A stretch of DNA of 64,000 nt, from the NCBI GenBank assembly GCA_963678675.1, contig OY783193.1, positions 29,544,016-29,608,015 of the forward strand, read 5' to 3'. Shown one piece after another: positions 1 through 64,000 of the stretch. Position numbers and translations under genes: made by a program. Within the stretch, counting starts at the first letter, position 1. Every line of letters begins with the position of its first letter. A model generated the notes under the pieces. It did no database searches and was not told the origin of the DNA. It saw nothing but the letters and a program-made list of their open reading frames with translations. Source of the DNA: Xiphydria camelus. Its lineage: Eukaryota; Arthropoda; Insecta; Hymenoptera; Xiphydriidae.

Positions 1-855
1 AAAGAAAAATCGATGATGATTCATCAAAGCGACTACGCAAAGAAAATTCTCGAGAGATTCAGGATGGCCGATGCGAAAGCGGTGAGCGTTCCTGCCGATC
101 CTCACGCGATGATGGAACCAGTCAGGAAAGACGAGGAAGGCGAGGACAAATCGCCGTATCGGGAAGCAGTCGGCTCACTCATGTTTCTATCGGTGGTATC
201 GCGTCCTGATATTTCATATGCGGTAAATCTAGTTGCTAGGTTTGTAGAAAAACATAGCGATACGCATTGGAAGGCTGTGAAACGAATCTATGCGTATCTC
301 AATGGTACACGAGATCTCGGAATAATTTACAGCAGTGAAACAAAAGAGTCTAGTCTAGTAGGTTACAGCGATGCAGACTATGCAGGTGATCGAGAAACGC
401 GTCGGTCAACCACGGGTTACGCGTTCAACTTTGCGAACGGTCTAGTCTCGTGGTCTAGTCAGCGGCAGAAAATGGTAACGTTAAGCACTACCGAATCCGA
501 ATATGTAGCCGCGGCAACCGCCGCAAGAGAAAATATATGGTTAAGAAGTCTTTCAAAGGATCTCGGTGTAGGCTGTGATAAAGCTACGGTGTTATATGTT
601 GACAACCAAAGTGCAATAAGGTTGGCAAAGAACCCCGAGTTCCATAAGAGAACCAAACACATAGATGTAAGGTTTCACTTCATTCGTGAAAGAGTGGCTA
701 GTCAGGAAATTGTGCTAAAATATGTTCCTACTGAAAGCCAAAAGGCTGATATCTTCACGAAGGCTGTACCTAGAGAAAGATTCAAAATTCTGCGGGATAG
801 TCTAGGTTTAGAGAGCTTTGGCGAATACTCAACCAGTGAGCGTGTTGAGGGTTAG
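1..855 (+). CDS. Copia-type pol polyprotein, C-terminal part (5' end outside window)
   Basis: This is the end of a Ty1/Copia polyprotein: the last part of reverse transcriptase plus RNase H, which removes RNA from the RNA-DNA hybrid during reverse transcription. The frame is open from the window edge to the TAG at 853-855, about 280 residues. Visible signatures are the GSLMFLSVVSRPDI segment after the RT palm, the RNase H motifs YSDADYAGD, LSTTESEYVA and LYVDNQSAIRLAKNP with their acidic residues, HKRTKHIDVRFHFIRE, and KADIFTKAVP near the C-terminus. The stop lies inside the downstream LTR, as is common in insect Copia elements. No internal stop or frameshift is seen, so this copy may be fairly recent. 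The family assignment is secure; completeness cannot be judged because gag, protease and integrase lie outside. Confidence 0.93.
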   Translation, partial: KEKSMMIHQSDYAKKILERFRMADAKAVSVPADPHAMMEPVRKDEEGEDKSPYREAVGSLMFLSVVSRPDISYAVNLVARFVEKHSDTHWKAVKRIYAYLNGTRDLGIIYSSETKESSLVGYSDADYAGDRETRRSTTGYAFNFANGLVSWSSQRQKMVTLSTTESEYVAAATAARENIWLRSLSKDLGVGCDKATVLYVDNQSAIRLAKNPEFHKRTKHIDVRFHFIRERVASQEIVLKYVPTESQKADIFTKAVPRERFKILRDSLGLESFGEYSTSERVEG

Positions 856-1096
856 GGTCTCGTATTTCGCCGCGCAAACTTAGTCCCGTTAGTCTGCGCG
901 CGCAAGGTTGCCCCCGAGCGCCGTTGCGCCTAGAGCGACAAGTCGGAACTAGCGTTCCTTCTCTTTCCGTTACCGTCGTCTCCGCGAGTGCATGTAAAAC
1001 CACGCTCTGCTATTGAATAAATTAATCCAGGTAATCCTGCTCGTGAGAACTTGTTTTACCTTGCATCCTGACTGGGAGAGAGTCCCAGTTCCAACA
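843..1096 (+). repeat. 3' LTR of the Copia element
   Basis: A 254-bp block begins TGTTG and ends CAACA, the usual inverted LTR ends, directly at the end of the Copia ORF. An AATAAA-type signal (TTGAATAAATTAATCC) lies near its 3' side. The 5' LTR is outside the window, so the boundaries rest on the termini and the ORF position only. Confidence 0.75.
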
Positions 1097-1171
1097 ATTC
1101 AGATTCATTATATGTAACAGCAGTTGAAAAAAATTGCGAATGAAAATACTATGATATAATAGCTTAAGTCG

Positions 1172-2265
1172 TACAGTATTTTATATAAAGAATAGGATAA
1201 TATACACATAATAGAATCATTTACATATTATATTACCAACTAAAAAAATGTTTTCTGTTATCCATCATGTTTTTCCCGCAATTTCTAAAAATTTCCTTTG
1301 ACCCTTTTTAATGTTATCATCGGAATTAACAGTTCAGTTTTTTCTCCGTACTAGTACTTAAACCTTTGCCAGTAAACAATATTTGTTAGAGCAAGTTTAG
1401 CATATTTTAAAATATCCTTCAATGCCTCCGAATGGAAATGAATCGGTGAATCCAAGAACAGTATAAGTCCAAAAAATGGCGTTTTGAGTTAAGATAGGTA
1501 GCCAAAATATTAAAAATTCTAAGCTCCATATATTGTCAAGAACCGATTCCTATCAGTAATAAGAAAATCCACGTATTTAGCATCCGTCATTATAGTTTTC
1601 AAGAGCTTGAAATGATGGCCATTAACTCATTGTGAAGTTATTATGTTTTTTCATTTTTTCTCGAAACTATCTTTATGCATTTTTACTGTTCTTGGACTCA
1701 CCGATTCAAATAGACTGCGTCTCGCGCCTTACTACGCATGTGCTAAAAAATCGTTCCAACTCAGAACTAGGGACTGAAATTACCGTTCGAGAACCAGTTC
1801 TGTTACAGTTCGCGGTTGGATCGCTCGTTGGAATCGTTCCAGAACTAGTTCTGTGTTTGTTGGAACGGCTGGGTCAGACTGCGCACACTCCGTTGAGTTA
1901 AGAACCAGTCCTCGTGTTAGTTGGAACGAATCTAGTGACTGCTCTCGAAGGTTCTCATTAAATTTTGTAAAATAATTTCATATTTTTCTTTTTCAAAATA
2001 AATGTCAACATAACCACGTAACATAAACAAAGAATTTGTAAATAAAAGTAGTTTTAAAAGTGCAAGTGCAATAAACCCAATTCATAAGTGATGAATATCG
2101 GTATCGAAGATATCTTATCAATTCTAGGAGTCAAAAATTCCGCTAGTGGAAGGAGAAGCGGTATTGAAAGCAGGTTTGTATTTTCCTGCGGAATCAAAAA
2201 GAGAAACCAAAATGCAGTGAAAATCATCGCTTCTTGCGTACAATCGTCACATGGTACTATTTGCT
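1172..2265 (+). repeat. Left arm of a 3.6-kb palindromic element
   Basis: This 1.09-kb arm is present in inverted orientation at 3688-4771, with a few percent mismatches and short indels. Inside the arm is a short frame starting ATGAATATCG at about 2089 that encodes EDILSILGVKNSASGRRSG, mirrored in the other arm. The outer border is around TACAGTATTTTATATAAAG. I found no matching target-site duplication and no transposase. The arm also carries a segment (about 1885-1925) that recurs as a small palindrome at 46765-46899. Confidence 0.8.
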
Positions 2266-2349
2266 ACGGCGCCCTGCCGCCAGGTGGCGCCGACCTTCGA
2301 CTCCACGGCTTTCGGCTTCTCGTTAGTGGTCCATCAACAGGCAAGTTTC

Positions 2350-2357
2350 TATATAAG
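2350..2357 (+). promoter_or_regulatory. TATA box in the retrozyme 5' LTR
   Basis: TATATAAG, with the same box at 2991-2998 and 5451-5458. Start sites about 30 bp downstream would place the RNA 5' end within a few bases of the ribozyme, which begins at 2391. Transcription itself is inferred. Confidence 0.6.
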
Positions 2358-2390
2358 ACCGCAACTGCCCATCTATCACCGAGGACCACA

Positions 2391-2460
2391 GAGCGTCTAA
2401 GGCAGGAGTCGGCCTAGCCTTACTGACGAGTCCACAGGCCGACTCCGGGACGAAACGCTC
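2391..2460 (+). ncRNA. Type III hammerhead ribozyme, copy 1
   Basis: A self-cleaving RNA with every conserved core base. Stem III pairs GAGCG with CGCTC. The cleavage triplet is GUC (cut after 2397). Stem I pairs UAAGGC with GCCUUA. The core CUGACGA is followed by stem II (GUCC/GGAC) and GAAA. Both termini lie in stem III, hence type III. Loop 1 (GGAGUCGGCCU) and loop 2 (AGGCCGACUCC) are perfectly complementary over 11 nt, which would allow a kissing interaction that normally speeds cleavage. Confidence 0.93.
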
Positions 2461-2497
2461 CGCCGATAAGATGGCGACCACATCCTTTTCGCCACAT

Positions 2498-2515
2498 TGG
2501 TGACCCCGACGTGAT
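2498..2515 (+). promoter_or_regulatory. Primer binding site, tRNA-Trp type
   Basis: TGGTGACCCCGACGTGAT is complementary to a tRNA 3' end reading ATCACGTCGGGGTCA-CCA, which I recognise as insect tRNA-Trp. It starts one base after the 5' LTR. The same 18 bases occur on the minus strand at 33716-33733, at the 5' LTR of the CsRn1-like Gypsy element. Confidence 0.85.
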
Positions 2516-2864
2516 CCAGCGAAGGAGATCATCATCCTGCAGCATACCTTCTGGACCAAGGGAACTCCCATGACAAGGACACCTTGATCTCTGGAAGCAG
2601 AACCGACGTCACGCTGACGGCACGGCACGTGTACACGCCCCGTCACGGCACACTCACGCCCCGGCACGGCACATGTGTACACGCCCCGTCATGACGTCAC
2701 GGCTCACACACTCAGGATCGATCTCTCACACGCTGCGACGAACACACCGGCGGAGTTTCCAACCCACGACGTTCCAGCCACACGCAGACACGCTCACAGC
2801 TAAGCCGTTGCCACACACACCAACTTCTTCCGCTTCGTTCCGTCTGCATACATCAGACGTCACT

Positions 2865-2877
2865 AGGGAGGGAGTAC
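2865..2877 (+). promoter_or_regulatory. Polypurine tract of the retrozyme
   Basis: AGGGAGGGAGTAC directly precedes the TGTAGCGG start of the 3' LTR, as expected of the primer for plus-strand DNA synthesis. The same tract precedes the isolated LTR at 5348. Confidence 0.75.
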
Positions 2878-3127
2878 TGTAGCGGCCCGTCACGCTACGG
2901 CGCCCTGCCGCCAGGTGGTGCCGACCTTCGATCCCACGGCTTTCGGCTTCTCGTTAGTGGTCCATCAACGGGCAAGTTTCTATATAAGACCGCAACTGCC
3001 CGTCTATCACCGAGGACCACAGAGCGTCTAAGGCAGGAGTCGGCCTAGCCTTACTGACGAGTCCACAGGCCGACTCCGGGACGAAACGCTCCGCCGATAA
3101 GATGGCGACCACATCCTTTTCGCCAAA
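2878..3127 (+). repeat. 3' LTR of the retrozyme
   Basis: A complete 250-bp LTR beginning TGTAGCGG. Its last bases read CGCCAAA instead of CGCCACA, so the final dinucleotide is altered. It contains a TATA box at 2991-2998 and a hammerhead at 3022-3091. Confidence 0.85.
3022..3091 (+). ncRNA. Type III hammerhead ribozyme, copy 2
   Basis: Identical in secondary structure to copy 1: stem III 3022-3027/3086-3091, cleavage after C3028, stem I 3029-3034/3048-3053, core 3054-3060, stem II 3061-3064/3079-3082, then GAAA at 3083-3086. The complementary loops are 3036-3046 and 3067-3077. No core position deviates from the consensus. Confidence 0.93.
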
Positions 3128-3297
3128 GTTACTCTGATGCCACAGTGAGGATCCGGAGTGCGAGTTTTTGCCAGAACGGAATACTTGATCCTGATTGGTC
3201 TATTCGCTGACGCCGTACGGAACTTTTATTCGCGTCAGACACCGCTGTATGGTGGCGTTTCGTTCTTCCTAAGAGTGCCGTCGTTGCGGACCGAATG

Positions 3298-3552
3298 TCA
3301 AGATAACCATGTAACGTAAACAAAGTATTTGTAAATACCTAAAAGTAGTTTTAAGAGTGCAAGTGCAATAAACCCAATTCATAAGTGATGAATATCGATA
3401 TCGAAGATATCTTGTCAGTTCTAGGAGAGTCAAAAATGCCGCTAGTGGAAGGAGAAGCGGTATTGAAAAAGCAGTTTGTATTTTCCTGCTGAATCAAAAA
3501 GAGAAACCAAAATACAGTGAAAATCGTCGCTTCTTGCGTACAATCGTCACAT
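3298..3552 (+). repeat. Third, direct copy of the inner palindrome arm
   Basis: This segment repeats the inner 255 bp of the left arm (about 2003-2258) in the same orientation, with small changes such as GGAGAGTC for GGAGTC and GAAAAAGCAG for GAAAGCAG. Unlike either arm it continues into the coding-like sequence at 3553, so it may preserve the ancestral arrangement. Confidence 0.75.
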
Positions 3553-3690
3553 GTAACAAGTGCTCCTCACGATTTGAAGTGAACATCTTACTAGTAAACA
3601 ACAATAAAGAAGTAACGTGCAAGTGCAGCTGGGCCAGAGGAAGACGCAAACATGTTTTTGCAACGCTTCTGTACATAGATCAGTACGGCA
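3553..3690 (+). pseudogene. SWIM-type zinc finger gene fragment
   Basis: Read in frame from GTCACATGTAAC (about 3546), the DNA encodes VTCNKCSSRFEVN and then VTCKCSWARGRRKHVFATLL before a stop at about 3691. The CxC...KHvxAtLLYI spacing resembles a SWIM zinc finger (CxCxnCxH), although the second cysteine position is not conserved. An upstream stretch (AGLYFPAESKRETK, near 3470-3510) appears to join it after a one-base frame change. It is a broken fragment. The SWIM call is from motif resemblance only. Confidence 0.4.
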
Positions 3691-4771
3691 AATAGTACCA
3701 TGTGATGATTGTACGCAAGAAGCGATGATTACTACATTTTGGTTTCTCTTTTTGATTCCGCAGGAAAATACAAACCTGCTTTCAATACCGCTTCTCCTTC
3801 CACTAGCGGAATTTTTGACTCCTAGAATTGATAAGATATCTTCGATATCGATATTCATCACTTATGAATTAGGTTTATTGCACTTGCACTTTTAAAACTA
3901 CTTTTATTTACAAATTCTTTGTTTATGTTTCGTGGTTATGTTGACATTTATTTTGAAAAAGAAAAATATCAAATTATTTTACAAAATTTAATGAGAACCT
4001 TCGAGAGCAGTCACTAGGTTCGTAACGCGAGGACTGGTTCTTAACTCGACGGAGTGTGCGCAGTCTGACCCAGCCGTTCCAACAAACACAGAACTAGTTC
4101 TGGAACGATTCCAACGAGCGTTCCAACCGCGAACTGTAACAGAACTGGTTCTCGAACTGTAATTTCAGTCCCTAGTTCTGAGTTGGAACGATTTTTTAGC
4201 ACATGCGTAGTAAGGCACGAGACGCACTCTATTTGAATCGGTGAGTCCAAGAACAGTACAAATGCATAAAGATAGTTTCGAGAAAAAATGAAAAAACATA
4301 ATAACTTCACAATGAGTTAATGGCCATCATTTCAAGCTCTTGAAAACTGTAATGAGGGATGCTAAATACGTGGATTTTCTTATGACTGATAGGAATCGGT
4401 TCTTGACAATATATGGAGCTTAGAATTTTAAACATTTTGGCTACCTATCTTAACTCAAAACGCCATTTGTTGGACTTATACTGTTCTTGGATTCACCGAT
4501 TCATTTCTATTCGGAGGCATTGAAGGATATTTTAAAATATGCTAAACTCTTGCTCTAACAAATATCGTTTACTGGCAAAGGTTTAAGTACTAGTACGGAG
4601 AAAAAACTGAAATGTTAATTCCGATGATAACGTTAAAAAGGGTCAAAGGAAATTTTTAGAAATTGCGGGAAAACATGATGGATAACAGAAAACATTTTTT
4701 TATTTGGTAATATAATATGTACATGGTTCTATTATGTGAATATTATCCTATTCTTTATATAAAATACTGTA
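3688..4771 (-). repeat. Right arm of the 3.6-kb palindromic element
   Basis: Reverse complement of 1172-2265. The outer end (CTTTATATAAAATACTGTA) runs straight into the middle of a MITE cluster at 4772, so either the border is not a true transposon end or a rearrangement joined them. Confidence 0.8.
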
Positions 4772-5317
4772 GACGTCACCGTAGCTAATGAGGGCATGAG
4801 AATTAATTGTTCACTGGTTAGTACGTTTAAAAATAAGGTTTAAAAAAAGTCACCAGCGACAGATTCCGTGAGCCCGAGTGTACACCCGTGCTCACGGAAT
4901 CTGTCGCTGGTGACTTTTTTTAAACCTTATTTTTAAACGTACTAACCAGTGAACAATTAATTCTCATGCCCTCATTAGCTACGGTGACGTCTACTCTCGT
5001 TAATGAAAGCACGAGGATTGATTAATCATTGGTTAGTACGTTTAAAAATAACATTTAAAAAAAGTCACCAGCGACAGATTCCGTGAGCCCGGGTGTACAC
5101 CCATGCTCACGGAATCTGTCGCTGGTGACTTTTTTTAAATGTTATTTTTAAACGTACTAACCAATGATTAATCAATCCTCGTGCTTTCATTAACGAGAGT
5201 AGACGTCACCGTAGCTAATGAGGGCATGAGAATTAATTGTTCACTGGATAGTACGTTTAAAAATAAGGTTTAAAAAAAGTCACCAGCGACAGATTTCGTG
5301 AGCACGGGTGTACATAT
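4772..5317. mobile_element. Tandem array of TA-flanked palindromic MITEs (CACCCG family)
   Basis: At least two and a half head-to-head units of about 215 bp. Each unit is nearly a perfect palindrome: CACCCGNGCTCACGGAATCT...GTCGCTGGTGAC followed by a T run, then GTACGTTTAAAAATAA in the stem. Adjacent units share a TA (TGTACACCCG). Single copies with TA on both sides occur at 7454-7670 and 17401-17617, showing a TA target preference as in Tc1/mariner MITEs. No coding capacity. Confidence 0.85.
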
Positions 5318-5318
5318 G

Positions 5319-5597
5319 TACATCAGACGTCACTAGGGAGGGAGTACTGTAGCGGCCCGTCGCGCTACGGCGCCCTGCCGCCAGGTGGCGCCGACCTTCG
5401 ACTCCACGGCTTTCGGCTTCTCGTTAGTGGTCCATCAACGGGCAAGTTTCTATATAAGACCGCAACTGCCCGTCTATCACCGAGGACCACAGAGCGTCTA
5501 AGGCAGGAGTCGGCCTAGCCTTACTGACGAGTCCACAGGCCGACTCCGGGACGAAACACTCCGCCGATAAGATGGCGACCACATCCTTTTCGCCACA
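5319..5597 (+). mobile_element. Retrozyme 3' end: solo LTR with polypurine tract
   Basis: The last 29 bp of the retrozyme internal region, including AGGGAGGGAG, followed by a complete 250-bp LTR (5348-5597, TGTAGCGG...CGCCACA). It abuts the MITE at TGTACATATGTACATCAG. The rest of the element is absent, so this is a 5'-truncated insertion or a recombination product. Confidence 0.85.
5492..5561 (+). ncRNA. Type III hammerhead ribozyme, copy 3 (one stem III mismatch)
   Basis: Same structure as copies 1 and 2, with CUGACGA, GAAA and GUC intact and the complementary loops preserved. Base 5558 is A instead of G, giving a C-A mismatch at the third pair of the short stem III. It should cleave more weakly; this is inferred. 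Confidence 0.88.
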
Positions 5598-6435
5598 AAT
5601 TTATTAGACGCGGCGAGCGCCACCTATTGACTTGTTCGCAAACTAAAATCCAGGGCCCCACCTGATACAGCAGAGGTTCCTTATTTTAAATAAGCAGAGA
5701 TGCACTTAATTGTTCTTGTATAAATTTTTATTTCCAACTTTTCGAAGAAACTATTCATTATTTCTTTCGCTTGTTATACAAATACGATTCATGTTGTAAA
5801 TCCTATTTGTATAACAGAAAAGAGATTATAAATATTTTTTTCGAAAAAATTGGAAATAAAAATGTTTACAAGAACACTATTTCACACATGATATAACATA
5901 GTATAATAATAAAATATTTCACACATAAGATAATATAATAATACACTATTTCAGAGATAGTATAAGTTAAAGAAAGTGAACAATGTTAAACATATTTATT
6001 TTTCCTCCTCTTACAATGGTATTCTCGTGATCTTGTACAAATATTTTATCTTCTAATTTGTACCTATAATCTTTTCCCGAGAGCTGATTGTTCACACCGT
6101 TTGCCCAATTATGGGAACAGAACAATACGAAATAGTCTATAATATTTCTTATGACTTTATATCTTCATTTTATTTATAATGATAAAAATACCACATTGTT
6201 ATGCTTACCTCATAAATATAACCTACAATTCTAAACACTAAGCTACACTAAAGTTACAGTTCATGAAAGTCAATAAAACGCTAAATATGAACAATACAAG
6301 TCGAAGAACAAAAAATCACAAAATATACACCAGATCACCACGAAATTTAGCACAAACGTAAAGTTAACCACACCGATTTACACAATAAGCAAAGCAAACA
6401 GAATGGTTAAACTCTGAACGAAAAGACGAAAAGTA
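5598..6435. other. AT-rich sequence without a gene
   Basis: No coding frame is supported. An imperfect palindrome lies at about 5708-5880 (TTGTTCTTGTATAAATTTTT against its reverse complement, with TTGTTATACAAATACGATT nearer the middle). Short repeats of TTTCACACAT(G/A)A with TATAATA follow at 5880-5960. Confidence 0.55.
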
Positions 6436-6563
6436 GCTGGCGCTACAGATGTATTTCATCCGCACATGCGCTGTAAATTCGTTCGCACAACTTTAGCGCC
6501 TCTGATGGTTTGTTCGCAAACTTTTCCAGATCTAGGATTGGTGCATATAAGTGAAACCCCCGT

Positions 6564-6653
6564 GGTCGGTGGCTCAATTGGTAGAATGCGAAGCATTCCC
6601 AGTTTCGAAGCATCTCGTATTCTAAAGATCGCAGGTTCAAATCCCGGTAGGGC
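6564..6653 (+). repeat. tRNA-Arg(UCU)-derived SINE-like unit, copy A
   Basis: Contains a pol III A box (TGGCTCAATTGG, 6570-6581) and B box (GGTTCAAATCC, 6634-6644), with TTCTAAAGATCGCAGG between them as in tRNA-Arg(UCU). The spacing is too long and the arms do not pair into a normal cloverleaf. An A-run (GAAAAAAAAGCGAC) and a shared tail ending TTTTGCAAAATC follow. Similar units lie at 20182, 21500 and 35425. This is a tRNA-derived repeat, not a functional tRNA. Confidence 0.7.
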
Positions 6654-6769
6654 GTGAAAAAAAAGCGACACTAATAGACTGCTGGCAGGCGGCGGCACTG
6701 CAGTGAAAAACCTCGGTAAAGTCACTGCGTGCGGTTCCCCTTTTGCAAAATCCTACTTTATCCACTTTA

Positions 6770-6901
6770 TCCACCGTGTGCACTGCGTGATGCCACAGTG
6801 GTACCCCAGTGGGCACGCACCAAGACATCACTGTGATGTTTCTCAATGTCACCGCGTGGTCCCACAGTGCCACCACTGTAAAGCCACCTGGCTATCGGGG
6901 A
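6770..6901. repeat. CAC/GTG-rich repeat ending in a CTATCGGGG terminus
   Basis: Dense CACTGTG, CAGTG and GTGACG words form multiple small hairpins, ending CTGGCTATCGGGG at 6901. The same terminus, CCCCGATAGC inverted, bounds the elements at 9488, 19251, 20507, 24384, 34326 and 35806. This is therefore one end of that TIR family. Confidence 0.6.
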
Positions 6902-6943
6902 TGATACATACGGTATAGGTTGAGTTTGTCTTTTTTACCACCG

Positions 6944-7085
6944 TATGCCTAGCAGACCATAATTGTATAATTAATTAGGAATTACTCCTATCGTTTGGAA
7001 ATAGTTTGGGGATATTTAGGAAATTAGTTTCAGATTTTGGGAAACGTTAATTAATTTATTATAAATTATTTTTTACTTGACCGTA
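6944..7085. repeat. AT-rich direct repeat, copy 1 (copy 2 at 7880-8018)
   Basis: Both copies contain ATTAGGAATTACTCCTATCG, TTTGGAAATAGTTTGGG and TTTACTTGACCGTAT in the same order. A second direct repeat pair (7680-7805 and 8027-8142, with AGAAATTGTCAAATTACAGA) is interleaved with them, so 6944-8142 looks like an old element plus a partial duplication. Confidence 0.65.
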
Positions 7086-7096
7086 TACTGTATGCA

Positions 7097-7453
7097 TCAT
7101 GCCAAATTAAACAAGCAGAATTACCGACATTGCCGAAACTTTACCGACGGTCAAGAATTTTATAGTTAGAGTTGTCTTGAGAAGAGTGCGCTGTGTGTGC
7201 TGCGTGAGAGCGAAAAGTGTCAAACGTCTGATTTCCCGATAGCTGTCAATTCGGAAAATCGAAGTATTGAATAATAGACGAAACACTTCGATCTCTTGAA
7301 TTAACAGCTATCGGGAAATCAGACGTTTGACACTTTTCGCTCTCACGCAGCACACACAGCGCACTCTTCTCAAGCCAACTCTAACTATAAAATACTTGAC
7401 CGTCGGTAAAGTTTCGGCAATTTCGGTATATCTGCTTATTTAATTTGGCATGA
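7097..7453. mobile_element. Palindromic (foldback) MITE, 357 bp
   Basis: Nearly its whole length is a hairpin: TCATGCCAAATTAAACAAGC at the left and the reverse complement at the right, with a small centre near 7262-7285. Paired stems include CACGCAGCACACACAGCGC and GATTTCCCGATAGCTGTCAA. It is directly followed by a CACCCG-family MITE sharing the TA. Confidence 0.8.
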
Positions 7454-7670
7454 TACACCCGTGCTCACGGAATCTGTCGCTGGTGACTTTTTTTAAACCT
7501 TATTTTTAAACGTACTAACCAGTGAACAATTAATTCTCATGCCCTCATTAGCTACGGTGACGTCTACTCTCGTTAATGAAAGCACGAGGATTGATTAATC
7601 ATTGGTTAGTACGTTTAAAAATAACATTTAAAAAAAGTCACCAGCGACAGATTCCGTGAGCCCGGGTGTA
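7454..7670. mobile_element. CACCCG-family MITE, single copy
   Basis: 217 bp from TACACCCG to CGGGTGTA, with TA at both ends. The sequence matches the cluster at 4772-5317 and the copy at 17401-17617. Confidence 0.85.
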
Positions 7671-8142
7671 CATACATACGGTAGATAGCAGATATAGATT
7701 AGAAATTGTCAAATTACAGACGAATCAATTGGAAATCATTTGGGGAATTGAACCCTATTGTTAATTTCATTTGGGAAACAATATTTATGTAATTAATAAT
7801 TAATTATCGTTCCACAGTGAAAACTGTTTTATCAATATATCATAAATACGTTGACGGTTACCGACTGTTAGATACCTAGGTTTACATAATTTGATAATTA
7901 ATTAGGTAGGAATTACTCCTATCGTTTGGAAATAGTTTGGGAATATTTAGGAAATTAGTTTCAGATTTTGAGAAACGTTAATTAATTTATTATAAATTAT
8001 TGTTTACTTGACCGTATTAGGTAGATAGCAAATATTAATTAGAAATTGTCAAATTACAGACGAATCAATTGGAAATCATTTGGGGAATCGAACCCTATTG
8101 ATAATTTCATTTGGGAAATAATACTTAGGTAATTAATAATTA

Positions 8143-8486
8143 TACCGTATGTCCCACTCTGTACGGGCCAGTTTGAAGTTACCTTCGGGGAGGCTTGGTC
8201 GGTATTTGAGTGATTTAATACCGGTAGAAGTCGAGTCGGTAGTTAGAGTTGGTGCCAATTCGGGAGATCGAAGCGTCTAACCTCGAAATTATGAATTTGT
8301 GAATAATGGTGAGTAATTTCCATTCCATTAAAATCCATAATTTCGAGGTTAGACCCTTCGATCTCCCGAATTGACACCAAATCTAACTACCGACTCGACT
8401 TCTACCGGTATTAAATCACTCAAGTACCGACCAAGCTTCCCCGAAGTTAAATTCAAACTGGCCCGTACAGAGTGGGACATACGGTA
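8143..8486. mobile_element. CCGTATGTCC-family foldback element, complete copy
   Basis: 344-bp palindrome from TACCGTATGTCCCACTCTGT to its reverse complement, flanked by TA. The arms contain GGCCAGTTTGAAGTTACCTT and AATTCGGGAGATCGAAGCG. The spacer, around 8290-8330, is tiny. Related copies are at 8507-9220, 9221-9487, 19074-19250, 36464-36735 and 36941-37283, and a related larger element at 12214-13034. Confidence 0.85.
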
Positions 8487-8506
8487 ATTCCCAAAGCCTC
8501 ATTACA

Positions 8507-9220
8507 TACCGTATGTCCGTCTCTGTACTGGCCAGTTTGAAAGTTACCTTCGGATAGGCTTGGTCGGTAATCGAGACATTTATACCGTAATTATAATTAT
8601 TATAATTATGTTCATAATTTCCATTATTCACAAATTCACAATTTCGAGGTTAGACGCTTCGATCTCCCGAATTGACATCAACACTAACTGCCGACTCGAC
8701 TTCTACCGTATGTATTAAATGACTCGAATACCGACCAAGCCTATCCGAAGGTAACTTTCAAACTGGCCAGTACATGGAAATTACTCACCATTATTCACAA
8801 ATTCATAATTTCGAAGTTAGACGCTTCGATCACCCGGATTGACACCAACTCTAACTACCGACTCGACTTCTACCGGTATTAAATGACTCAAGTACCGACC
8901 AAGCCTCCCCGAAGGTAACTTCAAACTGGCCCGTACAGAGTGGGACATACGGTATGGTATAAATGTCTCGATTACCGACCAAGCCTATCCGAAGGTAACT
9001 TTCAAACTGGCCAGTACAGAGACGGACATACGGTACATACTGTAGAAGTCGAGTCGGCAGTTAGTGTTGATGTCAATTCGGGAGATCGAAGCGTCTAACC
9101 TCGAAATTGTGAATTTGTGAATAATGGAAATTATGAACATAATTATAATAATTATAATTACGGTATAAATGTCTCGATTACCGACCAAGCCTATCCGTAG
9201 GTAACTTTCAAACTGGTCAG
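8507..9220. mobile_element. Nested CCGTATGTCC-family foldback elements
   Basis: A second subfamily (TACCGTATGTCCGTCTCTGT) starts at 8507. Near 8778 it is broken by half of the first subfamily, then resumes as partial copies to about 9216. The pieces join at ACCGTA-like termini, pointing to repeated insertion of one family into itself. Confidence 0.7.
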
Positions 9221-9487
9221 TACCGTATGTCCCACTCTGTACGGGCTAGTTTGAAGTTACCTTCGGGGAGGCTTGGTCGGTACTTGAGTGATTTAATACC
9301 GGTAGAAGTCGAGTCGGTAGTTAGAGTTGGTGTCAATTCGGGAGATCGAAGCGTCTAACCTCGAAATTATGAATTTGTGAATAATGTTGAGTAATTTCCA
9401 TTCCATTTAAATCCATAATTTCGAGGTTAGACGCTTCGATCTCCCGAATTGAGACCAACTCTAACTACCGACTCGACTTCTACCGGT
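9221..9487. mobile_element. Foldback element cut off by a CCCCGATAGC element
   Basis: Starts TACCGTATGTCCCACTCTGT like the copy at 8143, but its right arm stops at TCTACCGGT where CCCCGATAGCAAAG begins, so the right 80 bp or so are missing here. Confidence 0.75.
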
Positions 9488-9725
9488 CCCCGATAGCAAA
9501 GTGGCGCCACCGTGACTGCACACTGCTTTCACGCGGTGTATTCGAGTGCATGCACTGGGGTGTCCATCTGTCTGTGCACCGTGAAGCCACGCTGCAGTCA
9601 CGCAGTGTGAGCACCGAGTGGAAGCACTGTGGCATAACAGGGTGACTCCATAGTGCTTGTACTGTGAGATGATGGTGTAGACCCAGTGGCTTCGCTGTGA
9701 AGTTATCATATGGACTACAGGGATG
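9488..9725. repeat. CCCCGATAGC terminus with CAC/GTG-rich sequence
   Basis: Begins CCCCGATAGCAAAGTGGC and continues with CAGTG/CACTG words to about 9725. It closely matches the reverse complement of 20385-20507. No matching right terminus is seen nearby. Confidence 0.65.
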
Positions 9726-10204
9726 TATTCTAATAAAATATTTATATTAAAAAACAACATTTCTTTTACTATTCCATTTATTAAATGAACATATTGTAGC
9801 TGGAGATCCCAATATTAACATATCAAAATGTATTATCCGTCAATTCCCGGGAAAATTTATAATTAATTAAAAACTATCGAAGTTTTGGCCCTAAGCCACT
9901 TTATAGTATAGTCTTATTAGATATTCGCGAAACAATTTATTAGTCAGGATAAAACCGGTACCAATCGATAGGAAAAAATCTCCTGAATGACATATAGAAA
10001 TGGGTAATCTTCAAATTGACGAGAAATAATGTAATTAATTAAAAACTACCTGTCAAAATCACATGCCAACAAATCGCGAAGCTATATTTTTTCTGTAACC
10101 AATTTCATAAATAAAAATATCCCAATGTACAGGAGAAAATTCTTTACAAATTTCAAGTCGGAACTTATAGTCTACGATGCACCGTTTTTGTGTAATAAAT
10201 TATT
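9726..10204. other. AT-rich sequence without a gene
   Basis: No supported coding sequence. A stretch around 9945-9990 (ACCAATCGATAGGAAAAAAT) resembles 57860-57900 (ATCAATCGATAGGGAAAAAT), suggesting an old dispersed repeat. Confidence 0.5.
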
Positions 10205-10372
10205 ATACATATCGATACCTTACTTTGAAAACCTCGTAAGTGCAATTTTGGACAAAAATGCCATTTATAGCTTACTGCGTTAAGATTTAAAATCTGAACA
10301 CAGTAAGCTATAAATGGCATTTTTGTCAAAAATTGCACTTACGAGGTTTTCAAAGTAAGGTATCGATATGTA
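10205..10372. mobile_element. Palindromic MITE, 168 bp
   Basis: TACATATCGATACCTTACTT pairs with the right end, and AGCTATAAATGGCATTTTTG pairs across a loop of about 20 bases near 10283-10300. TA lies at both ends. No coding capacity. Confidence 0.8.
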
Positions 10373-10697
10373 ATTCAAATTGGCTTAAATCGATCAGCTG
10401 ATCGTTACGCGACGCTCCTTTATTACGCTTGCAACTAACGGAGGAAAGCGCGTTCCGCAATCTATTCAAATTTATACTCTTTTTCCTGGGCATCCTAGAT
10501 TTACTCGATCAAAAAAATGAAGCTATCAATTTATAGCGGGGAAAATTTACTATGAAATTGATGCAAGAACCTACTTGACAAAATGCACGGTTAATTTATA
10601 ATAATTTTTTGAAAGTCCCGGTGTACGAAAGTACAATAAGCTGCGCATGTCACGTTTTACGTGGTCGCCATGAGAACAGCTGATTGCTTGGCGAAAC
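10373..10697. other. Sequence without a gene
   Basis: Nothing recognisable. A segment at 10505-10570 (AATCAAAAAAATGAAGCTAT-like) weakly resembles 58020-58090, in the same order as the resemblance noted at 9945. Confidence 0.4.
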
Positions 10698-11545
10698 ATG
10701 CTCAGGGGTGCTATTCTCGACGCATGGGAAATGCTTTTCGTGGACGAAATATTTTTCGTTAACGGACGTAAAATTTCGTCGATCACTTTCGTTAACGATT
10801 CGAATATCCCTTCCAAGATAGATCTCGTCAACGAAATTAATTTTCTCACACGAAAAATGTGTTTACATCCCTTAGCGACGTCTTCTTTTTAGAATCTCGT
10901 TTAATCACTTAGCAACGACCCGTCGCATCGGCCCACCACCTCGTCATGCAACTCACCGGCATACAAATACCAAACAACATTCGTTGACGAAAACAGCGAG
11001 AACGACGAATGACAATTTCGTCAACGAAAAAAGTAATTTCGTTAACGAAGGAGTTTCGTATGGGAAAAAATTCCGTGTACAAAATTTCTCAAACGAAATA
11101 ATAATTCCGTTCACGAAATCGTTTCTGACGTGTCGAGAATTGCCCCCCAGGGGCAATTGCATTTTGGTTGAGAAATTTTGTACGCGAAATTTTTTCCCAT
11201 ACGCGCGAAACTCCTTCGTTAACGAAATTACTTTTTTCGTTGACGAAAGTGTCATTCGTCGTTCTCGCTGTTTTCGTCAACGAATGGGTTTGGTATTTGT
11301 CCGAGGCGGTGGGCCGATGCGACGGGTCGTTGCTAAGTGATTAAACGAGATTCTAAAAAGAAGACGTCGCTAAGGGATGTAAACACATTTTTCGTGTGAG
11401 AAAATTAATTTCATTGACGAGATCTATCTTGGAAGGAATTTTCGAATCGTTAACGAAAGTGATCGACGAAACTTTAAATCCGTTAACGAAAAATATCTCG
11501 TCCACGAAAAGCATTTCCCACGCGTCGAGAATAGCTCCCCTGAAA
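10698..11545. mobile_element. Palindrome of about 850 bp built from TTCGTTAACGAA-like repeats
   Basis: Arms 10698-10945 and 11297-11545 are inverted copies (TATTCTCGACGCATGGGAAA and its reverse complement at the outer ends). A second nested palindrome fills 10960-11290, centred on CCCCCCAGGGGC. About fifteen copies of a 12-mer like TTCGTTAACGAA, TTCGTCAACGAA or TTCGTTGACGAA are scattered through both arms and the core. The right edge abuts the protein kinase D pseudogene directly. Confidence 0.8.
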
Positions 11546-13375
11546 TTACTTTCGTACACCGTGTTCATTTCCCGCATGTCTCCCTTGAGCTTCTCCATCA
11601 CCACGAATATCCTCTCCGGCGTCTCGAACATCCTCTCGAGATTGACGACTCCGCTGTGGGAGAGATTCTGCAGGATGGCTACTTCGTTCTTGAGCTGGGC
11701 CTTTTGCTAGGTGGGAAAACGCAGCTTGTCGATCACCTTTATCGCCATCGCGCGGCCGGTCTTGCGATGAACTCCGCCGTAGATGATACCAAATTAACCC
11801 GAGCCAAGAACTTCGTCCGGGAAGATGTGATAGAGCTGTGACATGTCGGTTACGCGTTCCTCTGGCTCGGTTGTCGACTGCTCCTACCGACCTGTGGAAA
11901 ACGACGCGTGTTTTTCGGTATAGCGTCGGTCCGCGTTCGCGCGCACACTCGCGAGCTCTGAACGTACTTGCCGATCCGGAGGTGACGGGCATCAATGCCT
12001 GCCTGATATTCGTTTTCCAGGTCCTCGCCAAGTGAGCGCCAACGCCACTTTCCGGCGGTGGAAGCTGACCACTAGCATCTCCGTAGAGGGGATCTTCGCC
12101 GACGTAGTAATCGACGTTGGCCGTTCTCAATTCGAAACAATGCATCGTGCCTGGAAGGAGAGAACGCGCGCGTTGTACATCGACTAAACGCGCACAGACA
12201 ATTTCTGACGATATACCGCATGTCCTATGGCCAACCGCGCAGGTAAGCTGTGACCTGAATTTTTGACTTCGGCAGTATTTATGGTACAGTTAGAGTGGGC
12301 TTCAGACGAGTGCGCTGCATAAGAACGAAAAGTGTCGACTGCTCTTCTAATAGCTGTCAATTCGGGAGATCGAAGCGTTTCGTGTAACCTCAAAATCGTA
12401 AAGTTTTGAATTAGTAGTGAATAATTTGTAGAAGTGATGAGAAATAATCATAAATAATCTTCCGAATTGACACCTTAGGTATTGCTCACGCCACTTCGTA
12501 AAACTACTTCCTAGACACGCGCGGTGCTAGCGCGGAAACAATTTCTGAAACAAATAGGCACACACATGAGGCGTGTAATTTGGTTGGACATCGAAAAAAC
12601 CCGAATGATTGTTAACTCTCACTTCTGAACATTACTTACCATTTATTCAAAGATTCACGATTTCGAGCTTAGACTTCGATCTCCCGAATTGATAGCCATC
12701 GGGAGATCAGACGTTTCACACTTTTCGTAAGAACGCAGCGTAAGAGCGAAAAGCGTCGTCTGATTTCCCGATGGCTGTCAATTCGGAAGATTATTTATGA
12801 TTATTTCTCATCACTTCTACAAATTATTCACTACTAATTCAAAACTTTACGATTTTGAGGTTACACCAAACGCTTCGATCTCCCGAATTGACAGCTATTA
12901 GAGGAGCAGTCGACACTTTTCGTTCTTATGCAGCGCACTCGTCTGAAGCCCACTCTAACTGTACCATAAATACTGCTGAAGTCAAGAATTCAGGTCGCAG
13001 CTCACCTGCGCGGTTGGCCATAGGATATGCGGTACATATGTAGTCACGAGAATGTTGTTCCCTGGCGGCGGCGACGACTAGAATTTCAGCCAACGGAATC
13101 TCTTTGAAGTACTTGGAACTGCTGTCGCTTTGGAACAGAATTATGGCCTTTGTGTCCAATCGCCAGTAGTGTCTCTTCCTCTGAAAACACGCGCGCCTTA
13201 ATGATGGGGGAAGCGAAACCGAATCAGCGCCACGTCGTCAACCTACCATCGGATCGCGATTCGTCGAGTGCACCATCCATCCTTCTTTCAGGATCTTGGA
13301 GCCGCGTCGTTTCATGTGCTTGGCGCTTTGAACTATTCACATCAGCGGTATATTGTTACTCGGCGATGAGCTGCA
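11546..13375 (-). pseudogene. Protein kinase D (PKD) pseudogene fragment
   Basis: Protein kinase D is a diacylglycerol-responsive serine/threonine kinase. Pieces in order on the minus strand are: a pre-PH segment (13247-about 13375, GSKILKEGWMVHSTNRDPM), the PH domain (13040-13181, [20 protein letters not shown]), the post-PH segment (11973-12150, TANVDYYVGEDPLYGD and SGVGAHLARTWKTNIRQALM), and the start of the kinase domain (about 11560-11875, [20 protein letters not shown]). Splice acceptors and donors remain between them, so it is not a processed copy. It is broken by TGA at 13337-13339, TAA in the glycine loop (11794-11796) and TAG at 11707-11709. The rest of the kinase is missing where the TTCGTTAACGAA palindrome begins. 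C1 domains were not found. Probably a duplicated, dead copy of a gene elsewhere. Confidence 0.85.
12214..13034. mobile_element. Foldback element in a PKD intron
   Basis: 821 bp from TACCGCATGTCCTATGGCCA to its reverse complement, TA-flanked. Its tip resembles that of the CCGTATGTCC family (TACCGTATGTCC), and the arms share the CAATTCGGGAGATCGAAGCG block. The core holds nested smaller hairpins near 12665-12790. It lies between the PH exon and the post-PH exon. Confidence 0.8.
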
Positions 13376-14160
13376 CCTGCGTTATCGCGTACGAGGTACC
13401 AAGTATGACGGAGGGAGTGATGGAGAAGAAAAAGAGATAAAGTATCGCAAGTGTCGAGATACGACGTTGATTGAATAATTACCTCGATGGTCTGGAATTT
13501 TGAAATTCGTCGGAAGATGCGTCGTCATGGCACGGAACGAGGTCCTACGGAAATATCACACGCCTAAAACGATTCTTAGTGCGCTTTCCTCGTGTTTCCT
13601 TGTGTTTATGCGATTAGAGGGGGGATGATGACAGGTTGGCTTATTGTCACTTCGCTGTAGACTCCCAGCATAGCTCGGTCGTTCACAAGGGCCTCTTTGG
13701 TGTCCCGGAGCTCCCGAGACGGTTTCTCGCGAGGGTCGCTCGTCCGGTGTCTCTCTGCTGGCCTTTGCGGTCTTTCGTCAACCGACGCTATGTAGCGGCG
13801 GCCATGATGGCGTTCGTGCCACGAGGGAACTCGATACGACAGACTTCGTAATCGTCGAATACTGCCTAAACGCCGGCCTCGCCGCACTTCCATTTCACTT
13901 ATTCGCACTGCTCCGCGAACACCACCATGCACTTTTTATCGCACTCACTCGCGAGAAACCCGACTAAAGTTCCGAATTTCGTAGGAGCGATCCGCCACAC
14001 GTCCGCACTGCTCGACCACCGAACCTTTAAATTTAATTACGAACACGTTCCCTGCGTATTAAAATTATTGAGTTAACCCCCGTACTAAAATCTTGAAATT
14101 TGCGTAAAACTATGTTGGCGTGCCGCGGGAGCTGCGTGTTCCGCAGCGAATTCATTAATT
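13376..14160. other. GC-rich stretch without a recognised gene
   Basis: A minus-strand frame of 108 codons (13932-13606) is arginine-rich and matches nothing I recognise; it is probably chance in GC-rich DNA. The block could be remains of upstream PKD exons or introns, but no C1-domain signature is present. Confidence 0.35.
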
Positions 14161-14163
14161 CGT

Positions 14164-14255
14164 TAACAATTTTGTGAAGACAGTGAATTTACCGATATTC
14201 ATGGTCGGTAAATTTACGAAGTGTGCACGTCGAAAAGGCACCGTGACTGCACTGA
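14164..14255. repeat. Left member of an inverted repeat around the Harbinger element
   Basis: About 92 bp (GTCGGTAAATTTACGAAGTG, GTGCACGTCGAAAAGGCACC) recurs inverted at 19433-19519. The pair brackets the Harbinger transposon plus about 360 bp to its right, so the transposon appears to have inserted into an older inverted-repeat element. Confidence 0.65.
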
Positions 14256-14569
14256 GGGCCGGTATTATAAAGCTGTAGTTGAACCTCCGGTTGCCCAACC
14301 CCCGGTTGAGGATCAACCCACGGTTCGAACAAATTCGGTATTATAAACGTAGTTTTGACTGTCGGTTCGTCAACCTGAAGTTGAAATTTATTTGTAGATG
14401 TTGGCAATGCTGCCGGTTGATTCTTAACCAATGAGAAGCAAGGTTCAATGGAAATATTTTCTGAAAACTCACACTTCGTGACACATTCATTTTAGGTTAA
14501 TTTCCTTGATGTGGTATTAAACGTGTTCATCGTGTTATTCGAGTAATTATTCAATTGCATTGTTTTGAA

Positions 14570-15635
14570 ATGGCTGCAAAGAACAGAAGAATTATTTATT
14601 CTGATGCAGACTGTCACCGTCTTGTAGATATAATAATAAATTATCGAAGTATCGTAGAAAATAAAAAAACGGATGCGGTCACATGGAAGGAAAAGGTAAC
14701 AGGTAACCTATTTAATGTAATACAATAATATAATTATATAAATTCAATTGTAGACTGCTGCTTGGGAGAAAATAACAGAGACATATAATTTGTCAACAAC
14801 CGAACCCAGAAATTCGGAGCAGCTACGTTGCAAATATGACAATTTAAAAAAAGAAGTACGTAAATATGAGGCAGCGAAGAAGCAGATGGTTTATAAAACT
14901 GGAGGTGGTACAGAGGGGCCTGATATAAAAGCAGCACTCAAACTGCTTTTTGATAAAATAAAAAGTATAATCAGCTTCTCGATAAATGGTTTGGAACCAA
15001 GCGAGGGTGATAGCGATATGTTAGATGTAGAGGAATATTGTACGTATACTATCCATATTAGATTTTTCTTAAATTTCTGTAAATAAAACACATTAATATT
15101 GACATTTTCTTATATTTGTATAAAATAAATGTTATACATTTAGGTGATAGAGAAGCCAATATAGAGGTGCCTAATGTTAGCTCTCATCCGATAATTTTAA
15201 ATGACATCCAAGTATCGGAGGAAATTCCTACTACGTCCCAACCTATGCAGGTTCTTGCTCCTGAAGTAAATAAAGGTAATATAAATGAAACAGCAACCTT
15301 ACATTTGCAGGCAGTAACAATTGTTATTATTTATCCATACAGATTGGTCTGATTATACACCGAAAATGTTAAAATCAAGAAAACATACGCTATTACAAAT
15401 AAAGCGAAAGAAAACGGATACATCAGGAGGCGATGATGAAACTATTAAGGTAAAAATGTTTAATTTAAAGAAACAATTATTAGAAGAGGAAGCAGCTAGA
15501 GATAGGGAGTTCCATGCAGTGAGAATGAGGAAGGAGGAAGTAGAACAGGAGCTCTGTAACGAGAAGCTGCTACATCAAAAACTTCAAAATGAAAAGCTCC
15601 AGCTTGAAATTGGCCTCCTAAAAAGACAGTTATGA
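14570..15635 (+). CDS. Harbinger Myb/SANT-like DNA-binding protein (four exons)
   Basis: The second gene of Harbinger elements; in this superfamily it binds the transposon ends and brings the transposase to the nucleus. My model joins exons 14570-14695, 14754-15039, 15144-15275 and 15343-15635, all with GT-AG introns and matching phases, giving 278 residues and a TGA at 15633-15635. The N-terminal trihelix/MADF-like domain includes WKEKTAAWEKITETYN across the first junction, then QLRCKYDNLKKEVRKYEA and TGGG. The C-terminus (LEEEAARDREFHAVRMRKEE onward) is strongly charged and looks like a coiled coil. No disabling change is seen. The start ATG at 14570 precedes MAAKNRRIIYSDADCHRLVD. Transcription is toward the transposase. 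Confidence 0.8.
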
Positions 15636-15653
15636 TACTGAAATTTCAGGTTT

Positions 15654-16034
15654 TCAGGTAAACTTAGGATAGGTTAGCTGTTGTGTAACTGTAAGATACC
15701 GCTCTTTAGTCTCGTAATCCACTTCGTATCTTTCGTACCAAACACCAGCTACTATTATTTTCTCCCAAATATTCCCAGATCCATCCTCGACCATACCCCG
15801 ATAAATCACGAAATCTTCCAATAGTCCAATAACTCCGGCTTGAAATGGTCCTCCTTCTCCAGTAAAGTTCAGTTCTTGGAGTAGAGTAAAAAGAAGACCG
15901 GATTTACTATCAAAAAGTCCTTGAGAACCTTGCGCGTAACTGTCCGTTTGCTTTCGACGCGGTTCTTTATTATACGTGATTATACTTTGTGGACAACAAT
16001 ACTCAGGATAAATCATTCTAGTAACCGAAGACAT
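15654..16034 (-). CDS. Uncharacterised 126-residue ORF inside the Harbinger element
   Basis: An uninterrupted frame from ATG (MSSVTRMIYPEYCCPQSI) to TGA, lying between the two standard Harbinger genes. The middle reads GLFDSKSGLLFTLLQELNFT and GLLEDFVIYRGMVEDGSG, and it ends TVTQQLTYPKFT. It has no membrane segment or zinc finger that I can see. I do not recognise the family. The composition looks protein-like rather than random (balanced hydrophobic and charged residues, few rare runs), but selection cannot be judged from one copy. It could be a third Harbinger gene, a captured host exon, or an accidental frame. Confidence 0.45.
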   Translation of the reverse strand: MSSVTRMIYPEYCCPQSIITYNKEPRRKQTDSYAQGSQGLFDSKSGLLFTLLQELNFTGEGGPFQAGVIGLLEDFVIYRGMVEDGSGNIWEKIIVAGVWYERYEVDYETKERYLTVTQQLTYPKFT

Positions 16035-16689
16035 TCGCGTTTATTGGTGGAACCCAACATAACATAAAATTGTTGCAGGTCTATCTTTCCCTCTCGAGAC
16101 CAGTCGGGGATGGTACGTTGAGGATCCAAGAACCGAGTGTGTGCAGCAGCAGAAAACATTTAATTTGTCTAACCCTTATTCTGGCAGTCAAAAAAGACAC
16201 AGTAGATATATTTTTTTCTAATTCTATGAAAATATTCGTAAAATAACGTATTATATAACGGAAAAATAACGTATTATTATATGAGATCCTTGAAATAAAA
16301 GGAGTCTAAGTGCCTATTTCACAGTTTCGAAATAATCAAGGATAAAGTTATTTAGATTTACAAAATTCAAGATCTCTATGCATGTGATCTCTAATATTTA
16401 CCATTTTATTCAAAATATTTATAAATCATTTCCAAAAACTAGACAACTAGGTACCTAAATCTGCACTTAAGTCCATATATAGAAAAAGTCACTTGAATCC
16501 CTTTTATTCCAAGGCCCTAATATGATACGTTGGCCGATTAAGTGCTAAAATCATAAGTAAATCCCCATGAAGACTCTTTTTCAATGATAAATAACAAAGC
16601 AATAGAATTAAGACGTATTGAGTTATTACATTGCAATAAAATATAGAAGAACACTTAAGAAGTTTCAGCAAGAGCAACTAGTTGTAACA

Positions 16690-18159
16690 CTAATTGTTAT
16701 TAGGCTCTAGTAAATTTAGAAAATATACAATAAAATCTTCTCTAAAATTATGATGATTATTATCAGCAACCGCATTATTTTCATCAGCGTCTAACAAATC
16801 AAAATTAATGTTTGGGTCCTGAATGGGATCTTGCTCGTTCATACTACGGGCTACATTATGTAACACTGCACATGCTACTATTACTGATTGTGCCATATCA
16901 ACAGATAGCCTTATTCCAAGAGACAGAATAGGAAACCTTCGTTTCAGTACACCGAATAACCTTTCAATAGGGTTTCGAGTTCTAATTTGTGATTCATTAA
17001 ACAGTTGTTCCGCTTGTGTTGCTGGATTAAGTATCGGTGTTATAACGTATCTTTTTAAAGCATATCCTGAATCGCCAAGCAGTACTCCATTACCAAATTC
17101 CTCATTTTCAAATCGGGCCTTCACTCGACTGTTATTAAATATTGTCTGGTCATGAGTTGAACCAGGCCAACGAGCAACAATATCCCTGAAAAATAAATCT
17201 GCATCTCCTACTACTTGAACATTCAGTGAAAAATAGCCCTTCCGATTTCTAAAGAATTCTGCATTATCTCCTCCTATAAACACATATTAATAATTAAATA
17301 AGTACATATACAGATCAAAATGCAAAACATAAAAATTACCTGGTGAAATTATTCTGATATGGGTACAATCGATGGCACCTATCACTCGAGGAAATCGAGC
17401 TACACCCGGGCTCACGGAATCTGTCGCTGGTGACTTTTTTTAAATGTTATTTTTAAACGTACTAACCAATGATTAATCAATCCTCGTGCTTTCATTAACG
17501 AGAGTAGACGTCACCGTAGCTAATGAGGGCATGAGAATTAATTGTTCACTGGTTAGTACGTTTAAAAATAAGGTTTAAAAAAAGTCACCAGCGACAGATT
17601 TCGTGAGCACGGGTGTACATTGAAAAACTTCTGTTTCACCGTTTCTTGATTTGGCTGGTTGCTTGGCATTTTTATATAGTCTGGTGCTAATGAAATTATT
17701 CTCCTAAGTACTTTCTTGATGACTTGGCCCGCTGTGGTTTTATGTATACCCGCAAAGTCACCAATGCTTTGAAGAATACATCCAGTAGCACAAAACCTTA
17801 GAACAAGTAGTATCTGTTGCATTGCAGTAACAGGATGATTCCTGAAAAATTCGCAAGCATGTAAAATATATTTGCTTTTATATGGTTCAAATTTACCTTT
17901 CAGTTCTTGGTGCTATGTCATTTCCAATTCTCTGCTCTAACATTATCACCGTCTCTTTACTCAGGCGAAATCTCATTTTGAACTCTTCATCATTCCATCT
18001 CTCGAAATGATTGACACGGAATCTAAAATTTCTCGGAGCCCTATGAACTACTACCCTTCTACGTTCGTCACATTCTGCATCAGAATCACTAGAATCTTCA
18101 CTGTCGGTACTTTCTTCCCAGAGTCTTATATTATTTCTATCATTACACGATGATGCCAT
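16690..18159 (-). pseudogene. Harbinger DDE transposase gene, interrupted by a MITE
   Basis: Three exons: 18159-17897 (MASSCNDRNNIRLWEESTD onward, acidic N-terminus and helix-turn-helix-like region), 17841-17340, and 17273-16690. Introns are GT-AG. The catalytic residues are present: D in GAIDCTHIRI, D in LLGDSGYALKRYVITP, and E in NPIERLFGVLKRRFPILS, followed by the usual HNV block. The middle exon is split by the MITE at 17401-17617. Removing the MITE and one TA restores an open frame across KFFNVARFPR. All other positions look intact, so the element was probably functional until that insertion. The nuclease acts at the transposon TIRs. Confidence 0.88.
17401..17617. mobile_element. CACCCG-family MITE inserted in the transposase gene
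   Basis: 217-bp palindromic MITE flanked by TA on both sides, which duplicates the TA of the target AATGTAGCTCGA. This gives a direct reading of the target site for the family. Confidence 0.92.
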
Positions 18160-18379
18160 TTTTATTTTTATAAAGAATTATATTTAAAACACTATACTGT
18201 AATTATATTTGACACTGTACTCACTATATTATTAAAGAATTATATTTAAAACACTATACTGTAATTATATTTGACACTGTACTCACTATATTATTAATAA
18301 TATACCTATTCAGGTTATAGAGACACAGTAATTTGACGGTGAAACGAACGGCAAGTTGAACTAGCTGAATGCGCTGAAT

Positions 18380-18620
18380 ACACTATGCTGGACGAGGCAC
18401 TGTTCACTTGATTACACATATTAAATAACGTGCATTTGGTTGCGGTTTATATATCTTACAACTAACAGTAGTGGGGATAGCGTGAGCGATGCGGTACCCC
18501 CTGGTCTTTCTCCCCTTTACAAAGTTGACATGCATAGAACAGTATTAATGAGTGGTTACTGCGGGGGGGGGGTATTCCATTCCGTTTGGCAATTAGCTTT
18601 CCGAGTGAGATTATAATTAC
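18380..18620 (-). repeat. Diverged LTR fragment related to 22103-23037
   Basis: TTTATATATCTTACAAC and GTGGGGATAGCGTGAGCGAT closely match 22380-22430 of the complete LTR, and TTGGCAATTAGCTTTCCG matches about 22636. It lies within the Harbinger boundaries, so an LTR fragment was inserted or captured there. A G run is at 18560-18569. Confidence 0.6.
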
Positions 18621-19073
18621 ATTTGCAACCTTTCATCGTCGAGCCATATCGCATTGCTATTGTGCCCGATGACGAGCTTGATACTAAATTAGAAAGGTAT
18701 TTTAGATCGCGATGATACTGAACGGTAGGAATCGGCGTGTAGAATTATCGTAATGGATGTTCCCGAAAAAGATACGGGACTGCAATTGCGTCAGCAGCAC
18801 ACGCGTGTTGGAACAAAAACGAAAGCAAAGTTTACGGAATAGGTAAAATATGTTAACACTCTTCGATTTGCCGCCTATTCTACCTTTCTTGAAGTTACGT
18901 TCTTACTATTTCAACCGAGAGTTGACAGTCAAACCCAACGTCATCTAGTAGTTGACTGAACCTCCGCTCAACCGTCAGTTCAACCTCCGGTCGATATTTA
19001 TAATACGCAAACTGCAGTTTAACCGCCGGTTGAAGCTCAACCTTCGGTCAACCGGGCTTTATAATACCGGCCC

Positions 19074-19250
19074 TTAATACGGTAGAAGTCGAGTCGGCAG
19101 TTAGAATTGATGTCAATTCGGGAGATCGAGGCGTCTAACCTCGAAATTGTGAATTTGTGAATAATGGAAATTACGAAAATAGTTATAATTACGGTATAAA
19201 TGTCTCGATTACCGACCAAGCCTATCCGAAGGTAACTTTCAAACTGGCCA
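19074..19250. mobile_element. Left part of a CCGTATGTCC-family foldback element
   Basis: Matches the arm of the 36464 copy up to AAACTGGCCA. The sequence continues at 24385 as CAGTACAGAGACGGACATA, exactly the next bases of that family. The composite element 19251-24384 therefore interrupts it. Confidence 0.75.
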
Positions 19251-19432
19251 CCCCGATACCCCGACAGCAAAGCGTGGATTTACACGCTAGCCGCACGCAG
19301 TGCTGCCACGTAGTGGCACCACTATGGTCTCACCGTGGCGTGATCGCGTGGCGTACACAAACTAAAAGCACCGTGGCTACACAGTGAGCACACTGAGTGG
19401 TTCACAGCGTAAAGACACAGTAGTTACACTCA

Positions 19433-19519
19433 GTGCAGTCAAGGTGCCTTTTTGACGTGCACACTTCGTAAATTTACCGACCATGAATGTCGGTAACTTC
19501 ATTGTCTTCACAAAATTTT
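19433..19519. repeat. Right member of the inverted repeat around the Harbinger element
   Basis: Reverse complement of 14164-14255: GGTGCCTTTTTGACGTGCAC, CTTCGTAAATTTACCGACC, TTCATTGTCTTCACAAAATT. Confidence 0.65.
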
Positions 19520-19980
19520 TAACACGTCGTTTGCTGCCGCCGGCTCCGATCGGAGCCAGTCGACACTTCGCGCCTGTGCCGCCGGCTCCGATCAGAGACA
19601 CATTGACGTGCACATTACATATAATTATTCAGTCTGTTACCGGCACTGAGTGCGATGCAATCAATCTAAAAGTGGCAGCGAATGTGTTAAATTAGAAAAT
19701 AACAAAATTGATATAATAATAGGTTTGTTCCCAGAAAGCAATTTGTGACTAGTTACAAATTTTGATCTGCGGATGTGTGCGGTTATAAATTTACAATTAA
19801 TTAATTTCACACCCCGATAGAAGAATTTTTAAATTAGAAAATAACAAAATTGATATTATAATAATGTTTCAAACAGTGCAAATTGTACTGAATTATTTCA
19901 TAAATAATGAATAATTAATTATCATAATCGCTACTGTTTTGAAAAAGAAAGTATCAAATTATTTTTAAAAATTTAATGAG

Positions 19981-20011
<31 letters not shown>

Positions 20012-20012
20012 A
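19981..20012. repeat. AT microsatellite
   Basis: Interrupted (AT)n tract with one AC step. Confidence 0.9.
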
Positions 20013-20181
20013 ACCGGCCTTTACACAATGCAACACTGAGATATCTCGGCAAAAATATTTAAAATTTAGTTTACGTTTGACATAGCTCGAAATCGGCTTT
20101 CGGCTTTATCTCACTAGTCACAGTACTGTTGCTTTCAGGTATCGATATTATATGTATAACTTAGTCGACTTCCACCACAAA

Positions 20182-20263
20182 GAGTCGATGGCGCAATTGG
20201 TAGAATGCGAGAAGCGTTCCCAGTCTTCTAAAGATCGCAGGTTCGAGTCCTGGCCGGGTCGGG
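20182..20263 (+). repeat. tRNA-Arg(UCU)-derived unit, copy B
   Basis: A box TGGCGCAATTGG (20189-20200), CTTCTAA anticodon-loop-like sequence at 20224-20230 and B box GGTTCGAGTCC (20240-20250). It is the copy most similar to a true tRNA-Arg(UCU), but the acceptor and anticodon stems do not pair well. A CT microsatellite (20285-20308) follows. Confidence 0.65.
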
Positions 20264-20623
20264 TTTGAGAAAAAAAAACCGACACACTCTCTCTCTCTCT
20301 CTCTCTAGTAGGCGGATAAGGCAGGCGGGAAATCCTACTTTATCGCCCCCTTTTTGCAAAATTCTACTTTTACCATCGTACTTACACTGCGTGACTGCAG
20401 TGTGGCTTCACGGTGCACAGACAGATGGACACCCCAGTGCATGCACTCGAATGCACCGCGTGAAAGCAGGGTGCAGTCACTGTGGTGCCACTTTGCTATC
20501 GGGGTACTCATACGTTACTGGGATGCCACGGAGTGATTGTCACTGGGTGACGTAACTGTGACGCCACTGTGACTTAATCTTTTAAAAAATCCAAATTGTT
20601 CAATAAAAATTAAAAATTAAATA

Positions 20624-21164
20624 TTAGGTGTAGTAATTAATTCGTAGCGTTTTTTAATGAAAAAATATGATCATGCCCAAACTTTTAAGACGTTTTCCTA
20701 CTGGTGATAAGTCAACTCCCAACTTGGTTGGTACATAACCTTTTTTCAAATCATAAATAACAACATTTTATAATAATTTATTGAATATATCAAAATTTGT
20801 GCCGAATAAAGTGTTCTTGCGGGGAGTTTTGCTTCATTATTTTAATATGAACAAAAGTGCAGCTACGTATTTAGTGGAAGTGTACATGCTCTAGCTGCGA
20901 GCAAATGCGTCGGAAGTGGTTTGCACGTTTTAAAGCTGGTGATTTCGACTTGGATGACAAGGAGCCGAATAAATTTGAAGATAATGATTTGGAGGCATTA
21001 GTCCATCAAGACTCATGTCAAACACTTATGTATAAAGAATTCTTACAATTAAATTGTGATGTTTACGATATTAGGTACATTACTGTCGGTAACAACGAAA
21101 TACTGTACTACCTGCGTGCCATTTATTATTAAGATCGACGCTACAAATTAATTCCAACACCTAA
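20624..21164 (+). mobile_element. Internally deleted mariner element, copy 1
   Basis: TIRs TTAGGTGTAGTAATTAATTC at the left and its near reverse complement at the right, TA-flanked, 541 bp. It retains part of the transposase DNA-binding region (RRKWFARFKAGDFDLDDKEP), but no catalytic core. Identical flanking sequence surrounds the copy at 34547-35086, so both descend from one insertion. Confidence 0.82.
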
Positions 21165-21499
21165 TAATACAAAAATTCCATCGTGAACTTAATCCATTAA
21201 AGCCCAAATTAATTTCTGGTGGATTTTCTTTACGAAAATTGCACGATTTGTTACTCAGAGGTTATGAGAAAAAAATTCCAAATGGCCGTCCTATACATAA
21301 GACGCTTGGCGCTAATGGTTAACTTTAACATGATTCTTGACGAATATTCTACTATAAATAGTGAATGGATAATTATCATAATCGCTACTGTTTTGAAAAA
21401 GAACATCAAATTATTTTAGAAAATTTAGCGAGAACCTTCGAGAGCAGTCACTGTCATGTCCGGTTTCTATATATGACTGGAGTCGACCAACATCTCTCG

Positions 21500-21596
21500 A
21501 AGAGTCGGTGGCGTAATGCGAAAACGTTTCCTAGTCTCGAGGCATCTGGCCTAGGATATTCCAAAGATCGCAGGTTCAAATCCCGGTGGGGCACGG
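21500..21596 (+). repeat. tRNA-derived unit, copy C
   Basis: B box GGTTCAAATCC at 21573-21583; the A box is damaged (TGGCGTAATGCG). Almost identical to 35425-35520. Confidence 0.6.
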
Positions 21597-22102
21597 AAAA
21601 AAAAGAAGCGACACCTCTAGGCGGGTAAAATCACTGTGTGCGTTCCCTTTTTGCAAAATCTACATACCGACAATTTTATTTTGAAAGCGCACCGCGTGAC
21701 TGTACAGTGCTGTTGTAGTGTGTTGCGTGCCGGGCTGGTCTTCTTGGTCCGTTTGTAGGGGGCAAGTCCGTGCCCGTGGAGTGCTGAACCACTCTGCTCG
21801 GAAAGAGCGGGATCGGGAGATGAAGAGTTTTATTGCAGGTGGAGAAATGAAAACTCTTAATCCAAGAATTAGGTGATCACCAATGAATTATATTTTAACA
21901 CATAGTTGGAATATAATTTGTCGTTATAAATCGGTATCTGAGTGCACCTCGAGCGGCAAAGTGCATCCTTTTAAATCAAAAGTCCCCGCCTCTTGGTAAC
22001 AACGGGGAACCAATCAAATACTCAGCGCTAATGTGGGGAACCAATCTGATACTCGACGCTAGTCGTAGTCAAGGACTCTACTCCCACTTTCTTCGTCTAC
22101 GC

Positions 22103-23037
22103 TGTTACGACCTGGTCTAATCCAGTCCTGGTCGCTTTGAAACGCGAGGCGCTAGGATCGTTTTACCGCGTGAATGGGTTACATTCAAACGTGCGAGTAG
22201 CGCGAATTCCGGTAAAATTCAAGGACACAAGATAGAAGTTAATGCAGAGGTTGCCGACAGGATTCAAAGTTTTATTGACTGTAGAAACACACTGATGATT
22301 GAAGAGGCACTGCTCGGTATACTACACTGAACACAGAACAAAACTATACTACACTACTCCCTTCTCGCATTCGGTTGGGGTTTATATATCTTACAACAGC
22401 TAGATAGTGGGGATAGCGTGGGCAATGCGGTACGCTCTAAATGGCTGCAAAGTGGTGTGCACGCGAGGGATGACGCTCCCCTGAGTCGCACACCTAACGG
22501 GACCAAGCGGTGGTTGCTCGTAGCGTATGCAGGGATCGGAGTTCGTCGCTATTTCTCCGTAAAGCGGATTAAGTAGCCGACAGCTGGCGGTGATTAACAG
22601 AATGATTCCGGTGACGCGTGACATACTAGGAATCGTCCGGCAATTAGCCTTCCGCGAAAGGTACGGGACTGCGAGCACATTCCAGCCCCCTGCTTGGCCT
22701 TATCATATCCCATCTTATCCCTCGAGTGACCTTTGTTCTACTAGAGTATACGCAAAGAAATATGCTAATAGCGAGAATTTGTAATACACGAGCTTTGAAT
22801 TTGAGAGTCCTTTGAACACCCCGCGTTCTTTAGCGGAAAATATGATGGTTGTCGCTTCATGTAGACTTGTCCAAAGAACTGTCGTTCCATGAAAGCGTGA
22901 CGGAACGTCACACCTTCCCCCTTAACAAAAGGTGTTACCCATGGTGACAGCTTTCAATGGAAAATATGGAGGTTATCGTTTCATGTGGACTTGTTCAAAG
23001 GATTGTCGTTTTACTAGAAACGTGACGGAACGTCACA
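22103..23037 (-). mobile_element. Solo LTR, 935 bp, with ACGC target duplication
   Basis: Begins TGTTACGACC and ends GGAACGTCACA, flanked by ACGC on both sides (22099-22102 and 23038-23041). Minus-strand orientation is suggested by a TATATAAACC box (about 22379-22392) and an AATAAAAC signal (about 22268-22275) downstream of it. Near the 5' side of the LTR (plus 22822-23037) a block of about 125 bp containing GTGACGGAACGTCAC occurs twice. No internal region remains. Confidence 0.75.
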
Positions 23038-23041
23038 ACGC

Positions 23042-23585
23042 ACAATGATCTAATCCACGCTCCACGCGTCCACGTGCGAAGAAAGTACGCATCGACCCTG
23101 ATTCTGGCGCGCACAATCCCACGCACTCGAAAGAAAACATGCCCTCATCGACCGTGGGTCTACCGCGCACGAACTCCCGCAATCCGAAGCGCGTATCGAT
23201 GACAAATCTTATGCGCGCACGCCTACGTGACTCAAAGAAAGGAGAACTGTTCTTGCTAGCTAAATTAACTACGACCTATCGGTCCGCGAAAGGGGATACC
23301 ATATTTACAAACGGAGCTCGCAGCGGCCCGCGACTCAGATCCCCTGTCCATCACGCAATAAAGGTGTTTATAATCTCGCGAATAGAAACCACGGTGGCCT
23401 GCGACTTATTTAACTTATCACGCAGTCTTCGACGTTCTCGTTCTTTCCCTCTATTACAATCCATCTATACCCTACTTGCTTAATAAAATGACAATAATTA
23501 GAGGTTAATACAAAGAGTTTGAATGCGCCGCCAAAAATCTAGTAACTTCCAAAAGTTATAGGGATTTTAGGTCAAGTCTGGATGC
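23042..23585. other. Sequence without a recognised gene
   Basis: GC-rich to 23230, then mixed. The plus-strand frame 23139-23483 has no recognisable domain and I do not support it. Confidence 0.4.
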
Positions 23586-24064
23586 AGTAGGCCTATTCTG
23601 TAACTCGTTACGACCCGTAACGACGGTTGTCGTTAGTATTAGTCCAATCAGGATCAAGATTCCGTTGTGGTAGGGGTCCTGATTGGACTAATGCTAACGA
23701 CAACCGTCGTTACGGGTCGTAACGAGTTACAGGATAGGCCTACAGTAGGCCTATTCTGTAAGTCGTTACGATCCGTAACGACGGTTGTCGTTAGCATTAG
23801 TCCAATCAGGACCCCCATCACAACGGAATACTTGATCCTGATTGGACTAATGCTAACGACAACCGTCGTTACGGGTCGTAACGAGTTACAGAATAGGCCT
23901 ACAGTAGGCCTATTCTGTAACTCGTTACAATCCGTAACGACGGTTGTCGTTAGCATTAGTCCAATCAGGACCCCCATCACAACGGAATACTTGATCCTGA
24001 TTGGACTAATACTAACGACAACCGTCGTTACGGGTCGTAACGAGTTACAGAATAGGCCTACAGA
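23586..24064. repeat. Three tandem palindromic units of about 158 bp
   Basis: Each unit reads GTAGGCCTATTCTGTAACTC...TAACGACGGTTGTCGTTAG...CCAATCAGGA, a short centre, and then the reverse complement. Units abut at GGCCTACAGTAGGCC. Long open frames on both strands (146 and 176 codons with repeated peptides) are a by-product of this symmetry. A related phrase (CGGAATACTTGATCCTGATT) is at 3178-3198. Confidence 0.85.
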
Positions 24065-24171
24065 CGCGATAAGTGACGATCGCTGTGCAGTCACAGTAGC
24101 CTCACTCGCCGATGCCAGTCCGTGTCGCCACTATGACGTCCGCGGGGGCACGCACGATAAGGTCACTGTGA

Positions 24172-24317
24172 AGGCCATCACACGTGAAAAAACGTAAGCA
24201 GTAACAGTAAGGATTGACCAATCAGAAATGTCATTCTTACGGAATTATGTTTAAACAGGCTTTCTGATTGGTCAATCCTTACTGTTACTGCTTACGTTTT
24301 TTCACGTGTGATGGCCT
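24172..24317. mobile_element. MITE with TGA duplication, empty site visible elsewhere
   Basis: 146-bp palindrome from AGGCCATCACACGTGAAAAA to its reverse complement, flanked by TGA. The related sequence at 35731-35750 (GGTCACTGTGATGTTTCCTA) lacks the insert and has a single TGA. A 3-bp TNA duplication fits PIF/Harbinger-type MITEs. Confidence 0.85.
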
Positions 24318-24413
24318 TGATGTTTCCTAACTCCACCGCGTGACAGCACAGTGCGCTCGTAGTGACAAAACTTGGCTATCGGGGCAGTACAGAGACGGAC
24401 ATATGTACATACG

Positions 24414-24920
24414 GTACGGTGGTGTCTTTTTTTTCTATCGAGAAGTGATAACGCCACCTATTGCTAGATTTTTACATTATATCTACATTACAATGTTGGT
24501 AGGAAATTCTTATGATTCAGAATACAAGAGCGTGTCTATGAGTAAGTAATCCTATGACTAAAGGTTTTATCGGTTAGTATATAAAATCTTAAAATTAAAT
24601 GGAATAACGTATACAATAACAAAATGATTGTTTGGTACGAGCAATTACCGATAATTACGGTAAGTAAAAAAACTTATCGTTGATATAACGATGGAATGCT
24701 CAATATAGCAAAAATTTGAGGAAAGTCATAATTGCGATAAAATAGTTGATATAATAATATCGAGAGAAAAAAAGGTTCATGCTTTTCTTAAGTTCGAGAT
24801 TAGATACATATTTGTACGCCATATATGATATATGTCATAGACTTATTATATGCTTAAATTATTGTCTTAGATCTATGTGCTTAACTTAAAATATGCCAAG
24901 CATGGCATGAGGATATTATC
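24414..24920. other. AT-rich sequence downstream of the Gypsy pol ORF
   Basis: No gene. A 3' LTR of the minus-strand Gypsy element would be expected here, but nothing resembles the 5' LTR sequence at 36304-36463, so the 3' end of that element appears lost or replaced. Confidence 0.45.
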
Positions 24921-27900
24921 TTAATGAGCTATTTTTGCTCTATCGCAATGTACGATTTTCCGCTTATTTTTAGCTAACTCTATTTCTATATCGTTTTTGT
25001 CGGGAAATACTTCCGTAATTTTATACGGACCCTTATAATTGTCATCGAGTTTACCCGCTTTATGATCCTTAATTAAGTAAATTTCTTGACCGATTTGGAA
25101 TTGAACTGGATGAGTTCTTTTATCGTAATAAATTTTTGATTTTTGTTTAGCTTTCTCTAAATTCTCGTGAGCATTTTTTCTAACTTCTTGAGTTTGCAAT
25201 ATCGTGTTTCTAAGATAGTTGTCATAAGTGAAGATTTCTTCTAAAGGTGGGAATTCCGATGGCATACGTGCTTCTGTACTATCAGATGGTATTGATTTAA
25301 TTGTTTTTGATTTCTTATTAACTTTCTTGCGACATTTCGTAATTTTCCTATCGTGATGATGTTGATTATCAGAACAACATGAACATTTCTTTGGTTTGTG
25401 AGGTCGGGTTGATTGTCTGATTACTGGAATTTGTTTGGGAGCAAGATTTTGGGAAGGATTTACATGCGAAGAGATGTTTTTTGGTGGAATGATTTGTTTT
25501 AATTCTATACGTTTTATACTGTCGTTCACGCCTGGGCTTGAGGAACTCTCCGACCAGTTCGCCTGCGCGTCGGTGTGTACGTCAGCGATAGTTGTAATAA
25601 TAATTGGACCAGCGTCACTGTCGCTCGAATCGCTTTTTAATTTTCGCAAATTTTCGTTAGATGTAGGTGGTTCTGTTGCTTCGAGAATATTAGATAAGGA
25701 AAGATTTGGTTTTGGGATAGCAACATTCAAATCTGTAATATCGTTAATAATTCCACTAGGTCTTCGCTCACTCCTGAGTGGATAAGGAGTTGAGGAATAT
25801 CTCGGGGATTCATGGATGTTTTGACGTTTTCGAGAGACAGGAGAAGGAGTGAGGGCGTCACTCTTCCTTATCAAAGGTGAAATTCTATCTAAAGGAGACT
25901 CCGAAGATTTTTCGCGTTCTAAAGATTCAAGAGATTCTTGTACTACTGGCGATTCCGGTATGTGAGGAGTTGGCTTCCCTTTTGGAGACTTTGTTGAATC
26001 GGTAAGCCTATAAACGTCGGTAACGTCCAGGTCTACCTTATTGATTTTCGAGGAAGAGTCTAAATTACGATTTACAGATATGATAGTATCATCATAATCT
26101 GGGAGAACAATTGATTGATTTTTGATTTTAAGAGAATGAGAAATGATTTCGGTTTCACTCGTGTTATCTTGATCCGAAGAAGATGACGAACTCAGCCCAT
26201 CGTAAGGTATGAATCGTTTGATTTCGAATTTTTGTTTCATGATTTTCGTAGATTTCTTATGAATAGGACTAGGAGTCGTAGTGTGTTTGTATTTTCTTTT
26301 AAATAAAACACGACGGTCGATAGGTTGATCAGACCCAGCGCCGTGGTTCGGTTGTTCCTTCAATGGCAACGACCGACCTTCTAGATTTGGTTGATTTAAG
26401 ATTTTTGGAATTTCAAAACGAGGAAACCCTAAGAAATCATTCTCTGAATCAGATTTTGGATTTGGACTCTTTCTCGATACGTTAGCTTTGTGAGGAAAGC
26501 CTAGAAAATCTTCTGAACTTGAATTAGCGCTTGAAGTTATAATCTTTTGTTTTTTATGTTCACCATGACAAGACGACGAGGAGTGCAATCTAGCGATTCC
26601 GGGAAGAATATCGGTTGAGTGTCGCCACTTAATCTTTATAGGATAAATGTTCGCTGATGGTACAGGATTCCTTGACAGAGCATCGGCGTTGGTATTTATC
26701 TTACCTGCTTTATACTGGATTTTAAAGTCAAATTCTTTCAAGCGTTCTCTCCATCTCATTACACGCGATGTCGGGTCATTCATAGAATTTACCCATATTA
26801 GCGGTCTGTGATCGGTAATCAGTGTGAACTGTCTACCATAGAGATACGGCCTGAAAGTTTTGATTGCAAATATTGTAGCGAGCATTTCCTTTTCTGTGGT
26901 AGAGTAATTACACTCATGCTTATTTAAAACTCTAGACGCATAAGAAACTGGGAGATCTTCTCCTATTTCAGCTTGCGAAAGGATTGCTCCTACGGCGAAT
27001 CTTGATGCATCGGTAGTGACTATAAATTCTTTTGAAAAGTCTGGGTATTGTAAAATTGGAGCGTTGCACAATTTGTCTCGGAGAATTTCGAATGCGATTT
27101 GGTGTTTGGGTTCCCATTTGAATTCTGAATTTTTGCTAGTCAAATCGGATAATGGTTTAGCAGTTTTTGCGAAGTCTTTTATGAATTTTCGATAATAGCC
27201 TGCTAAACCTAAAAATTCTTTTACGTTTTTTTGCTTTTTTGGAACTGGAAAAGATTTTACAGCCTCTATTTTGCTTGAGTCTGGTTTAACGCCTTCCGCT
27301 GAGATGATATGCCCAAGGTATCTCACTTCCGTTCTTAAAAATTCACATTTGTCGGTTTGAAGAGTTAAATTGGCTTTTCTTAATCTTTCGGCAAGTTTTT
27401 TGAATTTGATATTATGTTCTTCAAGTGATCGCGCATAAATTACTATGTCGTCTAAGTAGACGAAAAGATCGTTACCTTGTAATCCGAGCAAAACTAAATC
27501 CATTAATCGTTGAAAAGTCGCAGGGGCGTTCTTTAAACCAAAAGGCATTCTATTAAACTCGTAGTGACCATGAGGCGTAGTGAAAGCTGTTTTATGTTTA
27601 TCTTCCGCATCCATTTGAATTTGATGAAAACCCGAGGCCAAATCGAAAATTGAAAAATACTTAGCTCCACCCAGCTGATCTAAGATGTCTGATATTAGTG
27701 GCAAAGGATATGCATCTCCTATTGTCTTCTCGTTTAGCTTTCGAAAGTCGATTACTAGTCGCCAGTGTTTATTACCTTTCGAGTCGGGTTTTTTGGGGAC
27801 AATCCATAACGGTGAGTTATACGGTGAATTTGATGGTTCTATGATATTCATTTTTAATATTTCACTAACCTGTTTCTCTATTTCTTGCTTTTGAAAGGGA

Positions 27901-28760
27901 GGGTACCTGTATTGTCTAGTATTGATGGGCTGTTCTGTTGTTAGTCGAATTCTATGAGTTAATGCGTTTGTCGCGCGTAGCGCTTCGCCGGGAATATGGA
28001 AGAGGTCAACGTACTTCTCTACGAGATCAGTAATCGCTTTACACTCTTCCATATTTACGTGGTCTAAACGCAGTAATTGGAGGACTCTATCAACACGACC
28101 GGTACTATGTTCTAGAGCCTCACTAACTTGCAGATTATTTTCCTCGTCACTGCTCATGTCGAAAGGGTACAGAGGCACGACGGGTACTTCCACTGTTACA
28201 TCTTCGTCTAGCGCGTTAATGGCATACAAGTACGCTTTCCCAAAAGTATTTTTTACGACAGCTTCGCCCATAAAAATCCCTTCTTGAGTTTTTATTCGTG
28301 GTAGGTAACCTTCACTAGAAGATCCATTTTCTAATCTAACGAACATTAGAGTTTTTTGTCTAGCCGGGAGTAGGAAACTTTCTTTATTCGTGAAAGGATA
28401 AGAAACTCGATTTAAAGTTACCGATTGATTTTCGAAGTCAACGCGTCCACGTTGGATATGTAATAGTTCCGCACCTATTATTGCGTCTTGTTCGAGAGGG
28501 AAGTCATCAGGGATTACATGGAAATTAATTTGGTAATTATTTAAGATAATTCCTATCCTCCCTAGCGTTCGCGGTCGATCGATTTCGGACACTCCATTTA
28601 ATTCGTAGATGATTGTTTCATCAATCATTTCAGGATTTGCAATTTTATGAATTTTGATAAGATTCAATTGTGACCCTGAGTCTACTAAAAATTCGGAATT
28701 TCCACCTACTATTCCTTCTGAAGGAAGAAACAGAGTGGGAGATTTGTAATTTGACGAGTT
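24921..28760 (-). CDS. Gypsy element 1 Pol: protease, RT, RNase H, long linker, integrase tail
   Basis: An uninterrupted frame of roughly 1,280 residues. It contains the aspartic protease site FLVDSGSQ (about 28690-28667), reverse transcriptase with FRKLNEKT, FSIFDLASGFHQIQM and YLDD (27446-27460), and RNase H with VTTDASRFAVGA, NYSTTEKEMLA, LITDHRPLIW and NADALSR. Instead of the integrase HHCC finger and DDE core there are about 400 residues rich in Ser, Lys, Pro and Asp, including DFLGFP twice. The end carries the usual integrase C-terminal GPY/F module (LDDNYKGPYKITEV). Entry to this frame would be by a -1 shift from gag near a CAA repeat. The intact frame in an integrase-less protein is odd: either a recombinant, or a family whose linker replaces the core. 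Confidence 0.85.
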   Translation of the reverse strand, partial: NSSNYKSPTLFLPSEGIVGGNSEFLVDSGSQLNLIKIHKIANPEMIDETIIYELNGVSEIDRPRTLGRIGIILNNYQINFHVIPDDFPLEQDAIIGAELLHIQRGRVDFENQSVTLNRVSYPFTNKESFLLPARQKTLMFVRLENGSSSEGYLPRIKTQEGIFMGEAVVKNTFGKAYLYAINALDEDVTVEVPVVPLYPFDMSSDEENNLQVSEALEHSTGRVDRVLQLLRLDHVNMEECKAITDLVEKYVDLFHIPGEALRATNALTHRIRLTTEQPINTRQYRYPPFQKQEIEKQVSEILKMNIIEPSNSPYNSPLWIVPKKPDSKGNKHWRLVIDFRKLNEKTIGDAYPLPLISDILDQLGGAKYFSIFDLASGFHQIQMDAEDKHKTAFTTPHGHYEFNRMPFGLKNAPATFQRLMDLVLLGLQGNDLFVYLDDIVIYARSLEEHNIKFKKLAERLRKANLTLQTDKCEFLRTEVRYLGHIISAEGVKPDSSKIEAVKSFPVPKKQKNVKEFLGLAGYYRKFIKDFAKTAKPLSDLTSKNSEFKWEPKHQIAFEILRDKLCNAPILQYPDFSKEFIVTTDASRFAVGAILSQAEIGEDLPVSYASRVLNKHECNYSTTEKEMLATIFAIKTFRPYLYGRQFTLITDHRPLIWVNSMNDPTSRVMRWRERLKEFDFKIQYKAGKINTNADALSRNPVPSANIYPIKIKWRHSTDILPGIARLHSSSSCHGEHKKQKIITSSANSSSEDFLGFPHKANVSRKSPNPKSDSENDFLGFPRFEIPKILNQPNLEGRSLPLKEQPNHGAGSDQPIDRRVLFKRKYKHTTTPSPIHKKSTKIMKQKFEIKRFIPYDGLSSSSSSDQDNTSETEIISHSLKIKNQSIVLPDYDDTIISVNRNLDSSSKINKVDLDVTDVYRLTDSTKSPKGKPTPHIPESPVVQESLESLEREKSSESPLDRISPLIRKSDALTPSPVSRKRQNIHESPRYSSTPYPLRSERRPSGIINDITDLNVAIPKPNLSLSNILEATEPPTSNENLRKLKSDSSDSDAGPIIITTIADVHTDAQANWSESSSSPGVNDSIKRIELKQIIPPKNISSHVNPSQNLAPKQIPVIRQSTRPHKPKKCSCCSDNQHHHDRKITKCRKKVNKKSKTIKSIPSDSTEARMPSEFPPLEEIFTYDNYLRNTILQTQEVRKNAHENLEKAKQKSKIYYDKRTHPVQFQIGQEIYLIKDHKAGKLDDNYKGPYKITEVFPDKNDIEIELAKNKRKIVHCDRAKIAH

Positions 28761-29484
28761 CGAACTAAGCTTACAATCTGCTGATTGAATGAGGATTTCG
28801 GATTTCTTTTGAATTATAGAATTTGGACGTTCCTCGTCGCTTCTACCTGCGGCGAGGACGTTTGCGCGTTTCCCGACTGGGCGGGTTGTTGTTGTTGTTG
28901 TTGTTGTTGTTGTTGCTGAGGCGGTGTTTGACGTTTTAAGTTATTGTAAGCGCGTTTTCTTCAATCTTTAATTAAATGCCCCTTTTTCTTGCAATAATTG
29001 CACTCAATGGTGATTTGATTAGGTTGAACTTGAGTCTGATTTCGACCTTGTGTCTGATCGTTAAGAAGCTGATAGCAGTGATTGGCATCATGCCCTTGTT
29101 TTTTGCAAAAGATACAAGTCCTATATATTGCCTAGATTTTGATTTGGGTTGATTGAACGAGATTTCTGTGAGTTAGGGTTTTGAGAGTTCGTATTTGGTC
29201 GCGAATTGTAAGAAGTCTGTGCGGTAAAACAGTCCCTCTGTTTATCGTCCTGTTCCGATAAATGATCGATCTCTACTTGCTCGGCAGCCAAAGCAGCGCT
29301 TCTGAGGCTATCGAAAGGTCCTTTCGGCATAAAAGGTTTATAAACTTTATAAATTCCAAAAAGAAAGGTTTCGGTCGCAACACACTCTGCTGAAATTTTT
29401 CGTCGCTCTTTTTGATCGGCGGTAGAGTTCTCTCGATCGATAGCTTCAAGTAGGTCCTCGAGATGTCGGTTGATTCTAAAGTTA

Positions 29485-29671
29485 TGTGGGGGCTATGCCA
29501 CATAAGGAGAGCAAATCGATAGATCGTGAAATAAACTGCGTTTATTGAACAAAGGAGCACAAAGAGCATACACGTGATCGTGTCGCGAGAGAGACTCCTA
29601 CCGACTGTGTAGTCTCGTGACTACACCTCTTCTCCGCGTGGAGCGCTGGCGGTGTGTGTCGGGCCCCCCCC
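29485..29671 (-). repeat. 3' LTR of Gypsy element 2
   Basis: Matches 33738-33911. The expected GGGTCCCCACA end is replaced by a run of 20 C (29664-29683), which on the minus strand is a G run between the pol stop and the LTR. This merges the polypurine tract with the LTR start and may include a sequencing or slippage artefact. Confidence 0.8.
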
Positions 29672-29682
29672 CCCCCCCCCCC

Positions 29683-32600
29683 CTAAGTGGAGAGTTGATG
29701 GCTGGAACTCTCCGTCGCTGCTTCATGGTTGAACGTAACCTTCCTCTTGCCTGGGTACGTTCGTGGCGCCTGATCGGGCGCTGCTGGCTGTTGGCTGGTT
29801 GTAGGTTGATTTTCGACGGCATCGTCAGTGGCAATGTGAGCTGGCTTCAACTGTTCAACGCTGACGTTGCTGTCTTTTCCGTTTACTCGGATGGTAAAGA
29901 CCCGGTCATCGATTCGCTTGATGACTTCGTGGGGTCCTGAATACGGCTGTTCGAGAGGTCGTTTGACGTGATCGAGCCTCAGGAAGACATGAGTACAGGT
30001 GTATAGGTCCCTGTAGCAGAAGGTTTTCTGCTTACAGTGGTGCGCAGCTGGTACCGGCTTGACGTTTCTAATATGTTGTCTAAAGTCCTCTAGGAAGAAG
30101 TGTGGGTCCTCTGGAGGGTCTTCGTTCGTGAAGAATTCTCCAGGGATCCTTAGTGTTGTACCATAGAGGTATTCGGCCGGTGATGCTCGCAGCTCTTCCT
30201 TGTAGCACGTCCTCAATCCTAACAGAACTGTTGACAGAACCTGTGTCCATTTCTCCGTAGCGTGGCATTTTATTGCTGTTTTTAACATGCGGTGCCAGCG
30301 TTCGATCATGCCGTTCGCAGGAGGGTGAAAAGCGGTGGTTCTGATTCGCTTTTCGCCGACTAGTTTTGACAGCGCCGTAAACAGCGCGCTTTCAAACTGC
30401 GTTCCCTGATCGGTAGTAACAATTTTTGGCGTGCCGAATCGGGCAATCCAATGAGTGAAGAAGGCGTTCGCTACAGTTGGTGCTGTGATGTCCCGGATTG
30501 GGATGGCTTCGGGCCACCTGGTGAAACGATCGACCATGGTGAGTACGTATTTGAATCCCTGTGACTCTGGCATTGGTCCTACCAGGTCGATGTGGACATG
30601 GTCAAAACGTTGGTCGGGTTCTGTGAATTTCGCTGGCTGCACATGGACGTGGCGACCAATCTTCGATCGTTGGCAAGCGATGCAGTTCCTGGCCCAGAGC
30701 GTTATATCTTTGTTCATCGATGGCCAGACGTACCTCTGGGCGATGATCTTCCCAGTAGCGCGTCCGCTCGGGTGTGACAGATTGTGGAATGCTTCGAAGA
30801 TTTTACGGCGAAGCTGTTGAGGCACGAAAGGGCGTATATCCGTCGTAGAGACGTCGCAGTAAATGGCCTGGTGGTCTGGACCGTGTGTGAGTTTCTGCAA
30901 CCGCAGGGATGAGTTTGTGTCATTGATGAGATCTCTGAGCTCGGGATCCTGTGACTGGGTTTGCGCCAGTTCGTCGAAATCGATGGTTGTAGGCATTCTG
31001 AAGGCGTCGATGCGTGAAAACGCGTCGGCGACTTCATTCGAAGGGCCTTCGATGTAGCGGATCTCTGTCGAGAACTCGCTGATGAAGGAAAGTTGCCTCA
31101 GCTGCCGTGGTGATGCTTTGTCTGAGCGCTGCTGAAAGGCGTAAATGAGTGGTTTGTGATCTGTGAAAATCGCAAATTCTCTTCCTTCTACCCATTGTCT
31201 AAAGAATTTGATAGCTTCGTAGATCGCTGTCAATTCACGATCATACGTGCTATAGTTGCGTTGCGCTGGCGAGAGTTTCTTCGAAAAGAATCCGAGAGGT
31301 TCCCAGTCGTTGTTGTTGACGCTTTGTTCCAGAGCGGCGCCAATTGCGGAACTCGACGCGTCGGTGGTTAGACGGAGTTCGGCTGCCTGCACCGGATGAG
31401 CTATGATAGTAGCGTCGGCGAGCTGCTGTTTGATGTTCTCGAAGGCTGCCTCTGATGCAGGTGTCCATGGAACGGGTCGCTTGTCGTTCTTCTTGGACTC
31501 CTTAAGCATATCGTTCAATGGTGCTTGGACGGTGGCAGCGTTCCTGAGGTGTCGGCGATAAAAGTTGATAGCGCCGATGAAACGTCTGAGCTCTACAATT
31601 GTTTGAGGTTTTGGAAACTCTTGCAGTGCTTTGATGCGCTCTGTGAGCGGCTGTGAGCCTCTAACTGATACTTGGTAGCCCAGGAACTGCACGCTTTCTT
31701 TCCCCAGTACGCATTTTTCCGTGTTTAAGCATAGGCCGAATTTTACTAACCGCTGGAAGACGGTGTCGAGATGGCGTTCGTGTTCCTCTTCAGATGTCGA
31801 GGCGATCAGCAGGTCATCGATGTAGGCGAATACAAAATCCAAATCGCCAATGACTTCGTGAATGAATCTCTGGAAGGTTTGAGCTGCATTTCGGAGCCCG
31901 AATGGCATGCTTGTGAATTCGAACAAACCAAACGGGGTAATCACTGCGGTCTTCTGGATGTCGTCTTCGGCTATCGGGATGTGGTAGAATGCTTTGCGCA
32001 GGTCCAGCGTGCTGAAGATCGTCTTACCTGCCAAATTGGCGGTGAAGTCCTGGAGAAGGGCCACTGGGTAGCGATCAGGGATCGTCTGCTTGTTAAGTCT
32101 CCTGAAATCGCCACACGGTCTCCAGACCCCATTCTTCTTTTTTGCCATATGGAGTGGACTGGCCCATGGACTCGTAGAAGGCCTGGCTAAACCTAGTTCA
32201 ATCATTGCTCTGAACTCCTCTTTGGCGGCCTTGAGTCGATCGAGTCTAAGTGTCCTGACTCGCTCAGTGCACGGGGGTCCAGTAGTGTTGATGAAATGTT
32301 TGGTTGAATGAACAGCTGTCGCAGTGTTTGATGGGCTTCCGAGAAGTGTCGGATACTTCTTGAGAATCGTCCAATATTTGCTGTTCTGATCGTTGATTGC
32401 GGTGATGGAGTTGATGGGTGCTGGCGCCATCAAACCGGTGCTCGAAAGTCCAGTATCTCTGCTGGTGATTCGTCCATTCTTGAGCGTGGCCGGGATGACC
32501 GATACATCCGCGCCGGTGTCGACCAAAAACTTGTAGTTGGAATACGTGTCGAGGATGAAAAGTCGGCGAGGAGCGTCTTGGCCACCGCTAGTCGCCGAGT

Positions 32601-32712
32601 CTAGTGGCGGATACTCGCGTTTCCCTGGTTCTGGATAGGGGTAGGGTACGAGCAGGGTATTGTACACCTCGTTGCGTTGTCTCCAAAGCGCCTGTGATAA
32701 AAACAAACTTCA
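29683..32712 (-). CDS. Gypsy element 2 Pol: protease, RT, RNase H, integrase
   Basis: Complete enzyme set for reverse transcription and integration, about 1,007 residues. Motifs in order: protease FLVDTGADVSVIP; RT with CGDFRRLNKQT, FSTLDLRKAFYHIPI and YIDD (31813-31824); RNase H with LTTDASSSAIGA, NYSTYDRELTAIYEA and FTDHKPLIYAF; integrase zinc finger HNLSHPSG...CIACQRSK; DDE core residues in HIDLVGPMP, VTTDQGTQFES and NGMIERWHRM; then QPYSGPHEV. The frame opens after TGA near 32712, overlaps gag by about 110 nt and lies in its -1 frame, so expression needs ribosomal frameshifting; I could not fix the slip site. The stop (TAG) directly precedes the G-run polypurine tract. No disabling change seen. 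Confidence 0.92.
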
Positions 32713-33659
32713 TCGTTCGCTTGCGGATTGCTAGCAAATGTGCGCGTCGCACCGCTCTGTAAACGACCGCGTCTGCTGCGGGAGTAGCTGCGTGAACGAC
32801 GCTGTTTTGCTGAACGGGCCACCTCGTCCAGTTTAGCGGCTAGGTCTTCCATTCTAGCGCTTAGTTTTTCCTGATTAGTGCTAAGATTGCCTAGTTGGAC
32901 ACTGAGGGCGTCGACCTTCCGAGCAATGTCGTCGTTGTCCCTCGATGAAATTGGCATCACTTGGTTAACCTCCCTCGTGGGTGTCGGCATTGCTTGGTTA
33001 CTGTTTCTCGTTGCTATTGGCATTACTTGGCTATTGTCCGTGCTTACCGCTATGTCTGCGATGCGGTCAGCCAGGCGCGACAAGGCCTCTAATGCGAGGC
33101 CATCGGCAGCGGTGAGCGCCACTTGGATGTGAGCTGGCAAGCGGTCCATCCATAGCGTCTTAATTACGGCATTGTCTAACAGGTTACCTCCGAGGCGGTT
33201 GATTTCCGCTAATAGTTCTGAGGGGCGCTTACAGCCGAGCTCGAGCCCCGAGACGAGCGTCCTTATGCGCTTCTCTTGTGAAAGCGAGTAATGATCGAGT
33301 AAAGCCTCCTTGATTTGGCGATATTTATTGTGGGCCGGAGGGTTTGTAACGAGGTGTTCCACGACCGATAAGACGTCTTGACTGAGTCGATTTATTACTG
33401 CGTGGTACTTAGCGTTGTCTGATAAAGTGCGCCGAGCAACGAATTGAGACTCGATGGCGGTGAACCATAGACCAACCTTCTTGTCCCAGAATGGTGGTAG
33501 TTCTCCCCTTTCCGTCGCGTATACATCGTCCTCTTGGTGTGCGACCGGCTCCTGGTTCCGTGGTTCGCCGGCTTCCTGACGACGTAGTGCATCGGCGTTC
33601 TCGGCGTCTCGTGGGTGAGTCGGCGAACGGTTTACCGGCATGGCGTATTGGCGTTCCAT
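32601..33659 (-). CDS. Gypsy element 2 Gag
   Basis: 352 residues from an ATG shortly downstream of the primer site. A capsid-like region (PPFWDKKVGLWFTAIESQF; LVTNPPAHNKYRQIKEALLD) is followed by a coiled-coil stretch and an Arg/Ser segment (RRSRSYSRSRRGR). Near the C-terminus is CFYHRRFGDNATRCTIPCSY, the Cys-His-Cys-Cys form that replaces ordinary CCHC knuckles in CsRn1-clade elements. The reading frame is intact. Confidence 0.9.
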   Translation of the reverse strand: MERQYAMPVNRSPTHPRDAENADALRRQEAGEPRNQEPVAHQEDDVYATERGELPPFWDKKVGLWFTAIESQFVARRTLSDNAKYHAVINRLSQDVLSVVEHLVTNPPAHNKYRQIKEALLDHYSLSQEKRIRTLVSGLELGCKRPSELLAEINRLGGNLLDNAVIKTLWMDRLPAHIQVALTAADGLALEALSRLADRIADIAVSTDNSQVMPIATRNSNQAMPTPTREVNQVMPISSRDNDDIARKVDALSVQLGNLSTNQEKLSARMEDLAAKLDEVARSAKQRRSRSYSRSRRGRLQSGATRTFASNPQANDEVCFYHRRFGDNATRCTIPCSYPTPIQNQGNASIRH

Positions 33660-33715
33660 TGTTCATACGGACTACGGGCGCACACGTTCACTTTCACTGG
33701 CTTCTTTCTCCAAAT

Positions 33716-33733
33716 CACGTCGGGGTCACCAAT
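33716..33733 (-). promoter_or_regulatory. tRNA-Trp primer binding site of Gypsy element 2
   Basis: On the minus strand TGGTGACCCCGACGTGATTT, complementary to the tRNA-Trp 3' end for 20 bases, five bases inside the 5' LTR. Identical over 18 bases to the site in the retrozyme at 2498-2515. Confidence 0.88.
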
Positions 33734-33737
33734 CTTA

Positions 33738-33924
33738 TGTGGGGGCTATGCCACATAAGGAGAGCAAATCGATAGATCGTGAAATAAACTGCGTTTATTG
33801 AACAAAGGAGCACAAAGAGCATACACGTGATCGCGTCGCGAGAGAGACTCCTACCGACTGTGTAGTCCCGTGACTACACCTCTTCTCCGCGTGGAGCGCT
33901 GGCGGTGTGTGTCGGGTCCCCACA
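33738..33924 (-). repeat. 5' LTR of Gypsy element 2
   Basis: 187 bp, TGTGGGGGC...GGTCCCCACA on the plus strand. A TTTATTG sequence (plus 33794-33800, AATAAA on the minus strand) provides a likely poly(A) signal. Confidence 0.88.
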
Positions 33925-34546
33925 GTTAAATTGCACTACTCCTTCATCTTTTCGCTGTTTAAATTGAGAGAATTCGGAAAAATATTTGCTGATCGATTTC
34001 ATTTCCGAAAAATGCGCTGATAATAAGCTGATCAATGCATCTATTGTTCGGACTCGCGTAGTCTACTCGTGCTGCGGCCTCTCCTCTTAATTTACCTATC
34101 AAAATTTGTACGATATAGCAGTTTCTCCGCAATGAGCTACATATTCTTTGGCTAAACTGCACGACCATAAGTATCCTTTTAATTCGGTTTTGTTAGTGCC
34201 ATCGATTTCGCGCAAGGCTTTAATTACTTCCCAAGCTTCTTTGTTACGATTGCTAGCGGATAAATTTAACTGAGGAGGATTTTGATTGAGACTTACACTA
34301 GGCGGTTGAGTCGCGTCTAAATCCACCCCGATAGCCAAGCGTGACTTTCACCCGAGCGTCACGCGGTGGCAGCACGCCGTGTTGGCACGGGAGCTTCACT
34401 GTGCCGCCACCGCGTGATTGTCACCGAGTGACGTTACTCATACGTTACTGATATGCCACGGAGTGATTGTCACTGGGTGATGTAACTGTGACGCCACTGT
34501 GACTTAATCTTTTAAAAAATCCAAATTGTTCAATAAAAATTATATA

Positions 34547-35086
34547 TTAGGTGTTGGAATTAATTCGTAGCGTTTTTTAATGAAAAAATATGATCATGCC
34601 CAAACTTTTAAGACGTTTTCCTACTGGTGATAAGTCAACTCCCAACTTGGTTGGTACATAACCTTTTTTCAAATCATAAATGACAACATTTTATAATAAT
34701 TTATTGAATATATCAAAATTTGTGCCGAATAAAGTGTTCTTACGGAGAGTTTTGCTTCATTATTTTAATATGAACAAAAGTGCAGCTACGTAGGTATTTA
34801 GTGGAAGTGTACATGCTCTAGCTGCGAGCAAACGCGTCGGAAGTGGTTTGCACGTTTTAAAGCTGGTGATTTCGACTTTGATGACAAGGAGCCGAATAAA
34901 TTTGAAGATAATGATTTGGAGGCATTAGTCCATCAAGACTCATGTCAAACACTTATGTATAAAGAATTCTTACAATTAAATTGTGATGTTTACGATATTA
35001 CATTACTGTCGGTAACAACGAAATACTGTACTACCTGCGTGCCATTTATGTTAAGATCGACGCTACAAATTAATTCCAACACCTAA
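34547..35086 (+). mobile_element. Internally deleted mariner element, copy 2
   Basis: 540 bp, TIR TTAGGTGTTGGAATTAATTC and its near-perfect reverse complement, TA-flanked. It carries the same RFKAGDFDFDDKEP-type fragment as copy 1 with a few differences, and identical flanks. Confidence 0.82.
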
Positions 35087-35424
35087 TAATACAAAAATTC
35101 CATCGTGAACTTAACCCATTAAAGCCCAAATTAATTTCTGGTGGATTTTCTTTACGAAAATCGCATGATTTGTTACTCAGAGGTTATGAGAAAAAAATTC
35201 CAAATGGCCGTCCTATACATAAGACGCTTGGCGCTAATGGTTAACTTTAACATGATTCTTGACGAATATTCTACTATAAATAGTGAATGGATAATTATCA
35301 TAATCGCTACTGTTTTGAAAAAGAACATATCAAATTATTTTAGAAAATTTAACGAGAACCTTCGAGAGCAGTCACTGTCATGTCCGGTTTCTATATATGA
35401 CTGGAGTCGACCAACATCTCTCGA

Positions 35425-35520
35425 AGAGTCGGTGGCGTAATGCGAAAACGTTTCCCAGTCTCGAGGCATCTGGCCTAGGATATTCCAAAGATCGCAGGTT
35501 CAAATCCCGGTGTGGCACGG
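35425..35520 (+). repeat. tRNA-derived unit, copy D
   Basis: B box GGTTCAAATCC at 35497-35507; nearly identical to 21500-21596, including the damaged A box. Confidence 0.6.
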
Positions 35521-35924
35521 AAAAAAAAGAAGCGACACCTCTAGGCGGGTAAAGTCACTGTGTGCGTTCCCTTTTTGCAAAATCTACATACCGACAATTT
35601 TTTATTTTGAAAGCGCACCGCGTGACTGCACAGTGCTGTTGTAGTGACGATCGCTGTGCAGTCACAGTTACCTCACTCGCCGTTGCCACTCCGTGTCGCC
35701 ACTGTGACGTCCGCGGGGGCACGCACGATAAGGTCACTGTGATGTTTCCTAACTCCACCGCGTGACGGCACAGTGCGCTCGTAGTGACAAAACTTGGCTA
35801 TCGGGGCATTCTATCGTTACTTTGTGCCATGGTTAATTATACGCAAAAAATTCGCTTACAGAACGCTGTCTTCGATGTTGGTGATGTTAGCAGCTTCCCC
35901 GATAATGTAAAATTCTAGCCGATG

Positions 35925-36025
35925 GTTGACGCAGTTCCTGGTTGACGACGGCCGATGATGCAGATTCAGTTGACGACGGCCGATGGTGCAGGTTTATTTG
36001 ACGACGGCTGATGATACAGGTCCCA
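35925..36025. repeat. Short tandem repeats in the Gypsy element 1 leader
   Basis: Three to four copies of a unit like GTTGACGACGGCCGATGATG, each followed by CAG(A/G)TT or similar, between gag and the primer binding site. Confidence 0.7.
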
Positions 36026-36266
36026 TGATTGATGAACGTGATGATCTCCGCGAAGACTGCGACGATCCGATAAAGATGTTGACTCTGGTGATCCGATGTT
36101 TCAGATTTCCTCGTGTGGATCGATATTATAGATCGACCAGTTGATGATTTCGTTTAGACTTTTACGAATGTTCCAGTTTTATTTGTCTTATTTTAAATTT
36201 ACCTCTTTTTCGCTAACTTATCCGCACCGGGTGATTTAAATGTTCTTTAGTTACTTCGGCTGTTTT

Positions 36267-36284
36267 ATCCCACCGCTGCCACCA
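36267..36284 (-). promoter_or_regulatory. Primer binding site of Gypsy element 1
   Basis: Minus-strand TGGTGGCAGCGGTGGGAT, starting with the TGG that pairs with a tRNA CCA end. It lies 20 bp inside the probable LTR border. I do not assign the tRNA. It differs from the tRNA-Trp site of element 2. Confidence 0.6.
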
Positions 36285-36303
36285 ATTTTAATTCTGATTT
36301 AGT

Positions 36304-36463
36304 TGTTACGTCCTAGGGACATGATTTTAGGATTTTGTCGGGTTAAACAGCCACCACTATGCGTGGATGAAATAACTATTGCTTTATTTAGGTATTATTA
36401 AGTGTAAGAGGTTGTCAATGTAGGTATTAAGTTGAAAAATTGCGCTCGCTGGATAACTTAGTG
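36304..36463 (-). repeat. Part of the 5' LTR of Gypsy element 1
   Basis: Begins TGTTACGTCCTAGGGACATG; GCTTTATTT at about 36390 gives a minus-strand AATAAA. Cut by the foldback element at 36464. Sequence at 36736-36940 and after 37283 may be further LTR, but I cannot define the outer end. Confidence 0.55.
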
Positions 36464-36735
36464 TACCGTATGTCCCACTCTGTACTGGCCAGTTTGAAAG
36501 TTACCTTCGGATAGGCTTGGTCGGTACTGGAGTCATTTAATACGGTAGAAGTCAAGTCGGCAGTTAGAGTTGATGTCAATTCAGGAGATCGAAGCGTCTA
36601 ACCTCGAAATTTTGAATTTGTGAATAATGGAAATTACGAAAATAATTATAATTACGGTATAAATGTCTCGATTACCGACCAAGCCTATCCGAAGGTAACT
36701 TTCAAACTGGCCAGTACAGAGACGGACATACGGTA
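36464..36735. mobile_element. CCGTATGTCC-family foldback element
   Basis: 272 bp, TACCGTATGTCC at the left and its reverse complement at the right, TA-flanked. The arms contain GGCCAGTTTGAAAGTTACCTT-like sequence. Confidence 0.82.
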
Positions 36736-36940
36736 TGTATCCTGAGTGTATGTACCCGGTGCGGTAAGTCAGGGAGACCTGACTTCGAAGAAGGTTAAAT
36801 GTGAAGTGAAGAGAACGTTGTGCCAGAGTCTGCTTCGATAATAGAGGAGTTGTTAGATAGAGGAGGGATAGATGAATTCTAACTGGTTGGCCTGATCGAA
36901 AATTGTGATTAGAGGGATGAGATTGGTTGCAGTTGGAATA

Positions 36941-37283
36941 TACCGTATGTCCCACTCTGTACGGGCCAGTTTGAAGTTACCTTCGGGGAGGCTTGGTCGG
37001 TACTTAAGTGATTTAATACCGGTAGAACTCGAGTCGATAGTTAGAGTTGGTGTCAATTCGGGAGATCGAAGCGTCTAACCTCGAAATTATGGATTTAAAT
37101 GGAATGGAATTACTCACCATTATTCACAAATTCATAATTTCGTGGTTAGACGCTTCGATCTCCCGAATTGACACCAACTCTAACTACCGACTCGACTTCT
37201 GCCGGTATTAAATCACTCAAATACCGACCAAAAGCCTCCCCGAAGGTAACTTCAAACTGGCCCGTACAGAGTGGCATACGGTA
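36941..37283. mobile_element. CCGTATGTCC-family foldback element
   Basis: 343 bp, very like the copy at 8143-8486, with a small deletion in the right terminus (GTGGCATACGGTA). TA at both ends. Confidence 0.82.
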
Positions 37284-37559
37284 GTGGGGTCTTTGTGGCG
37301 TTCGCAGAGCTCTGCCTTTCCCACGGCCGGACCTTCCTAGCGAGTGCGTTCGATTCAGAGTAGACTAAACATCCGTAGTTATTCACACTCGCTGTTTAAG
37401 CTGGGCCGTGGTGAGAACGAAATGAATGAGCTGTTAACGCTAGACAATAGAGTCGCTGTTCCTGCCAGACTAAGCTGTATAGTGTGAAAAAATAGATTGG
37501 TGGGTAATAAGTTAGTTCGAATAGGTGCACCTGAGAAAATATTAAATTGAGTTGCTATT

Positions 37560-39450
37560 GGGACGTAACACAGTCCTGCCATATGTATGCATTGAAAATG
37601 GTACCATCTGGAACATTTGCTGCATCCAATGTTTTTGTCTTCGTCTTCTTCGATGTCGCTACTAAGATCTCCCAAACACAACATACATTGCACTTTTTTT
37701 TGTATGTTCTTTGTATGCTCTATTCTAGAGTGTCAGTATTTTCCCTACCCGCTTTCTTGGGTATATATTTTTTCTTTCTCTTGTCACGTCATGGACAACT
37801 CGCTAAACCACTAACTATTAACTCGGGACTGGAATGGGGAGTTGGGATACACACGCAAGTTTCTATATCTTAAGAGAACAATCTGTTGCCACTTACCTTT
37901 GCCAGGAGCTCCAACCTTGATCTCTCGCTCTCTCTCTTCCTCCTTCTGTCGGCCGTACGATCCTTCCTTCGAGGGGTGGATCGAGTGGGGTGCGGTCTCT
38001 CCTTGGTCACTCACTTTCTTGAGAAGATAGCACGACAGGGATAGAGGTTGAGGTTTCAACAAATCACAGTCACTTTCTTTAGATCTCGGAACTTCTTTAT
38101 TTTCTTTAGACTTTGAACGGAACACGCGTAACTCAAAGGAAAAAAACAAAAAGCCCCTCTCGGTGTCCAGGATTCTCCTTATATAAGCCGTTAGACTTCG
38201 TTCCGGGTGGGGATCCTTCCTGATGTTGAAAAGGGGAAGGAGAAGGAATGCGTTGAATCATGGTTTCTTCCTGTCAGCGGCTGATCGGTGGCCACTTGGC
38301 GTCTTGTTTTTCGCTGGTGCATTTCCTTTAATGCTACGCGGGTGGCACGTGGAGGTTTTCGCGCCTTCACCTTGCGCGAGGGTTCGTGTTACTCGCGGTG
38401 CAGTTTTGGCTCGGTGCGGAGTCGGCGTTCCGGTCTTCGCAGCGGCCTTGCTTGTCGCTATTTGATTCCTCTTATTCTATCGCTTTATTCGCCGCTGCGT
38501 TTTATTCCATGAAAACGGCTACGTTAGGACGTTACACTCTTCAATGTTTCTTGCTTCTGGATCTTTACCTGTTCTCTTATTTTTCTTTTTCTTTTAGCAA
38601 CTTCGATTTTGCCCCTCCTTTCTTCATCTTTTTGGTTATAATAAGAACGCCATGCTTCTGATGAAATTGCACTAGGTAACTTTAGTTTTGTACAACTATC
38701 AGTCTTCTTTTTCAGATACTCTTGTGGGAATGTGAGGTGTTCTTGAAATGGATCCAATCCGCCACTGAACGTCTTTTGGTTTTTTAATTTATTTGAAATA
38801 ATTTCCTTTTCATTGTTCTCGGTTAGTATACTCGTACTATTAACGTTCTCATTCAGTATATTATGCTTCACTTTATCATCTACAAGATTTTCTTTATCTT
38901 TTCTTTCTACTTTTAAATTTAACTTTTCAGTAAGACTTTTTTCTGTTGCTATCAGTACTTCTTCCAGGATTGTACTATTAATGTTCTCATTTGCACTATC
39001 ATCCGGGCTTTACTAATACCCTCCGCCTCTCTCAGCGAAATTTCTGGATGGCGTTTTAGGAATCCCTTGTACCATTTCATCCGTGGAACACCCTTGGGAA
39101 AAGCATCAAGCTTGCCAGCATCGCTTGCAATTTTTGTAACCGCTTCAAACAGAGCTGATTTTGTAATAGGAAAACCGCATTTAGCTATGTTGATCGCCCA
39201 TTCTGCGATTTTATTTTCCCCCTCTTCTGATAAAATGGGTGGTGGCCCGGTTCTCTTTTTTATAGCTGGTGATTTCCCGCACAACTTATCGTGGACTGTG
39301 GCTCTTGGTACACCATAGCGCTTACTTGCTTCTCTTATAGAAAAACTCCTGATTTTACATCGCGAAGGGCAGCCTCGATGGCCTCTGTTGAATACGTATA
39401 ACATTTTCTGTATTTCGCCTTCAAAGGCTGCTTTGGATTTCTTTTGGCAT
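37560..39450 (-). pseudogene. pogo-type transposase remnant without catalytic core
   Basis: Pogo transposases have an N-terminal HTH (psq plus CENP-B type) and a DDE core. Here an exon from 39450 (after a TTTCAG acceptor) encodes the psq HTH (TYSTEAIEAALRDVKSG, then after a one-base shift SIREASKRYGVPRATVHDKL) and the CENP-B-like half (FPITKSALFEAVTKIASDAG; KWYKGFLKRHPEISLREAEG). Near 39000 the frame jumps to a C-terminal region rich in Glu/Lys (SSEAWRSYYNQKDEERRGK, 38660-38560), so the whole DDE core is deleted. A PHD-like finger (CSKCSRWYHFQCI, about 37600-37690) follows beyond a solo LTR. Frameshifts and stops make it non-functional. Confidence 0.75.
37782..38536 (-). mobile_element. Solo LTR, 755 bp, CTCT target duplication
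   Basis: TGTCACGTC...GGACGTTACA, flanked by CTCT (37778-37781 and 38537-38540). A TATATAAG box on the minus strand (about 38174-38186) shows orientation. Same family as 50733-51493; the two share CTGATGTTGAA and the GC-rich 3' half (CGGTGCAGTTTTGGCTCGGT). It splits the pogo remnant. Confidence 0.85.
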
Positions 39451-39653
39451 CTGAAATCAATGGCATAAATGAACAAAAAGTAAAGGACTAACAAATTATT
39501 ATATTTATATTGAAATTTACATAGTCTAAAAATGGCCTATTTCTTGGATACGTACAGAAAATATTGTTTATTTAGCTCGTATCGCCGGAAAAAGGTGTCT
39601 GGAAACTGGTCCGTATATTCTATGTGAGTAGTTAGTAAACAAGAACAGGTGAT

Positions 39654-41880
39654 ATACCGGGTCTCCACGTATGTTGTATACATAGGCCGATATGGTATGT
39701 AGCAATTTGTAGACTCTAGGTTGTCCGCTATTGGTCGGAGACGCAAGGGCGCCGAACGATTGGCTCTGTCGATCGCCGGCAGACGTCAATCGTCGCGACA
39801 GAAGTTCCCTAGGGCGCGGACACCTAGCAGACGAGAAAGTATGGCGGTTGACACATACGTTTGTTTACAAAGTGGAATTTTTCAGAGTAATTGTATTTTT
39901 TTGAAATAAAACGTGGTTTTCAAAGTTAATAAAATATTTCCTTCGCGTTTATTTCGACCCTCGGACGCGCTTATTAATAAAAAGTAAAAATACAGTTAAA
40001 TCGGAGTAATGAAGGAAGAGCGATAAATCTTGGGAGAAATGTAAAATAATTAACGAGTGACGATAAGAGACAAGTGAACCGACGTGGAAAATTACAGTGA
40101 CCAGGCAGTTCTCAGGATTTTTGAGTAGGGTAAGTGTAACGATAAATCGAGAGGAATAACAAAAATGAATTGTTTTGAAGTCATTCAATTTCTTTATACT
40201 TTACAAAGGCAATATAATACAAAAATTATTCGTAGAATTAAAGAAAATGCTGAAGTCTTCATGGAAATCACTTCGACTATGGCCGAAGCAAGACGACCCT
40301 AAATGAATGGATGACGGAAGAGTTCGACAATGTGCGTCAGCCTCCATGGAGAAATGTGCCAAAGACGAAGGACGATTGGTGTGCCGCTCATGAGTTAGAA
40401 ATAAATGAAACGTAAGATATTATTCATACAGAAATAGAATGTATAGGTATTTATTTACCAGTATGACTCACATTACCATCCGCTAACCAACGATATTGAA
40501 TATTTCACCAAGCCACCAGCAAGCAGAACTCACCATTGCTTCATCTTTACAGGAGACGTTCAAAATGATTTCCTTGTTCAGCCGAACAATAATCCAAATG
40601 GTCGTGCAATGCTGAGATCGCGACAACGAGCATCAACTCCCCCGGAGGACACGAAAAGCTGTAACATCAGAAAGACCGTGAAAGGTTAATAAAATTACGT
40701 AAAGCGATACCACGAATTTAAGCAAATCCTTTTCATAACATTTTTTGGAAAACTCACCATTGCTTCATCTTTACAGGAGACATTCAAAATGATTTCCTTG
40801 TTCAGCCGAGCAATAATCCAAATGGTCGTGCAATGCTGAGATAAAGCTTTTCGTGTCCTCCGGGGGAGTTGATGCTCGTTGTCGCGATCTCAGCATTGCA
40901 CGACCATTTGGATTATTGCTCGGCTGAACAAGGAAATTATTTAGAACGTCTCCTGTAAAGATGAAGCAATGGTGAGTTCTGCTTGCTGGTGGCTCTTGCT
41001 GAAATATTCAATATCGTTGGTTAGCGGATGGTAATGTGAGTCATACTGGTAAATAAATACCTATACACTACATTCTATTTCTGTATGAATAATATCTTAC
41101 GTTTCATTTATTTCTAACTCATGAGCGGCACACCAATCGTCCTTCGTCTTTGGCACATTTCTCCATGGAGGCTGACGCACATTGTCGAACTCTTCCGTCA
41201 TCCCTTCGTTTAGGGTCGTCTTGCTTCGGCCATAGTCGAAGTGATTTCCATGAACACTTCATCATTTTCTTTAATTCTACAAATAATTTTTGTATTATAT
41301 TGCCTTTGTTAAGTATAAAGAAATTGAATGACTTCAAAACAATTCATTTTTGTTATTCCTCTCGATTTATCGTTACACTTACCCTACTCAAAAATCCTGA
41401 GAACTGCCTGGTCACTGTAATTTTCCACGTCGGTTCACTTGTCTCTTATCGTCACTCTTTAATTATTTTACATTTCTCCCAAGATTTATCGCCCTTCCTT
41501 CATTACTCCGATTTAACTGTATTTTTACTTTTTATTAATAAGCGCGTCCGAGGGTCGAAATAAACGCGAAGGAAATCGTTTCGCGAATGGAAATATTTTA
41601 TTAACTTTGAAAACCACGTTTTATTTCAAAAAAATACAATTACTCTGAAAAATTCCACTTTGTAAACAAACGTATGTGTCAACTGCCATACTTTCTCGTC
41701 TGCTAGGTGTCTGCGCCCTAGGGAACTTCTGTCGCGACGATTGACGTCTGCCGGCGATCGACAGAGCCAATCGTTCGGCGTCCTTGCGTCTCCGACCAAT
41801 AGCGAAGAACCTAGAGTCTACAAATCGCTACGTACCATATCGTCCTATGTATACAACATACGTGGAGACCCGGTATAACA
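39654..41880. mobile_element. 2.2-kb palindrome with exon-like segments in both arms
   Basis: Arms of about 1 kb match inverted from GGGTCTCCACGTATGTTGTA (39659) to its reverse complement (41860), centred near 40850. The left arm also has an extra direct duplication (40545-40610 recurs at 40760-40840). In the right arm, read on the minus strand, is an open stretch HFDYGRSKTTLNEGMTEEFD then RQPPWRNVPKTKDDWCAAHE, and an acceptor CATCTTTACAG precedes DVQNDFLVQPNNNPNGRAML. I do not recognise this protein. It may be a captured gene fragment or remains of a transposase. The left arm copy has a stop (CCCTAA) and indels. Confidence 0.6.
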
Positions 41881-42637
41881 TTACGCATGATATTTATTAG
41901 AGCAAAACGGATAAATTTTTATTACTTAGAACCTGTTTTCAGACACTGTCCGAAAGAGGATTTCGGCAATTTATTTAAAACCGATTCCCCGGACATTAAT
42001 TTTAACGGTCAAGAAGTAATGAAACTCAAATTTTAATGCAAAAAATGTAAAATTTACATCCATGCTTACCATAAAGAATAACTCACAACAATAAATATCA
42101 AATAACAATAATTTTATTTACTATTGCATTGAGCAGTTTCCACTAAAACTTCTGTAGCCAACCGTTGAAAATACGCCCATGTGTAAAGACGACCATTTTA
42201 AGAATGTTTCGTTTCTATGCCTGTCACCAGAGGACCATGCAAACTCTTGTGGCTCTTGTGTAAAGGCCCCTGTACACGTTGGGTCAATGAGTTGGGATAC
42301 CGTTTACACGTTGGCGTTGCTCATTCTGCATTGGCCATTTAACGAGGATGGACGTGGACACTATCGCAGCCGCGGCCATTTACTTGTCAGCACTTTCTAT
42401 TTTGTATAGGTTTTCTCGTCTGACAATTATTTTATGTGTTTCGAAAAATCTCTGAAACAATATGTTAAAACGTCAGAGGTAAAACAAAATTTTTTAAGAC
42501 AAAAAATGACAAGTCATGTAATATATTAAAACGTCAGACGGAGGTAAGATAAAAAAATGTTCGAAATCAAAATTACAAATTTGAGGGCGTCTGACACCCC
42601 TTTATTAGTGATCTAGCCGTCTGACGATTTACATAGG
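41881..42637. other. AT-rich sequence without a gene
   Basis: Only a GGCCCCTGTACACGTTGGG-like segment (42266-42285) stands out; it recurs as a small palindrome at 43436-43487 (GGCCCTGTACACGTTGGCCC and reverse). Short AAACGTCAGA(G/C)GGAGGTAA repeats lie at 42465-42550. Confidence 0.5.
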
Positions 42638-43065
42638 TACACCCGCGGCCACGGTGTCTGTCGCTGGTAACTTTTTTAAACGTTCTTTTTAAACGTACTA
42701 TCCAATGATTAATAATCCTCATGCTTTCATTAACGAGAGTAGACGCCACCGTAGCTAATGAGCGCATGAGAATTAATTGTTCATTGGTTAGTACGTTTAA
42801 AAATAACGTTTAAAAAAGTCACCAGCGACAGATACCGTGGCCGCGGGTGTACACCCGGGGACACGGTAACTGTCGCTGGTGACTTTTTTTAAACGTTATT
42901 TTTAAACGTACTAACCAATAATTAATAATCCTCATGCTTTCATTAACGAGAGTAGATGCCACCGTAGCTAATGAGCGCATGAGAATTAATTATTCATTGG
43001 TTAGTACGTTTAAAAATAACGTTTAAAAAAAGTCACCAGCGACAGATGCCGTGTCCCTGGGTGTA
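42638..43065. mobile_element. Two tandem CACCCG-family MITEs, divergent subfamily
   Basis: Units 42638-42851 and 42850-43065 share a central TA. Their ends differ (CACCCGCGGCCACGG and CACCCGGGGACACGG) from each other and from the cluster at 4772, while the inner stem (GTCGCTGGTGACTTTTTTT-like) is conserved. Confidence 0.82.
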
Positions 43066-43552
43066 CCTACATCATTTGTGACCTTCAAACAAGTAACATA
43101 CAAATTTTCAGCCCGAGGTACGAATATTTTTTGAGCAAAACTTTTTTCTTTTTTGAGTCATCTGGCGTGTCTTTTGCAGGGATTCTGAGCAACATCCTTG
43201 CAAATGACACTTCCTAATGGTCCCTCCAATCACCTCAAGAAATTCTAGTCAAAGGTATTATCGTAATACCTCCGTGGCCGCCATCTTTTAGTATATGTAT
43301 AACGGCACCTACGAGAGGCCAACGTGTGAACGCTGTTGGCGGACTGCGCCAAGATCCTTTGATGTGTGGACGAAAAACCGACAACACTCGGCTGGCCGGC
43401 CAACGCTGGCCGCCAACGATAAATTTAAGTCAAGTGGCCCTGTACACGTTGGCCCAACGCATTGGTCCAACGTGTACAGGGGCCTTTAGAAACAGACAGT
43501 CTAATGAAAACGTGTGTCTTTGCTTAGAAGGAAAGAGATGGAAATTTAAGCG

Positions 43553-43695
43553 TGGTTCAGATGGGTGCGGAAAGCATGCGGAGTGCGGCATGCGGACGGT
43601 GCGGATTGGCAGGCAGTACGCACGCGGAAGAGCTGATTGGCTAACGTTGTTTCCGCATTCCGCACTCCGCAAGCCTTCCGCACCCATCTGAACCC
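43553..43695. mobile_element. Palindromic MITE, about 143 bp
   Basis: TGGTTCAGATGGGTGCGGAA at the left and its reverse complement with one extra C at the right; the inner stem is GCGGAGTGCGG. Target duplication not resolved. Confidence 0.7.
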
Positions 43696-43721
43696 ACTGG
43701 TTGCGTTCAGCAGATCGAGCA

Positions 43722-44498
43722 TAAAGCGCGATTTATAAACTCTTCCGCTGCCGCTCCCGTTCGCCGTTCCCGTTACCGCTGCCGTCTGAAAGGGTCATTT
43801 ATAAACTTTTCCGCTGCCGCTCCCGTTCCCGTTGCCGCTGCCATGATTCGTACGCTCTGAGGTTATATTGATTTCTGACATTTGTGAGGTTAGCGTTTTA
43901 TAAACATATGCTAGTGATCACGTACCGTTTGTGTGTGTGTGTGTGTGTGATGCGATTAGAAAGCTGCCGTGAAGAAGCTCCTGAATCAAAAAATGGCATC
44001 GGAACCGATCTGAACGACGCCAACACCCGCGGATGACTACGCATGCGCATTCACGCTTGTCCGGTGATTCTATTGGATGAGGAGACCCGCGGGTGTGCTC
44101 ATGCAAAACTCGCAATTTTACTATGGTGCATTTGATCGCGGACATACGGTACTGTCGTTTGTTTGCTGTAGATAAGTTTATTTAGCTACAGAATATTATA
44201 AATGTAATGTAAATGTAATAAGAAAGCATTTTAACCCTCCGTTAGTCGGGTGGGTTGAATCCGACTAACGGAGGGTTAAGGGTCACGTGACGCAGTTGTG
44301 ATTGCTGCAGTTTGGGAACGCGAACGGGAACGGCGAGAAGTTGAAACTTGGCCAAGTCTGAACGGGAGCGGCGAACGGCGAACGGGAGCGGTAGCGGAAA
44401 TTTATAAATGCGACTTAGGATTCCCTATGTCTTAACTTTGAACGGGAACGGGAACGGCGGACGGGAGCGGCAGCGGAAAAGTTTATAAATCACGCTTA
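43722..44498. mobile_element. TIR element with GGGAACGG-rich ends
   Basis: AAAGCGCGATTTATAAACTC at the left and GTTTATAAATCACGCTT at the right are inverted. Both ends contain repeats of CCGCTGCCGCTCCCGTTC in mirrored orientation. Inside are a GT microsatellite (43930-43949) and a perfect hairpin AACCCTCCGTTAGTCGG (44231-44279). No coding sequence; superfamily not assigned. Confidence 0.65.
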
Positions 44499-45449
44499 AA
44501 CCGCTACCGCCCAGTACGCTCAGAAGTAGCGCTCTCTGTTCTGCTGACAACAAGTTTCGGCCGTGGCCTAGGATACATTTAGGCACGTGGCGCGGTGGAC
44601 TTAAAGTAGTATGGTCACTCTCCAAAGTGATCGTTGAGTGTCCGTAAAAAAAGTCATCAAAAAACTATGATTTATAATTGAAAATTCTCTTTGTGAATTA
44701 TAAAATTTATGACCATAAGAATTAGTCGATTATTTTGATTATTTTTCACTTATTATTCAAATAATGTGCCTCCTTTGACTAGCGTCTTTTTATGTGTGGC
44801 AACGCATATTATCAATGGGCTCGTGGCCCAGTAGAGAAAACCACGATACACTCAAACGTTTGAGTGTGTCGTGGGGAAAACGAGATCTGAAATGCACGCT
44901 TGAACCCACTCCACTGACGCGACGCTGCCGCATCTACTCGACGCGCTATTTCCGAACATCGAGAAGCAGAAATTAGTTATAACTAAAGTATCAAACGGTC
45001 AATAATTTTCATCAATGGGTGTACATTTTTGTTTTTTTTTTCCGTTTTTTGGTATATTTTTTATATTTTAATCTTGGATTTTACATACAAACCCAGAGAA
45101 ATGTGTCTTGCCCATAAGACTCTGGGTTATTTTCTACTCGGTAATTAATTTTTATCAGACATACTAAACGGTCAATCTACCCCAAAAGGCACCAGGAGGT
45201 TTCTATTGATATTAGCTCGCATACATAATTATTTCATATTTAAATCTTGGAAATCGATTCATGACCATACTACTTTAAACGATCGACCTGTCGTACTGAA
45301 ATTTGGCTTTATAAAATTGTTTAGGAACAATCAATTTGAGAGTCAGATTCGTTTTCAGCGCACATAAATCTATAAGAATCACCTAGTCTGGTTCGAGTAA
45401 CAAAATCACTATTGTCCAGTGTTATCTCTGGTTACAAAATGTTGTGTTT
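44499..45449. other. Sequence without a recognised gene
   Basis: AT-rich. A small hairpin at 44849-44883 (CGATACACTCAAACG and reverse complement) is the only structure I see. Confidence 0.4.
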
Positions 45450-45611
45450 ATATCAATACCTCAGAGCTAAACAGTATTAACACAATTTTTTTTCAAAAGC
45501 CGTATTATTTCCTCATTCTGCTATTTTACATTGAAAATAGCAAAATGAAGAAATAATACGGGTTTCGAAAAAAATGGAGTTAATACTGTTTAGCTCTGAG
45601 GTACTGATATG
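45450..45611. mobile_element. Palindromic MITE, about 160 bp
   Basis: TACCTCAGAGCTAAACAGTA pairs with the right end; inner stem CCGTATTATTTC with loop near 45525. No coding capacity. Confidence 0.75.
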
Positions 45612-46380
45612 GTAACAGATTGTTTTACGATTGGCGGTGGCAAGAAAATGTAATTTTGTTCGTAATAATACATAAAATATAAGATGTTCCGTCGCACGAC
45701 AGACGGAATTCGACACATCGGTTCACACCGCTCGACATCATTCATAAAATGCGCCAAAACTTTTTCCGATGGAAGTGAGCGGGAGCGCTGGAGCGTAACT
45801 TTTCTTCGCTACAAAACATGGCGACCGCTACCACTTACGCTCACTTGGAGCGCTAGGTAGCATGCGCGTTCGGCAGATTTTTGCTGAGCCGCTCCACAAC
45901 TGTTGCGGAGCGGTATGATCTGCTGAATGCACCCACTGTTACTATTTGAAAGGATTTTGTTGTATAATGTCCGACAACAGGTAGTATCCGACTCAGCCCC
46001 CTGTTACTCGCCTAAATTTCTGTCCCCGCTATAGGGAAGCTGCACGAACCGGCGAACAGTGCCCCCTAGTGATCGCTGCTGGAATATAGTTGGTATAAAC
46101 AAAACGTGTCAGTAAATTTTTTTAAGACGGTGTTTTCTTCGTGTAATGTATTTTTTGAAGTATTTTGTGCATTTGTTTCCAAAAATGGACAAAGTTATTC
46201 GCTGTGGGTTTGAAAAAATTTATTTCAATAATAACAGACCATCAGAAATGCTAAAAGGAGAGAAGTTATGTGAAGCAAAACACGTGATAAATGTTCAGAA
46301 AATAGAACACCATGGACTGTTTTTTATAACTAGACATGTTATAAGAAATGTCTATCAATTTACCCCCTTATTAAATTTAC

Positions 46381-47207
46381 CCCCTTTATAAAGTTATTTC
46401 CATCTAAGGAACTTTCAAACACAAAATATTCTTTATTTGTTTCGTAAGAGTCAAAACAACACTGTGTTTCAACACTACTTTTTGTATTGACGGGATGGAT
46501 TATTCTTTCAACCTCTTCATCTTCATTGTCAGCTTGTATCACCTGCGTAATTTTAGGGCTGAAAACAGTTTCAGAAGTGCGGTCGATCCTTTTCATATAT
46601 CTTTCAAAACGAGAAATAGCCTGCGTCTCCGCTTCTGTTGAAATTTGGGACCGTGTCGCAGAGAATATAGTTGGAATATACTCAGGATGAGATTGCATGG
46701 TACTTCGTTAGCCTCCGACAAAATGTGCACTACATATTTTTTAATATTTTGTTGGTACCCATAGAGTTCGTTCTAACGAACACGAGAACTCGTTCTGAAC
46801 TCGACGGAGTGTGCGCAGTCTGATTTTTGGGACGGCTAGATCAGACTACGCACACTCCGTCGAGTTCAGAACCAGTTCTCGTGTTAGTTGGAACGAACCT
46901 AAAGAACCATCCTCACTGAAATATTGCAATGATAATAATTTTGTTCTCAACGACTACTAACCTAAACTTACTTTTTTCGGTTAACAGCTTTTATCCACTG
47001 CTGTCGCCTTCCCACAATGATAATTTTGTTCTCAACGACTACTAAACTTACTTACTTTTTTCGGTTAACAGCTTTTATCCACTGCTGTCGCCTTCCCATT
47101 TCGTAGGATTTACCCGGAAATGAGTAAAACTTAATATTACTGTTTTCGCAAGAATTTTCAGCATTTTTGCAATTAGTAACACAACAGTTTCGATCCGATT
47201 TAGGCAT
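46381..47207 (-). pseudogene. THAP-domain protein remnant
   Basis: THAP is a C2CH zinc finger that binds DNA, found in P-element transposases and host proteins. Exon 1 (47207-47056) encodes MPKSDRNCCVTNCKNAENSC, then IKFYSFPGKSYEMGRRQQWI and KAVNRKK before a GTAAGT donor. The next part (about 46755-46381) gives KICSAHFVGG with the C-x2-H, then a stop where a lysine is expected, and SHPEYIPTIFSATRSQ. The intron is enlarged by a tandem duplication of the exon 1 end (46929-47099) and by a small palindrome (46765-46899). Catalytic regions are absent. Confidence 0.7.
46765..46899. repeat. Small palindrome in the THAP intron
   Basis: GTTCGTTCTAACGAACACGA pairs with its right counterpart; the inner stem CTCGACGGAGTGTGCGCAGT is shared with the arms of the 1172-4771 element (about 1885-1915 and 4040-4060). 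Confidence 0.7.
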
Positions 47208-47327
47208 GATTCACTTTAAAATCACTATTAAACTCTGATATAACTTAACACTATCACGAATTGTTTATACCAAGAATATGCAGAGAATCTCCACCGATGG
47301 CGCCACTAATCAAGGTGCAGCTTCCCT

Positions 47328-48028
47328 GTTGTGTCCTCCGCAGCGCGGCGCCAGCAGTAACGTGATGTTACCCCCTCCATGTCCTCCGCACATGGCACGG
47401 CATCGTTAACAAAATAAATTTAAAAAAATGATGTTATATTTAAACATAAAAAAATATACCGAATATACACAATCCACGGAATTATGTTCGAAGTGTTCGA
47501 ATAACACTACACGACCGTTATTATAATGATCTATTAACATCACGTGTAAGTGGCGCCACGCAGCGGAATTGTTTCCAGCGGCTTCAATAGTGGGGACAAA
47601 ATTTATATAAGGCGCATTGGTGTAGTTTCATAGGGCTGGTCCGGCTAACTGGTGCTTTCACCCTACTCTCGGTCGGAGGGTCGGTCGGACGGTCGGGCGG
47701 TTTTATTAATTCGATAATCTCGACCGAGATTATTGATGGAAAAACATTTCGTGGCTTAGTGATACGAGACAGTGTTAGCGTGTGCCATTCGACTTACCAG
47801 GCAACTCTAGCGTACCAGCATTATTAGAGTAGTGGTCGATAATTTGATGAAATAACAAGTGGAGAAACACAGTGGTCATCCCATCAAAATGTTGGGAAAC
47901 ATCGGGCCAACTTATCTGTGGCGTATTAGGAGGTGTCCCATTGTTGTAGAAGCTGCATTAAAAGAAAAGTATTAATTACTTATTCGAGTCGACAGATTTG
48001 ATCAGCATATTTATAAATTTCGCAGTAT
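47328..48028. other. Intergenic sequence, possible promoter
   Basis: A TTTATATAAGG box at 47601-47611 is followed by GC-rich GGTCGG repeats (47660-47700). A 28-codon frame (ATG 47889) has no similarity I recognise. No gene can be supported. Confidence 0.35.
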
Positions 48029-48029
48029 T

Positions 48030-50297
48030 TACTGTTTAATCATTTTTGTTATTATGTTGTTCAGAAAAAGAGGTTGCTCGTAAAAGAGCTGCATATGTAA
48101 TCGAGTTAGCCAAAAGAACTTCAGTGACTTTTGATCTACATCAAGTTTTTCTTCCATCTTGTTCCACACGACTTTCGGAATTTTTGCGTATTTTAATTGT
48201 CTTACATCCGTGTTGTGTGTCAATTGCATCAACCCTAGGCAACGTCCATTCATCTTCCTTAATACTTTTTACATCTTTTCTCTTCATTAATCTTTGATAT
48301 CTCTCCAATATCGATTTAGATCTTCTACGCAATACTTTGGATATTTCGCAACGCCTTGGATTATAAATTGATTAATCCTGCATGTATGTCATTATCATCG
48401 AGTCTTCCTGTTTTGTGTACCTAAAAAATATGATTCTTACATAATTGCAGTAAAGAGAGTAACTCCCAGAGTGTGTGTTATACCCTGATATAATACAACG
48501 TGCACGAATCTTTTAACTAGATCTGACTGTACCGACAACGTTTGTGGGAGGAATAGAGAGTTCTAAATCTGTTATATATATAGAGTAGGATAATCGCAAT
48601 GACAGTCCTTTTCCCAAAAACTGAACGAATTTGTGTCTTTCTTCCATGGATGGTATAAAATACTTCCCATATTACTATCCCTCGTACTTAAAAACGGTTT
48701 AGCAAACTTGCAATCCCAATCATGTACCTTCAATGCGTCAAAGATGAGGAAAAATAATATAATTGTATCATGGAAATAAAAAATGCTACTACATTTAATT
48801 AGCATAGAAATTCCACATTATGTATAAAGCGTAACGTTACATACAGCGCAAAAGGTTTTCCAATTTTTAATGATCTTGTTGTCTTCATCGCGAGTGAAAG
48901 GACCAGACTTGACAGGTCCATATTTCTTAATAATTGCCTTTCGTGTTTCTACGGACATGCGACGAAAACGACTTAAAATTTTGTGCTTGTGCAATGGTGG
49001 CACCTCGTGCTTCAGTAAGATTTCGTAATCTCTGTAAAATATTAAGTATGAATTTTCTAATAACGTTTATATATCTTTTTTATAATACGATTAAAGAAAC
49101 AATGTATGTACTAACATCTCTTATCTCTTTGGAAAACACTTCTTTCTTTTGAGCTAAAGCTAACGCTTTCGCGATGTTTTTAGCGTCGCATGATATATCT
49201 TCACTCAGACTGTCATCATCGGACTCACTTTTGGTTTTCCTGGGCCTTTTCACGCGCGGATTAGATTTTTCTGTACATTTACGTTTTTTCGTACAATTAT
49301 CTTTCTTCTTCACGTCGAGTTCTTCGCAGTAGTCACGATTTTCATTTTGCGATTGCTCGCCTATGGACTTCTGTTCACTCTAATCCTCATTTTCGATTTG
49401 AGTGACGTTATTGAATATACTCAGAGATATATCAGTATCTGTAAGATCTATTAAATCGTCCAGGTTGTGCAACATGTCAATTGCTTCAAATTCATTCACA
49501 CTAGATGGACTCGATAAATCAATCATTTCTCCCAAAAGCGAACTGTCTTTATCCCGACTAAGACTGCACGAGCGCCGACTTTCGTTAACGTTTTCTTCTT
49601 GATTTCGTCGAATCTCGTCTTTAAAGCGACGATCTTTAAGATTTGGCGGAACATCCCGTACGTCCGATTTTAATGACGTGGATGCCTTCAGCAATCTCGG
49701 ACTTTTTCGTCTCACTTCAGAAAGAGGCGATTGAACAATTTCTCTCATATGGTCAGTGGTATTAATCTTTTCCTGAGGACTTTGAATTAGTTTACATGGG
49801 CTGAAAAACCTGCTCGTCCAATTGCTACATATTTTAGGTATTGCATTTGAAACATCAGTGGATGCATCATTTTTTGTTTTAGGCCGTGGACTTCCCTTTG
49901 TCACAGTGCATGTACTTTTTTCAGGTGTCTTATTTGAAGTTATAGTTAAAGCATCCCTGGATGGATAGCTGCTTCTACTAGGAGATAGGCTTTCTCTAGC
50001 CTTCCTTGGTGTTTCTTCTCTCGCATTATTCAAACATTTAGACTTTACAAAAGTTTTCAATTTTGGATCATATGTAATTATAAACGAATTATTTGACAAA
50101 CTAGATTCATTTTTGTTACTCAACGTCTCCAGTGTTGGAGTAACTTTATATTTGACTTGCCTCCTAGTACTACTTTTTTTAAAATCCTCTGCCATATTAA
50201 AATGACCGTTAAGTTTTGAGGGCCTAATTACATCAATGATTGGCAGAATTATTGGACCTTTAAGTTCACCGCCTATTTTTGTATGATTTTTCCACTA
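48030..50297 (-). pseudogene. Myb-like DNA-binding protein gene resembling TTF1 (broken)
   Basis: A multi-exon gene on the minus strand. The large exon (50297-about 49125, acceptor TTTCTGTAG) encodes a Ser/Lys-rich, likely disordered N-terminus (ILPIIDVIRPSKLNGHFN, then EDFKKSSTRRQVKYKVTP), an acidic DLIDLTDTDISL motif resembling a SUMO-interacting sequence, and a basic stretch VKRPRKTKSESDDD. The next exon (about 49040-48845) holds KSGPFTRDEDNKIIKNWKTF, matching the Myb-like repeat of transcription termination factor 1-type proteins, continued by HDWDCKFAKPFLSTRD (48740-48690). The last part reads PKVVWNKMEEKLDVDQKSLK. TAG at 49378-49380 interrupts the large exon, one splice phase does not fit, and the 48140-48420 part needs frame changes. 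Alternatively a few of these are sequence errors and the gene is live. Confidence 0.5.
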
Positions 50298-50514
50298 CAG
50301 AAATTATTGCTCCGATTTGTAAATCCTCTGAAAATATAATTGTAGATTATAAACTATTTTCCTTCTTTACTTTCATTAAAAACATGGTATCTTTAAGGCA
50401 AATCTCTTGAATAATATGTAAGTATTAATTCTTTTAAGATCAGAAATTCGTACTATATATTGAAGGATAAATCAAAAGGATAAATTGTGCCTCAATTTTA
50501 AAGGGGCATGATGA

Positions 50515-50690
50515 AATTAATTATTAAAAAGTAATTATTATTTTGAATTTATTCGGCATTGATGACGTCATATAGAGGATAATCGCAGTTTCTATCGTTT
50601 TTATAAATATTATCTTCATGAGCCTTGATATAACGTCATCAATGCTGAATAAATTAAAAATATTAATTACATTTTAATAATTAATTTCTT
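50515..50690. mobile_element. Imperfect AT-rich palindrome
   Basis: TTTATTCGGCATTGATGACG at the left and CGTCATCAATGCTGAATAAA at the right, with AATTAATTATTAAAA-like outer arms. About 175 bp. Confidence 0.6.
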
Positions 50691-50732
50691 TGTAAACTCT
50701 TAACTGATTTCAACAAACTCAATTGCATTATG

Positions 50733-51493
50733 TGTCACGTCTTCGATAGTGACATACGACTAACAATTATCCCGTGGGTGGAAGGGGAAGGGATTATTAA
50801 CGCTAACGAATGCCTAGCTAACGCGAAGGGGACTTTGTTCCCTTTTGCGATCGAGAATTCACACGAACAAAAAAAAACGGAGAAAAAGATTAATGAACTC
50901 CACCTACCTTTTTGCTCCGGAGTTCGCTCCTTTTGCTTCGGGTCTTTCTGCTCTGCTCTCGCTCTGCTCTGCTCGGTCTGATCCTTTCGATGAGGGGAAA
51001 GGGGCGTCTCAGACACTTCAACAAACCTTAACTTTTCTCGTGGTCTTTATTGATCACCTGAACTCCGAACTCGAACGAACGTGGTTTTGTTGAAAAAGGA
51101 GAAATTCTGTCTGTCGTGGTGTCCGGGATTCCCTTTTTATGTCTGGTTAGGCTTCGCTCTGGGTGGGGATATATCCTGATGTTGAAGAAGGAAGGAGAAG
51201 GGATGCGTTGAATCATGGAGCTTCTTCCTGTCAGCGGCTCATCGATGGTCTCTTGGCGTCTTGTTTTTCGCTGGTGCAATTCCTTTAATGCCTCGCGGAT
51301 TACACGTGTAGGTTTTCGCGCCTTCGCCTTGCGCGAGGGTTCGTGTTACTCGCGGTGCAGTTTTGGCTCGGTGCGGAGTCGGCGTTCCGGTCTTCGCAGC
51401 GGCCTTGCTCGTCGCTATTCGATTTCCCTTATTCTATCGCTTTGTTCGCCACTGCGTTTTATTCCATGAAAACGGCTACGTTAGGACGTTACA
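50733..51493 (-). mobile_element. Solo LTR, 761 bp, TATG target duplication
   Basis: TGTCACGTC...AGGACGTTACA flanked by TATG (50729-50732 and 51494-51497). Same family as 37782-38536, divergent in the left half. It lies upstream of the TTF1-like pseudogene start. Confidence 0.85.
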
Positions 51494-51540
51494 TATGTCT
51501 GTAATTTTTTGAGCGTAGACATGTGCAAAGTGAACAACTT

Positions 51541-51557
51541 GGGGGGGGGGGGGGGGG
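51541..51557. repeat. Homopolymer G run
   Basis: Seventeen consecutive G. Confidence 0.95.
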
Positions 51558-51590
51558 TAAGGTTTATTCGTAAATATTTTCATAAATCTA

Positions 51591-53198
51591 TATACCTATG
51601 GGGCATTCCATGTCAACTTTTAGTAGTAGAAACTTTTGGGTCTCCGATTTAGTTGTTCATTTTTTTTTTTTCAAATATCTTCTTAATCATTATAAAAACT
51701 GGCCTAAATTTTCAGAACGATTCCATAAGTCGTTCAGCTGTTATTAATTTTTATATTTCTGATTTTTTTTCCTTTCATCGCGATTTACGGCTTAAATTAA
51801 CACAATATTTTGAAAAATGACCCAAATATAAAATTTGTATTTTTTGTGAAGATTTCGAAAAAAATTTTTTTTTATATTGCGTTTTTCCTTGAAAATGGAA
51901 ACAAAAAATGTTGCATCCGAAAACCATTTTTAATTTTCATGATTTTTTTACACTAAATTTCTACATCTTTTACGGTAATTTTGAGAGCACTTAGAAAGTG
52001 GGGCCTCCCATACAAATTTTGTAATGAATTTTTTAGTGGTTTGAAAGAGTTAAATTTATAATTTTTTTATTGTGAAATTTTATTTCTAATTTAGATACAT
52101 TTTGCCCCACCTTAATAATTCTGACAATAACAAAAAATATAAAAATCGTTAAAATTCCGAACCACGTGCACGTTTACGTCAAAGTACCTTTACTCAAGTG
52201 CCAGCCTACACATAGGTAGGTACACCCTCGAGCTCAGGTTCTAATCATGGGGAATTTTCAAAATGTAATTTTTAAACGTAACAGCCAATTAGCAATCAAA
52301 TCTCATACTTTCATTAGCTAATGCGGCCTTTGCCCTGGCTAATGAAAGCATGATAATTATTCATTGGTTAGTATATTGAAATATGACATTTTGAAAATTC
52401 CCCATGATTAGAATCTGAGCTCAAGGGTGTACACATGTAATTGCAGTGCCGAGTTCACTAGTTGATAAAGAAGCCTGAATGAATAGAACGTTTATAAGCA
52501 TCAGCCAATGAGTTAGGCGGGTGCCGCCGTCGCTTATAAGCGTTCTATTCCATATTCAGGCTTCTTTATCAATTAGTGAACTCGGCACTGCAATTACATG
52601 TGTATGTGCAGGCTGGCACTTGAGTAAAGCTACTTTGACGTAAACGTGCACGTGGTTCGGAATTTTGACGATTTTTATATATTTTTTGTTACTGTTAGAA
52701 TTATTAACTTGAAGTTGGAATGGAGCAAAATGTATCTAAATTAGAGCGGCAGTGAATGTATTAAGATTGTAAAATAAAATTTTACAATAAAAAAATTGTA
52801 AATTTAACACTTTCAAAACACTAAAAAATTCATTACAAAATTGCTATGGGAGGCCCCACTTTCTATGTGCTCTCAAAATTACCGTAAAAATGTGGAATTT
52901 TAGTGTAAAAAAATTATGAAAATTAAAAATGTCGGTTTTGAGGTACAACATCTTTTGTTTCCATTTTCAAGGAAAAACGCAATATAAAAAAATATTTTGT
53001 TAATTTAAGCCGTAAATCGCGATGAAGGGGAAAAGAATGAGAAATATAAAAATTAATAACAGCTGAATGACTAATGGAATCGTTCTGAAAATGTAGGCCA
53101 GTTCTTATATTGATTAAAGGCTTGAAAAAAAATCAACAACTAAATCGGAGTTCAGAAAGTTTTTACTACTAAAAGTTGACATGGAATGCCCCATATAT
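51591..53198. mobile_element. 1.6-kb foldback element
   Basis: Arms of about 600 bp: TGGGGCATTCCATGTCAACT (51599) pairs with AGTTGACATGGAATGCCCCA (53174). A second complete palindrome fills the centre (52431-52604, TAATTGCAGTGCCGAGTTCA and reverse) and a MITE (52221-52431) sits off-centre in the left arm only. No coding sequence. Confidence 0.82.
52221..52431. mobile_element. MITE with TACACCCT ends
   Basis: 211-bp palindrome, TACACCCTCGAGCTCAGGTT at the left and ATCTGAGCTCAAGGGTGTA at the right, TA-flanked. The CACCC tip and GTA...AACGTA-type inner stem suggest relation to the CACCCG family. Confidence 0.78.
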
Positions 53199-53204
53199 AA
53201 AACA

Positions 53205-53310
53205 AAGTCGGGTTAGTTACACTATTTATAACTAAAGAACGGCTGGACAGATTTTTATGATCTTTGATTCTTGGATTTGTCTCCGCCACGAATAGCAGAG
53301 TAAGTATTAA
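53205..53310 (+). repeat. Helitron-like fragment
   Basis: AAAGTCGGGTTAGTTACACT and ACGGCTGGACAGATTTTTAT match 56547-56620, the region just inside the Helitron 3' end. The terminus is missing here; AT-rich sequence without a gene follows to 53645. Confidence 0.55.
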
Positions 53311-53645
53311 AACATCTGAAAAATTTACGAAAAAAAAAAATTTATCTGAAAAGTTTATGAAAAAAAAAATTTACCTATTAACCCGCCATTACTCGCGTAT
53401 GAGATTAGTACATGGTTACTCGCATATAAGCGTGCCGCTCACTTAGAACATTTATACCTAGATACACATTAAAATGTAGGAAAAACACATGTAACCACTA
53501 GTTATAACATTTTTTAATTGAAATACGAAAAATAAACAGAAAACGTTTGAAAAAATCAAGAAATAATACTAATTATTATAGAGATTTAAAATGAAATACA
53601 GTGGAGTAAGGATATACACAGGTAAAATTATAGAAACCTATGACT

Positions 53646-54987
53646 TCATTCAGATTCAGTCTGTTCTTCTTTGTTGTGGCATTTACTGCAAATTGTAATT
53701 ATATGTTCCCCGCAAATCGCTTTAGAACAGTCAGCACATCTTGAAGTTGTTTTCTTATTTTTACTTCGGGGGCAATAAGAGCATTTCACTCTTTCTCTAG
53801 GCTGTAGTGTTTCTGCTGCTGCTTCTTCCTCATTCGTAAGACCTGCTTGTCGCTTTACTTGTAGTCTCAGTAATGTTGGTAATGTTACGAAGAGAGGAGG
53901 AAGTTGAGGCTTATTTTTTCTAATGGTTCCCACCAGAGTTAATTTGTAGTTATGGAGTAAATCCTCTGCTAATGGCACAGAAGTAAACCAATTGTCGCAA
54001 GTATTATAATATTTCTGCCAGTATTGGCAATTGGTTCTATCATACGCTTTACGACACTGTTTGCAGAATTATCTAGTTGGAAAGGCCCTTCCGGTTGTTT
54101 TCCGGCATATATTTCCAATTTTGTGGTATAAAAAGTGCGGGAATCAACCAGAGTGCAAAGATTTTTATGCCGTACTTAGCCGGTTTACTTGGAATGTACT
54201 GGCGAAAACTACATTTCCCGCGGAAACCTTCAAGCATCTCATCAATGCAGCAATATTCTCCAACTTGATAAGCTCTGTTACAATTTTCGACAAAATCTTT
54301 AAACACCATTCTTATTGGTGCCAGTTTATCATACTTTTGTCTTTCGGCCCGGTCGAGAATGTTATCAAAACGTAATGCACGTAGTAGAGTGTAAAAACGG
54401 AATTTTGACATCACTGTACGAAAACACTCTGGAGCTGTCCCATCCGTAGCCCAAAGGTCCTCCGAATTAACGTGAGACGATTTCAAAACACCGGCCAAGT
54501 ACAATAAGCCAAATAAAGCCTTTATTTCATTCATATTTGTACTAACCACGTCTCTCTGGCGTGAGTAATTAGCATGCATTTTATCCAAGTATATATTTGT
54601 ATACCGGCAAATTTCACTTACGGTTTCGTTGGTGAAAAATAAATTCCAACAATATATCTAAAGGGTTCTTACAATTTTTAGCAATTTGTTTTACGCCTGG
54701 TAAACGAGTAACCAAGTTATGTTTCCTTGTACGGCTGCTCTTTCGATACGGATGTATACCCCATTTTGTTTTACCATCCTTCCCAAGATAACACAGTTCT
54801 CCCTGATGTAAAAATGTATCCTCTCATTATCATCCGATTCGGCAGAAACCTCCGAGTCCGTATTATGATCCGATTCTTCACAATAATCTACATCACTGTC
54901 GTCTTCGTCGTGTAAAGATATATCTTTTTCTTCATCTTCCGTCTCTGATAACCACTCCAACAATTGGTTTTGCTGTATCCGTTCCAT
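53646..54987 (-). pseudogene. piggyBac transposase pseudogene
   Basis: A cut-and-paste transposase that targets TTAA. From ATG 54987 an acidic N-terminus (ERIQQNQLLEWLSETEDEEK) leads, through frame changes near 54700 and 54630, to FTNETVSEICRYTNIYLDKM and the DDD core ([52 protein letters not shown]). After a further shift near 54150 comes [20 protein letters not shown], and after another near 54010 [15 protein letters not shown] with the third aspartate. The C-terminal cysteine-rich finger (CSYCPRSKNKKTTSRCADCS...CSKC) is complete. At least four frameshifts; the protein is dead but nearly full length. TTAA-type ends were not located. Confidence 0.88.
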
Positions 54988-55771
54988 GGGTTATAAAATA
55001 TGTCAAATCAATAAATATACGTAACAAGATATGTAGCGAAAAGCACTACTATATCGCTCTACGGTTACTCGCGTACTGAGCGCAGAGCTCACTATATTGC
55101 ATCATTCCAAAACAATGTTTGGTGGGGAGAAACAGGACCGTACTTTAGCCGTTTAATAGTATCACAATTATAAATACAAATGCGCACTGGCGAACGTGTT
55201 CTTTCGTTTTCAGCTAGATTTACTCAAGTGGACACAGCATTGAGAACAATCTAGCGAGAGTTAGTCTAGAATCTCGGTTGAGAAAAATAAATCTAGCTAG
55301 ATTGCAGTGGATACACGATAAAAATTTACTGCCACAGAAACTTCAGTCTATTTGACCGGCTAAATAGATAGTAACTCAGTCTAGCGAGAGTGATAGGCGC
55401 CGGATCGCAAGCGAAGGGCCTCGACCGCGTGCTCAGATTTCAGGAGCCTCGCGGGAGGCAACAGAAACCCTCTGCCTTTTATGCTCTCCTCGGACAAAGT
55501 GCAGACCCGCAATAAATTCGACTATTGCGGTGCACGTGTACTTGTTCGGGGATAGCACCAACCGAACGGCGCTGAATCTGCGTTCCCTCCCGGCGCCAAT
55601 TTTCATGCTCCAGCTCGGTGGTTTCGAAGAATTTCCTTCTCCCACCATGCATAGAAACAAGTATTGATCATTGTCAAATGAAGTGAATTCAATTGAAAGA
55701 AAACCAAAAATAGAGATATAAATAATAGTATATACAAATAATACGTGTGTGTATAATATAATAACATATAA
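54988..55771. other. Sequence without a gene
   Basis: A stretch at 55141-55207 (TTTAATAGTATCACAATTAT) matches the inner arms of the neighbouring palindrome at 55772-56145. Nothing else recognised. Confidence 0.4.
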
Positions 55772-56145
55772 TATAAAACAGTTTTTATAGAAAAATTGTT
55801 AGATGTGAAACATCGAAATTCTTCTTTGTAGAAAGTATGCGATAGGAAGGATGGACCACGCGTCCGTCGAAAGAACACGTGCGCCAGTGCGCATTTGTAT
55901 TTATGACTGTGATACTATTAAACGGTACGAACCGTTGTGTCTAATTCAAAAAGCGCATTTAGTTTACTCTCTCTTAACTCTACCATCGGTACTGTTTAAT
56001 AGTATCACAGTCATAAATACAAATGCGCACTGGCGCACGTGTTCTTTCGACGGACGCGTGGTCGATCCTTCCTATCGCATACTTTCTACAAAGAAGAATT
56101 TCGATGTTTCACATCTAACAATTTTTCTATAAAAACTGTTTTATA
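55772..56145. mobile_element. Palindromic element, 374 bp
   Basis: ATATAAAACAGTTTTTATAG at the left pairs with the right end; inner stem CGTCGAAAGAACACGTGCGC. The centre is near 55955 with a short AACTC-rich loop. Confidence 0.82.
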
Positions 56146-56223
56146 TTTCACACATTTTCTTTTCCGTGTGATATTAATTTTATATTCGCTATAAATGACT
56201 TTTTTTTAATTCGTCGTATTAAA

Positions 56224-56510
56224 GATGTGCCAAAGTCGTTCGGCAATATTTCAAAGAAAATTCTACAAATTCTATACAGTTCTGATGCTCCACGTGTACA
56301 TATAGTTTTTCATCGGTATTCTCTGCCTTCAGTCAAAGATTACGAGCGTTCGTTGCGAGGATGTTTCGAAACTGATTACGAGTACGTTATCTGTGTGCCA
56401 AAACAAGCTAGACCAACTGACTTTTCGAAAGAACTTCAAAATGATAAATTCAAAGAAGCTTTAGTCGTTTTTCTGATTTCACCCCAGCAAACTCGAGAAG
56501 TAGGTACCTT
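56224..56510 (+). pseudogene. Fragment of an Academ-like XPG-nuclease gene
   Basis: KSFGNISKKILQILYSSDAP, then HIVFHRYSLPSVKDYERSLR and QARPTDFSKELQNDKFKEAL. The FxxY...S(V/I)KDxER layout matches, in the same order, the FDGYGETITRVKSYERMRR block of the gene at 58388-62823, but it belongs to a different subfamily. No start codon (first in-frame ATG is upstream of a stop) and no downstream domains. Confidence 0.5.
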
Positions 56511-56524
56511 TATTGGTAACAAAA

Positions 56525-56787
56525 ATCTCTTTATCTGTATATATAAAATAAAGTCGGGTTAGTTACACTATTTATAACTAAAGAACGGCTGGACAGATGT
56601 TTATGACTTTTGACTCTTGGATTTGTCTCCACGACGAATAGCAGAATATATAGATTTGTTTCAATAAAGCAAATACCTTGCTGTAAAGTGAATTAAATTA
56701 GTTCAAATATAATTAAAATACATTTCGTTTTTAAGTTAACGCAACATTTATTGATTCTGAGGCGGTACGAAGTTCGCCTGGTCAGCT
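56525..56787 (+). mobile_element. Helitron 3' end
   Basis: Ends with a GC hairpin (GGCGGTACGAAGTTCGCC) followed by TGGTCAGCTAG, the CTRR-type Helitron terminus. Conserved upstream block AAAGTCGGGTTAGTTACACT. Helitrons insert between A and T without duplicating the target; here AG follows. The Academ-like fragment lies directly 5' and may be captured cargo. Confidence 0.7.
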
Positions 56788-56969
56788 AGAGAGAGTTAAG
56801 TATATAAAATAGTTTTTCGGATCAACGATCGACTCAAAACTCCGTCTCCCACCAATCGCCTACCAGCCAGCGCGACGCCACCGCCGCCGCTCCCCTTCCT
56901 TTCCCTCTTTCCACCCCCTCCATCACCTTTCCTGCTCCCTGAACTGACAGAAAATGTTTAGCATAGATG

Positions 56970-57478
56970 AAAGTTCAGCACGACAGGCCTGGACTGCAGA
57001 TCAACCGCCACACACGCACAGTTTTCTAACAGTTTCGACGGACTGCAGGCGAACTGTACGTGTATGGTGAAATTTGGACTGAAGGCGGGATCGCTCACAG
57101 TTCGGGACTGCAGCATCAATTTTCTCGTTTTTACTGTTCCTGCAGATTCCGCTTTTTAATTGTAGACGGCACTGTAGCAGCATCGCTAATCTTTTCGCAC
57201 ATCGGAAATAAAACATATCGAGTACCAAACCGCCCGAATGCCGTAGAGGCACCGCTCGAGTGGAAGCATCAACCGCCCGGGCACCGTACAGGTGCCCCTG
57301 GAGTGCAACTGACAGACAACTTTTCATATCAATAAAAGTTTAGCACGACAGGCCTGGACTGCAGATCAACCGCCACACACGCACTGTTTTCTAACAGTTT
57401 CGACGGACTGCAGGCGAACTGTACGTGTATGGTGAAATTTGGACTGAAGGCGGGATCGCTCACAGTCCGGGACTGCAG
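56970..57478. repeat. Direct repeat of 143 bp, period 366 bp
   Basis: AAAGTTCAGCACGACAGGCC...GGGACTGCAG at about 56970-57110 recurs at 57336-57478 with few changes. The 225 bp between has no recognisable gene. Could be LTRs of a tiny element or a tandem duplication. Confidence 0.7.
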
Positions 57479-58208
57479 TCCGACTGTACGTGGATGGGCA
57501 CCATTACTCGCATGTTGAGAGATTCCCTCATGGCTGCGCGCGCGACGTATTTGACGCGTAAATCTCAGTTGGCGGGCGAGGGAAATTATTGTAATTTTTT
57601 GTTATATATATTTTTTTAATGCAAAACATGGACTGTGTGGGCATTTTTTTTTTATTTTAAAAATTAAAACAATAAATTTCAAGAATTCCAAATTAAGTGA
57701 TTTATTATGCCTTTTTTTCATAAATTATTTAACGTGTTCAACGCATAATAAAAGTGTTTAGTTAGATATTTCCCTCGTTTCCCTCCAGCCGCCAGCAGTG
57801 AAAGGCAAACGCGTAGTCTAGTCAAAGTAGACGATTTTATTCGAGGAAATGCAAATTAATCTGGGTAGGATGAAATCTATATCAATCGATAGGGAAAAAT
57901 TCCCTGAAAAACGTATCAAAAGATCCCAAAAAACTTTAGCCGGGAAATATGTTTAATTAATGAAAAAGTAACAAGAATTGCGGTCGAGCGTTCTTTGAAT
58001 GCTGATATTTCTCGTTCAATGGACTCAATCAAAAAAATAAAACTACCATTTTGTAACGGAGAAAACTTTCTACAAAAAAACAAGCAGAAACCCCTCGTTG
58101 AAAGTGCTTCGTTTTAGTTTTATTAACGTTTAAAGATTTTGCATCGTCTTAAACGTCAAACCGATCACCCGACTATTTGGCTCCGCCCCTTGGCTACGAC
58201 GGCCTGGT
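57479..58208. other. Sequence without a gene
   Basis: AT-rich, with short segments resembling 9945-10560 (ATCAATCGATAGGGAAAAAT; AATCAAAAAAATAAAACTAC). Confidence 0.4.
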
Positions 58209-58253
58209 CATGTGACGCGCTCGCTGAGTGTGGATTTCAAACTACTGTGTGTA
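58209..58253 (+). repeat. Left TIR of the Academ-type element
   Basis: 45 bp identical to the reverse complement of 63954-63998. Upstream bases GGT/ACC differ, suggesting the true end is close. Confidence 0.88.
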
Positions 58254-58387
58254 TCCATCCATCCTCAGTAAGTGTCGGTCCTTCGTAGCTGCATATTGAA
58301 TCGTGGCGTTCTACATTCAGTGGAAAATTTTTCGTTCTACATTTTGTGTCAAATTTGTTGTTCAATTTTTATGAAATTAATTTCAGA

Positions 58388-61300
58388 ATGGCTTATTCTA
58401 GACATTGTTTCATTTGCGATGAAAGTTTTAATAACAGCAATCTGAGCAAAGTGGTGAAGCAAAAAGGAATCAATATGTCCATCACTAAGAGCAGGCAGTA
58501 TAAGGACAACAAATTCATCATTTTGGAGAAGCTGACGGAAGTAAAAGTTCATCAGCACTGTGCCAAAAATTATTGTCTAGGCAGGAAAGTGAGAACTGCT
58601 TCGGTTTCACGAACAGTATCAACATCTGAGGAACCTGTAGGATTCGATTTCATACATCATTGCTTTTTATGCGGGGCTCATTGGGATCCAAAACATAAAG
58701 CTGGCACGCTGGTATCAGCAGTGCAATTACAACAAAGTATTGACGAAATCATAAATCTTCGTGGAGACGACTGGTCACAAAAAATTAAGGAGAGAATTGA
58801 GTTAACATCTTTACTGGAAGAGAATGCTCGTTATCATCAAGCTTGTTACAAAAAGTTCGCCTACATTCAGTCTACAAATGAACGAGGAAGACCAAAAATC
58901 TTGGATTTGGAAAACGCTTTTGAGGATGTATGTCATTTTATGGAGGAAAGCGACGATTGTCAATTTATTCTTAATGAGCTAATGGACAAATTAAAAGGGT
59001 TTTCTATACAGCCAGCTACATTTAAACAAAAGTTACTCAATAAATACGGCAGTGACGTCCTGATGATAGAACATAAAGGAAGACCAACTGTCGTATGTTT
59101 CCGTAATACAGGTCATAAAATTCGGATTGATTCTTGGTATAATAAGAAGGCAAGTACTGAAGCTGAGGAAAGGTTGCGAATAGTCCAGGCTGCTGCTGAA
59201 ATTATACGGGAGGATATTAGAAGCAAACTTTACGACACGTCGTCTTATGCAACTCCTGAAGATCTATTTTCTGATGTTGAGAATGATACTCCTGAAAAAG
59301 CTTGAAAGTTCTTCTGGACATCGTACTACAAAAGAGGGAAAAAAGTAGGCAGGAGAAGATCACCATCAAGCGTAATAGTATCGCTCATTCTATAGTATCA
59401 GTAGTACGTCCAAGATAATTCATTTCTTCAATTCAGTTAGCTACTGGTATTTATTTATCTCGCAAGTTTGGTTCTCGATTAATAATTGATGTCCTGAATA
59501 ATTTGGGTTTCTGTTCATCGTATTCAACTATTAGTCTTTATGAAGCCTTGGCAATAATTCATTGCGATAAAAAAATAACCGAAGATGCATACATTCAATA
59601 TGTTTTTGATAACGCTGACCATAATGTCTCTACTCTGGATGGTTTCAATACTTTCCACAGTATGGGTGGTATTTGCTGTGTTACACCAAGATCTGGAGTC
59701 ACAAATCAAGGAGAAATTAAAAAGTTAACTTGTATTCCAAAGTCTCACGAATTAGCATCCAAAATCAACGTTCCAATCATCTACTGCGAAAGAGTTAATG
59801 AGAGTCAACGTGGATTGGAAACAATTACATATACGGACGTCTTCCAACTTGATCTTGAACATCGCGACAGTTTACCAGTTTCCTACGTAACTCATGTTTT
59901 GGCAAAACTCTGTAATATTCAAAATATTCCAAGTTGGAGGGGTTTTATGGAGAGTATTAGTCACGATTCTTCTTATGAAACGTCACAAGTTTTCTGTGTA
60001 CCTTTTGTCAATGCACCACCTTCAGATAAAAATACAATTAACACTGTTTTGCATTCTGCTACAAACGAATGTATCAAAAAGGGGCAAAAAACATGCTTCG
60101 TAACATTTGATCAGCCTTTATACGCCAAAGCACGAGAAATAGTCACAAAAAACAACGCCTTGGTGAATACAGTTCCTAGACTTGGAGGATTTCATTTTCT
60201 AATGTCCTTTCTTGGAGCTCTGGGAATCATCATGGATGGCAGTGGATTAAAGGAATTACTAAGTATTATTTATGCCGGTAATACCGTAGACCACATTCTC
60301 ACAGGTCGTGCTTTCGGCAGAGCAATCAGAGGACATCTTCTTGCGTACTGTGCACTAGGTGGTATTGTCTTCAAACACGCTGACAATATTAATGACCGAG
60401 ATCGTGAATTTATCACTGAATTGTTTAAGAATGTTGACACTACTCCAGTGACTTTGGAGGAAATTAACGAGAACGAAGAACTCCAAAGGATCAAGGCGAA
60501 GATGTTAACCATCATGCACGCATTAAGCAATACAGGACGTACGTCGAGACTGTGGCTACAATATTTTCATTGCATTACCTTGGTAATGCAATTCATAGAA
60601 GCAGAACGTCTAGGAAACTGACATCTTCATCTGCAATGCGTACGCGATATGCTACCAATTTTTCATGCAACAGGCCATCACTCTTACGCTAAATATGGTC
60701 AGATTTACCTACAGGATATGCTCAATCTACCAAATGTAATGGATCCCCCCCACAGGAGTACAATAAATTTACGAACCAAGGCTTTTTCACAATTCGACGA
60801 TCGGATAAGAAGTGGGCAGGAATTTGGACTGATATGACAGTAGAGCAGACATTGATGCATGTTATGAAAATTGCAGGAGGTCTTACACGTGGACGAGGTA
60901 TCAACAAAGAAGGAGAGATAGCAAGATGGATACTTGGCATGCCTATTGCATATGAAGTAATGGATGCATTTGAGTCTTTTTGCGGAGTAAGAGCAGCTAG
61001 TACAGAGCAACACACCGATTGGAGACCATGCAGCATAAAACGTGATACTCAAGATTATCAGAAACTAATTGAGTGGTTTACTGTACACGATCCATTTGTA
61101 GTCATGGATCCCAACAGACTAATGTCTATCGCTGATGGATTATGTGGCGGAAACGAAGTCAACTGTGACAAGGCTGTGGAAGTTGGCATGGAGTCGATGA
61201 GAGCAATGGTTGGAAAACTTGCTGCGGACGTAAAATTAAAACGTTTTCAACACGTATCAAATCTATTGCAACAGCAAAACGTGGAATAGTCATTGACGAT

Positions 61301-62823
61301 GAGGTCGTGGCTATTAATACAACTCTTTTTTATTTCAAAGAATCACAGCAGTCACTAAAAACGATACTGATCTAGCCACTATTTCATTACATTATGAGTT
61401 AGCTCCGTTCCCACTTTCACTATTTGATGAAGAAGGATTGATGTGAAAATGAAAAAAATCAGAGCTGTACAACGTCTTCACTTCTCAATCAATAACAAGC
61501 ATCAATATTTCTGAGTACAAAATCGTTATTGATGGAGGATTTTTGGTGCATAAAGTAGTGTGGCCTCTTGGAAGTACCTATCAGCAAGTTCTCCAGTTAT
61601 ATAAAAATTACGTTGTCAAGAATTATGGGCCAAATGCCATTGTTGTTTTCGATGGTTATGGAGAAACTATTACTAGAGTTAAATCGTATGAGAGGATGAG
61701 ACGTTCGAAGAATAATAAAAGTACCGAAATAATTTTTGAAAAGGAGATGATAATCACTGTTAATCAATCAAAATTTCTGGCTAATGACAAAAATAAGGGA
61801 AGATTGATTGAATTCTTAAAACTACAATTTCTGAGTGCTGGAATAGGAGTTCAACAAGCATCTGAAGATGCAGATGGCTTGATTGCAAGGACTGCAATTG
61901 AACAATTGAATCATCATGAAAACGTTGCAGTAGTTGGTCAAGATGTTGACTTGCTCGTGTTGTTAATTGCCTTGACTCCAGCAGACAAAGATATTTCTTT
62001 TGTAAAGCAAGGTACTGCTAAAGGTTCCAACGTGGTAGTTTCAACGCAAAAGCATAATCATTTAAGAAACAGAATTCTTTTGAGCCATGCTTTCACGGGA
62101 TGTGATACCACCAGTGCAATTTTTCAAAAAGGGAAGAAGTCGTTTTTGAATATTTTGAAGAAGAAAAATTATTTTAAGGACGATGTAGCAGTTTTCAACG
62201 ATGGAGGCTCTACAAGGGAAGATATTAAAAAAGCAGGAGAACGTCTGATGTTGTCTCTCTATGGGGCTACTGAAAATAAAACATCTATCAATACTTTTCG
62301 CTATGAACGTTTTGTACAATCTGCAGTACGTGGTACAACATAAGTACGATTGGCACAATTACCACCCACGGCTGCAGCTACTGAAGAGCATATTTGGCGT
62401 GTATATTTTCAAGTACAAAAGTGGCTTGGCAACGATCAACTTAAGCCAGACGATTGGGGTTGGGAATTAAAGAATCAAATTCTTGTTCCTGTCATGACCA
62501 GAGCACCACCTGCACCAGAATCAATCCTGAAGATGATATTTTGCTCGTGCAAAGGAAACTGCTCAACTCATTGTGGATGCAGAAAAGCTGGTCTGAAGTG
62601 TTCCAGTGTTTGCTTGATTTGTCATGGAGACTCTTGCACGAATTGCATGAACATTGATCTCTCTTCTGGTTCGTCTTTATTTTCCAATCATTCTGTGGGT
62701 GACTTGATTGATGAATTTGACGTTGCAATCAGTGAACATTTAGATGGAAGCTACACAAGAGTACAAGGCGATAAACTCCCTAAAGATTTAGATGAGGCAA
62801 CGCCCGTGAAAAAACAACGTTAA
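58388..62823 (+). pseudogene. Academ transposase/XPG-nuclease protein with cys8 finger (decayed)
   Basis: About 1,400 codons from ATG 58388. N-terminal zinc-binding repeats (CFICDESF, HHCFLCGAHWDPKHK, H-QACYKKF) are followed by a long region with GGFHFLMSFLGALGIIMDGS and GLTRGRGINKEGEIARWILG. The XPG-like nuclease has ASEDADGLIARTAIEQ and VAVVGQDVDLLVLLIA with the paired acidic residues, then the conserved RVYFQVQKWLG block and a C-terminal cys8 cluster CSCKGNCSTHCGCRKAGLKC followed by SSVCLICHGDSC. Disabling changes: frameshift near 59303, TAA near 59419, TGA at 60619-60621, frameshift at the C run 60747-60753, several shifts in 61289-61540, TAA at 62341-62343. Arthropod databases often label such proteins Tesmin/TSO1-like CXC; the Academ call is mine. 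Confidence 0.75.
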
Positions 62824-63106
62824 ACCCTCTAGTAGGCGCTACAAGATATTTTCGCAAACTAGTCGCTAGGTGTACTTTGTACACTGAGATAATTTCAGCA
62901 ATATTTTTGGGCAGATGTTTTGTTCATTTCATTTCCACAGTTTTATACCGCAGAGCTGAAGTATTAGCACATTTTTGATCATACTTTTGGTACTCGCAAA
63001 CTTACTAGCATTCAACAGCATTCAAAATATACAGTTTTACTTACAAAAATAAAGCCCAAAGGTTTCAGTGTATTTTATACACAGTAGCGCCTACTAGAGG
63101 GTTAAA
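62823..63106. repeat. Inverted-repeat element downstream of the Academ gene
   Basis: AACCCTCTAGTAGGCGCTAC at the left and its reverse complement at the right. The interior is not palindromic. TTAA-like sequence occurs at both ends, but not as a clean duplication. It may be an insertion in the Academ 3' region or part of it; the remaining DNA to 63790 is AT-rich without genes. Confidence 0.6.
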
Positions 63107-63790
63107 GTAAACCACAGCAAAATCGCAATGATTTTACAACTTAAATTGGCTATTCAATTAGAATTAAGATAATTATATTAATAAATGAGAAAATAAATGT
63201 ATATAGCTACGAAATAAATTATAGAAATTATGTTATTAAGACGTTAAAATCAAAACGTAAAAAATAGCTTTTTTAATATAAAATTGACGTAAAAGACAAT
63301 AATTTGTTCTGAATTTAGCAGTGGATTGATTGAACACTTTGTTTTCTTCTATTTTCTTATATTTACTCATTTTTTAAAAATTAATGTGCCTTAAAAATAA
63401 TTCCCCATTGCTTAATATTTATTAACGAAAATTTGGACAAATATTTTAATAAATCTTACACCTAAGAAAACAGGCAGTATACACAATTTAATTTTTTTTT
63501 CTTCCATCTCTTAAAAACTTTCTCTATTTATCTATTTCGTTATATTCTTTCATTTGTTCAATAAATATTTAGAAAGTAATACCATTTTTTACTATTTGTC
63601 AATAGAAATATAGAGAAATGTGTAAGTTAATTGTATAAATAAAAAAATAAGCATTACACACCGATTCAATTTGTATTGTTCGAACAATTAAATTTTTTTT
63701 ATCCTTCTTACTTTGCTATATTTGCTGTATTTACCTTTATTTTACAGTTTAATAAATGAAATTTTGAAAAAAAAGTTTAGTTTTACTATC

Positions 63791-63919
63791 TAGGGCCGGT
63801 TTTACCAACCTGGTATAAACGCGGTATAGCGCTATACTGAGAATAACCAGCAATGCCTTATGGTTATTCTCAGTATAGCGCTATACCGCGTTTATACCTG
63901 TTGGTAAAACCGGCCCTTA
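63791..63919. mobile_element. Harbinger-type MITE, 129 bp
   Basis: GGGCCGGTTTTACCAACCTG at the left and its near reverse complement at the right; inner stem CGGTATAGCGCTATACTGAG. The GGGCCGG tip matches the Harbinger element at 14256. Flanks CTA and TTA fit a TNA site. Confidence 0.8.
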
Positions 63920-63953
63920 GTAATGAAAATATGGAATAATGTATGAATAAATG

Positions 63954-63998
63954 TACACACAGTAGTTTGAAATCCACACTCAGCGAGCGCGTCACATG
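63954..63998 (-). repeat. Right TIR of the Academ-type element
   Basis: Reverse complement of the left TIR, perfect over 45 bp; two bases from the window edge. Confidence 0.88.
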
Positions 63999-64000
63999 GT

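Follow-up and report, generated by a model that had tools for sequence, protein, structure and literature searches.

Retrozymes bearing long terminal repeats (LTRs) are known in the open-access literature from plants, and the animal retrozymes described there are non-LTR elements with type I hammerhead ribozymes (HHRs). A short repeated element within the 64,000-nucleotide stretch of Xiphydria camelus DNA analysed here (the window) raises the question of whether this division holds. A preliminary description of the window read the element as an LTR retrozyme, and we examined this reading through the anatomy of the window copy and through its relatives across the host genome. LTR retrozyme anatomy is supported for both, and the whole is best explained, with good confidence on our part, as an animal LTR retrozyme, i.e. 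a non-autonomous element that would be cut by its ribozyme, circularised and copied by Gypsy machinery.

The element at 2263-3127 on the forward strand is a damaged relative of complete 881-bp copies, here assigned to subfamily A. Repeat comparison within the window places direct repeats at 2263-2494 and 2894-3125, which share 98% identity at a spacing of 631 bp. The 3' LTR (2878..3127) has all 250 bp, running from TGTAGCGG to CGCCAAA, where the 22 mapped complete A arrays end in GCCACA. The 5' LTR (2263..2496, ending in CGCCACA) aligns to LTR positions 17-250 and lacks the first 16 bp, so that the two 250-bp LTRs initially proposed are a property of the family and not of the window copy, in which only the 3' LTR is complete. 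The LTR termini are TG...CA, and no target site duplication (TSD) flanks the window copy, whose left flank is an arm of a 1.1-kb inverted repeat (1172-2264 vs 3688-4771). The primer-binding site (PBS) TGGTGACCCCGACGTGAT at 2498..2515 is a word match expected 0.01 times by chance with up to 3 mismatches allowed, in agreement with the primer site first described, and we take its tRNA to be tRNA-Trp. The polypurine tract (PPT) AGGGAGGGAG likewise lies where it was described, at 2865..2874, adjoining the 3' LTR. Between the LTRs is an internal region of 381 bp (2497..2877) with no recognised coding sequence, containing 21-bp tandem repeats at 2618..2673; in several other copies the interior is longer or shorter by about 21 bp. 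The absence of a protein is borne out by the longest ATG-initiated frames in 2264-3127, which encode 69 aa in the sense and 82 aa in the antisense direction. A TATATAAG box at 2350..2357 (LTR position 104) is likely the Pol II promoter of the LTR. A second, 5'-truncated copy on the same strand retains the end of an internal region with its PPT (5319..5347), followed by a complete LTR (5348..5597, TGTAGCGG...CGCCACA) that served as the reference LTR; its hammerhead (5492..5561) has a G to A change at LTR position 211 that breaks one stem III pair.

The complete 881-bp A copies also have the defining features of a TRIM (an LTR element under about 1 kb with PBS and PPT and no coding sequence), which is a broader structural class containing such elements. 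This anatomy, together with accounts of hymenopteran TRIMs (PMC3532108; PMC10886601), would suit an ordinary animal TRIM propagated through linear RNA, whose ribozyme is a passenger or a transcript-level tuner and not a maker of circles. We consider this alternative improbable.

The window copy contains two identical type III hammerheads on the forward strand, the first at 2391..2460 with predicted cleavage after C2397 and the second at 3022..3091 with predicted cleavage after C3028. Each window LTR reads GAGCGUC / UAAGGC...GCCUUA / CUGACGA / GUCC...GGAC / GAAACGCUC, comprising stem III (GAGCGU/ACGCUC), stem I (UAAGGC/GCCUUA), the core CUGACGA, stem II (GUCC/GGAC) and GAAA, with the predicted cut after the C of GUC. 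A strict type III descriptor matched exactly these 2 sites on scanning both strands of the window and gave 0 matches on both strands of 9550 dinucleotide shuffles of the window, which rules out a chance origin of the match and upholds the earlier claim of a complete type III hammerhead in each LTR. The covariance-model scan that had been proposed as a further check did not return this motif: Rfam made no hammerhead call in the window at its gathering threshold, and below threshold gave a single type I hammerhead match (E 0.044). Routine annotation would therefore miss the hammerhead. In the order of the LTR, the TATA box (LTR 104) precedes the HHR (145-214, predicted cut after 151), which is followed by the LTR end and the PBS.

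This combination of features separates the element from metazoan non-LTR retrozymes and from Penelope-like elements. Metazoan non-LTR retrozymes, as presented by Cervera and de la Pena 2020 (PMC7229834), share with it an animal host, a hammerhead and the absence of a protein, but are described as short tandem repeats with type I HHRs, RNAs of about 170-400 nt, low G+C and no LTR/PBS/PPT, and their circular RNA has been demonstrated while that of the present element is predicted. Assignment to this group was rejected on the type III HHR and the LTR/PBS/PPT organisation. Penelope-like elements, with a coding reverse transcriptase and minimal type I HHRs in pseudo-LTRs, were rejected on the type III HHR and the lack of a long coding frame. 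The preliminary description had confined animal hammerheads to Penelope-like or small tandem elements, and this is incomplete, as PMC7936874 reports type III HHRs from insects too: those of termite genomes stand as isolated motifs, and for those of dipteran genomes the context is not described. These motifs, and those of HDV-like RNAs from toad and termite, resemble ours in type III topology and Watson-Crick contacts between loops I and II, and differ in forming a short pseudoknot with an internal loop (GCCR/YGGC) as opposed to complementary terminal hexaloops. The account in PMC7936874, as far as it was available to us, describes no LTR element around the termite or dipteran motifs.

To place the window copy in its genomic context, we searched the host genome (357,211,407 bp in 38 contigs, with the window on C10). 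The element query gave at least 67 matches with 40 of 1387 candidates scored, the HHR core pattern occurred 635 times (0 for the reversed control), and PPT/LTR-start junctions occurred 110 times (control 0). Hundreds of copies, as elements or lone ends, are thus present in the host genome; given 110 junctions against 635 cores, the majority of HHR places probably represent solo LTRs or copies whose junction has changed. Among the first 100 of the 635 places listed, 16 neighbouring same-strand HHRs lie less than 1200 bp apart, at spacings of 212 bp (one), 629-660 bp (five) and 777-865 bp (ten). Two side observations on the assembly support the insect host assumed in the preliminary description: it gives 128 matches to 7tm_6 (odorant receptor), a family that we take to be insect-specific and that 0/14 control genomes match, and of six contig ends that could be read, one carries a TTAGG array (six contig starts read N).

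Complete mapped A copies consist of a 250-bp LTR, an interior of about 360-420 bp and a second 250-bp LTR. In tables spanning loci L122-L148 and the window, a 4-bp TSD flanks all 22 uninterrupted A arrays that extend from LTR position 1 to 250; in a second subfamily (B) it flanks 7 of the 8 complete elements, and it is present around 13 of 13 full-length solo LTRs, the latter being hand-picked and including two already in the A-copy table. Nine further copies (older, interrupted or plain), initially omitted, add three 4-bp TSDs and one of 3 bp. The rate at which a 4-bp TSD arises by chance is 106/20000. Within an element, the two LTRs show 0-6 differences over 250 positions (17 A elements) or 0-3 over 214 (6 B elements), in ungapped counts that cover 17 of the 20 single two-ended A elements (without L137, L138 and L144) and 6 of the 8 B elements (without L146 and L173). 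These low differences indicate that amplification was recent.

Subfamily B has a 214-bp LTR (TGTG...CAAA), and its reference copy L143 an interior of 575 bp. On alignment of A with B, the HHR is identical at 69 of 70 positions, the remaining LTR at 112 of 186 (about 60%) and the aligned interior at 84.8%. The sole mismatch in the HHR is the stem III change of the second copy in the window, which is the A reference. The ribozyme is therefore conserved between two diverged subfamilies, and being the best-conserved part of the LTR it argues against an ordinary TRIM in which it has no part in making circles. Gene conversion between the two subfamilies could also contribute to the HHR identity, as several B copies adjoin A copies. 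Within A, we compared 61 LTRs collected by whole-element similarity (61 of 72 LTR matches, namely those above 94% identity that cover 231 or more query positions), a set that includes the window's own LTRs and leaves out L121, which repeats the window; loci picked by the HHR pattern are biased towards intact HHRs. Non-majority letters amount to 18/4270 in the HHR vs 177/10928 elsewhere, and 86 of 20000 random draws of 70 LTR sites were equally low. Among contiguous 70-nt windows the HHR ranks 21st of 181 for low variation, the lowest window overlapping it, so that the conservation statistic within A is, by itself, moderate. Stems and core are preserved letter for letter in 50 of the 61 LTRs; some of the 11 that fail this exact test could still pair by G-U, and altered HHRs in amplified copies weigh against the retrozyme reading.

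Another account of the same LTR is that it derives from a protein-coding Gypsy family, of which the window element would be a deletion derivative, and the preliminary description had named a coding Gypsy family with a non-conserved ribozyme as the finding that would count against its reading. The PBS, PPT and TSD are indeed Gypsy-like. In a partial test, however, the relatives of the window copy point the other way: the enclosed interiors of the 22 A arrays and 8 B elements measure about 340-650 bp, the longest ATG frames, whose lengths vary between copies, reach at most 124 aa in the complete A arrays and at most 168 aa in the complete B elements, and no Pfam family was matched by the four longest frames checked in two B elements. 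Of the 11 PPT/LTR-start junctions listed for contig C1, 10 have an HHR core 150-200 bp downstream; for the remaining one, a core lies 624 bp upstream. An autonomous carrier of the same LTR was also considered at L199 and L200, two same-strand HHR pairs with wide spacing, and rejected, as their frames of at least 150 aa match no Pfam family. Judged by these mapped copies and junctions, descent of the element by deletion from a coding family is very improbable.

The window does contain a coding Gypsy element at 29485..33924 on the reverse strand, with 187-bp LTRs, the TSD TAAC, a gag of DUF7041 type, and reverse transcriptase, RNase H and integrase. Its PBS word (33714-33731) is identical to that of the retrozyme, its TSD has 4 bp as in the retrozyme family, and the 5' box of its LTR agrees with the retrozyme LTR at 12-13 of 16 positions; its LTR contains no HHR core. 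Simple deletion from this particular element was rejected, the LTR similarity being limited to the end box. To judge from these sequence resemblances, the Gypsy element plausibly represents the type of helper that would serve the retrozyme, from which it is separate, and is a candidate only. Searches of viral_contigs found no match to the exact LTR word or to two PBS words and no relative by six peptide patterns from the Gypsy frame, and a search of genome_contigs with the exact HHR word gave no match.

The loops of the hammerhead suggest how its activity might be controlled. The 13-nt loop I and the 14-nt loop II share an 11-nt complementarity. In the hammerhead fold, each hairpin can add three pairs, exposing the hexaloops AGUCGG and CCGACU, which are fully complementary. 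Nested folding of the 70-mer does not give the hammerhead as the minimum-energy structure; it gives an 11-bp blocking hairpin, at a predicted -31.8 kcal/mol vs -22.7 kcal/mol for the nested active fold before the loops kiss. An isolated 6-bp kissing duplex would add about -7.8 kcal/mol to the active fold, these sums being crude. The pairing probabilities of stems I and II are near zero when the kiss is left out. The kissing-loop active fold and the blocked hairpin are thus predicted to be of similar energy, which in these models makes the ribozyme bistable. For comparison, among the 120 viral stretches listed, 24 type III motifs form no more than 3 consecutive Watson-Crick loop-loop pairs (4 with G-U). 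Host variants comprise 139 HHR-like 70-mers from partly overlapping loci, with some places counted twice, and pair counts use the 45 distinct, partly truncated sequences. Of the 13 hexaloop pairs that are changed in these, 10 can still form, stem I changes are kept in 7 cases and broken in 17, and stem III changes are kept in 11 and broken in 41. No compensatory double change was found in the kissing loops of the 45; with none present and with changes in stems I and III mostly breaking their pairs, the covariation signal for the kissing loops is weak.

A predicted ground state of this kind, in which the nested fold is the blocked hairpin, fits propagation as a TRIM through linear RNA. It also admits a further account, namely that the 70-nt segment is kept for the 11-bp hairpin (e.g. 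in RNA packaging or dimerisation) and that the hammerhead is inactive; in agreement with this, the minimum-energy folds of the 70-mer and of the 631-nt unit between the predicted cuts, linear or circular, include the hairpin. A hairpin alone needs no exact CUGANGA/GAAA core, no 6-bp stem III, 6-bp stem I or 4-bp stem II and no permitted cleavage site, a combination absent from the 9550 shuffles, and kissing could lift the active fold to a similar energy. We give the inactive hammerhead very little credence.

Cutting by both ribozymes would release a self-cleaved RNA of 631 nt (2398..3028 on the forward strand), a candidate circle with the junction 3028/2398. This unit has 59.6% GC, and its fold scores z = -6.7 against 20 shuffles. 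Self-cleavage and a circular 631-nt RNA are predictions of the model. In the proposed cycle, transcription would start at the LTR promoter, and the hammerhead in each LTR would cut the transcript to unit length. The unit would measure 631 nt in the window copy and, in subfamily B, mostly about 780 to 865 nt. A host ligase would presumably close the unit into a circle, on which tRNA-Trp may prime at the PBS with the circle as template; a Gypsy-type reverse transcriptase would act in trans, and integration would follow with a 4-bp target duplication. The kiss between AGUCGG and CCGACU would stabilise the active fold, and the 11-nt pairing that blocks it could protect the circle from renewed cleavage. 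The unit RNA would hold the equivalent of one whole LTR and lack terminal repeats, an argument that parallels the one made for plant retrozymes in PMC4918200. As the HHR is placed after the TATA box and ahead of the LTR end, cutting there would strip off the terminal repeats on which a linear route depends (PMC4918200), which again speaks against an ordinary TRIM. A circle, in turn, would let the reverse transcriptase regenerate two LTRs and also produce multimers.

Tandem arrays are present in the genome. The trimer L131 (LTR-i-LTR-i-LTR-i-LTR, where i is the interior) and the dimer L134 each lie within a single 4-bp TSD, and L147 is an A/B chimeric array. The units of the trimer differ from each other by 3-7 substitutions and one 21-bp repeat, so that a single circular template is insufficient unless they changed later; this inequality is also what copying through linear RNA has in its favour. 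Unequal exchange can be an alternative source of arrays, and the insertion site of L134 is common to the monomer L135 and, in opposite orientation, to L126. The unequal trimer units and this common site weaken tandem arrays as proof of circular templates. We therefore advance only tentatively, as a reading whose prospects fall slightly short of even, the full scheme in which these are recently active insect LTR retrozymes with the hammerhead as a switch: the kiss would keep it active during transcription, the 11-bp hairpin would then keep the circle uncut, and a Gypsy reverse transcriptase travelling round the circle would make multi-unit cDNA and hence arrays within a single TSD.

The closest known systems are the plant LTR retrozymes (Cervera, Urbina and de la Pena 2016, PMC4918200). 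As characterised there, these also have no recognised protein, a type III HHR in each LTR, LTRs, PBS, PPT, 4-bp TSDs and Gypsy-like boxes, together with units of 600-1000 nt, solo LTRs, tandem arrays and an HHR blocked in the folded RNA; a G+C content above 55% is given in PMC7229834. Differences from the plant elements, according to the same accounts, are the insect host, LTRs of 214-250 bp here vs 300-400 in plants, and loops of 13 and 14 nt with 11-nt complementarity vs a plant loop I of 6-8 nt and loop II of 4 nt (PMC7936874). The 635 HHR core matches in one genome also set the insect family apart. Its PBS, presumably of tRNA-Trp type, contrasts with the tRNA-Met type of plants. Among insect elements, PbTRIM of the harvester ant (PMC3532108) is likewise a miniature LTR element with PBS, PPT and a 4-bp TSD. 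Its LTRs of 152-184 bp and tRNA-Leu PBS are unlike those here, and the portion of that article available to us mentions no ribozyme; membership in PbTRIM was rejected on LTR size and PBS.

A search of the open-access literature by titles and the beginnings of abstracts, with most subscription papers and all preprints outside its scope, found no animal LTR retrozyme. Type III HHR elements in 'bacteria or insects' are mentioned as possible donors in the accessible part of PMC7761336, which cites an earlier paper and work in preparation, and PMC7936874 likewise cites work in preparation for the termite and dipteran HHRs; others may thus know more than is in print. With a scope that is mainly open-access, no claim of priority is possible, and it is as far as the searched literature shows that the insect host and the complementary ribozyme loops are novel.

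A large and recently active LTR retrozyme family in an insect breaks the split between plant LTR retrozymes and animal non-LTR retrozymes and makes independent origin vs transfer between kingdoms a testable question. It provides an animal system for the study of circle-templated reverse transcription and a concrete non-viral candidate source of viroid-like circular RNAs in insect samples. If the switch reading is true, the circles of this family would resemble the viroid-like RNAs of insect metatranscriptomes.

The window element, an LTR retrozyme copy at 2263-3127 on the plus strand, is flanked by a 1.1-kb inverted repeat (window 1172-4771) with arms that are 96% identical. The left arm stops exactly where the element begins, which suggests a rearrangement after insertion. 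Related palindromic repeats are found at 4769-5314, 7454-7672, 17401-17620 and 42634-43069, the first of which adjoins the second, 5'-truncated retrozyme copy (5319-5597).

The window also encodes a second Gypsy-type polyprotein frame of 1339 aa with RT and RNase H (24921-28940, minus strand), for which no LTR pair was seen in a window self-comparison at matches of at least 100 bp. Five consecutive open frames of 338, 400, 198, 296 and 159 aa within 58289-62823 (plus strand) have no Pfam match; they may be exons of a single gene or belong to a mobile element not yet described.

Elsewhere in the host genome, many of the loci L179-L197 are old, diverged solo LTRs with about 69-89% identity to subfamily A, the 250-bp LTR type of the window. 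These retain the core pattern of the type III hammerhead ribozyme, the feature by which L179-L197 were themselves chosen, and loop II of the ribozyme is ACGGGCCGACTCCA in several of these loci. The diverged solo LTRs represent an older subfamily.

Comparison of 40 insertions placed 13 in five clusters, each with a common host repeat across the insertion point (L126, L134, L135 and L177; L137, L145 and L173; L132 and L167; L124 and L130; L146 and L159). Insertion points within clusters are mostly 1-5 bp apart, with the exception of L173 (about 90 bp), and the clusters include opposite orientations and both subfamilies, A and B (214-bp LTR). Such clustering in common host repeats may reflect a target preference of the retrozymes.
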